Below, one piece after another: positions 1-33,782 of a stretch of 33,782 bases of DNA. How positions within the stretch are numbered: the stretch's first letter is position 1; every line of letters begins with the position of its first letter. Below the pieces are notes generated by a model that was given only the letters and a program-made list of their open reading frames with translations, was not told the origin of the DNA and did not search any database. Source of the stretch: Candidatus Poribacteria bacterium. GTDB taxonomy: Bacteria; Poribacteria; WGA-4E; WGA-3G. Location of the stretch: NCBI GenBank assembly GCA_022822215.1, contig JAJECD010000346.1:1-33782 (forward strand), read 5' to 3'. A program made the position numbers and the translations under genes.

Positions 1-953
1 ACTGTCCGAAATCCGCCGTGCCACCATGTATCGTAGACGGCACTCGAAAGCACGCCTGTAAACCCTTCGCTTGTTAAATCGAAGGCGAGCTGCGCGCCGA
101 TTAGTGAAAGCGTCCGTTGCAGGAGCGGCGGGATATTCGGGTTAACGGGTTCAAAATAGGGTGGGATTACAAACCGAGGCCCGCGATAACTCATCTCATG
201 TACGTCGTAGACGACTTCGGGAAACCATTCCTCGTAAAGCACGCGCGTCAGGAGTTGCGTCTCTATCTGCGTTAGCATGAACCAATCTCGATTGTTATCG
301 TGTCCTGTGTATTTATGATACAACCACGGGATTTCTGAACCTTCATAAGGGGTTCCGACCGTGCGGTTATACCAATCCACGACAATATCCAGACCGTCAG
401 GGTTCGCCGACGGGATAAGCAGGATTATTACATTTTCGAGAATTTCCTGAATGTCTGGACTGTCAGTAGTCGCAAATTCATACGCAAATTCCATTGACAT
501 CTGTGAAGAAGCAATCTCAGTGGAATGCAGATTGCAATTAATCAGGACGACCGCTTTCCCTTCTTGTGCCAGCGCATCTAATTCTGCTTGGCTGTCTTCT
601 GTTATCTCCCCGCTTGGCAGTGCGATCCGTCTCTGGATTTCTTGATAACGTTCCAGGTTCTGCAGGGTTTCCGGCGCAGAAATCAGGAGCATCAGGAAAT
701 CGTTACCTTCCGTTGTTTGTCCGAGGTCTTCCAACAGAATCCGATCCGAGTTCTCAGCAGCATGCCGCATGTAATCAGAAACCGTTTGCCATCCCGCCAC
801 CTTATAATCCGTACCGACTTGGAATCCAAGGACTTCTTCTGGCGACAGCAATTGTGCCTGTGTCGGCACCTGTATGAGCACCACACAGATTAGCGATATG
901 ATGAATATAGAACGCTGGGTTATGTTTTCGAGTTTGCACAGATATTTTTTCAT
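1..953 (-). CDS. M14-family zinc carboxypeptidase, secreted, 3' end outside window
   Basis: This reading frame starts at an ATG on the minus strand and runs off the left edge, giving 317 visible residues. Residues about 13-34 are hydrophobic and end in a VPTQAQ-like stretch, as in a signal peptide. The M14 zinc motif H-x-x-E is present as HSTE in the context NCNLHSTEIASSQ. It is followed by the family's NPDG segment (PSANPDGLD) and a later YDVHEMS histidine that fits the third zinc ligand. M14 enzymes remove C-terminal residues from peptides or cell-wall peptides; the substrate here is unknown. The catalytic glutamate region would lie beyond the window. The Shine-Dalgarno-like AAGGAG lies about 40 bases upstream of this ATG, so the start is not certain, but no better in-frame start was found. 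A strong promoter lies upstream at 1028-1056. Confidence 0.85.
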   Translation of the reverse strand, partial: MKKYLCKLENITQRSIFIISLICVVLIQVPTQAQLLSPEEVLGFQVGTDYKVAGWQTVSDYMRHAAENSDRILLEDLGQTTEGNDFLMLLISAPETLQNLERYQEIQRRIALPSGEITEDSQAELDALAQEGKAVVLINCNLHSTEIASSQMSMEFAYEFATTDSPDIQEILENVIILLIPSANPDGLDIVVDWYNRTVGTPYEGSEIPWLYHKYTGHDNNRDWFMLTQIETQLLTRVLYEEWFPEVVYDVHEMSYRGPRFVIPPYFEPVNPNIPPLLQRTLSLIGAQLAFDLTSEGFTGVLSSAVYDTWWHGGFRT

Positions 954-1027
954 AATAGATTTTGCTGCTGACAGAGATGGGCTGCCCTCACGACTCCTTT
1001 TTACTTTACTGATTAAAGATACCAACA

Positions 1028-1056
1028 AGTATAACCTCAAATTAACAGTCCGTCAA
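1028..1056 (-). promoter_or_regulatory. Promoter of the M14 peptidase gene
   Basis: Read on the minus strand there is TTGACG (1051-1056), 17 bases, then TATACT (1028-1033). Five of six bases match the consensus in each box and the spacing is ideal. The leader to the ATG would be about 70 bases. It lies back to back with a candidate plus-strand promoter at 1077-1105. Confidence 0.7.
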
Positions 1057-1076
1057 CGCGATTTTTCAATCATCAC

Positions 1077-1105
1077 TTGACTTTTTCAAAATTTTGTGGT
1101 ATTGT
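1077..1105 (+). promoter_or_regulatory. Candidate promoter of the first HEAT lipoprotein
   Basis: TTGACT (1077-1082), 17 bases, then TATTGT (1100-1105). The -10 box is only a partial match, and TTATAG nearby could serve instead. The region is AT-rich and sits about 130 bases before the start codon. Confidence 0.4.
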
Positions 1106-1232
1106 TATAGAGATGTTTTCCCTAATATAGTGTTGTAGTCTGCACCTTACAACTTAATATTGCAACACTCTAATTCCTATATTGAGATGGCTACTTTTAT
1201 ACAAGACATTTTTAGGAGGAGAACGGCACGTG

Positions 1233-2432
1233 ATGAAAAAAGTTCTAATGATCCCACTGGTCGTCCTACTGCTCACGAGTTTTAGTTGCGACACAAAACA
1301 GAAAGGTCCGAGCAATCTATCCGTGGGCAGAAGTAAATTGATTGAGAGCGGGAACGCTTTGGAAGCTGTTACGCTTCTTGAAAAAGCGGAGCAGGAAGAG
1401 GTAAATAAACTCGAACCGCGCGCCTTACTTGTGATCGCTTATTCTCATGGACTTGCTACCGGAGACGCTGCCAGCCTCGGTGTTGAAGCTAAATTCAAGA
1501 ATCAGCGGAGTCAGCGGATACAAGAAATGACCGATGCTGAGATAAGGCAGATCCTGCAAATTCTCAGTACACCCTCACGCGTACAGAAAGCCGGTTTACA
1601 GGCACTGGTAGATAAAGGACCCGAAGTATCAACAATAATTCTGGAGAGCCTCGCTAAAGGCAGATATCCCGCACTTCACGAAAATTTTACAGAGATGCTC
1701 GTCCAGATCGGACCTGACGGTCTTGACCTGATTTTAGCCAAACTCACTGATGACATGACACCGCCTGCTCTCAAGATTAAGCTGGTGCAGGTGCTCTCTG
1801 AAATCAACGACCCGAAAAGCATAGATGCGTTGAAAACCCTGCAAAGTCAAACCGACGACGCTGCCTTGGCGATGGAGATTAACACGACGCTCTATCAACT
1901 CGGTGAAACCGCATATAAACACGACATCATCGACGGCTTAAACCATAGCGAGGTTGCTGTCCGACGCGCCGCCGCGAAAGCCATGGTAGATATTGCGGAC
2001 ATATCAACGAAGGTCCTCATTGCAGGATTGGCAGACGATGATTCTGAAGTCGTCGCATCGCTTGTAAAGGCACTCGCTGTCCATCAGGACCCTGCTGCCG
2101 TTGATCCACTTGTGAAAATCCTTACCAGTGAATTAAGCAAAGACCCGAAACAAGCGGCGATTGATACGCTTGATATTTATGGAGAAAACAAGCTCACGGG
2201 CGGCTTAGCAAAGCCAATTACAATGCTACTCATTGGTGGAACGGTGAGCGATCCAGACAATCGTTTATATCTTGTGCAGCTTCTCAAGAGAGAGCCATTT
2301 CAAAGGCAGCTGCGGGCGTTACAGTCGGTCGAGGGACTTGTGGACAAGCTCTATCAATATCACCAGCATACGGAGACGGTAGGACTCGTCAAACGTCCAC
2401 TCGGTGAGCTGCTTGACGCGGTTGGTAAATAA
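1233..2432 (+). CDS. HEAT-repeat lipoprotein, paralogue A
   Basis: The 399-residue product begins MKKVLMIPLVVLLL and then TSFSC, a lipobox-like signal with Cys19 as the probable lipid anchor, so it is expected at the membrane or cell surface. The start at 1233 is chosen because AGGAGG lies 13 bases upstream and the signal begins there; the 17 codons upstream are not signal-like. A conserved N-terminal block (AEQEEVNKLEPRALLVIAYS, about residues 52-71) precedes helical HEAT/PBS-lyase-like repeats at about 110-335, including VRRAAAKAM at 243-251. HEAT repeats bind other proteins; no catalytic motif is visible. The next gene encodes a clear paralogue with the same layout. The molecular function is unknown. 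Confidence 0.8.
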   Translation: MKKVLMIPLVVLLLTSFSCDTKQKGPSNLSVGRSKLIESGNALEAVTLLEKAEQEEVNKLEPRALLVIAYSHGLATGDAASLGVEAKFKNQRSQRIQEMTDAEIRQILQILSTPSRVQKAGLQALVDKGPEVSTIILESLAKGRYPALHENFTEMLVQIGPDGLDLILAKLTDDMTPPALKIKLVQVLSEINDPKSIDALKTLQSQTDDAALAMEINTTLYQLGETAYKHDIIDGLNHSEVAVRRAAAKAMVDIADISTKVLIAGLADDDSEVVASLVKALAVHQDPAAVDPLVKILTSELSKDPKQAAIDTLDIYGENKLTGGLAKPITMLLIGGTVSDPDNRLYLVQLLKREPFQRQLRALQSVEGLVDKLYQYHQHTETVGLVKRPLGELLDAVGK

Positions 2433-2485
2433 CCGGGATTTTTTCAAGCCTAAACATTGGTCTTATTAATTTTCTCTTAAATTTG

Positions 2486-2514
2486 TTGACATAAAAGTGT
2501 ATTTATTTTAAAAT
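2486..2514 (+). promoter_or_regulatory. Promoter of the second HEAT lipoprotein, in the 2433-2779 gap
   Basis: TTGACA (2486-2491), 17 bases, then TAAAAT (2509-2514). It would give an unusually long leader of about 260 bases before the ATG at 2780. Nothing protein-coding was recognised in the rest of this 347-base gap. The long leader could hold RNA control elements, but no known riboswitch was recognised. Confidence 0.7.
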
Positions 2515-2779
2515 ACCCTTTGCGTCGTGCTTATTCGGATTGGTAACCTCTGTCCGATAGGTATAAAAAATCTATAGGCGAGAAACTTTAATCGTCTTTG
2601 CGTGCAAACTTCACCCGACATCGAGGTTCGCAGCCCACAATCAGGAGCTTTAGGTTGTCTGTGTATTTTTCAGGCTATGAGGTTGTGCTTAATGTTCATT
2701 ATTTACAAAGTATGCACGCTGTAAGAGGCGCAAACGGGTGAATCTAATCGAGATTCCGGGAGGAAAAGATAAACGGAAC

Positions 2780-3964
2780 ATGAAGAAACTTTTGACGATA
2801 TTACTGCTTATGGGGGTTGTAAGCTTCGGCTGCCAGGAACAGGTCATCACCCAACTTGAAGTCGGCAGGGGTAAGTTGTTTGCAGGACTCGCACTGGAGT
2901 CCGTCCAGCACCTTGAACGTGCTGAGCAGGAAGAGGAAAACAAAGTTGAACCTCGCGCACTCCTGGTTCTTGCCTATAGTAACGCCATTTCAACAGGTGC
3001 CGCCAAAACCCATAATGTAGAAGCCAGATACCAAAGTGAACGTGACCAGCGCGTTGGTCAATTGGGTGAGTATGAAATAAAGAAAATTCTGCAACTCCTC
3101 GGTGAGCGCCATAGGGTCCAAAAGGATGCGATACAGGTTCTGATTGATAGGGGCGCGCCAGCCGTGCCTTTCGTTTTGGAGGACCTCGTTAAAAACCGAT
3201 ATAGTGCTGTCCACGGCGATTTCATTCAAATCTTAACAGGCATCGGTGGTCCAGCTGTTAACGACATCCTGAAGGCGGCTGGCGATAGCGGCACGCCGCT
3301 TGAGGCAAAGATTCAGTTCGTACGTACCGTAGGCGATATCGGCGACGCAGCTGCCATAGCGGGATTAGAAGCCCTTCAAAATGCAACCAGCGATGAGGGG
3401 TTGCAGATGGAAATTAATACCGCGCTCTACCACCTCGGCGACGAAGCCTCCGAAGATAAAATCGTCGTAGGTTTGACGGATGATAATGTTGTTGTCCGAC
3501 GCGCCGCCGCAAAATCTATGATGTACCTCAAGGAACATCCGACAGCTATGCTGATTGCTGCGCTTGAAGATACTGATGATACTGTGCGTATGGACATTGC
3601 GAAGGCTCTACAGAAATACCCCGATGCAGGGGCTGTTGACGGTCTCCTCGCAATCCTCACAAACGGTTCGAGCCTCAACACGAAACAGGCTGCTATTGAT
3701 ACGCTAAACCATTATGCCGAAAATGGATTCGCTGATGGCTTAGCCCCACGTTTAATCACAATATTGGCAAACCCCGAAGTCGTCAACCATGAGGACAGGC
3801 TCCGTATTGTTCAACTTCTCAAGAAACCTGCGCTGCTCAAACAGATCGCGGAGGCTGATCAGTACGATAATCTGCCCCACAAACTTGATGTTTTCTATCG
3901 GGAAACGGAAACCAACGATATGGTCAAAGATGCCCTCAATGAACTATTGCTTCAAATTGAGTAG
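2780..3964 (+). CDS. HEAT-repeat lipoprotein, paralogue B
   Basis: The 394-residue product starts MKKLLTILLLMGVVSFGC, a lipoprotein signal with Cys18 as the likely acylated residue. The start at 2780 has AGGAAAAG 11 bases upstream; 14 further upstream codons are open but charged and not signal-like. It parallels the preceding gene along its whole length: the block AEQEEENKVEPRALLVLAYS, then HEAT-like repeats, VVRRAAAKSMM, a TKQAAIDTL segment and a similar C terminus. The pair is therefore a tandem duplication that has diverged widely. Each copy has its own promoter, so expression may differ. No enzyme motif is visible, and a scaffold or sensor role at the envelope is only inferred. Confidence 0.8.
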   Translation: MKKLLTILLLMGVVSFGCQEQVITQLEVGRGKLFAGLALESVQHLERAEQEEENKVEPRALLVLAYSNAISTGAAKTHNVEARYQSERDQRVGQLGEYEIKKILQLLGERHRVQKDAIQVLIDRGAPAVPFVLEDLVKNRYSAVHGDFIQILTGIGGPAVNDILKAAGDSGTPLEAKIQFVRTVGDIGDAAAIAGLEALQNATSDEGLQMEINTALYHLGDEASEDKIVVGLTDDNVVVRRAAAKSMMYLKEHPTAMLIAALEDTDDTVRMDIAKALQKYPDAGAVDGLLAILTNGSSLNTKQAAIDTLNHYAENGFADGLAPRLITILANPEVVNHEDRLRIVQLLKKPALLKQIAEADQYDNLPHKLDVFYRETETNDMVKDALNELLLQIE

Positions 3965-4055
3965 GCAAACTAAGAGACACTGTTAGTGATTTCCACTGGA
4001 ATTCTTAGGCTTTATTAAGCTTGGTTTACCGGACAGCGGCAGGAGATTTCTTAAT

Positions 4056-5222
4056 ATGCAGGACTATCCGACCGGTATCAAGATTACCAAAGTCGAACAG
4101 GTCACGATCGAAATTGATCAGCCTGCTATCGGTTGTAACTCTCAGGCACCGGAGATAAAACAGCCTGACCCGAACGGGAAATGGAAAGAACGGATCATCC
4201 GTATTCACACTGACGATGGAACGCTCGGTTGGGGTGTTGGCAGTTGGGCGGCAACGACGGCTGAGGATGCACAAGGCGTACACAACCGAAATCCGTTTGA
4301 TCTCTTGAATCCTGAAGTCGGTGTCGCTCCTGAATTCCGTGGGCTTGAGAACGCCCTTTGGGATACGATCGGCAAAATCCTCGGCAAGCCAGCCTATCAG
4401 CTGATTGGGGAGGATGTCTTCTCAAACGGGTTGCCTGCTTACGACAGCACTATCTATTTCAACGATCTCCTCTACGAAACAAAAGCCGAAGGCCTCCAAC
4501 GGATTGAAAGCGATGTTAAAAACAGCCTCGCCAACGGGTTTACGGCATGCAAGATGAAGATCGGGCGCGGGAACCATCTCATGGAACGCAGAGCCGGTCT
4601 ACAGCGAGACATAGAGCTCGTCCAACTTGCGCGTCGGACCGCAGGTGAAGGTTTCAATATCCTTGTCGATGCAAATAACGCATACACCTATGACGAAGTC
4701 ATCACCTTCCTTAATGAAACAAGCGATTGTAATGTTTTCTGGATTGAGGAGATGTTTGACGAAGATGTTGAATTGTATCGCAACCTAAAGGCTTTTATCG
4801 AAGAAAAAGGGTTGAAAGTGCTTATTGCTGATGGCGAGACCCGGACGCGAGACCCGCTCGAATTTTACGACCCCTTCTTTGAAGCGGGTGTGATTGATGT
4901 TATTCAGCACGACATGAAAGGACTTGGTGTCACGGGTTGGCGGCGGCTTGCCGATATGGCTGCTGCCCACAATGTCTTGTGTGCCCCGCATAACTGGGGT
5001 TCTCTGCTCGGTTTCTACCTCAGCCTCCAATTCGGTAAAACCATTCCCCATTTCCTCTATGGCGAAGTCGCAACGCTCACGAGTGATGTTGTTGATACCT
5101 CTGGCTACGGTTTCACAGATGGAACGTTCACAGTTCCGGATACGCCTGGACTTGGGCTGTCGCTTAATGAAGATGTATATGATGACCGTTACGCTGGAAA
5201 TGAGGATTGGCAGATTTCCTAA
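4056..5222 (+). CDS. Enolase-superfamily enzyme (mandelate racemase/muconate lactonizing type)
   Basis: The product of 388 residues has the family layout: an N-terminal capping domain (about 1-125), then a TIM barrel. The catalytic K-x-K motif is K166-M-K168. Metal ligands are probably D205 (LVDANNAY), E231 or E232 (WIEEMF) and E261 (IADGE). H312 in APHNWGS fits the second general base. Such enzymes remove a proton next to a carboxylate in acid sugars, hydroxy acids or similar substrates; the substrate cannot be told from sequence. AGGAG lies 10 bases before the ATG. The gene sits 91 bases after the lipoprotein and 33 bases before mnmA, and has no obvious functional link to either. Confidence 0.85.
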   Translation: MQDYPTGIKITKVEQVTIEIDQPAIGCNSQAPEIKQPDPNGKWKERIIRIHTDDGTLGWGVGSWAATTAEDAQGVHNRNPFDLLNPEVGVAPEFRGLENALWDTIGKILGKPAYQLIGEDVFSNGLPAYDSTIYFNDLLYETKAEGLQRIESDVKNSLANGFTACKMKIGRGNHLMERRAGLQRDIELVQLARRTAGEGFNILVDANNAYTYDEVITFLNETSDCNVFWIEEMFDEDVELYRNLKAFIEEKGLKVLIADGETRTRDPLEFYDPFFEAGVIDVIQHDMKGLGVTGWRRLADMAAAHNVLCAPHNWGSLLGFYLSLQFGKTIPHFLYGEVATLTSDVVDTSGYGFTDGTFTVPDTPGLGLSLNEDVYDDRYAGNEDWQIS

Positions 5223-5255
5223 CGCTTTATTCTCTTCCCACTGCTGGATACTCCC

Positions 5256-6344
5256 ATGAAGAAGGTTCTCGTTGCAATGAGCGGAGGCGTAGACAGTTCC
5301 GTCACCGCTGCCATGATGGTTGACGCCGGGTATGATGTCACAGGCATCACCATGCGCCTCGGTGCGCCTGATACAATCGAAGTAGAACCTGAGCGGCCCA
5401 ACTGCTGTTCGCTTGAGGGGATTGAGGACGCACGCCGCGTCGCCACACAACTCGGCATCCCTTTCTACGGCGTGAACTACGAGGACGCTTTCCGGGAACA
5501 GATCATCGATTATTTCGTAGACGAGTACCTCGTCGGCAGGACCCCCAGTCCGTGTATGGTATGTAACAGGGAGCTGAAGTTCGGTAGGCTCCTTGATCTC
5601 GCCAAGACGTTGGAATGCGATGCTATCGCCACAGGACACTATGCTCGTGTTGAGCAGCATCCAGAGACAGGACGCTATCTCTTACGCAAGGCACGCGATG
5701 TCAGCAAAGACCAGTCCTATTTCCTCGCTGCCCTGACGCAGGAACAATTACAATGTGCTATGATGCCTCTCGGCGAGCACACGAAAACCGAGGTCCGCGA
5801 CCTTGCCCGTAAGTATCAGCTCCGCACTGCTGAAAAGATTGAGAGTCAGGAACTCTGCTTTGTTGCTGACACCAATTATAGACGTTTCCTCCAAGACAGG
5901 GTCCCTGAGAAGATTCAGGGCGGCAATATTGTGGACGGAGAGGGTAACGTTCTCGGTAAGCATGACGGCGTGCCGTTTTACACCGTCGGTCAGCGGCGCG
6001 GGTTAGGCATTGCAGTCGGCAAACCGCTCTATGTGACGCAGCTCAACGCAAAGAAGAACACCGTCGTTGTCGGCGAATCCGATGCGCTCCTTGAGGACAC
6101 GATGTATGTTGAACGCATCAACCTCATCGCTATTGAGAAGTTGACAAAACCGATCCGCGCACACGTGAAAGTCCGATCCCGAGATGATGGCGGTCCGGCG
6201 ACAATCTCTCCTATCAGCGACACAGAAGCGATTGTGAAGTTTGACCAGCCACGCCGCGCAATTACCCCCGGACAGGCTACCGTCTTTTACGACGGCGAAT
6301 ACGTCCTCGGCGGCGGTTGGATTGTAGACGCTCGCGACAAATGA
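5256..6344 (+). CDS. mnmA: tRNA-specific 2-thiouridylase MnmA
   Basis: MnmA adds sulfur to the wobble uridine (s2U34) of Lys, Glu and Gln tRNAs, using ATP to adenylate the base. The PP-loop SGGVDSS is at residues 9-15. The two catalytic cysteines are visible as C103 (SPCMVCN) and C201 (QELCFVAD), close to the E. coli positions. GQRRGLG and the C-terminal beta-barrel region are present, and 362 residues is the usual length. The Shine-Dalgarno is weak. The stop codon overlaps the start of miaA (ATGA), so the two tRNA-modification genes form one unit. Confidence 0.97.
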   Translation: MKKVLVAMSGGVDSSVTAAMMVDAGYDVTGITMRLGAPDTIEVEPERPNCCSLEGIEDARRVATQLGIPFYGVNYEDAFREQIIDYFVDEYLVGRTPSPCMVCNRELKFGRLLDLAKTLECDAIATGHYARVEQHPETGRYLLRKARDVSKDQSYFLAALTQEQLQCAMMPLGEHTKTEVRDLARKYQLRTAEKIESQELCFVADTNYRRFLQDRVPEKIQGGNIVDGEGNVLGKHDGVPFYTVGQRRGLGIAVGKPLYVTQLNAKKNTVVVGESDALLEDTMYVERINLIAIEKLTKPIRAHVKVRSRDDGGPATISPISDTEAIVKFDQPRRAITPGQATVFYDGEYVLGGGWIVDARDK

Positions 6345-7261
6345 CCTCAAAACTCATCTGCCTCCTCGGTCCTACAGCGGTTGGCAAAACAGAGATAGCC
6401 ATTCAACTTGCCCAACGCCTCAACGCCGAAATTGTCTCCCTTGATTCCCGCCAAATCTATCGGCAGATGGACATCGGCACCGCCAAGCCGACTCCTGAAG
6501 AACGGCAGGCAGCACGGCATCACCTCATAGATTGTCTGGACATTTCCCAACCCTTCTCCGTTGCTGACTATCAACGCCTCGCAGACACTGCAATCACTGA
6601 CATCCGAAACAGAGGCAAGCGCGTACTGCTTGCCGGTGGTGCGGGTCTCTACTTCCGAGCGGTTGTTGATGGTTTGTTTGAAGGTCCAGGGGCGGACCCG
6701 GCGCGCCGTGAACGACTTGAGCAGGAAGCCGCGCAACACGGCGTTGATGCTCTCCACGAACGGCTCCGCGCTTGTGATCCAGTGTCTGCTGACCGAATCC
6801 ACCCGAATAACATCGTCCGGGTTGTGCGTGCCTTAGAAGTCTATGAGTTAACAGGTACGCCTCTGTCCGAACTCCAACAGCAGTGGCAGCCAGAGAAACA
6901 ACGCTATCCGTTTATCGCCTTCTGTCTGACGATGCCGCGGGCACGCCTGTATCGTCGTATTGAGCAGCGTGTCGATGTGATGCTTGCGAATGGATTGATC
7001 GCCGAAGTTGAAGCGTTATTAGCCGCTGGTTATTCCCGTGATACCGTTGCCCTCCAAAGTTTCGGCTATAGAGAGTTGATCGCGTATCTGGATGGGGAGT
7101 GTACGTATATGGAAGCCGTCTCCCAGCTAAAACAAAATACCCGTCGTTTCGCCAAACGGCAACTCACATGGTTCCGCAAAGACACGCGTCTTGAATGGAT
7201 AGATCGGGAATCGACACCAGATGTCGTTGGGAATATTTTGGAGAGAATTGGGGATACTTAG
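6341..7261 (+). CDS. miaA: tRNA dimethylallyltransferase MiaA
   Basis: MiaA transfers a dimethylallyl group from DMAPP to A37 next to the anticodon of UNN-reading tRNAs. The P-loop GPTAVGKT is at residues 10-17, followed by the family motif DSRQIY (35-40) and GTAKP. The central DRIHPNNIVRVVRALEV region and C-terminal RRFAKRQLTWFRKD are typical. The ATG at 6341 is preferred over an upstream in-frame start at 6317 because it begins the normal MiaA N terminus and overlaps the mnmA stop as ATGA, which suggests translational coupling. The length of 306 residues is normal. Confidence 0.97.
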   Translation: MTSKLICLLGPTAVGKTEIAIQLAQRLNAEIVSLDSRQIYRQMDIGTAKPTPEERQAARHHLIDCLDISQPFSVADYQRLADTAITDIRNRGKRVLLAGGAGLYFRAVVDGLFEGPGADPARRERLEQEAAQHGVDALHERLRACDPVSADRIHPNNIVRVVRALEVYELTGTPLSELQQQWQPEKQRYPFIAFCLTMPRARLYRRIEQRVDVMLANGLIAEVEALLAAGYSRDTVALQSFGYRELIAYLDGECTYMEAVSQLKQNTRRFAKRQLTWFRKDTRLEWIDRESTPDVVGNILERIGDT

Positions 7262-7328
7262 CGTTGACTTCATCGCCTACATGTGCTACACTCAATTGCG
7301 AACGCGTTGCACAAAAAGGAGAAAAAAA

Positions 7329-8942
7329 ATGAGACGTTTTGGGACACAGGGTCCCGTTAATCCTCAAGAGCACTATGTTGTGTCGCGCCCGAAGGAGATT
7401 GCCGATTTTATCAAACGTGTTGAAGAAGGGAGATATATTGTCCTCTTTGCCCCGCGTCAAACGGGCAAAACGACCTTCTTTCAACGTGCTTTAGATACAC
7501 TTGCTGTCGAAAAATCGGAATATCTCCCGATTTCGCTTAATTTTGACGTATACAAAAATACAAGTGTAGTCAATTTTTACGAGAATCTTTGTGAAGATAT
7601 CCGTGAGGAAATTCACAACACATACCAGCGACGGGGCATTCTGATTTCTGAGGCACTAAGCCAACTGTTGAGAAACGCACAACTCACAGACCACCACGCA
7701 ATGCGTAGGTTTTTTAGAAACCTTGCACGTCTGTTAAGCCCCCAAAGGTGCATCATTATCATTGACGAATTTGATGGCATCCCACAAGCTGCTCTGAGCG
7801 ATTTTCTTCACACACTCCGTCATATCTACATTGCAGGTAAACCGCGATGCCCCCACAGCGTTGGCATCATTGGTGTTAAGAGTATTGCGCAGCTCAACTA
7901 CGACCGATCTATCTCCCCCTTCAATATCCAAGACGACTTCCATCTCCCCAACTTTACGCTTGAACAAGTCCAGGAACTGTTTGGACAATATACCGCCGAA
8001 GTCGGACAAGCCTTTGTTCCAGAGGTTATAGCATCTATCCATAAGCAGACTGCTGGGCAGCCCGTCCTTGTCAACCGATTCGCCCAGATCCTTACCGAAG
8101 AACTGGACATTCCGAAGACTGAACCTATTACAATGGCACACTTTTCAGAGGCACACGATCAGCTCCTTCATGGACAGAATACTAACATTGAGCATCTGAC
8201 AACCAACATCCGCAGAAACTCGCGCTTTGAAAGCGTTCTCATGCGCATTATGGCACGTGATGAAGGTGTGGACTTCAATATGGACGATGACATTATCAGT
8301 GAACTTGCAACCTATGGCGTCATCAAAAGAGCTCCTGATGGTATGTGCGAGATTCTCAACCCAATTTATCTTTACCGCATCATGAGAACTTTTAAACCGA
8401 TCGTGAATGGGCTGGAACATGAGTACCTTCCCAGCGGTACGAGTGAAGAATTTCCCAATTATATTACACCCACCGGACGCATTGATATGGAGGCGTTACT
8501 TGACAACTTTCGAGATTTCATTGCCCGCGCAGGTTTTAGAATTCTGCAAGTGCCAGATACGCCACAAGAGTCCGTAGGCAGGCACCTCCTCCTCGCCTAT
8601 CTTGATCAGTTTGTTAAAATTGTCGGCGGCATAATGTATCTTGAGGTTCCCACTGGTCGGGGTCGGATGGACCTCATCATCGTACACAACCAGCGAAAAT
8701 ACGTTGTTGAAACAAAGGTTTGGCGCGGGGACATTCGCTATCAGTCGGGTAAAAAGCAGCTCGCAGTATATCTCAAATCTGAGGGGATGGCGGAAGGATA
8801 TTACATCGTCTTCGATCATCGGCAGGACCCAGAGCCGCGGGTAGAAGCGGAAACGATAGAGGATTTGACGGTTCGGAGTTACGTTATCCCCGTGATGCAA
8901 TATCCACCTTCAGAAATTTCCCATACCCCTAACACGCCTTGA
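7329..8942 (+). CDS. AAA-like ATPase fused to a PD-(D/E)XK nuclease-type domain
   Basis: The 537-residue product has an N-terminal AAA-like ATPase domain (AAA_35-like) with Walker A at 41-49 (APRQTGKTT) and Walker B at 141-148 (CIIIIDEFDG). A middle winged-helix-like part (about 290-360) follows. The C-terminal nuclease-type core has D448 (GRGRMD) and E461-T-K463 (VVETKVWRG). AGGAG about 10 bases before the ATG at 7329 decides the start; 36 upstream codons are open but overlap the end of miaA. The fusion is widespread in environmental bacteria, but its role is not firmly known; DNA-directed defence or mobile-element functions are plausible. It lies only 67 bases after miaA but has its own ribosome site. 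Confidence 0.8.
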   Translation: MRRFGTQGPVNPQEHYVVSRPKEIADFIKRVEEGRYIVLFAPRQTGKTTFFQRALDTLAVEKSEYLPISLNFDVYKNTSVVNFYENLCEDIREEIHNTYQRRGILISEALSQLLRNAQLTDHHAMRRFFRNLARLLSPQRCIIIIDEFDGIPQAALSDFLHTLRHIYIAGKPRCPHSVGIIGVKSIAQLNYDRSISPFNIQDDFHLPNFTLEQVQELFGQYTAEVGQAFVPEVIASIHKQTAGQPVLVNRFAQILTEELDIPKTEPITMAHFSEAHDQLLHGQNTNIEHLTTNIRRNSRFESVLMRIMARDEGVDFNMDDDIISELATYGVIKRAPDGMCEILNPIYLYRIMRTFKPIVNGLEHEYLPSGTSEEFPNYITPTGRIDMEALLDNFRDFIARAGFRILQVPDTPQESVGRHLLLAYLDQFVKIVGGIMYLEVPTGRGRMDLIIVHNQRKYVVETKVWRGDIRYQSGKKQLAVYLKSEGMAEGYYIVFDHRQDPEPRVEAETIEDLTVRSYVIPVMQYPPSEISHTPNTP

Positions 8943-9015
8943 AGTCCTTATACAAAAAGGCATCTCTGTTGTAGCACAAACTGTATGAAGTTTCAGGAAT
9001 GATTTGGTAATTGAC

Positions 9016-9144
9016 GGGCAATGAATTGCCCTACTACAAACAGAAAGCCGGTTCGTAGTAGTGCGATTTTGCGGTGTACTCGCTCCGGGGAATGCCGTTA
9101 AGGCATTCATACCGTTGATTTATGCGACGTGCATTATCGCACGT
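9016..9144. repeat. Cluster of short palindromes in the 8943-9638 gap
   Basis: No gene was found in this 696-base gap. It contains a series of stem-loops: 9016-9031 (GGGCAA/TTGCCC, loop of 4), 9090-9108 (GAATGCC/GGCATTC, loop of 5) and 9127-9144 (ACGTGC/GCACGT, loop of 6). The first is followed by CTACTAC and the nearby 9051-9062 reads GTTCGTAGTAGT; both belong to the same repeat type as 32741-32766. They look like REP-type intergenic palindromes. Confidence 0.6.
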
Positions 9145-9221
9145 TGAGAAGTTACCGAATTAAAAAATTAATCTTTATTTATGGTTATATAGATAAGCGA
9201 ACATTCGCGAAGGTCTTGTAC

Positions 9222-9356
9222 CACAAACTGTATGAGGTTTCAGAATTTAATTCGGTAATATTTATTTTCCCAGACCCGGTAGGTGCGGTTTCCTAACCGC
9301 ACCGGATACCGTTATGGAATTACCGAAATATTTATTGAAACTTCATTTAGTTTGTG
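9222..9356. repeat. MITE-like element with about 38-base inverted ends
   Basis: The left end 9222-9260 begins CACAAACTGTATGAGGTTTC. The right end 9319-9356 is its imperfect inverse, ending in AACTTCATTTAGTTTGTG. Between them sits a perfect 9-bp stem-loop at 9282-9303 (GGTGCGGTT/AACCGCACC, loop of 4). A third copy of the end sequence, in direct orientation, lies at 8975-9012. No transposase is encoded. The structure fits a small non-autonomous mobile or folded repeat element. Confidence 0.5.
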
Positions 9357-9416
9357 TCGCTGGCGAGGTTTCCTAAAAGAAATACCCCAGCAAAAACGCC
9401 TCGCCGATGCACCCTT

Positions 9417-9549
9417 CAGTCCGATAGGAATGGCATGTTTGTAGCAAATCTCCCATACTGCCTTTTAGCCCTGTAAGGGCGGTATCTATGTAGAAAAGCG
9501 TTCGTATTCCACAGTCAAGCCCCGTAGGGGCGGTATCTCTATAGCAAAT
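9417..9549. repeat. Three degenerate direct repeats at about 50-base spacing
   Basis: Units at 9417-9449, 9466-9498 and 9517-9549 align with each other. The second and third each hold a small palindrome (9468-9480 and 9519-9531, GCCCYGTARGGGC) followed by GGTATCT and then TAG-AAA-like ends. The first unit is more diverged. The array stops 15 bases before the hsdM promoter. Confidence 0.5.
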
Positions 9550-9564
9550 CGTCAAATTTTGGAT

Positions 9565-9593
9565 TTGACAAACAGCCTCAAATACCCTATAAT
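9565..9593 (+). promoter_or_regulatory. Consensus promoter of the restriction-modification genes
   Basis: TTGACA (9565-9570), exactly 17 bases, then TATAAT (9588-9593). Both boxes match the sigma-70 consensus perfectly. The expected leader to the hsdM ATG at 9639 is about 40 bases. Confidence 0.8.
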
Positions 9594-9638
9594 CATATCA
9601 ATTTTCCCAAATAAAATATCAGGCAGGCACAAATCAGA

Positions 9639-11900
9639 ATGAACCAAACCGACCTTATCCACATCGGAGAACAAAAAGGCTATATTCAACTCCTTAACGA
9701 AGGAACAACAATCCACTACATCACTCCCAATAAAAAATACAGATTTACCGACCCCGAAGAACAAGTCCGTGCAAGATTTTACGTCGAGTTAATCGAGCAT
9801 TTCCAATACTCCCAAAACCGAATAGATTTAGAAGTCCAGGTTCCGCGCAGAACGCCTTCCGATCTCGCCGATATTGTCGTCTTTCAAGATGATGACAAGA
9901 AAGATCCCTTCATTGTGGTTGAATGCAAAAAGGACGGAATCTCTGAGGCAGAATTCAAGCAAGCGATTGAGCAGGCTTTTGGCAACTGTAACTCTTTAGG
10001 CGGATATTACACCGCTGTCATTGCTGGTAATACGCGGCGTTCTTTTGATGTCAAGAACTATAAGCCGGGTGAACGTTCCGAAAATATCATCGCCGATCCA
10101 CCTATTGGATACGGCAAAGTTCAGGAATGGCGATTTCTGAAAGGTGTCCCGAATTCGGAACTTACTGTCATCGAAAGGAGCGATCTCATCCGCGTGCTTG
10201 AGAAATGCCACGATACGCTTTGGCAAGGCGGAAAACTTGCACCAACCGACGCGTTTGATGAACTCGCCAAAATTCTCTTTATCAAAATCCGAGATGAAAA
10301 GAAGGCAAGACGGGACGGTGAACCTTACGATTTTCAGATCAAAACGCGTGAAAAACCAAAATCCGTTGCGAATCGCATTAACGCACTCTATCAGGAAGCA
10401 AAAGCACAAGACCCGGAAGTCTTTACTGAAAATATTGAAGTTGATGCAAGTCTCCTATTTTCCGTTGTCAATCATTTGCAGGGGATTAGTCTCAATCAAA
10501 CCGATTTGGACGTGAAGGGTGTTGCCTTTGAACGATTCTTAGGTAATTTTTTCAAAGGCGAGATTGGACAGTTTTTCACACCGCGTGAAGTGGTTGAGTT
10601 CATGGTTGATATGGTTACACCCCACCATGAAAATTTAATCCTTGATCCCGCCTGCGGTTCGGGCGGTTTTTTGTTGCATGCCATGGATTACATCCGAAAA
10701 CAGGCATCTGACTACTACGAGGAGGGAAGCCGCGAACACTATACCCACTGGCACGATTTTGCCGAGAAGCGACTCTTCGGAATTGAAATTAATGACTCAA
10801 TTGCCCGCGTTGCCAAGATGAACATGATTATCCACGATGATGGGCATAGCAACGTCATTAGCAACGATGCCCTCGTCGATTTCGACAACCTCTACAACCA
10901 GCACAGGGAGTTTGAAGAAGATAAATTTGATGTAATCCTTACCAATCCACCTTTCGGAGCATCCATCAAACAATCCGAATTACCGTATCTTAGAAATTAC
11001 GAACTCAGCAAAGGAAATGCCTCTCAAAAGACTGAAATTCTGTTTCTTGAACGCTGTTTCGATTTCCTTAAGTGGGAAACCGGAAAACTTGCGATTATTC
11101 TACCCGATGGTATCTTGACCAATTCCTCACTACAATACGTCCGTGATTACATTGAACGCCACTTTCAAATCCTCGCTGTCGTCTCACTGCCACAGATTGC
11201 CTTCTCACATTACGGTGCGGGTGTGAAAACGTCCATCTTATTTCTCCGAAAGTTTTCAAAACAGGAGTATGAACGCTATCAGGCCGCCATCAATCAAATT
11301 ACGAAAAGGAACGAAGCGGTCTATATGCCTCAGATCACGACACTTGAGGATGAGCGTAAAGCACTTATTGCGAAAGGTTCTCCAAGACAGATAATTACGA
11401 TAGAAACTTTTAGACCAAGATTCCAAGAGAGCTTAGACAATATTGATACCTTAAATCAGAAACTTGACAAAGCACCAACGAAAAAGGTTCAAACGCTCCG
11501 CTCCTTTTTCTTCCCAGAAATGGAGCCTACACCTATCACAGAATTTGAATTGTTTGACACGCAAACCGCACGGGCGGAACTTAAGAAACAGACAGGCGAG
11601 TTGAACGCATTGGAGAAAGAATACAAAGCAGCGTTTAAAGGAGCAGTCGAACCGGAGTGGGAGAGCCAAATCAAGTCGGAATACAAAGAAAAAATTGACG
11701 CTGTTAAAGAGGAATGGGCAGATAAGAACGCAGCGGACATCCTCGAATGGGTTCGAGAAAACGCCAATCATCCCATCTTTATGGCAATCGCTGAACGTAT
11801 CGGCTACGACGCAACCGGACGCAAAGACTCAATTAATGACCTTGACATGATTTATGAAGAATATCAAAAGTTCACCGAAAACCCAGATTTTTTCGGGTAA
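9639..11900 (+). CDS. hsdM: N6-adenine methyltransferase (HsdM type) with N-terminal nuclease-like domain
   Basis: The 753-residue product is much longer than a normal HsdM (about 500). Residues 1-140 resemble the HsdR N-terminal nuclease fold (HSDR_N_2 type), with a PD-(D/E)XK core of D78 (SDLADIVVF) and E95-C-K97 (VVECKK). From about 190 comes the HsdM part: FTPREVVEFM (313-322), SAM-binding motif DPACGSGGF (336-344) and catalytic NPPFG (436-440), so it should methylate adenine. The C terminus (about 640-700) is charged and helical, coiled-coil-like. With hsdS next to it and no separate hsdR in the window, this may be a self-contained cut-and-methylate subunit, comparable with BcgI-type systems. 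Cleavage activity is inferred. Confidence 0.9.
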   Translation: MNQTDLIHIGEQKGYIQLLNEGTTIHYITPNKKYRFTDPEEQVRARFYVELIEHFQYSQNRIDLEVQVPRRTPSDLADIVVFQDDDKKDPFIVVECKKDGISEAEFKQAIEQAFGNCNSLGGYYTAVIAGNTRRSFDVKNYKPGERSENIIADPPIGYGKVQEWRFLKGVPNSELTVIERSDLIRVLEKCHDTLWQGGKLAPTDAFDELAKILFIKIRDEKKARRDGEPYDFQIKTREKPKSVANRINALYQEAKAQDPEVFTENIEVDASLLFSVVNHLQGISLNQTDLDVKGVAFERFLGNFFKGEIGQFFTPREVVEFMVDMVTPHHENLILDPACGSGGFLLHAMDYIRKQASDYYEEGSREHYTHWHDFAEKRLFGIEINDSIARVAKMNMIIHDDGHSNVISNDALVDFDNLYNQHREFEEDKFDVILTNPPFGASIKQSELPYLRNYELSKGNASQKTEILFLERCFDFLKWETGKLAIILPDGILTNSSLQYVRDYIERHFQILAVVSLPQIAFSHYGAGVKTSILFLRKFSKQEYERYQAAINQITKRNEAVYMPQITTLEDERKALIAKGSPRQIITIETFRPRFQESLDNIDTLNQKLDKAPTKKVQTLRSFFFPEMEPTPITEFELFDTQTARAELKKQTGELNALEKEYKAAFKGAVEPEWESQIKSEYKEKIDAVKEEWADKNAADILEWVRENANHPIFMAIAERIGYDATGRKDSINDLDMIYEEYQKFTENPDFFG

Positions 11901-11941
11901 GCCCCGATAGAGAAAATCAAATTTTTCTCACCTATCGGGGC
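11901..11941. repeat. Long stem-loop between hsdM and hsdS
   Basis: A perfect 10-bp stem, GCCCCGATAG (11901-11910) with CTATCGGGGC (11932-11941), starts directly after the hsdM stop. The inner part can pair further (AGAAAA with TTTTCT). GATATTTT follows, which is not a full T-run, so it could be a weak terminator, a processing site or an inserted palindromic element. It lies inside the open frame upstream of the first hsdS ATG. Confidence 0.7.
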
Positions 11942-12052
11942 GATATTTTAGGTAGGCTGGATCCAAATTACATAAGAAATATTTCCTACGTCAATAACAT
12001 TAACACGCGTTATCCCTTAGTTCCACTTGGTAGTTTACTCACAGAACCACCG

Positions 12053-13282
12053 ATGTACGGTGCGAATGAGATAGCAGTAAACGGCGATCCTCAAACGGAT
12101 GTGCGATATATTCGGATTACCGACATTGATGATCATGGAAACCTCCGAGATGATGATTGGAAAACAGCAAAGAGAATTGACAAAAAATATGCTCTTGCTC
12201 GGAATGATCTTTTGTTTGCCAGAAGTGGAACAGTAGGTAAAGCATTCATCCACAAAAGAGAGGATGGAGAAGCTATTTTTGCGGGATATTTGATTCGTTT
12301 CAGATTTGATGAAAAGCGAATAAATCCTCACTTTGTGTTTTACTATACTCTCTTAAGTCGATACATGCTTTGGGTCCGGGCAATACAAAGACCATCAGTA
12401 CAAGCTAATATCAACTCAAAAGAATTTAAGGCGTTTGAAATCCCTCTCCCGCCCCCAAGTATTCAAAATCACATCGTTACCATTATGCGATCCGCCTCTA
12501 CTGAGAAAAAGCAGAAAGAGCAAGAAGCAGCCGCGCTTTTAGATTCAATTGATGATTATGTGTTGACGGAGTTGGGAATTGAGATGCCACAAGAGAAAGA
12601 AAATAGCATTAAAAACCGTGTTTTTACTGCAACGCTCGGCGAAGTTTCTGGACGACGATTTGATCCAGAAATATATTATCAGGTTTACTCGTTGCATACG
12701 AAGTCTTACCCGATGGAAAGATTTCAAGATTGTGTTCTCATTAACCCATCGACTTCCTTTGAGGGATATGAATTGGACACGAATGTGACCTTTGTTCCAA
12801 TGGAAAAAGTTTCAGCGAAATATGGAGAGGCTGATCTATCTCTATGCAAGATGGTCGCCGAGGCAAAAGGATATACGAGGTTTAGAGACAACGATCTGAT
12901 TTGGGCAAAAATCACGCCGTGTATGGAAAATGGGAAGTCTGCTGTTGTTGATAATTTGGAAGGTGGGGTAGGATGTGGTTCAACTGAATTTCACGTTTTC
13001 CGGGCATTGGAAGGGATAAATATTCACTATATTCACGCCCTGTTACGTATGAAATCTTTGCGGGAGCATGCCGTGCTGTATTTCACAGGTTCCGCTGGAC
13101 AGCAGAGAGTTTCGAGTGAGTTCTTCAAAGAGTTAATGGTTCCGAAACCATCACTTGAAAAACAAACTGAGATTGCCAATTATATCACTCATGCTCGTAA
13201 TCAGGCTAAACAACTACAACAGGAAGCCGATGCTATTGTAGAGCAGGCGAAAGAGAGAGTTGAGCACATTTTGTTGCAATAG
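12053..13282 (+). CDS. hsdS: Type I-like specificity subunit HsdS; true start unclear
   Basis: HsdS reads the target sequence for the methyltransferase/nuclease. Two half-repeats are visible. TRD1 runs from RYIRITDIDDHGN through GYLIRFRFDE to FEIPLPPPSIQ. TRD2 starts at RRFDPEIYY and ends in LMVPKPSLEKQTEI, each with a following helical stretch. The first ATG in frame is 12053 (409 residues). However, homology-like sequence continues upstream in the same frame (GRLDPNYI and YPLVPLGSLLTEPP), and the frame is open back to 11858. No ATG, GTG or TTG occurs in that stretch; only a CTG at 11957 and some ATT codons do. The protein may start at a rare codon, or an older start may have been lost when the hairpin at 11901-11941 arose. 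Confidence 0.85.
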   Translation: MYGANEIAVNGDPQTDVRYIRITDIDDHGNLRDDDWKTAKRIDKKYALARNDLLFARSGTVGKAFIHKREDGEAIFAGYLIRFRFDEKRINPHFVFYYTLLSRYMLWVRAIQRPSVQANINSKEFKAFEIPLPPPSIQNHIVTIMRSASTEKKQKEQEAAALLDSIDDYVLTELGIEMPQEKENSIKNRVFTATLGEVSGRRFDPEIYYQVYSLHTKSYPMERFQDCVLINPSTSFEGYELDTNVTFVPMEKVSAKYGEADLSLCKMVAEAKGYTRFRDNDLIWAKITPCMENGKSAVVDNLEGGVGCGSTEFHVFRALEGINIHYIHALLRMKSLREHAVLYFTGSAGQQRVSSEFFKELMVPKPSLEKQTEIANYITHARNQAKQLQQEADAIVEQAKERVEHILLQ

Positions 13283-13343
13283 TTCTAACCCAAGTTGCTA
13301 CTCACAAGTTTTGAAAGTTCAACAAAATGTTTCAGGTAATTTA

Positions 13344-13362
13344 GTACTCCAGTGGAGTACTG
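13344..13362. repeat. Perfect 19-base palindrome after hsdS
   Basis: AGTACTCCA, one centre base, then TGGAGTACT. It lies 61 bases after the hsdS stop in a 486-base gap (13283-13768) with no gene. It may act as a transcript end or as a repeat element. There is no T-run after it. Confidence 0.5.
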
Positions 13363-13405
13363 TGTGCCTCATGAAATTAATTGCGAATCAGATTTTCAAA
13401 TTTGG

Positions 13406-13435
13406 TTGACATCTACTGATGAGATATGCTATCCT
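13406..13435 (+). promoter_or_regulatory. Candidate promoter in the hsdS-TIR gap
   Basis: TTGACA (13406-13411), 18 bases, then TATCCT (13430-13435). It would start a transcript about 325 bases before the first TIR gene and read through the palindrome at 13541-13561. No small ORF or known RNA was recognised in that stretch. Confidence 0.4.
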
Positions 13436-13540
13436 TAGGTATAGTAATCCACATTGTTGAGAACGTAAGGGGATAGACCGTCTGAATCGCGGATTACGCT
13501 CCAGCGAAGCGATATGTCTATAGCCCTGAGACTCTGCACC

Positions 13541-13561
13541 GGCGAGGTTAGAAACCTCGCC
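13541..13561. repeat. Palindrome related to the one at 9282-9303
   Basis: GGCGAGGTT, loop AGA, AACCTCGCC: a perfect 9-bp stem. Read on the minus strand with its flanks (CCCGGTAGGCGAGGTTTC) it matches the plus-strand element at 9275-9306 (CCCGGTAGGTGCGGTTTC). The two are therefore copies of one dispersed repeat in opposite orientation. Confidence 0.6.
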
Positions 13562-13657
13562 TACCGGGAGAGGTAAAATCTTCCGACGTGGTTGGTTGAA
13601 ATGTCAACTTATTTTTATAATTCCCCATAAATAATATTAACATTTGTGTAAAAAAAC

Positions 13658-13686
13658 TTGACAAATGACTTAAAAGCTGCTATAAT
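13658..13686 (+). promoter_or_regulatory. Consensus promoter of the TIR gene pair
   Basis: TTGACA (13658-13663), 17 bases, then TATAAT (13681-13686), a perfect sigma-70 match. The leader to the ATG at 13769 is about 75 bases, with GGAGG just before the start. Confidence 0.8.
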
Positions 13687-13768
13687 AATTTTTTAGAATA
13701 CCTACGGAGTCATGAGCTGATACTTCTAAATATAAAGCATACTTCTTGAAAAGAATAAAAGGAGGATC

Positions 13769-14260
13769 ATGAACGCAGAAAAACGATCTTTGTCTGAACC
13801 AACCGTTACAAGTAGCAGCGAAGTGTTCATCGTGCATGGACATGATCGGGCGGTTAAATCCGAAGTTGCTCGATTTGTAGACAATTCAGGGTTAGAAGCG
13901 GTTATACTTGATGAAAAACCCGGTGGCGGACTAACGATTATTGAGAAATTTGAGAAATACGCGAATAATGCAGCTTTTGCGATTGTCTTGCTTACACCTG
14001 ATGATGTTGGGGCCTCAAAAGATAAAAGGGACGAACTCAAACCCCGAGCGCGTCAGAATGTTATCTTTGAAATTGGTTATTTCTTTAAAGGGTTGGGTCG
14101 CGGTCGAGTTTGTGCTATGTCTAAAGAAGAAGTGGAATTCCCATCCGATCTTAATGGAGTAAGTTATGTTTTCCTTGATCCTAACTCTGGCTGGAAACTA
14201 ACATTATTGCAGGAAATGAAAGAAGCTGGACTTCCTGTTGATGGTAGTAAATTGGTGTAG
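13769..14260 (+). CDS. Stand-alone TIR-like protein (CAP12/Pycsar-effector type)
   Basis: The 163-residue product is almost wholly one TIR-like nucleotide-binding domain of the PF10137 type. Recognisable motifs are VFIVHGHD (19-26), GLEAVILDEKP (41-51), GLTIIEKFEKY (54-64) with E59 as the probable catalytic glutamate, LLTPDD (74-79), and RARQNVIFEIGYFFKGLGR (93-111). Family members act as NAD+-degrading effectors in antiphage systems such as Pycsar and CBASS, killing or arresting infected cells. No cyclase gene or second-messenger sensor domain is visible here. AGGAGG lies 7-8 bases before the ATG. It is followed 130 bases later by a second TIR-like gene with a long repeat region, and lies just after the restriction system. 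NADase activity is inferred from family membership. Confidence 0.88.
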   Translation: MNAEKRSLSEPTVTSSSEVFIVHGHDRAVKSEVARFVDNSGLEAVILDEKPGGGLTIIEKFEKYANNAAFAIVLLTPDDVGASKDKRDELKPRARQNVIFEIGYFFKGLGRGRVCAMSKEEVEFPSDLNGVSYVFLDPNSGWKLTLLQEMKEAGLPVDGSKLV

Positions 14261-14390
14261 AAATGGAGGAAAGCTTGACACTTACTTACACTGGGCTGAA
14301 TAAATCTTGTAGAATAAGCTGCTTAAGTTGTCAGCCTGATTACGGGTTGCGAAGCATAAGTCAAATATCTTGAAAGTGGAGGAAAGGTTA

Positions 14391-14570
14391 ATGAATAGTT
14401 GGAGAGATCCTTTTAGGAATTCCTATATGGCTGAGTTAAATAGTTGGAGAGATCCTTTTAGGAATTCCTATATGGCTGAGTTGAATAGTTGGAGAGATCC
14501 TTTTAGGAATTCCTATGCAGCTGAATTAAATGGTTGGAGAGATCCTTTTAGGAATTCCTATACAGCTGAG
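14391..14570 (+). repeat. Four tandem 45-bp repeats inside the TIR gene
   Basis: Copies at 14391-14435, 14436-14480, 14481-14525 and 14526-14570 differ at only a few bases each. Being 45 bp long they add or remove 15 residues without breaking the frame. Such near-identity points to recent expansion by slippage or recombination. Confidence 0.95.
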
Positions 14571-15683
14571 CTGAATCGAATGGTAAATCCTATCAGAGAA
14601 CTTCGTCCCCAAATGGAACTAACAAGGGATTCCGTGAAGGGCTTTCATGAACACGTGGCTGAGCTGAATCGAATGGTAAATCCTATCAGGGAACTTCATA
14701 CCGAAAAAAATTACATAGATCAAATAAGGCATGTGGTGGATGATTCCAGGAGATTTCACGTAGAATTGGGGCGAGCAGTAAATCCTATCAGAGATTCCCG
14801 TGTCCACATGGATGAACTGAGGCGACTAAGTGATCCGGTCAAAGATTATCGTGTCCGGATGGACGAAATGGAGCGTGTGGTAAATCCTATCAGGGAACTT
14901 TATACCGAAAAAAATTACATAGATCAAATAAGGCATGTGGTGGATGATTCCAGGAGATTTCACGTAGAATTAGGGCGAGCAGTAAATCCTATCAGAGAAC
15001 TTCGCGTCCAAATGGAACTAGCGAAGGATCCCTTTAAAGAGTTTCGTGACCAAATGGGGCAATTCGATAAATCTATTGTTAATTTCACTCGTATTTTTGA
15101 CGAAATAGTAGAGTCTGCCATCCCTTTTACTTCCTCCCGCTCTGTTGGTATTGATGTATTCATTGAACCTGAGTTCCCTGAGATAGGTAAACAGCCAGTC
15201 AGAATTCACTATCCAGATAATTCTGGCCGTTCTTTCGGCGAGAAAGTGTTTATCGTGTGCGGGGGGGACGAAGGAGCAAAACAAACCTTGGCTAGATGGA
15301 TCGAAAAATTAGGCTTAGAGGCGGTTATAATTAACGAAAAACCAAGCGGAGCACTAACGAGGATTGAGAAGGTTGAAAGGTACACGGATGATATAACCTT
15401 CACAGTTGCTCTGCTTACTCCTGACGATGAGGGTAAACCAAAGAGCGAATTAGGTAAATCCAACTCCCGCGCAAGCCAGGATGTTATCTTGCAACTTGGT
15501 CTTCTGATCGGTAAGTACGGTCGTGACCAGATATGCTTCCTCTACAAAGGAGAATTAGAATTGCCGTCAAGTATGAATGGCATAAACCTCATACCGATGG
15601 ATGCTAATGGTGGATGGGTACTAAATTTAATACAAGAAATAGAAGACGCGGGGCTGTCCATTGATATAAATAAGGCAATATGA
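14391..15683 (+). CDS. Repeat-array protein with C-terminal TIR-like domain
   Basis: The 430-residue product has two parts. Residues 1 to about 223 are some 14 tandem units of 15-17 residues. Units 1-4 are nearly identical (SWRDPFRNSYMAEL); later ones carry the core NPIREL or DPxKxxR and end in E-L or D-E-L. A linker follows, then a TIR-like domain at about 284-430, paralogous to the preceding protein: KVFIVCGGDEG, GLEAVIINEKP, TRIEKVERY, LLTPDDEGK and SRASQDVILQLG. The catalytic-type Glu in RIEKVE is kept, but HGHD has become CGGD and the FEIG glutamate is a glutamine, so activity may be altered. The start at 14391 has GGAGG 8 bases upstream; an upstream ATG at 14370 lacks this. The array may drive oligomerisation or sense a trigger (inference). 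Confidence 0.85.
   Translation: MNSWRDPFRNSYMAELNSWRDPFRNSYMAELNSWRDPFRNSYAAELNGWRDPFRNSYTAELNRMVNPIRELRPQMELTRDSVKGFHEHVAELNRMVNPIRELHTEKNYIDQIRHVVDDSRRFHVELGRAVNPIRDSRVHMDELRRLSDPVKDYRVRMDEMERVVNPIRELYTEKNYIDQIRHVVDDSRRFHVELGRAVNPIRELRVQMELAKDPFKEFRDQMGQFDKSIVNFTRIFDEIVESAIPFTSSRSVGIDVFIEPEFPEIGKQPVRIHYPDNSGRSFGEKVFIVCGGDEGAKQTLARWIEKLGLEAVIINEKPSGALTRIEKVERYTDDITFTVALLTPDDEGKPKSELGKSNSRASQDVILQLGLLIGKYGRDQICFLYKGELELPSSMNGINLIPMDANGGWVLNLIQEIEDAGLSIDINKAI
14675..14998 (+). repeat. Duplicated 120-bp block inside the TIR gene
   Basis: The segment 14675-14794 recurs at 14879-14998 (offset 204) with very few changes. Both encode the stretch VNPIREL, TEKNYIDQIRHVVDDSRRF and HVELGRAVNPIR. This is a second layer of duplication on top of the short units. 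Confidence 0.9.
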
Positions 15684-15691
15684 AGTAATGA

Positions 15692-15757
15692 ATGAATCAA
15701 ACCAACTTCATTCGCATCGCAGGGTAAAAAGGCTATGTTGAACTCTTCAATGTATGA
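15692..15757 (+). pseudogene. Decayed N-terminal fragment of an hsdM-type gene
   Basis: Translated from 15692 the frame reads MNQTNFIRIAG, stop, KGYVELFNV, stop. This matches the start of the intact HsdM-type protein at 9639 (MNQTDLIHIGEQKGYIQLLN) with a stop in place of the QE region. Weak similarity may continue to about 15840 in another frame. The rest of the gene is missing. It is a relic of a second restriction-modification locus just after the TIR pair. Confidence 0.65.
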
Positions 15758-15848
15758 GCAGTTATCAGGAAATCACCATCCAAATTTAACTCACCCGCGA
15801 CGAACCAGACTGAAATCTATTCTCACCAAACGTAGAAATAATACACAC

Positions 15849-16175
15849 CTATTTCTCGCGTTCTTCAATAATCGCACGGCTAAACTCATTATCCTCAGCG
15901 CGGATGCCGTGACGTGCCATACTCTTGCGAAGTTCCTCAAGCGGCATAAGTTGTATATCGGCGATGCCGAGATGTTCACGCATTTTCTGAAGAATTTCTG
16001 CCTCAGATGGCTTGTGGGTGGTATCAAGGTCGGACAGTCTGTCCACTGTCTGGCGATTTTTCGGACCCACAGATATCGACGCATCAACGAGCTGCGAAAG
16101 TTGCAGTCGCATCTCCGCAACGGCTTTCTCTAACCGAGCTAATCTTTCTGTTAATGTTTCAAGCGTCTCTGTCAT
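15849..16175 (-). CDS. Small protein of unknown function with N-terminal coiled coil
   Basis: The 108-residue product starts MTETLETLTERLARLEKAVA, a leucine-heptad stretch that predicts a coiled coil to about residue 33. A polar linker follows, then a charged C terminus (MPLEELRKSMARHGI and DNEFSRAIIEEREK). I do not recognise the family. It is taken as real because AAGGAG lies 11 bases before the ATG and a good promoter lies at 16257-16286. The size and build would suit an antitoxin or a small DNA- or protein-binding regulator, but no toxin gene is next to it. Its overlapping opposite-strand ORFs show no protein-like features. Confidence 0.6.
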   Translation of the reverse strand: MTETLETLTERLARLEKAVAEMRLQLSQLVDASISVGPKNRQTVDRLSDLDTTHKPSEAEILQKMREHLGIADIQLMPLEELRKSMARHGIRAEDNEFSRAIIEEREK

Positions 16176-16256
16176 GAGAACCTCACTCCTTACGTAACCG
16201 CAAAGTTGGTCTTATTATAGTCTACCTATCCAAAGCAGCATATCTCCACTAAAAGT

Positions 16257-16286
16257 ATTATAGCACAGACAAAGCGTCCGGGTCAA
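16257..16286 (-). promoter_or_regulatory. Promoter of the small coiled-coil gene
   Basis: On the minus strand: TTGACC (16281-16286), 18 bases, then TATAAT (16257-16262). A second TATAAT occurs downstream at 16214-16219. It separates this gene from the recQ operon, which ends at 16301. Confidence 0.65.
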
Positions 16287-16300
16287 AAAGAATCCCGATT

Positions 16301-19093
16301 TCATTTACCTCGTTTTTCTGTAATTCCTTGCTCTTCGCAATATTCCCGAATAATCGGCAAAAAAGCATCAGCATATTTTTCACATTTCGCAGGACTTACG
16401 CGATCAATCTGCATAAACGCTTCTTCAGTTTGCGGAAAATAAGTCGCCATCTCTTTCAGGGTCTTGTCCCAGAAGATGACAAACGCCGAAACCCCTTCCT
16501 CCTCAGCAATCGTTTTCCGCTTCTCTCGAAGTCGCTCAAAAAGCTCCAAGTCGTATTCATTCGGTTCCGGAGAGGTTGTTTCAGAAGTATCTGGGATGTC
16601 AGTTCTGTTCTCTCCTGAATCTGTTTCCTGTTTCTTGAAGTGTTTACGGATAATCGGCAAAAAGACATCAACGTATTTTTCACATTTCGTGGGGCCCACA
16701 CCAGGCATCTGCTTAAAGGATTCTTCAGATGTCGGAAAATAGGTCGCCATCGCTTGCAGTGCTGTATCGTGAAAAACTTCGTAAGGTAGTACGTCCGCCA
16801 CCTCAGCGATCTTGTCTCGTTCAGTCCGAAGTAATTCAAAGAGTTTCGGAGAATATTCAGGCGATACTTCGGATACCGTTCGGTTTGCCGACTCCACCGA
16901 AAATCCCCAAAATTGATCGCCTCCGTTAAGCACTCCCCAACCTTTTTCTGTCAAGCGGAGACTGCCGTGTCGTGCCTCGCGTTCAAGGAGTTTGTGTTGG
17001 AGAAATTGAAGAGACAGATGTCGCCATTCTGATTTGCTGTAATCTGTGCCAATCCCGTGTGTGGAAAGCCGGTCATGTCCGTTCTCAATAATCTTTTTCC
17101 GTTGTGAACCCCGTAGGACATCAATAATATAGGCTTCTCCAAACATCTGTTTTGTCCGAACGACACAAGAGAAGAATTTTTGTGCCAGAGTCGTCAGGTC
17201 AATCCGTTCCGTTTCCGACTTGCAGCAGTTGTCACACATGCCACAATTATCGTGCTCGTACTGTTCTCCGAAGTAGGCTAACAATACTTTTCGACGGCAT
17301 GCGAGTGAAGTTGCCCACGAAACAAGCGTCTGTGATCGTTCTTGTCGTCCTTCCCTTTCGGATGGTGCTCCTTGTTCAATAAAGTGGTTGATAGTGTCTA
17401 CGTCCCCATAACTGAATAGCAGTAGACAGTCTGCGGGAAGCCCATCACGCCCGCTGCGGCCAATCTCCTGATAGTAGGATTCCGGCTCCTTCGGCAACCC
17501 AGCGTGTAATACAAAACGGACATCCGCTTTATCAATACCCATCCCGAAAGCGATTGTAGCGACGATGACCTGAATATCCCCGTTGATGAAAGCGTCCTGA
17601 TTGTGTTTACGGGTTGCATCATCCAGCTCTCCATGATACGGAAGTACAGAAATCCGTCTGGCAGTTAGATCCCGGCACAATGATTTAACTTGTTTTATCG
17701 TTTGACAATAGATAATACCGGATTCTTGGCGATGCTTATAAAGAAACGCAAGGGTCTGATCAAGCAACTCAATCTTCGGTTCAACAGCAATAAAGAGGTT
17801 TTTCCGGTCAAAACTGCCTATGAACTCGCTTCCCTCATCAAATTTAAGCAACTTTTTGATGTCCTTTTGAACGCGGGGAGTCGCAGTTGCTGTTAAGGCA
17901 ACACAAACAGCACTTTGAAATCGCTCCCGAATGGAAACCAGTTGTCGGTATTCCGGACGAAAATCGTGTCCCCACTCCGAAATACAATGTGCTTCATCAA
18001 TCGCGAGGCAGGCGACATCTGATTCATCAAGCATCAGAAGTATTTCAGATCGGACGAGCGTTTCAGGGGCAACGTAAAGAAGTTTCATTTTCCCCTGTTT
18101 GACACGCTGCATTATCGTTTTCTGTTCTGAATAGTTGAGAGTGCTGTTGAGGAAGGCTGCGTGGATGCTTCTGTTTTGCAGTTGCATCACCTGATCCTGC
18201 ATGAGCGAAATCAGCGGCGAGACAACTACCGTCATGCCATCAAAAATGAGTGCAGGCAATTGATAACAGAGCGACTTGCCACCGCCTGTTGGTAACACCA
18301 CGAGGGCATCTTGCTTTTTGAGGATGTGGTCAATGATGTCCTTCTGGAATAGACGAAACGCTTCATGGCCGAACACGTTTTGGAGAATCTCTAACGGGTT
18401 TTGTAGAGGCGTTGGGTGTGGGCGCGGTTTTTCTTCATCAAGTGGTTTTTCTTCTTCCTGTTTTCCAGCTTCGAGGAACCACCCGGAGAGTTGCGCGTAG
18501 TGTCGTTCTTCAGCATCGGGTTCGTCTTTCGGTCGCCATCGATGTGCTAACGATACACGTAGGAGTGTTCCAGCAGGGATTGTCTCAACCGGTTCTTGGA
18601 AACCGACGAAAGTGAGCGTGCAACTACCATTTTCGGTAGCGTAGCGATACCGTATGCGTCTGCCTTCTGTATCGCGGATGAGCGGCTGATCCGGTCTCCA
18701 AAACGTTGTACTGTAGTTCGGTACATCATCCCCGGTAGAAATGTAAAGCGAGCCGTTACCTGTGGTTTTCAATAAGCCTTCATAGAGTTCTTGGGGAGAC
18801 CCAGTTTTCGGTGGCATTAAGAGTTCAATAGCACTCACTAAGTCTTTCGGAGCTTTCGCGGGGTGTAGAAGCCTCTTTTTGTGAACAACGATATTTTCGT
18901 TATGTGGTGGAATTAGTGAAATTTCAGGTTTAGCCGCTATCTCCCAGATTTCACCGACGTTATATTCTCGGTTCGCACCGTCATGCGGATCAGCGTTAAA
19001 TGGAATGAGTCGAACACTTTTCCCTGTCTCCGTAATGCCACCGATGCATGCCCCACCACCCATCCGAGTTTTCGCAACAATAAGTACTCTCAC
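16301..19093 (-). CDS. RecQ-family DNA helicase with extra N-terminal domain and two HRDC domains
   Basis: The 930-residue product is far longer than housekeeping RecQ (about 610). Residues 1 to about 205 form an extra domain (RVLIVAKTRMGGGACIGGI, then VGEIWEI) that resembles the dual-OB (DuOB) domain. The helicase core has PTGGGKS (268-274), DEAH (366-369), the RecQ aromatic loop SEWGHDFRPEY, and GFGM-type motif VI as QEIGRSGRDG. The zinc site follows (CRRK and CGMCDNCC), then a winged helix and two HRDC domains, each with the pattern MATYFP...C-EKY-D-FLPIIR. It unwinds DNA 3'-5' by family rule. The start codon is GTG, overlapping the stop of the upstream DUF488 gene as GTGA. This points to translational coupling and a joint role. 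Confidence 0.9.
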   Translation of the reverse strand: MRVLIVAKTRMGGGACIGGITETGKSVRLIPFNADPHDGANREYNVGEIWEIAAKPEISLIPPHNENIVVHKKRLLHPAKAPKDLVSAIELLMPPKTGSPQELYEGLLKTTGNGSLYISTGDDVPNYSTTFWRPDQPLIRDTEGRRIRYRYATENGSCTLTFVGFQEPVETIPAGTLLRVSLAHRWRPKDEPDAEERHYAQLSGWFLEAGKQEEEKPLDEEKPRPHPTPLQNPLEILQNVFGHEAFRLFQKDIIDHILKKQDALVVLPTGGGKSLCYQLPALIFDGMTVVVSPLISLMQDQVMQLQNRSIHAAFLNSTLNYSEQKTIMQRVKQGKMKLLYVAPETLVRSEILLMLDESDVACLAIDEAHCISEWGHDFRPEYRQLVSIRERFQSAVCVALTATATPRVQKDIKKLLKFDEGSEFIGSFDRKNLFIAVEPKIELLDQTLAFLYKHRQESGIIYCQTIKQVKSLCRDLTARRISVLPYHGELDDATRKHNQDAFINGDIQVIVATIAFGMGIDKADVRFVLHAGLPKEPESYYQEIGRSGRDGLPADCLLLFSYGDVDTINHFIEQGAPSEREGRQERSQTLVSWATSLACRRKVLLAYFGEQYEHDNCGMCDNCCKSETERIDLTTLAQKFFSCVVRTKQMFGEAYIIDVLRGSQRKKIIENGHDRLSTHGIGTDYSKSEWRHLSLQFLQHKLLEREARHGSLRLTEKGWGVLNGGDQFWGFSVESANRTVSEVSPEYSPKLFELLRTERDKIAEVADVLPYEVFHDTALQAMATYFPTSEESFKQMPGVGPTKCEKYVDVFLPIIRKHFKKQETDSGENRTDIPDTSETTSPEPNEYDLELFERLREKRKTIAEEEGVSAFVIFWDKTLKEMATYFPQTEEAFMQIDRVSPAKCEKYADAFLPIIREYCEEQGITEKRGK

Positions 19094-19578
19094 GGTAAAA
19101 TATCTTCGACCTCCAAATTAAATGTTTTCGCTAACGTATCCGCTACCAATGAGCGGTGACATGCTTCAGGGGCAGTTTCCACACAAAAGAGCGCAACGAC
19201 TTTGGTATCGGATTCCAGTTCATCCAAAAGACTTTGCGGTTCAAACGCAGTGAGGCATTCGGTGTGGTAGGCTTCGATAAATGCTTCTCCCAGAGCAGTG
19301 CGTTTTCGTTTAGCGGTTTTCGTCGCTTTGTCTGCTGCTGCTTGCTTTTCTCGAACGGCTCTTGTTGGTCCCAAGTCTTTGCGATGAATGTATCGGATAC
19401 CGAGTTCTGCAAGGCGTGCTTGCAGTCGCATACTGTTGGCGAATGCATAAGTTGCACCGCGGACACCACGGCGACTACGGATATCGCAGAATGTGTCAAC
19501 CGCAGCGTCGCATAAAGCCTGAAAAAAACTGGACTCGTCGAATCCGTACACGCCAATGGTAACAATTTTGATTTGCAT
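19090..19578 (-). CDS. DUF488 protein, second gene of the recQ operon
   Basis: The 162-residue product shows the DUF488 layout: a TIGVYGF-like first strand, DIRSRRG in the early loop, GIRYIHRKDLG, and the C-terminal Cys-His site FCVETAPEACHRSLVAD (C-x6-7-CHR). DUF488 proteins have no settled function; the conserved Cys, His and Arg suggest a catalytic or phosphate-binding pocket. It starts 11 bases after the first DUF488 gene ends and overlaps recQ by 4 bases, so the three genes are expressed together. It differs from its neighbour by a basic insert at about residues 75-95 (KAAADK, TKTAKRKR-like). Confidence 0.88.
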   Translation of the reverse strand: MQIKIVTIGVYGFDESSFFQALCDAAVDTFCDIRSRRGVRGATYAFANSMRLQARLAELGIRYIHRKDLGPTRAVREKQAAADKATKTAKRKRTALGEAFIEAYHTECLTAFEPQSLLDELESDTKVVALFCVETAPEACHRSLVADTLAKTFNLEVEDILP

Positions 19579-19589
19579 AGTGGATTAAA

Positions 19590-20144
19590 TTAAGGGTATT
19601 TTTTTCGAGAATGAAATGTCTCGTCACCAAACATCGACAACTGCCCGCCCGTCAGCCGTTCAATGACCTGTGCCTGCGTCAATTGCTCACTATTTTCGTC
19701 GATATGCATGACCGCTATATCTTCATTCGTGAGGGTTACACCGATAAGTTTACAACGGTGGCATTCTTCCGGTTTCCCCTCGCTGCACATCAGAACAATG
19801 GATTGCTGTTGTGAGAAGGCAGTCCGAAGGCGTTGGATACCAGACTGGTAGGACTCCGTGGCTTTAACCTTTTCATAATCGACTTTCCCGTTGACGTAGC
19901 ACGCTTCATCGTCCGGTCTACCACCGAGTGTATCCCCCATGAAGATATAGCGGATCCCGTGCTGTTCCAGTGTATTTGCGAGTGGTGCTTTCGAGAATTC
20001 CGGTTTGTAGCGAGAGTAGGGTGCTGAACGAACATCAATGAGATAAGCAATCTTGTGGGCGTGTAGTAACGCAATGAGTTCCTCTATCGAACGGCTCCCA
20101 TAGCCTATCGTGTAAATTGGAGTGAGGGCGGATGAGTGTTCCAT
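19590..20144 (-). CDS. DUF488 protein, first gene of the recQ operon
   Basis: The 184-residue product is a full-length DUF488 protein: IYTIGYGSRSIEEL at the N terminus, LIDVRSAPYSRYKPEFSK, HGIRYIFMGDTLGGRP, and MCSEGKPEECHRCKLIG carrying the C-x-CHR site. The C-terminal tail is QLSMFGDE and basic residues. It is distantly paralogous to the next gene. No clear Shine-Dalgarno precedes the ATG. Being first, it sets transcription for the operon, but no promoter stands out upstream. A joint role with the RecQ helicase in DNA repair or defence is inferred from the operon only. Confidence 0.88.
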   Translation of the reverse strand: MEHSSALTPIYTIGYGSRSIEELIALLHAHKIAYLIDVRSAPYSRYKPEFSKAPLANTLEQHGIRYIFMGDTLGGRPDDEACYVNGKVDYEKVKATESYQSGIQRLRTAFSQQQSIVLMCSEGKPEECHRCKLIGVTLTNEDIAVMHIDENSEQLTQAQVIERLTGGQLSMFGDETFHSRKKYP

Positions 20145-20351
20145 AATGCATATATGGTATCACAGGATTCCCGAAAAAGCAATCAAAAGTGTAACATTTT
20201 TAACGAAGATTGATTAAAGGTATACCGTTATGTTAATCCATATTTTTTAGCAAGAATCGTGCTTCGTTCAGTCCTTCCATCCTACCACCTTTCCAGTAGA
20301 AGCGAACTTCACCAACGACGCTTACTGACAACCGATAACCAATAACTATTT

Positions 20352-20470
20352 TTTCACAGTACCTTTCACAGTAACCCATTCCTAAAACCTCTCAAAACCC
20401 AGTTGTCATCTACGTTCACACCCGATTCTCAAATTTCACAAATTCCCATTTAACTGTGAAAACTGTGAAA
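20352..20470. repeat. Repeated TTTCACAGT sites in the 20145-20596 gap
   Basis: TTTCACAGTA occurs twice in direct order (20352-20361, 20364-20373). Its inverse ACTGTGAAA occurs twice in a row at 20453-20461 and 20462-20470. These could be binding sites for a regulator, or repeat debris. No gene was found in the rest of this 452-base gap; 20325-20349 (ACTGACAACCGATAACCAAT) is another low-complexity repeat. Confidence 0.4.
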
Positions 20471-20508
20471 TTTTAGCACCCTAAATGATCCAGTATGCTT
20501 CAAATTAC

Positions 20509-20537
20509 TTGAATTTCCCAAAAATATCCTGTATAAT
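20509..20537 (+). promoter_or_regulatory. Promoter of the zinc metallopeptidase gene
   Basis: TTGAAT (20509-20514), 17 bases, then TATAAT (20532-20537), with TG directly before the -10 box. The leader is about 53 bases to the ATG at 20597. It lies just downstream of the TTTCACAGT/ACTGTGAAA sites, so those could control it. Confidence 0.7.
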
Positions 20538-20596
20538 TCCTTAAATCCACTAATATCTAACGAGAAAAATAAAAACACAATTTGGAGGTGTCCATC

Positions 20597-21298
20597 ATGT
20601 TTTGGGGTTTCTTTGACCCACTGTATTTCGTGTTCCTCGCACCAGGACTCGCGTTGTCTCTATACGCAACATTTCGCACAAAATCAACTTTCTCAAAATA
20701 CGCAAAAGTCGGTTCACGGAGCGGGCTAACAGGCGCACAAGCCGCGCAACTCATGTTGAATAAACACGGTGTCAGCGGCGTACGGATTGAACGCTCCGGC
20801 GGATTTTTAAGCGACCATTATGATCCGCGCGAGAAAGCACTGCGGCTTTCCGAAGATGTCTATTCAAGTCAATCGCTATCCGCAATAGGTGTCGCGTGTC
20901 ACGAAGCAGGACACGCCATGCAGGACGCACACGGCTATGCGATGCTAAACCTGCGCACTGCCCTCGTGCCTGCGACGAACTTCAGTTCAACTTTTGCATA
21001 TATCGTAATGATAGCCGGATTCTTCCTCCAGATGGCTGGCTTGATACTCATAGGTGTTGGACTCTTTACGGTAGGCGTTGTTTTTTCTTTGATCACGCTT
21101 CCCGTTGAATGGGATGCAAGCAGACGCGCCAGGATTGCAATAGACGAAGCCGGAATGCTCTCACCTGAAGAAAGTCGACATGCCAGCAAAGTCCTGAATG
21201 CAGCGTTCTTGACCTACGTCGCTGCAGCAGTGACAAGCCTCCTGACTCTGGTCTATTATCTATTTCGGTTAGGGGTTTTAGGGGGCGGGGATGAGTAA
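20597..21298 (+). CDS. YugP-type membrane zinc metallopeptidase
   Basis: The 233-residue product matches the neutral zinc metallopeptidase family (YugP, PF04298 type). It has a hydrophobic N terminus (about 8-25), then HEAGH at 102-106 as the zinc and catalytic site, and hydrophobic segments at about 130-165 and near the C terminus (about 205-225). It should sit in the inner membrane; the substrate is unknown. GGAGGTG 7 bases before the ATG at 20597 fixes the start. A TTG at 20582 is also in frame but overlaps the ribosome site. It has its own promoter and no operon partners. Confidence 0.9.
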   Translation: MFWGFFDPLYFVFLAPGLALSLYATFRTKSTFSKYAKVGSRSGLTGAQAAQLMLNKHGVSGVRIERSGGFLSDHYDPREKALRLSEDVYSSQSLSAIGVACHEAGHAMQDAHGYAMLNLRTALVPATNFSSTFAYIVMIAGFFLQMAGLILIGVGLFTVGVVFSLITLPVEWDASRRARIAIDEAGMLSPEESRHASKVLNAAFLTYVAAAVTSLLTLVYYLFRLGVLGGGDE

Positions 21299-21307
21299 GA
21301 GGTTATT

Positions 21308-21338
21308 CCCCCCTGATAAGGGGGGATAAAGGGGGGTT
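21308..21338. repeat. Palindromic repeat, copy 1 (C6-TGATAA-G6 type)
   Basis: A 6-bp C/G stem (CCCCCC, TGATAA, GGGGGG at 21308-21325) followed by ATAAAGGGGGGTT. It lies between convergent genes (YugP peptidase and VOC protein) and could serve as a two-way transcript end. A second copy lies at 21866-21894. Confidence 0.7.
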
Positions 21339-21374
21339 GTATTAGGCATCGGAAATTCATCCGACAACTAACAA

Positions 21375-21806
21375 CTATTCACCTTTGCTTTCGATGTCTA
21401 CACCAGGCCACTGGTCGTCTTGTTCCGTAATATCGACAACGATGCCGTCCGGGTCTTCCACCTTGAAAGCGACCGAAGGGAGATCGTCCGAGTTCGGATC
21501 GTAAGGTTTACTGCCATCTAAACCTTCCCAGGTAATCTCAAAACCGAGGTTTTCACACCGCGCTGCCGCCTCTCGCAAATTCGGGACACGAACACCGATA
21601 TGTAGATAGTCCAGCATCCCGCCGATATGCTTCGGACGGTCAGGTCCGCCGTGCTGAAAGACGCGGAAGTTATGATAACCATCCGTGAGATCGTAGCAGC
21701 CGTTCATTGTTGAAAAGACACGCAAGCCGAGGGCATCGCGCCAGAAGCGGATACTCTTTTCCAAGTCCGTCGTGCGGACACCAATGTGTACAAGTGTTGT
21801 TGACAT
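21375..21806 (-). CDS. VOC (glyoxalase/bleomycin-resistance fold) protein
   Basis: The 143-residue product has two beta-alpha-beta-beta-beta halves. The first begins LVHIGVRTTDLEKSIRFWRDALGL and the second begins LHIGVRVPNLREAAARCENLG. It ends with a typical DPDGIVVDITEQ segment. Likely metal ligands are His8 in the first half, the HIGVRV His in the second, and the last Glu in DITE. VOC enzymes isomerise, open or add to small molecules on a metal centre; the reaction here is not predictable. AGGAG lies about 8 bases before the ATG. The gene stands alone between two copies of a palindromic repeat. Confidence 0.88.
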   Translation of the reverse strand: MSTTLVHIGVRTTDLEKSIRFWRDALGLRVFSTMNGCYDLTDGYHNFRVFQHGGPDRPKHIGGMLDYLHIGVRVPNLREAAARCENLGFEITWEGLDGSKPYDPNSDDLPSVAFKVEDPDGIVVDITEQDDQWPGVDIESKGE

Positions 21807-21865
21807 GAGTGTTCTCCTTTTTTATTTTCGCTTACGCATTCCCTTCTGGTTACGCCTTGCGCATT

Positions 21866-21894
21866 CCCCCTTGATAAGGGGGGTTAGGGGGGTT
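21866..21894. repeat. Palindromic repeat, copy 2 (CCCCC-TTGATAA-G6 type)
   Basis: CCCCC (21866-21870), TTGATAA, GGGGGG (21878-21883), then TTAGGGGGGTT. It matches 21308-21338 in order and orientation. The two copies bracket the VOC gene. Confidence 0.7.
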
Positions 21895-22016
21895 GATACT
21901 TTATTGATAGTGTCAAAGTACTTCTAAAAAATCCACCATAAAAGACATTATGACTTCACCGAAAATCTGCTTGAAACGAAGTGGAAAGCAGACCAGAAGC
22001 CCATAGTTTAAAAAAC

Positions 22017-22805
22017 TTAAATCCAGACAGTCGGTTCACGGTTTTCTGCGCGGTGTTCGTAGAGAAGTTTGACATCATCCGGTAGTTTATCGAACGTCTC
22101 GCTCGGAATCGTTGCAGTATTCACACCGAAGAGTTCCAAGTTGAGCCACCACGGTGCGTATCTAACAACGACAGCCGTCCGTTTACCCGCGCTCGGATTT
22201 TCTGCGTTAGAGTGCCAAATCCGGCTATCCATAATAAGGACGCTGCCCGCACTACCAGTGGCTTGCAATTCACCATCAAGGGGGTTCCGATCACCGATAC
22301 CGTCTTCTTTGCCTCTCGGATTCCGAAGGTCTACATGCGTCTTCGGAACAATCCAGGTGCCGCCGTTTTCCGTCGTGAAATCCGAGAGCATCCAGAGCGT
22401 TGTAATACCGATAACCGCACTCGGAAACGGTTGTGGAATATGCCATTTCTGATTCAGATCATACGGGAAATCGGAGTGATACGCACGCACCAATTCATAA
22501 TGCGGTGGACGAATCTTATACTCCGTCTGAGAGATCCGTACCTGCGGTCCCAACAACTGTTGGATAGCAGCGAGGAGCCTTGCATTCGCCAGGTGTTCAG
22601 CAAATTTCGGCATAAAACTGATAACATTGCGTTCCCATCTACCGTTCTCTTTGCTGAATTCGTTATAGTCAACTTCTGAGGTCTCGACCTCTTCACGAAC
22701 CGCGTCAACGACATCCGCGGGAATAACGTTCTCTAAGACGCACCAACCTTCTTCCCGTAACTGTGTAACGTAAGGTTCGACTGCTTCTAATAGGTTGTCT
22801 GCCAT
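22017..22805 (-). CDS. Phytanoyl-CoA dioxygenase (PhyH) family protein, copy 1
   Basis: The 262-residue product is an Fe(II)/2-oxoglutarate oxygenase by motif: H110-S-D112 (RAYHSDFPYD), distal H198 (SRIWHSNAENP) and R209 (GKRTAVVVRY) for 2-oxoglutarate. Family members hydroxylate a carbon next to an activated group; the substrate is unknown. The start at 22805 is chosen because AAGGAG sits 6 bases upstream and the sequence from MADNLLEAVE matches a normal N terminus; an ATG at 22835 lacks this. It follows the SCP2-like gene by 17 bases and shares its transcript, which hints at a lipid or sterol-like substrate. Confidence 0.9.
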   Translation of the reverse strand: MADNLLEAVEPYVTQLREEGWCVLENVIPADVVDAVREEVETSEVDYNEFSKENGRWERNVISFMPKFAEHLANARLLAAIQQLLGPQVRISQTEYKIRPPHYELVRAYHSDFPYDLNQKWHIPQPFPSAVIGITTLWMLSDFTTENGGTWIVPKTHVDLRNPRGKEDGIGDRNPLDGELQATGSAGSVLIMDSRIWHSNAENPSAGKRTAVVVRYAPWWLNLELFGVNTATIPSETFDKLPDDVKLLYEHRAENREPTVWI

Positions 22806-22822
22806 TGGAATCTCCTTACACG

Positions 22823-23221
22823 TTATGAATCGCAACCGGTTTCTCGTTCGCGGTTATAACGGACGGCTGTCTTGATGAGAGGCGCGAGTCGCATGACCTT
22901 GCCAAGTGAACCGATGACGCCAATCTCACGGGTCGTTAGCGCACCCATGACGTTGAGTTCACCTGTCCAAAATTTGTAGGCAACATCGCCTGTCATCGTG
23001 AGTTCAACATCTGGGTCAGTATCGTCGCAGATACCGCGAGCAATTGTCCATTCGCCATTCGCTGCCGTTAGCGTCATTGTGCAGTCGGGCTGGGTGTAGT
23101 TGAACTGAACACGCAGGTTCAACGACTTGAGTGCCGCTTGCGCTTCTGGAAGCGTGGCGATTTCTTCAAAGAGCTCGCTGATATAACTGTAAAGTTGGTC
23201 AGGTGCTTCAAATATAGCCAT
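22823..23221 (-). CDS. SCP2 sterol-binding domain protein
   Basis: The 132-residue product has the SCP2 fold pattern. An N-terminal helix (LYSYISELFEEIA) comes first, then beta strands with a CTMTLTAANGEWTIARG-like segment, DPDVELTMTGDVAYKFWTGELN, and a C-terminal helix with a short tail. SCP2 domains bind lipids or sterols. A longer open frame reaches 23764, but that part overlaps ogt on the other strand. The ATG at 23221 gives the normal SCP2 start. No Shine-Dalgarno is seen, and the promoter is very close (23234-23263). It is co-transcribed with the PhyH gene. Confidence 0.85.
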   Translation of the reverse strand: MAIFEAPDQLYSYISELFEEIATLPEAQAALKSLNLRVQFNYTQPDCTMTLTAANGEWTIARGICDDTDPDVELTMTGDVAYKFWTGELNVMGALTTREIGVIGSLGKVMRLAPLIKTAVRYNRERETGCDS

Positions 23222-23233
23222 GATTTGTGCTAT

Positions 23234-23263
23234 AACATAGCATAATAACAGACTGGAGGTCAA
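23234..23263 (-). promoter_or_regulatory. Candidate promoter of the SCP2-PhyH operon
   Basis: On the minus strand: TTGACC (23258-23263), 18 bases, then TATGTT (23234-23239). The RNA would begin only a few bases before the SCP2 ATG at 23221, which fits the lack of a ribosome site there. It overlaps the ogt ribosome region on the other strand. Confidence 0.45.
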
Positions 23264-23272
23264 ATAAAAAAA

Positions 23273-23818
23273 ATGAATCCATTGAAAACATTTCCTGAAC
23301 AGAATAACTTTGCTTCGCGGGCTATTGCCTACAAGTCTCCAATCGGATGTATCGGTATAGTTGCGGCGGATCAAGATCACATTTCGCATCTTTTCTTTGC
23401 TGATGGTTTTCCATCCGATGAACCCTCCCACCTTCGGGTTCAGTATCCGGTGCTGACGCGTATGGAGGGGCTCCTTGACCGATATTTTGCGGGTCAACCG
23501 TTTGATACCACCACGCTCCCGGTCCGAGTAGAGGGCGGAACTCACTTTCAGAACGAGGTCTGGGACGCTATCCGACAGATTCCTCACGGTGAGGTACGGA
23601 GCTACAGATGGATCGCCGAAAAGATAGGGAACCCGAAGGCTGTGAGGGCTGTCGGCAGTGCGGTCGGTGCAAACGCTGTTTCTATTTTTATTCCGTGTCA
23701 TCGGGTCATTAGAAGCGACGGAACATTGGGGGGCTATGGCGGTGGTATAGAACGGAAACGCCAACTCTTAACACTTGAAGGTTTTTTTGACGATAGCGAT
23801 AGCGAAAAAGGATTTTAG
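23273..23818 (+). CDS. ogt: Methylated-DNA-protein cysteine methyltransferase (Ogt/Ada type)
   Basis: This suicide repair protein moves alkyl groups from O6-alkylguanine to its own cysteine. The active site IPCHRVIRSDG has C142. The helix-turn-helix that scans DNA (GEVRSYRWIAEKIGNPKAVRAVG) and the closing GGYGGG-x-x-RK are present. It has an N-terminal RNase-H-like domain (about 1-85), so at 181 residues it is full length. GGAGG lies upstream of the ATG. The stop is followed 2 bases later by the start of the next gene, so they form an operon. Confidence 0.95.
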   Translation: MNPLKTFPEQNNFASRAIAYKSPIGCIGIVAADQDHISHLFFADGFPSDEPSHLRVQYPVLTRMEGLLDRYFAGQPFDTTTLPVRVEGGTHFQNEVWDAIRQIPHGEVRSYRWIAEKIGNPKAVRAVGSAVGANAVSIFIPCHRVIRSDGTLGGYGGGIERKRQLLTLEGFFDDSDSEKGF

Positions 23819-23820
23819 AC

Positions 23821-25017
23821 ATGACATCTCAGAAGGATTTAGGTAAAACAACCCAAGCTATCCATGTGGGCGAAACATCGAAAGACACCGCCGAAAAAAG
23901 TGGAACCCCGTTGTTACCACCCATCTATCAAAACAGCACGTTCCGGTTCGCAACCGCTGCTGAATGTGCAGAAGCATTCCGAGATGAAGAAAGTGGTTAC
24001 GTCTACACCCGTTGGGGCAATCCGACACAGGATATATTAGAGGAGAAACTCGCTGTCCTTGAGGCGGGTGAAGCTGCGCTCGCAACGGCATCCGGAATGG
24101 GGGCAATCAGCATAGCACTGCTCACCGCTTTGGTTGATGGTGGGCATGTGGTTGCTATGGAGAATCTCTATTCCGCTACGTTCCAAATCCTTAATGAAGA
24201 CCTTCGGCGGTTCGGGATTGAAACCACGTTTGTTGATGCCACAGACCCGACGCAAATTGCGCGCGCCATCAAAAAGGATACAAAGGTGCTCTACCTTGAA
24301 AGTCCGACAAATCCGCTCTTAAAACTCGTGGACTTGCGGAAGTCTGCCGAGATCGCGAAAACACACGGGATAACTTCAATCATTGACAATACATTTTCAA
24401 CGCCGTGCGGACAGCAACCGATTCCACTCGGTATCGACGTTGTTGTTCATAGTATGACGAAGTATCTAAGCGGCAACGGGGCGGTTGTTGCCGGTGCGAT
24501 TGTCGGAGAAAAGACGTTCATTACGCGTGCGAAAGAAGGAGCGTTGCGCAACTTTGGAGCAGTCATCAGTCCATTTAATGCGTGGCTAACCCTGCATGGC
24601 ATCGCGACGCTACCGTTGCGCTATGCACGACATTGTGAAAATGGGGGACGCGTCGCGGCGTTCCTTGAGGCGCACCCAGCGGTGGCGTGGGTCCGTTATC
24701 CCGGTCTGCTCAGCCACCCACAACACGAACTCGCCAAGTGCCAAATGGATGCCTTCGGTGGTATGATAACGATGGAACTCAAAGGTGGACACGCTGCCGG
24801 TGAAAGCCTTGTAGATCAACTCCAGCTTTGCTCACTCGCCGTCAGTTTGGGAGACGTACGCACCCTCATTTGCCATCCTGCCTCAACAACGCATTCACAC
24901 GTACCAGCAGAGATTAGACACCGCACCGGCGTTACAGACGGCTTGGTCAGAATTTCTATTGGGCTGGAAGATGTTGAGGATATTCTCGCAGACTTTGCGC
25001 AAGCCTTAGAGTCCTGA
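23821..25017 (+). CDS. Cys/Met-metabolism PLP enzyme (cystathionine gamma-synthase/lyase or sulfhydrylase)
   Basis: The 398-residue product has the full trans-sulfuration fold. YTRWGNPTQD (62-71) is near the N terminus. Then come ATASGMGAIS (88-97), DNTFSTP (189-195) with the PLP-contact aspartate D189, and SMTKYLSGNG with PLP lysine K214. The C terminus holds the ATTH-type loop (HPASTTHSHVP). Members make or break C-S bonds in Cys, Met and homoserine metabolism. Which reaction this one carries out cannot be settled from sequence; methionine gamma-lyase and O-acetylhomoserine sulfhydrylase are also possible. It follows ogt by 2 bases and has no ribosome site of its own, so translation is probably coupled. 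Confidence 0.92.
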   Translation: MTSQKDLGKTTQAIHVGETSKDTAEKSGTPLLPPIYQNSTFRFATAAECAEAFRDEESGYVYTRWGNPTQDILEEKLAVLEAGEAALATASGMGAISIALLTALVDGGHVVAMENLYSATFQILNEDLRRFGIETTFVDATDPTQIARAIKKDTKVLYLESPTNPLLKLVDLRKSAEIAKTHGITSIIDNTFSTPCGQQPIPLGIDVVVHSMTKYLSGNGAVVAGAIVGEKTFITRAKEGALRNFGAVISPFNAWLTLHGIATLPLRYARHCENGGRVAAFLEAHPAVAWVRYPGLLSHPQHELAKCQMDAFGGMITMELKGGHAAGESLVDQLQLCSLAVSLGDVRTLICHPASTTHSHVPAEIRHRTGVTDGLVRISIGLEDVEDILADFAQALES

Positions 25018-25024
25018 ACTGTAG

Positions 25025-25043
25025 CATAGGCTGTTAGCCTGTG
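25025..25043. repeat. Stem-loop between convergent genes
   Basis: CATAGGCT, loop GTT, AGCCTGTG forms an 8-bp stem with one G-U pair. Between the convergent PLP enzyme and TPR genes it may act as a shared transcript end. No T-run follows on the plus strand. Confidence 0.4.
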
Positions 25044-25077
25044 TCTCCGTTATTTCCGCTTTAGAGCAAGCATTGAA

Positions 25078-26316
25078 CTAAAGCCCTGTACCCCTTAAAT
25101 TCTGAATATACGTTTCGCTAATACTGTTTGAAGGGTGTGCGCCTTCTTTATGCGGTTCCGCAAATTGGGTGAGCAGCTTCCGATATGCCTCGACCGCTAA
25201 CTCCGTATCGCCGTTGTCTTCGTAGATTTTACCAACCCAATATTGCGCTTGTCGGCGGTTGTCGTAATCGTATGTGCTGTTATCGGCGACCTTTTGATAC
25301 GCCTCAATAGCACTCGCCATATCTTGGTTCGCGTAGGCGATTTGCCCGATATAAATTTGTGAGTTCGCAGCGTTTTCGTTGCGAGGATACAAATCGATCG
25401 CTGTTTCAAGTTGGGCGATGGCTTCGTCATATTTTCCGAGTCTTTCGTAAGCCCAGCCTCTATAGAAGTAAGCATCTTGCCCGGCTTTTACGTCTGGATA
25501 CAAATCAATAACCGTTTGGTAAGCGGCTACCGCCGCCTCATATTGACCTTCCGCGAGATGGGTCTGCGCGATACCGAAACTCGCAAGCGGTGCCAAGGTA
25601 GGGTCACCGGAATCAACGACATTTGTGAATTCCACTCGCGCGTTTTCGTATTCTTGCTTCTTGAGATAAATTTCACCAGTAACGTACAGAATCTGGTAGA
25701 GGAGTGGACTATTGCTAAAGGGTTCACGAAGCGTATCCAATTGTGCGAGCGCGATGTTCAATTCACCTTTACCGTAGTAGCACATCGCTGTGTTAAACTG
25801 CGCCTGCTCCGACAGTTCACTCCCGGGATACGCCGTGATTAATTGATTGTAAAGTGTCAATGCGCGGTCGTAGTATGCTGCGAGCGATTCCAGTGTTCCC
25901 GTCCGTTTTAACTCCTCCGCAATCTGGTAAGAGGCAAAAGCGATGGCGTACATCGAATCGTCTGCCAACTCGCTATCTGGATAATTGTTAATGAGTCGGC
26001 GAAAGAGTGCAAAAGCCTCTTCATCTGTACGTGGGATACGGGAGGCGAGTTGATAGATAGCATCATCTGCCCAGAGGCTGTCGGGGTATTTCTCAAAAAC
26101 TTCACGATAAGCAGCGCGAACTTTCCGCAAACGGTTTTTGTCTGGCTCATCTAATGTTATCGGTGGGTTGTCGAGCGTCTGTGCTTCTGTCCATGCTTTG
26201 TCAGCGTTGTCGTAATAGTGGGCATAACTTTCACTCTTATTCGTGACACGCCCCAACCAGAATCCACCAGCAAGAGCGACAACAACACAAATTTCTGCGA
26301 TTATGAACTTTTTCAT
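25078..26316 (-). CDS. TPR protein with N-terminal membrane anchor
   Basis: The 412-residue product begins MKKFIIAEICVVVALAGGFW, an uncleaved anchor or signal at about 4-21. It is then built from tetratricopeptide repeats. The clearest are in the second half (DAYFYRGWAYERLGKYDEAI, SQIYIGQIAYANQDMASAI, AQYWVGKIYEDNGDTELAV), with a BamD/YbgF-like unit (AIYQLAS..DEEAFALFRRLI, YPDSELADD) in the first half. It probably faces the periplasm as a protein-protein scaffold. AAGGAG lies 7-8 bases before the ATG, and a good promoter lies at 26350-26378. No enzyme motif is seen. Confidence 0.85.
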   Translation of the reverse strand: MKKFIIAEICVVVALAGGFWLGRVTNKSESYAHYYDNADKAWTEAQTLDNPPITLDEPDKNRLRKVRAAYREVFEKYPDSLWADDAIYQLASRIPRTDEEAFALFRRLINNYPDSELADDSMYAIAFASYQIAEELKRTGTLESLAAYYDRALTLYNQLITAYPGSELSEQAQFNTAMCYYGKGELNIALAQLDTLREPFSNSPLLYQILYVTGEIYLKKQEYENARVEFTNVVDSGDPTLAPLASFGIAQTHLAEGQYEAAVAAYQTVIDLYPDVKAGQDAYFYRGWAYERLGKYDEAIAQLETAIDLYPRNENAANSQIYIGQIAYANQDMASAIEAYQKVADNSTYDYDNRRQAQYWVGKIYEDNGDTELAVEAYRKLLTQFAEPHKEGAHPSNSISETYIQNLRGTGL

Positions 26317-26349
26317 CTTTTTTCTCCTTGGTGAGTATTTGTTCTAACT

Positions 26350-26378
26350 ATGTTAGCAAGGTTTTCAAAATATGTCAA
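26350..26378 (-). promoter_or_regulatory. Promoter of the TPR gene
   Basis: On the minus strand: TTGACA (26373-26378), 17 bases, then TAACAT (26350-26355). It is about 35 bases from the ATG. It and the aapJ promoter diverge in the 377-base gap 26317-26693. Confidence 0.7.
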
Positions 26379-26530
26379 GTACGGTTTGGTATAGCAAATT
26401 TTGTGCCGATTCTGAAAACACTCGACGGGTAGGATACTGTGGGAAATGACCCAGAGAGCACTGCACAAAACAGAACAGACTTTATACTGAGTTGCCCGAA
26501 ATCGTGCAGACTTGACTAACATTAATTCTC

Positions 26531-26559
26531 TTGACAACATAAAGAGACTATGATAAAAT
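26531..26559 (+). promoter_or_regulatory. Promoter of the amino-acid transporter operon
   Basis: TTGACA (26531-26536), 17 bases, then TAAAAT (26554-26559). The leader to the aapJ GTG is about 128 bases. No known riboswitch was recognised in it. Confidence 0.75.
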
Positions 26560-26693
26560 GTGTGAAAGTATAGTAGTCGCTTTTCTTCTGAAAAGAAAGG
26601 CGTAAATCAAATTTGATAAAATTGTTAACAATTGTAACAGACCTTAATCGAACAGCCTCTAAGATCGGGGCACAGTAAAAAGAGAGGATTTTT

Positions 26694-27710
26694 GTGCGCA
26701 AATTTTTGTTTCGCATTTCCGCATTCGTTTTTGTAATTTCATTGATGATTCCAGTACTCGCGAGCGGCGATGAAGGGGTTCTGGAAAGAGTTAAAAACAG
26801 GGGACGGCTCATTTGTGGGGTCCACGGTAGCCTGCCCGGCTTCGGGTTCCTCAATGAAAGTGGTGAGTGGATCGGCTTTGATGTAGATTATGGGAGAGCG
26901 ATTGCTGCTGCCGTGCTTGGTGATCCGAGCAAAGTAGAATTCGTTCCGTTGAAAGCGCCTGAGCGTTTTCCCGCCTTACAGACAGGTGAGATAGATGTCT
27001 TAATCCGAAATACAACTTGGACACTTACGCGCGACACCCAAGTCGGCGCGGATTTCGCACCCCCAACCTTTTATGATGGACAAGGGTTTATGCTTCCGAA
27101 AGAACTCGGTATCACCTCGCTGAAGGAATTAGCAGGTGCAAGTATCGGCGTGACGGCGGGTAGCACCACCGAGTTAAATTTGACGGACACGATGCGGGCT
27201 TTGGGAGTTGATTTCAACCCAGTCGTCTTTGAAGAAATTGATACCCTCTACAACAGTTATGAACAGGGACGTTGTGACGTGGTAACCTCTGATAAATCTC
27301 AGCTCGTCGCACGCCGTCAAGTGCTCAAAGACCCAGAAGCGCATGTTATACTTGAGGCGACCATCTCAAAGGAACCCCTCGGACCTGTTACCGTCCATGG
27401 CGATAACAAATGGAACGATGTTGTGAGTTGGGCGGTTTACGCCACCTTTTTCGCTGAAGAACACGGAATCACACAAGCCAATATCAATACCTTTGAAACC
27501 CAGAACCCCGAAATCCAACGGTTCTTAGGCAAGACCGGCGATATCGGAGAGAAACTCGGTTTGTCGAAAGATTGGGCGCATCAAGTCGTTGCCGCTGTCG
27601 GCAACTACGGTGAGATCTTTGAACGCAACCTTACGCCCCTGGGTCTACCCCGCGGGGTCAATAAACCGTGGACGCAAGGCGGACTTCTCTACGCAATGCC
27701 GTTCCGCTAA
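26694..27710 (+). CDS. aapJ: General L-amino-acid ABC transporter, periplasmic binding protein
   Basis: The 338-residue product is the solute receptor of the Aap/Bzt uptake system, which takes up many L-amino acids. It starts with GTG. The signal peptide is MRKFLFRISAFVFVISLMIPVLAS (cleavage near residue 24). The ligand-binding core starts GRLICGVHGSLPGFGFL and includes IGFDVDYGRAIAAAVLGD, EIDVLIRNTTWTLTRD, ASIGVTAGSTTELN, and a NWARQ-like end in the NYGEIFERNL region. Length and order are normal for AapJ. The downstream genes supply both permeases and the ATPase. Confidence 0.93.
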   Translation: MRKFLFRISAFVFVISLMIPVLASGDEGVLERVKNRGRLICGVHGSLPGFGFLNESGEWIGFDVDYGRAIAAAVLGDPSKVEFVPLKAPERFPALQTGEIDVLIRNTTWTLTRDTQVGADFAPPTFYDGQGFMLPKELGITSLKELAGASIGVTAGSTTELNLTDTMRALGVDFNPVVFEEIDTLYNSYEQGRCDVVTSDKSQLVARRQVLKDPEAHVILEATISKEPLGPVTVHGDNKWNDVVSWAVYATFFAEEHGITQANINTFETQNPEIQRFLGKTGDIGEKLGLSKDWAHQVVAAVGNYGEIFERNLTPLGLPRGVNKPWTQGGLLYAMPFR

Positions 27711-27761
27711 AGGTGTATTAGCAGTCAGCAATCGGAGCTGATAACTGACGACTCCCAAAAA

Positions 27762-28931
27762 ATGGCACTGAATTCTACGACAAGCCCTTTCTGGCGAGAT
27801 GTTCGCGTCCTGCGCGTGCTGCTCCAAGTCCTTTTTCTCATTGGTGTTCTGCTCTTAGCGGGTATCCTCTACGCAAATATGCTCAGCGGATTGAACGACC
27901 TTGGGCTAACGCTCAACCTCGATTTTCTGCAGAGTGAAGCCGGGTTCGATATCTCCGAAGGGATTGAATACGAGCCTTCAGATACGTATCTTCAGGCGTT
28001 TTGGGTGGGGGTCGTGAACACCCTAAAGGTGAGTCTCATCGGGATTGTATGTGCAACAATTCTGGGGCTTATTGTAGGTATTGCGCGCCTTTCGAGCAAC
28101 TGGCTTATCCGAACTGTCGCTGCGATCTACGTCGAATGTTTTCGGAACATTCCGCTGCTACTCCAGATACTTTTTTGGTACACTGCTGTTATCCTTCAAC
28201 TGCCGAGAGTTCGGGACAGTATTTCACTGTTCGGAGATGTTTTCATTAACCAGCGCGGGGTCTACCTGCCCGCGCCTGAACCCACTTCGGGTTTGAGGAT
28301 ATGGGGTGTCTATCTTCTCGTAGGTCTTATCGTCGCAGCAATCCTCTATGTCCTACGGGCAAGGCAACTTCGCCAACTCGAGCTTCCTGGGTTTCGTGCA
28401 AAGTGGGCACTACCCGCTTTCCTCATTATCGCACTGCTCGGGTGGTTTCTGACACCAGAAAAGCCGTTTAGACTCGATCCACCTGTTTTGAGAGGTTTTA
28501 ACTTCGTGGGGGGCATCAGTTTATCCCCTGAATTCTCCGCACTTTTAATCGGGCTTTCTGTTTATACGGGGGCGTTCATCGCCGAAGTCGTCAGAAGTGG
28601 AATACAAGCCGTTGTGAAGGGGCAACGGGAAGCCGCGAAAGCTGTCGGATTAAACGAATCACAAATCCTGCGGTTAGTTGTTCTACCGCAAGCCGTCCCC
28701 ATCATCGTACCGCCGCTCACAAGTCAATATCTCAACCTCGCTAAAAACTCAAGTTTAGCGATCGCTATCGGTTTCCCAGATGTATTCAGCATTGGCAACA
28801 CAATGATGCTCCAAACAGGGCAATCCATACCTGTGTTTGCGATGATTATGGTAAGTTATCTGATTATGAGTTTAACAACATCCGCGGCTATGAATTGGTA
28901 CAATCGCTGGATTAACCGTGTTAGACGCTAA
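27762..28931 (+). CDS. aapQ: General L-amino-acid ABC transporter permease AapQ
   Basis: The 389-residue product is the first of two inner-membrane permeases. It has several hydrophobic segments (first at about 20-40) and a PFRNIPLLLQILFWYTAVI-like entry (ECFRNIPLLLQ). The coupling-helix motif EAAKAVGLNESQILRLVVLPQAV, which contacts the ATPase, is present. A long insert between membrane segments (about residues 150-260) is usual for AapQ. It lies 51 bases after aapJ and 29 bases before aapM. Confidence 0.92.
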   Translation: MALNSTTSPFWRDVRVLRVLLQVLFLIGVLLLAGILYANMLSGLNDLGLTLNLDFLQSEAGFDISEGIEYEPSDTYLQAFWVGVVNTLKVSLIGIVCATILGLIVGIARLSSNWLIRTVAAIYVECFRNIPLLLQILFWYTAVILQLPRVRDSISLFGDVFINQRGVYLPAPEPTSGLRIWGVYLLVGLIVAAILYVLRARQLRQLELPGFRAKWALPAFLIIALLGWFLTPEKPFRLDPPVLRGFNFVGGISLSPEFSALLIGLSVYTGAFIAEVVRSGIQAVVKGQREAAKAVGLNESQILRLVVLPQAVPIIVPPLTSQYLNLAKNSSLAIAIGFPDVFSIGNTMMLQTGQSIPVFAMIMVSYLIMSLTTSAAMNWYNRWINRVRR

Positions 28932-28960
28932 AAGTCCAACGCGTAAGAGGAACCTCGGAA

Positions 28961-30172
28961 ATGGCCGAATCGGAGTTTACACAAGAAATTAGACCGCCTA
29001 AAAATACGATAGGTGTTTTGCCTTGGATTAAAGAAAATCTCTTTAGCTCATGGTACAATACGCTCTTAACCGTCATTGCTCTCGGTATTTTATTTTTTCT
29101 TTTAAAGGGCGTTTTTACGTGGGCATTCACGGAGGCGAAGTGGGAAGTTATCCCCGCCAATCTGCAGCTTTTTGCAATCGGTGCTTATCCGATAGCTGAA
29201 GTTTGGCGCGTTTGGATTGTCCTTTATACCGTGTGTGCGTTGATAGGGTTAAGTGGCGGAATCTGGGGCGGATTGACACTCAGGTTTGCTGTTGGTATCG
29301 GCGGCTGCGGAATCGTATGTGCCTTTCTGTCGATGGGTATATCAACGCTCGGTTGGGCGATACGCGCATGGGTACTCGGTGGTGTCGCATTACTCGCAGC
29401 CTTGCTCTTTCTCGGAACCCGTAGCGTAAGCGTATTTCCAAAGATACGTCGCTGGGTCCTTGTAGGATGGCTACTCTCTTTTCCTTGGACGCTCATAATG
29501 CTACGCGGTTTCGGTAAGAATGCTGTACTCACAACGAATTGGGGCGGACTTCTCCTGACCTTGATTCTCGCGGCTGTGGGTATCTGTTTCTGTTTTCCGC
29601 TCGGTGTCCTACTTGCACTCGGAAGACGGAGCACTTTACCGGTTGTCAAATGGGTCTCAACTGCCTATATTGAGATAGTCCGTGGCGTGCCGTTAATCAC
29701 TATTTTGTTCATGGCACAGATCGTGATCCCGATTTTTATGTCTGACAACATCCGCCTTGATAAAGTGCTGCGGGCGATGCTGGGGATAACACTCTTCTCT
29801 GCGGCTTACATGGCGGAAAACGTCCGGGGCGGACTTCAATCGATTCCGAGAGGACAGTATGAGGCGGCACAAGCAGTTGGTCTCAACTATCCGCTGACGA
29901 TGCTGTTTATCGTTTTACCACAGGCACTCCGTTCTGTCATACCCGCGATTGTTGGGCAATTCATAGCACTCTTTAAAGATACATCCCTCGTTACCATCGT
30001 CGGGTTACTCGACCTCTTAGGCATTGCGAAAACTGTTATCGCAAACCCGGATTGGCTCGGATTACAAGCCGAAGTATATATTTTTGTTGCGGCGATCTAT
30101 TTTGTTTTCAGTTATTCGATGTCTTATGTCAGTCAAAGGATAGAGGAAGCCCTCGGTGTTGGAAAAATCTAA
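28961..30172 (+). CDS. aapM: General L-amino-acid ABC transporter permease AapM
   Basis: The 403-residue product is the second permease. The N-terminal third holds extra hydrophobic segments (about 30-55, 80-150). The C-terminal half holds the conserved permease core: EIVRGVPLITILFMAQIVIP, then YEAAQAVGLNYPLTMLFIVLPQALRSVIP, the EAA loop. It pairs with AapQ to form the channel. A hairpin (30192-30210) separates it from aapP. Confidence 0.92.
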   Translation: MAESEFTQEIRPPKNTIGVLPWIKENLFSSWYNTLLTVIALGILFFLLKGVFTWAFTEAKWEVIPANLQLFAIGAYPIAEVWRVWIVLYTVCALIGLSGGIWGGLTLRFAVGIGGCGIVCAFLSMGISTLGWAIRAWVLGGVALLAALLFLGTRSVSVFPKIRRWVLVGWLLSFPWTLIMLRGFGKNAVLTTNWGGLLLTLILAAVGICFCFPLGVLLALGRRSTLPVVKWVSTAYIEIVRGVPLITILFMAQIVIPIFMSDNIRLDKVLRAMLGITLFSAAYMAENVRGGLQSIPRGQYEAAQAVGLNYPLTMLFIVLPQALRSVIPAIVGQFIALFKDTSLVTIVGLLDLLGIAKTVIANPDWLGLQAEVYIFVAAIYFVFSYSMSYVSQRIEEALGVGKI

Positions 30173-30191
30173 TCAGATGATTCATTCGTAG

Positions 30192-30210
30192 GGGCGAGGT
30201 CCCCTCGCCC
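30192..30210. repeat. Stem-loop between aapM and aapP
   Basis: GGGCGAGG, loop TCC, CCTCGCCC: a perfect 8-bp GC-rich stem preceded by GTAG. It resembles the other intergenic palindromes (9282-9303, 13541-13561). No T-run follows. Lying inside the operon, it may lower or stabilise parts of the transcript. Confidence 0.6.
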
Positions 30211-30275
30211 GTTTCGTGCGATTTATCCACTATAGGAGGGGTTTGAAAACCCAATACCACAACGGATTGAAAAAA

Positions 30276-31037
30276 ATGTCTACGCTTGAAAACGCAACCA
30301 ACGACCCTATTATTGTATGTGAAGATGTCCACAAATGGTTTGACGATTTCCATGTCCTCAAAGGGGTTACGACCTCGTTCCGAAAAGGCGAACGCGCAGT
30401 GATATGCGGTCCTTCCGGATCAGGAAAGTCCACGTTCATCAGGACGCTAAACCGACTTGAAGAGCATCAACGCGGCAAAATCGTCGTTGATGGAATTGAA
30501 CTTACCAACGACCTCCGGAATATCGATCTCATCCGTCGAGAAGTCGGTATGGTGTTTCAACAGTTCAACCTGTTTCCGCACCTAACAAATCTACAGAATA
30601 TAACATTAGGTCCCATCCGTGTGAGGAAAATGCCGAAAAGCGAGGCGGAATCAGTCGCTTTAGCACTCTTAGAACGTGTCGATATTGCAGACCAAGCGGA
30701 AAAGTATCCCGCGGAAATTTCGGGTGGACAACAACAGCGCGTCGCAATCGCAAGGGCTTTAGCCATGGAACCCAAGATTATGCTCTTCGATGAGCCGACG
30801 AGTGCCCTTGACCCGGAGATGATTACGGAAGTCCTGGATGTGATGCGGGAACTCGCGCACTCCGGTATGACAATGCTTGTTGTTACCCATGAGATGGGTT
30901 TTGCCCGTGAAGTCGCTGACCGAGTCCTCTTTTTCGATGAGGGACTAATCGTTGAGGAGGCAGCACCCGCAGAGTTCTTTGATAACCCGCAGCACGAACG
31001 CACAAAACTTTTCATCTCACAGACACTGCAGCATTAG
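30276..31037 (+). CDS. aapP: General L-amino-acid ABC transporter ATPase AapP
   Basis: The 253-residue product (from [10 protein letters not shown]) powers the transporter. It has Walker A GPSGSGKS (45-52), a Q-loop in [13 protein letters not shown], the signature [14 protein letters not shown], Walker [13 protein letters not shown] and the switch His in [14 protein letters not shown]. The start at 30276 is preferred to 30216 because the upstream codons overlap the palindromic repeat region; its ribosome site is weak (GGATTG). It ends exactly before the next gene. Confidence 0.95.
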
Positions 31038-31049
31038 GTGCCAAAACAG

Positions 31050-31808
31050 ATGCGATTGAATAACAAAGTTGCCATTGTCACAGGTGCTGGACGCGGTATC
31101 GGTAGAGCCGTCGCCCTTCGATTCGCCGAAGAAGGCGCAAAAGTCGTCGTTGACGACGTGAACGATACCATCGGAACGTCAACCGTTTCTGCCATAACCG
31201 ATGCAGGCGGCGAGGCATTGTTTGTCAACGCCGATGTCTCTGATGCTGCCGAGGCAGAAAGACTCATCGCTGCGGCTGTTGACGCTTACGGCACGGTTGA
31301 CGTCCTTGTGAACAATGCGATCTGTTCGACAGCCGATGTCCTCAACAATAACTGGGAGGCGAACTTGGCAGTCGCGCTTCGTGGCACCAGCCACTGTTCC
31401 AACGCTGTCATTCCTGTGATGCAAAAGGGCGGCGGCGGTAGCATTGTTAACATCGCCTCTGTCAATGGACTTATCGGATTACAGGCGATTCACGCCTATT
31501 CTGCTGCGAAAGGTGGTGTTATTGCCCTGACTCGCTCTATGGCAGTCGCCCACGGTAAAGACAACGTCCGTATCAACTGTATCTGTCCCGGAACGATTCA
31601 GACCGAAGTTTGGGAACCGATGATTGAACGCAACCCGCAGATTTTGGATGAAATCACGCCGTGGTATCCACTCGGACGCATCGGGCAGCCGGTTGACATC
31701 GCCAACGCCGCACTCTTCCTTGCTTCCGATGAAGCCGGTTTCGCAACGGGAGCAGTCTTTGTCATTGATGGTGGGCTAACCGCAGGCAATCATCAGTTTC
31801 CGATTTGA
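31050..31808 (+). CDS. Short-chain dehydrogenase/reductase (SDR)
   Basis: The 252-residue product is a classical SDR. The Rossmann motif TGAGRGIG is at residues 11-18, NADVSD marks the cofactor acid, and LVNNA follows. The catalytic Ser lies in NIASVNG, and Tyr-x-x-x-Lys is YSAAK. The C-terminal CPGTIQT and AGFATGAVFVIDGGL are also typical. Its substrate is an alcohol or ketone that cannot be named. AGGTG 9 bases before the ATG at 31050 supports that start; a GTG at 31038, directly after the aapP stop, is also possible. It overlaps the upstream part of the PhyH frame, and the set reads as one transcript with aapP. Confidence 0.92.
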   Translation: MRLNNKVAIVTGAGRGIGRAVALRFAEEGAKVVVDDVNDTIGTSTVSAITDAGGEALFVNADVSDAAEAERLIAAAVDAYGTVDVLVNNAICSTADVLNNNWEANLAVALRGTSHCSNAVIPVMQKGGGGSIVNIASVNGLIGLQAIHAYSAAKGGVIALTRSMAVAHGKDNVRINCICPGTIQTEVWEPMIERNPQILDEITPWYPLGRIGQPVDIANAALFLASDEAGFATGAVFVIDGGLTAGNHQFPI

Positions 31809-31870
31809 TGACGACTGAAACCGGAAACAGCTCGTCCAGACGCTTAATCATTAACACGTGGAGAAGCACA

Positions 31871-32722
31871 ATGGTAACACAAGAACAAATCGATTTTTTT
31901 CAGGAAAATGGGTATCTCAAGTTTGGAAAAGTTTTAGATAGCGATGGCGTTGATGCCATGCGTGCTGGGTTAGATGCTATCATTGAATTGGAACTCACTG
32001 AGGGCGACGAGTCATCGCCAGAGTTCAAGTACGGACATGACCGTCATGACACGCAACTGGATCGGCGAAGTGGTCATCCGCGTGCGATTCATCAGTACGT
32101 CAACATGTGGAAGCGCGAACCACACTATGAAGCAGCCATTCACCATCCGCTCATCGCAGGCACAGCCCGCGCACTCTTAGAAACCCCCGAAGTCCGTCTC
32201 TGGCACGATCAGGTTATCTCCAAACCCCCTCAGGACAACGGGCATTTCGGATTCCACCACGACTTCTTTTTCTGGCCCCTCAGTCCGCCGAACATTGTCA
32301 GCTGCTGGCTTGCACTTGATGATGCGACGGTTGATAGTGGGTGCATGCACGTTATGCCGAAGAGCCATAAAGATGAACGTTTCTCGGTCGCAGCGCGGGC
32401 AACAGCAGATGCAGTGACAGCGAAAGCACGTGAAGACGGACGCGAACCGCCCCCGAATCAGTGGACGGAAAGACAGAAGTTGGACATCAGTCACGGTATT
32501 CCCGTAGAATTGAAGGCAGGCGAGTGTATGTTCCATCACTGCCTCAACTGGCACGGCACACCGCCAAATGTCACAGACCACCAACGCCGAGCATTTGTCA
32601 TGATTTTCATGGCACAGGATGTCTGCTATAACAATGCCCAATCCCCGAACCACGTCCTCGTTCCGACAATCGAGGTTGCCGATGGCGAACGGCTTGTTGG
32701 GGATGCGTTCCCGGTAGCGTAA
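31871..32722 (+). CDS. Phytanoyl-CoA dioxygenase (PhyH) family protein, copy 2
   Basis: The 283-residue product carries the Fe(II)/2-oxoglutarate motif: H129-H-D131 (GFHHDFFFW), the distal His H228 (LNWHGTPPNVTD), and R239 or R240 for 2-oxoglutarate. Some upstream codons are open (to 31805) but overlap the SDR end; GTGGAG 8-9 bases before the ATG at 31871 supports the chosen start. It differs widely from copy 1 (residue spacing and insert at about 170-205), so it likely acts on another substrate. It follows the SDR closely, which suggests an oxidation route for an imported or lipid compound (inference). Confidence 0.9.
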   Translation: MVTQEQIDFFQENGYLKFGKVLDSDGVDAMRAGLDAIIELELTEGDESSPEFKYGHDRHDTQLDRRSGHPRAIHQYVNMWKREPHYEAAIHHPLIAGTARALLETPEVRLWHDQVISKPPQDNGHFGFHHDFFFWPLSPPNIVSCWLALDDATVDSGCMHVMPKSHKDERFSVAARATADAVTAKAREDGREPPPNQWTERQKLDISHGIPVELKAGECMFHHCLNWHGTPPNVTDHQRRAFVMIFMAQDVCYNNAQSPNHVLVPTIEVADGERLVGDAFPVA

Positions 32723-32740
32723 CTGTACCTCTGTTATACC

Positions 32741-32766
32741 GTTCGTAGTAGCGCAATTCATTGCGC
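32741..32766. repeat. Palindrome related to the 9016-9062 cluster
   Basis: GTTCGTAGTAG is followed by GCGCAA, loop TTCA, TTGCGC. The first 11 bases are identical to 9051-9061, and the stem matches the form at 9016-9031 read on the minus strand. It lies between the PhyH gene and the AAA ATPase. Confidence 0.6.
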
Positions 32767-32787
32767 ATTCAAATAAGGTCTGATGTT

Positions 32788-33782
32788 ATGAAAGATTCAA
32801 CCTTTATTACAAGAGTTTTTCTAAAAAACTATAAGAGTATTGCCGCGTGTGATGTGCAGCTGGGTCCCTTGACATTCCTTGTAGGTCGCAATGGGTCAGG
32901 CAAGAGCAATTTTCTGGATGCATTGCGATTCGTTGCGGATGCATTGAATTCGTCACTCGACCACGCGATACGCGACCGTGGCGGCATTAATGATGTCCGT
33001 CGGCGCTCTCGGGGGCACCCAAACCATTTTCTTGTTCAGTTTGAATTTATTTTGCCTTCAGGTTCTACGGGTACCTATGCCTTCCGTATCGGTTCTCGTC
33101 AACGTGGAGGGTACGAGGTCCAGAATGAAGTTTGCATATTTCAGAGTGAATATTTCCGTGTAGATAACGGTAATTTAACTGGGAGTAGCGTAAAGGTGGC
33201 ACCGGTTGCTGCAACTGACCGACTATATCTGGTGAACGCGTCCGGATTACCCGAATTTCGGCCGGTCTACGATGCCTTTTCTCGGATGGGATTTTATAGT
33301 CTCAACCCTGATAAAATTCGGGATCTTCAAGCACCAGATCCTAATAACGTGCTTCTTCGTGACGGAAGCAACCTGACTAGCGTTCTTACTCAACTTCCGC
33401 CTGCTGTGAAGAATAACATAGAGGAATATCTAGAGGCTGTTGTCCCTGGTGTACATAAGGTGGATGTCAAAGAGCTTGGCCCCAAGGAGACGTTAGAGTT
33501 CAGACAGGATATCGCAGGGGACAAATATCCATGGCGATTCCTCGCTAATAATATGTCTGACGGCACACTCCGCGCTTTGGGAATTCTGATAGCACTATTT
33601 CAGGGAGGACGCGATGTACAAAAGCGCGTGCCGCTCGTCGGAATTGAGGAGCCAGAGATCGCTCTTCATCCGGCAGCAGCAGGAGTATTGTTGGATGGAC
33701 TTCGGGATGCTGCTCACAAAACGCAGGTTATCGTTACCAGCCACAGTCCGGACTTGCTTGATAACAAGGACCTTAAAGTGAA
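32788..33782 (+). CDS. AAA family ATPase (SMC/OLD/RecF-like), 3' end outside window
   Basis: The visible 331 residues begin MKDSTFITRVFLKNYKSI, the usual start of AAA_21-type ATPases. Walker A is GRNGSGKS (33-40). The signature-like SDGTLRALGIL is at about 290, followed by Walker B VGIEEPEIALHPAA and the D-loop/switch TSHSPDLLD. The frame is still open at the window edge. Such proteins include OLD-type and other antiphage or repair ATPases, often with a nuclease (TOPRIM) C terminus or a partner gene, neither of which can be seen here. The Shine-Dalgarno is weak. Confidence 0.88.
   Translation, partial: MKDSTFITRVFLKNYKSIAACDVQLGPLTFLVGRNGSGKSNFLDALRFVADALNSSLDHAIRDRGGINDVRRRSRGHPNHFLVQFEFILPSGSTGTYAFRIGSRQRGGYEVQNEVCIFQSEYFRVDNGNLTGSSVKVAPVAATDRLYLVNASGLPEFRPVYDAFSRMGFYSLNPDKIRDLQAPDPNNVLLRDGSNLTSVLTQLPPAVKNNIEEYLEAVVPGVHKVDVKELGPKETLEFRQDIAGDKYPWRFLANNMSDGTLRALGILIALFQGGRDVQKRVPLVGIEEPEIALHPAAAGVLLDGLRDAAHKTQVIVTSHSPDLLDNKDLKV

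Follow-up and report, generated by a model that had tools for sequence, protein, structure and literature searches.

A bare TIR domain protein beside a repeat-array protein with a degenerate TIR domain in Poribacteria, suggesting a two-protein defence switch

Two adjacent genes on a contig from Poribacteria, a phylum known mainly from marine sponges, encode a bare TIR domain protein that keeps a complete NADase site and a longer protein in which a helical repeat array precedes a TIR domain that has lost this site. This suggests a defence switch made of two proteins, with cutting by the first under the control of the second. In the reading that we prefer, to which we assign a probability of about 0.5, the bare TIR would be an NADase and the degenerate TIR protein its controller, acting as a sensor, scaffold or inhibitor. 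The window referred to below is the whole stretch of DNA analysed (33,782 nucleotides), and the coordinates of its features and of related loci are collected in Table 1.

Table 1. Features of the window and of related TIR loci (L numbers).
Feature	Location	Strand	Details
P0001, bare PF10137 TIR domain protein, predicted NADase	13769..14260	+	163 aa; ATG start; AGGAGG ribosome site
P0002, array-TIR protein	14391..15683	+	430 aa: helical repeat array, disordered linker, degenerate TIR
Repeat array of P0002	14391..15110	+	14-15 units, mostly 14-17 residues; long amphipathic helices predicted
Pseudo-TIR domain of P0002 (residues 284-430)	15240..15680	+	PF10137 E=5e-26; fold match SfSTING 7un8
Putative sigma-70-type promoter	13658..13686	+	TTGACA-17-TATAAT, extended -10; 12/12 consensus match
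Fused HSDR_N nuclease-like and N6_Mtase subunit	9639..11900	+	PF13588 6e-14; PF02384 2e-42
Restriction specificity subunit, HsdS type	12053..13282	+	PF01420 4e-21
Bare TIR subfamily mostly without D110	L033:879-1436, L035:6642-7157, L039:2197-2706		
Bare TIR subfamily mostly without D110	L041:7295-7816, L045:7411-7887, L052:4995-5519 (-)		
TIR(s)-Mod-Res, Poribacteria	L036, L039, L041-L044, L053, L055, L059, L064, L068-L070, L073		
Mod-TIR-Res, other phyla	L105, L112, L119, L120, L128, L142		

The pair stands after a fused HSDR_N-N6_Mtase gene, the layout of which appears to be BcgI-like, and a specificity gene, with a gap of 487 bp between the specificity gene and the pair and one of 130 bp between the bare TIR gene and the array gene. 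The dedicated consensus promoter reported in the original prediction is real as sequence, matching at all 12 positions with a TG before the second hexamer, and is presumably used by the host; a 12/12 match also lies 5' of five other Poribacteria TIR loci. For the array protein the ATG at 14391, with GGAGG/AGGAAAGG directly 5', is preferred over the TTG at 14370 as the start. These two are the only PF10137 genes found in the assembly, which is about 84% complete. Elsewhere in the window, an AAA_35-type ATPase with a weak C-terminal match to a NERD/PD-(D/E)XK nuclease (7221-8942, +) lies directly 5' of the restriction genes, and at 16301-20144 (-) two DUF488 genes come after the gene for a RecQ-type helicase that has a dual-OB (DuOB) domain at its N-terminus; the protein of the second DUF488 gene matches the PADLOC candidate PDC-M45B (E=1.5e-54). 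The helicase and DUF488 genes are possibly another conflict system.

That a bare TIR is followed by a paralogous TIR behind repeats was confirmed with PF10137, the CAP12/Pycsar-type TIR domain (curated cut-off 24.7 bits), which matches the bare protein with 128.1 bits (E=2e-37) and residues 285-404 of the array protein with 91.4 bits (E=5e-26). Both also match PDC-S35 of PADLOC (E=2e-64 and E=4e-48, respectively). The two domains share 44% identity and fall on separate tree branches; a recent duplication of the neighbouring gene was rejected on these grounds, and the low identity marks them as old paralogs rather than recent local duplicates. AlphaFold predicts the TIR domain of the array protein with a pLDDT of mostly 83-96, and SfSTING and TIR-STING lead its fold matches, the best PDB match being 7un8 (E=6e-6).

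In SfSTING, the NADase site is formed by R78, N80 and the catalytic E84, together with D110 contributed by the dimer mate (PMC9402430). This site was mapped by counting along the HMMER alignment to 7un8, where an offset of 8 residues fits all four positions and places them at the R, N, E and D of the motifs RARQNVIFE and PSD. In the bare TIR these are all retained (R95, N97, E101 and D127), making it a probable NAD-cutting immune enzyme. In the array protein they are replaced by S362, D364, Q368 and S394, and the motif VHGHD has become VCGGD. The E84 column holds glutamate in all 118 non-degenerate domains, which come from many phyla. With S, D, Q and S at the catalytic and NAD-contact residues, the array protein is not classed as an NADase, and its TIR looks catalytically dead, a pseudo-enzyme. 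However, the loss of E84 is not by itself absolute proof of inactivity, since a preprint reports that Dictyostelium TirC E162A, mutated at the glutamate of a related TIR, retained NAD+ cleavage in the presence of a crowding agent (PMC13142454). Other parts of the domain are conserved: the helix-C face that packs the dimer in SfSTING (F83, F85, L87 and L89) reads L, L, L and I in the array protein, and is therefore still hydrophobic, and the BB-loop motif EKPxG is retained. This pattern is what would be expected of a domain kept for binding rather than for catalysis.

One alternative is that the array gene is a degenerating paralog without a function, in which the active site has drifted and the repeats have grown by slippage. 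The loss of every active-site residue, the long branch (0.82), the nearly identical and hence slippage-prone DNA repeats and the broken TIR copies at two other Poribacteria loci (L047 and L049) would all fit such decay, which we nevertheless regard as very unlikely. The gene is open over 430 codons with its repeats in frame, and the core positions G291, T343, D346, Q363 and W409 are intact. Moreover, the changes are concentrated on the active site, as 15 of 49 conserved columns are altered and the four active-site columns are all among them (p=0.006). Selection on pseudo-TIR domains related to that of the window protein, which itself has no close relative, is purifying and as strong as on the intact partner (dN/dS of 0.23 and 0.27 for the pseudo-TIRs, and 0.23 for the partner).

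The array covers residues 1 to about 240 of the second protein, some 225 residues in length, with unit cores DPFRNSY and NPIREL. Of the description in the original prediction (about 14 units of 15-17 residues), the number of units stands at 14-15, but their lengths are mostly 14-17 residues and two places parse as a pair of 20+14. Self-identity is maximal at offsets of 68, 15 and 34, and the hydrophobic period is 3.4, with a power of 14.7 against a 95% shuffle maximum of 7.5; these self-identity peaks, and a period signal above that of the shuffles, show that the array is not due to chance. The DPFRNSY unit occurs in four near-identical copies of 45 bp (3.9 copies with 93% matches in TRF, 14394-14570) and a block of 45 codons recurs at a distance of 68 codons with a DNA identity of 93%, which points to a recent expansion of the array through in-frame duplication. 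AlphaFold2 places six helices of 31-49 residues within residues 7-249, followed by a disordered linker at about residues 250-280, although the pLDDT of the array block is only 43-74 and the packing of the helices is of low confidence. A right-handed coiled coil of 15-residue repeats was considered because the first four units have hydrophobic residues in a 4-4-4-3 spacing, but it was not adopted because the array as a whole peaks at 3.4.

The array was said to be unlike known types, and indeed no family in Pfam, NCBIfam, PADLOC or the PDB matched it; against known repeat families (TPR, HEAT, pentapeptide, LRR and others) it gave only sub-threshold coiled-coil noise. Further carriers, in contrast, did not come to light, the sequence of the window array being found in no other protein. 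Candidate relatives elsewhere are weak matches of 25-34% identity, and the two inspected were rejected as unrelated, one (L162) being a coiled-coil plus nuclease-like protein and the other (L163) matching through a leucine-rich-repeat region. No relatives of the array were found on viral contigs, and among the best plasmid and phage matches listed for the array protein only the TIR half is matched. The architecture itself is not unique, as the order of predicted helices, disordered linker and TIR seen in the window protein is also that of a second array protein, encoded at L081 7175-8158 and, as the same gene, at L053 7466-8449. In all, clear tandem arrays are present in two Poribacteria TIR proteins besides that of the window, and further ones carry coiled-coil-like or proline-rich N-termini at the position of the array. 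Different short tandem arrays accompany intact TIR domains at L053:7427-8452 (17-residue units around ESVRSSFAELSRP) and L073:5047-5937 (-) (units of about 18 residues around FDRMGRHAAALLEERVGH).

Degenerate TIR domains recur in Poribacteria. A search of all 85 available genomes of the phylum identified them in four more (G042, G039, G023 and G050), behind a coiled-coil-like or proline-rich N-terminus. The pairing thus recurs in other genomes: in three of the four, an intact TIR gene adjoins the degenerate one directly, while in the fourth the contig ends and synteny with G042 would put the intact TIR on the next contig. All five degenerate TIRs group together in the tree (support 99/91), and a single origin is plausible. 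When the active-site columns are removed the other four still group (99/92), but the window protein joins them at only 93/46, so that the degenerate TIRs may represent separate losses. The N-terminal part is under almost no constraint when G042 and G039 are compared (dN/dS 0.85; TIR versus N-terminal part, p=0.003). A separate and well-supported clade fuses a helical-repeat N-terminus to an intact TIR, with 17-residue units in G014, units of about 18 residues in G024 and shorter ones in the others; where the locus is whole (G014, G019 and G006), two bare TIR genes precede the fused gene, which is the last of the three.

Together, these observations underlie our preferred reading, in which the two genes would divide between them the work of a TIR-based module for abortive infection. 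Its NADase would be the bare TIR. The array protein would be a pseudo-enzyme that has kept the TIR fold and the hydrophobic helix-C pairing surface while losing the residues for NAD binding and catalysis, its array oligomerising and/or binding a phage product. In uninfected cells its TIR domain would hold the bare TIR in check, and on a trigger the array protein would allow or drive the packed state that TIRs of this type need for NAD+ cleavage, CAP12-type TIR NADases being switched on by assembly (PMC9402430; PMC13142454). The original prediction proposed the array as sensor or oligomerisation platform and the bare TIR as enzyme, which gains from the loss of the entire NADase site in the array TIR, although the roles are still read from sequence. 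The sequences show how the two proteins are built, whereas NAD+ cleavage by the bare TIR, contact between the partners, the sense in which one controls the other, what triggers the switch and a role against phage are inferred.

By its sequence, the array protein may be either an activator or a restrainer. Because its TIR has lost D110 as well as E84, a simple 1:1 heterodimer with the bare TIR would have no complete site, and restraint, or scaffolding through another face, is therefore favoured. The same feature, with a helix-C face that is still hydrophobic, would suit an immunity-type inhibitor, in which the array protein is a dominant-negative partner that forms dead heterodimers in a toxin-antitoxin-like manner and the array serves stability or localisation rather than sensing. 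The great differences between the N-terminal parts of the relatives are also consistent with this. We consider it unlikely that inhibition is all there is, given that the putative inhibitor gene lies downstream in the window, after a 130-bp gap, that recent in-frame growth suggests that the array itself matters, and that the separate clade fuses its repeat N-terminus to an intact TIR.

Loss of active-site residues is seen more widely among the tandem TIR genes of the phylum. Of 44 Poribacteria TIR loci, 22 have either two or three TIR ORFs, including a few that are broken, and in one subfamily of bare TIRs D110 is lost in 11 of 15 members while E84 is kept in all. Members of this subfamily are usually second in the tandem, and a subunit that depends on the aspartate of its mate would be a natural candidate for a heterodimer. 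A more distant TIR-like domain (HIFIGHGRS..., ARENVIHEAG) occurs beside or fused behind a typical PF10137 TIR at L046:7934-8755 and L048:5687-6646 (-), and a single ORF at L048 holds two TIR-like domains.

The neighbouring restriction system named in the original prediction is present as the HSDR_N-N6_Mtase and HsdS-type genes, but the link to restriction is wider than this, as the usual partner of the relatives is a type III Mod-Res operon. Downstream sequence is long enough at 39 Poribacteria TIR loci, and at 20 of these a co-directional type III Mod gene (14 intact and 6 fragments) lies directly 3' of the TIR gene, often overlapping it by a few bases, and Res is next in most of the intact cases. 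At six loci in other phyla (Desulfurellaceae, Gammaproteobacteria, Entotheonella, Nitrospira, Caldilineaceae and Bryobacterales), a large Mod-like gene adjoins the TIR upstream; on the downstream side, five of these loci have Res and the sixth has Res fragments. As the gene orders differ, this suggests that the link between TIR and type III systems arose more than once. It has a bearing on a further reading, in which the TIR effectors are a fail-safe that kills when restriction is blocked or overwhelmed and the array-TIR senses the restriction complex or its failure. Both these arrangements and the restriction locus preceding the window pair speak for such a role, yet we consider it unlikely. 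In the window, the pair has its own promoter, a 487-bp gap to the specificity gene and no type III restriction genes beside it. Moreover, 19 of the 39 loci lack an adjacent Mod, some of them only through broken or shifted arrangements, the link is absent from most loci of other phyla, and Poribacteria are rich in methylase genes, each of six genomes sampled having 9-43 matches to PF01555. The fail-safe, the inhibitor and our preferred controller reading overlap in part.

Already known are TIRs of this family, their role as NADase effectors and loci with several TIRs. A dead TIR on a repeat array beside a bare TIR was not found in the literature searched, which leaves out most subscription journals, and this negative is weak evidence for the novelty of the dead array-bearing partner. 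A broader picture, which is tentative and has the odds somewhat against it, is that of a bacterial enzyme/pseudo-enzyme pair resembling the sensor-helper pairs of plant immunity, in which a fast-changing, repeat-expanding helical sensor with a dead TIR would license a bare NADase. The pair would then be a branch of a Poribacteria tandem-TIR family with specialised paralogs (intact, without the mate-donated Asp, and fully dead) that has been repeatedly wired into restriction-modification operons. TIR NADases share their active site between two subunits and are activated by assembly, and a natural pair in which one subunit has lost its catalytic contacts and kept the pairing surface would separate 'assemble' from 'cut', so that one could ask directly if a pseudo-TIR licenses or restrains a TIR enzyme in bacteria. 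In addition, the association of PF10137 with type III operons provides a specific hypothesis for the trigger of PDC-S35, a common orphan defence candidate.

PDC-S35, a single-gene PF10137 TIR-like family listed in PADLOC as a phage-defence candidate, has the same TIR domain and is the best PADLOC match of both window proteins. However, its models describe single proteins 231-278 aa long in which an N-terminal region of about 75-125 aa precedes the TIR, whereas the bare TIR of the window has no such region. The second window protein has a repeat array and a dead TIR, and it aligns over its N-terminal side to one model only (PDLC05004). Genes of this domain family are widespread cargo, matching more than 1,100 records of plasmids (for example L167, Klebsiella plasmid NZ_MW911670.1) and four of phages; among the best matches listed, the plasmid genes are annotated only as nucleotide-binding protein, and in phage ON470582.1 (L168) the TIR gene adjoins a DNA polymerase gene.

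CAP12 or TIR-STING of CBASS (SfSTING) and PycTIR of Pycsar share the PF10137-type TIR and provide the closest solved fold. In contrast to these systems, the window pair is without a STING, SAVED or cyclic-nucleotide sensor; neither protein has a Pfam match to a second-messenger sensor domain (SAVED, STING, cyclic-nucleotide or transmembrane). The statement that no cyclase gene is nearby agrees with our scan, which found neither a cyclase gene nor a cyclic-nucleotide sensor among the window proteins from 1.2 to 26.3 kb (the stretch 26.7-33.8 kb lies outside it). Thoeris is known to have several ThsB TIR genes in one locus, and the pair resembles such loci in having multiple TIR paralogs. However, Thoeris uses another TIR family (PF13676 TIR_2 stays below the cut-off in the window proteins), and the adjacent proteins scanned gave no SIR2, SLOG or Macro match that would indicate a ThsA-like partner. 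Swarozyc, of the DUF4062 type and linked to the phage portal (PMC13174449), and SpbK, which acts with the phage protein YonE (PMC12847820), are TIR or TIR-like NADases that belong to other TIR families, with no DUF4062 match in the window proteins, and a pseudo-TIR second gene is not described for them in the literature searched. Nevertheless, for both of them a structural protein of the phage is the trigger or the binding partner, and they offer a model for what the array could do as a possible phage sensor.

What the first reader, a model, noticed from the sequence alone, without database searches (positions are those of the whole stretch)
16301..20144. DUF488-DUF488-RecQ operon with an extra N-terminal domain on RecQ
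Two different DUF488 proteins and a 930-residue RecQ with a dual-OB-like N terminus and two HRDC domains are tightly linked (11-base gap, GTGA overlap). The added domain and the DUF488 pair set it apart from housekeeping RecQ. Lying next to restriction and TIR genes, it may be a defence or DNA-damage module.
Basis: partly seen in the sequence, partly recalled or inferred. Interest (0 to 1): 0.65.

Follow-up and report, generated by a model that had tools for sequence, protein, structure and literature searches.

The report
RecQ-fused DUF488/DuOB defence candidate module
In sponge-associated Poribacteria, three neighbouring genes (two small enzymes with an intact catalytic-type cysteine motif, and a DNA-unwinding RecQ helicase with an added DNA-binding-type head) form a travelling unit that sits in a chromosomal slot where other species carry virus-defence systems, so it is probably a helicase-armed version of a predicted but untested antiviral system.

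Summary
Two different DUF488 proteins (both keep C-x-E…C-H-R) and a 930-aa RecQ with an N-terminal DuOB domain and two HRDC domains form one minus-strand operon (11-base gap, GTGA overlap). The link is not chance. All 47 DuOB loci found in 85 Poribacteria genomes have two DUF488 genes adjacent, as do 22 of 28 inspected Chloroflexota loci and several plasmids. DUF488+DUF488+DuOB is the set PADLOC lists as phage-defence candidate PDC-M45, so the conserved unit is the triad. RecQ is a later, single-origin fusion of canonical RecQ onto DuOB. In Poribacteria the operon is common but dispensable (32/38 genomes of the genus, 7/18 of a sister genus). It was lost by deletion, with scars seen in two genomes. 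It sits in a variable slot between housekeeping genes, where relatives instead carry CBASS, short Argonaute, FokI restriction-modification (R-M), Type I-like R-M or PDC-M19. The mechanism (DuOB-RecQ opens DNA, the DUF488 enzymes chemically process ends or strands) is inferred. Novelty: a RecQ-armed variant of a predicted system.

The parts
19590..20144 (-). DUF488-1 (184 aa), first gene of the operon; CSEGKPEECHR active-site motif; matches PADLOC PDC-M45B
   Evidence: PDC-M45B 182.7 bits; D37, R39, C120, C128, H129, R130 invariant in 47/47 rows
19090..19578 (-). DUF488-2 (162 aa), second gene; CVETAPEACHR motif; weak match to PDC-M45C/M19A
   Evidence: PDC-M45C 42.5 bits; D32, R34, C132, E134, C140, H141, R142 invariant in 47/47 rows; AF2 pLDDT 88
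16301..19093 (-). DuOB-RecQ fusion (930 aa, GTG start, GTGA overlap with DUF488-2)
   Evidence: E. coli RecQ 1oyw 426 bits over 234-725
18479..19093 (-). DuOB (dual OB) N-terminal domain, residues 1-205
   Evidence: AF2 pLDDT 85.5; best PDB folds HIN-200 tandem-OB DNA sensors, E 7e-5, TM about 0.4
16916..18403 (-). canonical RecQ helicase core, zinc-binding and RQC domains (about residues 231-726)
16301..16861 (-). C-terminal tail with two HRDC domains (residues 747-821 and 847-921); copy number 0-3 in relatives
7221..16133 (+). genes beside the operon in the variable slot: AAA-NERD ATPase, Type I-like MTase and HsdS, two TIR genes; not part of the operon
   Evidence: R-M present in only 3 of 22 readable triad-bearing slots

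Best explanation
This is a RecQ-fused version of the three-gene DUF488-DUF488-DuOB module (PADLOC phage-defence candidate PDC-M45), carried in a defence-exchange slot of Poribacteria chromosomes. Shown: the triad is a conserved unit across Poribacteria, Chloroflexota, Rhodothermus and proteobacterial plasmids; both DUF488 proteins keep the predicted catalytic residues; the RecQ part keeps the canonical helicase, zinc and RQC domains; the unit is accessory, is lost by deletion, and shares its slot with known defence systems. Inferred: the DuOB head binds DNA, the RecQ motor opens forks or ends of invading DNA from 3' to 5', and the two DUF488 enzymes act through the cysteine as a pair on the exposed ends, bases or sugars (an end-processing or modification reaction), which blocks the invader's replication or marks it. 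Which chemistry the DUF488 pair performs, and what triggers it, is unknown.
For: 47/47 DuOB loci in Poribacteria have two adjacent DUF488 genes. 22 of 28 inspected Chloroflexota loci have exactly two DUF488 genes near DuOB, all with CxE..CHR. Rhodothermus pRMAR01: DUF488, DUF488, DuOB next to cas1-cas2. Proteobacterial plasmids carry DuOB+DUF488+DUF488 or DuOB+DUF488+DUF4326, in several cases beside CBASS, Csm6/Cas1 or a NotI-family R-M. PADLOC M45A/B/C match the Chloroflexota triad at 298/221/204 bits and the window's DUF488-1 at 183. Slot occupants in triad-lacking Poribacteria: CBASS SMODS+4TM, short Ago with REase-TIR partner, FokI R-M, Type I-like R-M, PDC-M19, PDC-M48B; recognised defence genes in 9/16 triad-lacking versus 3/22 triad-bearing slots, Fisher p = 0.012. 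Accessory: 32/38 and 7/18; deletion scar in G007 keeping the last ~22 RecQ codons; truncated DUF488-2 in G017. Against one close relative the triad evolves faster (omega 0.08-0.38) than most flanking genes (0.02-0.13).
Against: No experiment. PDC-M45 is a candidate only, and the window DuOB is not itself recognised by the PDC-M45A models. Present in most of the genus, mostly at one syntenic place, unlike many patchy defence systems. It is the only RQC-bearing RecQ in the family, so it may do ordinary RecQ work. No copy found in phage records. dN/dS stays below 1, and its excess for DuOB rests on a low dS. The slot comparison has small counts, mixes assemblies of different quality, and neighbouring species are not independent.
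Confidence: 0.58

Rival explanations
1. A resident DNA-repair complex: DuOB-RecQ is simply the RecQ of these bacteria, and the DUF488 pair cleans damaged DNA ends (for example blocked 3' or 5' termini) before recombination or fork restart.
For: Helicase is a canonical RecQ orthologue; all fused RecQs form one clade next to unfused Chloroflexota RecQs; only RQC RecQ in the genome and family; common in the genus, flanked by miaA/mnmA housekeeping genes.
Against: 17 of 59 family genomes lack it and have no other RQC RecQ, so it is dispensable; deletion scars; the DUF488-DUF488-DuOB core exists without RecQ in most Chloroflexota loci and on plasmids; slot shared with defence systems.
Confidence: 0.27
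2. A plasmid or mobile-element maintenance or anti-restriction module (protecting element ends), later domesticated on the chromosome.
For: Triad on small plasmids of Citrobacter, Klebsiella, Acinetobacter and Moraxella, in some close to ParA, relaxase or toxin-antitoxin genes.
Against: In Chloroflexota and Poribacteria it is chromosomal without obvious mobility genes; plasmid copies also lie beside CBASS, CRISPR and R-M genes.
Confidence: 0.09
3. A chance local neighbourhood: DUF488 genes and RecQ merely next to one another.
For: None found.
Against: 47/47 and 22/28 adjacency across phyla, fusion of RecQ to DuOB, translational overlap.
Confidence: 0.01

Closest known systems
PADLOC candidate system PDC-M45 (A = DuOB-type protein, B and C = DUF488)
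   Same: Same three components side by side; window DUF488-1 matches M45B at 183 bits, DUF488-2 matches M45C at 42.5 bits; the Chloroflexota triad of L121 scores 298/221/204 bits on A/B/C.
   Different: Window DuOB is not recognised by the M45A models, is fused to a full RecQ, and the gene order is B-C-A rather than A-B-C as in the Chloroflexota example. PDC-M45 is a prediction; no test was found in the papers held.
DUF488/DUF4326 clade of the rhodanese-phosphatase superfamily (Burroughs and Aravind 2023, NAR Genom Bioinform lqad029; existence confirmed by citation, content recalled, not readable here)
   Same: Recalled prediction: cysteine enzymes for nucleic-acid-end processing in conflict systems. 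DuOB and DUF488-N3a are Pfam names; plasmid triads indeed pair DUF488 with DUF4326.
   Different: I could not read whether the RecQ-DuOB fusion is described there.
Bacterial RecQ (TIGR01389; E. coli RecQ, PDB 1oyw)
   Same: Helicase, zinc and RQC domains and one or more HRDC; 738 bits versus cut-off 640.
   Different: 200-aa DuOB head, operon with two DUF488 genes, variable HRDC number, accessory distribution.
Defence RecQ-like helicases DpdF (Dpd) and PsyrT
   Same: RecQ-type helicase in a defence setting (one search hits).
   Different: DpdF equivalog NF041063 scores 205 versus cut-off 550; the higher PADLOC DpdF hits look like generic RecQ similarity, and no dpd genes were seen among the window genes examined.
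HIN-200 domains (AIM2, IFI16, p202)
   Same: Tandem-OB arrangement; best solved-structure matches of the DuOB model.
   Different: About 10% identity and TM-score about 0.4: similar fold layout only, no claim of descent.

Membership tests
PADLOC PDC-M45 | component B (DUF488) | tested here: met
   DUF488-1 182.7 bits, E 1.5e-54
PADLOC PDC-M45 | component C (second DUF488) | tested here: inconclusive
   DUF488-2 42.5 bits, E 1.3e-11; it scores slightly better on PDC-M19A, 52.9 bits
PADLOC PDC-M45 | component A (DuOB-type protein) by its own model | tested here: not met
   no PADLOC hit for residues 1-215 at E<=1, although Pfam DuOB, which also covers M45A-type proteins, matches at 95.7 bits. 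Hence filed as a variant, not a plain member
PADLOC PDC-M45 | shown phage protection | not testable with these tools
   no experiment possible; no paper naming PDC-M45 found
Pfam DuOB (PF22557) | match above gathering cut-off over the full domain | tested here: met
   95.7 bits versus 27, profile 1-210/210; AF2 model mostly beta with tandem-OB fold matches
Pfam DUF488 (PF04343), active form | profile match and conserved C-x-E...C-H-R with upstream D and R | tested here: met
   81.3 and 52.9 bits; both cysteines, the C-H-R His/Arg and the upstream D and R invariant in 47/47 rows of each; the Glu is 0.98 in DUF488-1 and 1.00 in DUF488-2 (a few rows are duplicate genomes)
Canonical RecQ (TIGR01389) | score over equivalog cut-off; helicase, zinc, RQC and HRDC domains | tested here: met
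   738.1 versus 640.2 bits; alignment to 1oyw
DpdF / Dpd system | NF041063 equivalog score and dpd genes | tested here: not met
   204.8 versus cut-off 550; no Dpd partners among the window genes scanned
CRISPR, CBASS or DISARM | signature genes in the operon | tested here: not met
   none among the three genes

The most novel reading that the evidence does not exclude
A new kind of antiviral machine in which a RecQ motor with a tandem-OB DNA-binding head delivers opened DNA to a pair of cysteine-dependent DUF488 enzymes that carry out a previously undescribed chemical modification of DNA ends or strands.
Probability: 0.25. Interest if true: 0.85.

Novelty: new variant of a known kind. Interest (0 to 1): 0.57.

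Why it matters
DUF488 is a widespread domain of unknown function. A tightly bound unit of two DUF488 enzymes, a DNA-binding-type head and a well-understood RecQ motor gives a concrete, testable handle on its chemistry. The Poribacteria slot, where the same place holds this unit or CBASS, Argonaute, FokI R-M or PDC-M19, gives independent genomic support that the untested PDC-M45 candidate is a defence system, and shows that a housekeeping helicase can be captured into it.

Tried and rejected
Membership in Dpd: rejected on the NCBIfam cut-off. Defence inferred only from the adjacent R-M/TIR genes: rejected as the main argument, because these genes are an insertion seen in few triad-bearing relatives. 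Operon as strict core gene set: rejected. Several independent RecQ-DuOB fusions: rejected by the RecQ tree (all fused forms in one 100/100 clade, with one unfused and one split form inside). One separate RecQ-like neighbour, L146, lies on a long branch and its placement is unsure. Dependence of the triad on canonical RecQ: RecQ over cut-off in 10 of 22 triad-bearing Chloroflexota versus 72/400 overall (p = 0.002; 7 of 19 and p = 0.03 without fused ones), but related genomes are not independent, so not used. Viral copies: none with DUF488-2 in viral contigs by the close-relative method, none with DuOB in phage records. DUF488-2 fold search gave only weak matches (no E<=0.001). The key 2023 paper is not in the library.
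Full report
1. The observation. The three minus-strand ORFs are as described: DUF488-1 (20144..19590), DUF488-2 (19578..19090) and RecQ (19093..16301), with an 11-base gap and a GTGA overlap. Pfam finds DUF488 in both small proteins, and in the 930-residue protein DuOB at 1-205, helicase, zinc, RQC and two HRDC domains. The protein passes the RecQ equivalog cut-off and aligns with E. coli RecQ (1oyw) at 426 bits over residues 234-725.

2. Host and distribution. Related loci with titles are Candidatus Poribacteria, plus one Caldilineae contig. In 85 Poribacteria genomes DuOB occurs in 47; every one has two DUF488 genes adjacent to it. In the window's genus 32 of 38 genomes carry it, in the sister genus g20 7 of 18. 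In the whole family the RQC domain is found only where DuOB-RecQ is found, so genomes without the operon have no RQC-bearing RecQ at all and evidently live without it. A second RecQ-like helicase of about 620 aa, in which no RQC domain was detected, exists in the window genome and in nearly all genus genomes examined.

3. The conserved unit is DUF488 + DUF488 + DuOB. In 400 Chloroflexota genomes DuOB is over the cut-off in 42. Of 28 loci inspected, 22 have exactly two DUF488 genes within about 1.8 kb, all with CxE...CHR; in most of these DuOB is a separate gene of about 230 aa. The six without a pair include partial or divergent DuOB matches. The same trio is on Rhodothermus marinus pRMAR01 next to cas1-cas2, and on Rhodovastum, Agrobacterium (next to CBASS) and Allochromatium (Cas1, Csx16, Csm6) plasmids. 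A DuOB-DUF488-DUF4326 form is on Citrobacter, Klebsiella (with a NotI-family R-M) and Acinetobacter plasmids. No phage record has DuOB.

4. PADLOC lists this trio as candidate PDC-M45: the Chloroflexota genes of L121 score 298 (A, DuOB), 221 (B) and 204 bits (C). The window's DUF488-1 scores 183 on B, DUF488-2 only 42.5 on C, and its DuOB is not hit by A. I therefore call the window a variant, not a plain member.

5. RecQ was captured once. In a tree of 54 RecQ helicase regions all DuOB-fused proteins of Poribacteria and Chloroflexota fall in one 100/100 clade, next to unfused Chloroflexota RecQs. One unfused (L159) and one split form (L147) lie inside that clade. L146 shows DUF488, DUF488, DuOB and a different, long-branched RecQ as four genes, possibly a second association. 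HRDC number varies from 0 to 3.

6. Catalytic potential. In 47 aligned rows of each DUF488 the D/R pair and both cysteines, His and Arg of the C-H-R motif are invariant (a few rows are duplicate genomes). The DuOB model (pLDDT 85.5) is mostly beta, and its best solved relatives are HIN-200 tandem-OB DNA sensors (E 7e-5, TM about 0.4), which supports a tandem-OB, DNA-binding-type head but not descent. The DUF488-2 model (pLDDT 88) has only weak fold matches.

7. The slot. In most relatives the operon lies between SpoIIE/GNAT/PhyH genes (or, in the window's closest relatives, a Zn-peptidase) and an AAA-NERD gene, miaA and mnmA. In genomes without DuOB-RecQ the same slot holds a CBASS SMODS cyclase with a 4TM effector (L215, L234), a short Argonaute with a REase-TIR partner (L228), FokI R-M (L218; methylases in L233), Type I-like methylase and HsdS (L216, L219, L228; methylase only in L226 and L227), PDC-M19 (L216, L222) or PDC-M48B (L219). 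Often DUF488-1 alone remains; in the DUF488-1 tree such singletons are intermixed with triad copies, pointing to repeated loss. Genome G007 has a clean deletion joining upstream intergenic DNA to the last ~22 codons of RecQ, and G017 keeps only the first 56 residues of DUF488-2. Recognised defence genes fill 9 of 16 triad-lacking but only 3 of 22 readable triad-bearing slots (my tally from the map and the family searches; p = 0.012), as expected if the triad is one of several alternative occupants. Counts are small, some triad-lacking slots are cut by contig ends, and species are related.

8. Evolutionary rate. Between the window and its nearest relative L040, dN/dS is 0.08-0.38 for the triad and 0.02-0.13 for flanking genes. 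This is one pair only, and the DuOB value rests on a low dS, so it is weak support.

9. Mechanism. Shown: unit, conserved residues, canonical helicase domains, accessory behaviour, defence slot. Inferred: DuOB binds DNA, RecQ opens it, and the DUF488 pair chemically processes the exposed ends or strands so that invading DNA fails. From memory, Burroughs and Aravind 2023 predicted DNA-end processing for DUF488-type enzymes in conflict systems; only the citation could be checked. The chief rival is a repair complex. It explains the canonical RecQ, but not the RecQ-free triads, the dispensability or the slot.

10. Verdict. Observation confirmed; interpretation partly supported, with defence now favoured (0.58) over repair (0.27). 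New variant of a predicted, untested kind.

Noticed in passing
window 7221-16301; L215, L216, L218, L219, L222, L228, L234: The interval between the operon and AAA-NERD/miaA is a defence-exchange hotspot of Poribacteria (CBASS, short Ago with REase-TIR, FokI R-M, Type I-like R-M, PDC-M19, PDC-M48B).
   Followed up: yes
L225 (G007) 12560-12760; L212 (G017) 4488-4655: Deletion scars: the empty site keeps about 22 RecQ C-terminal codons; G017 keeps a 56-residue DUF488-2 stub.
   Followed up: yes
window 9639-13282 versus L040 13218-16484: Methylase 93% identical but HsdS only about 58% identical to the nearest relative, suggesting target-recognition swapping; the 753-aa methylase has an HSDR_N_2 nuclease-type domain, and no separate HsdR was identified among the window genes scanned.
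   Followed up: partly
window 14394-14570: Tandem repeat (45-base unit, 3.9 copies, in frame, 15 aa each) at the start of the second TIR gene (PDC-S35-like).
   Followed up: no
window 13769-14260: First TIR gene lacks the N-terminal ~110 residues of the PDC-S35 models; may be truncated or misread.
   Followed up: no
L140 834-3503: SpoVR gene with an apparent LAGLIDADG intein in a Chloroflexota genome next to a triad.
   Followed up: no
L122, L124 and L125 (two adjacent DuOB genes): Tandem DuOB duplications in some Chloroflexota triads.
   Followed up: no
RecQ C-termini of L045, L055, L151 versus L058, L057: HRDC copy number varies between 0 and 3 among close relatives, suggesting repeat gain and loss.
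   Followed up: partly
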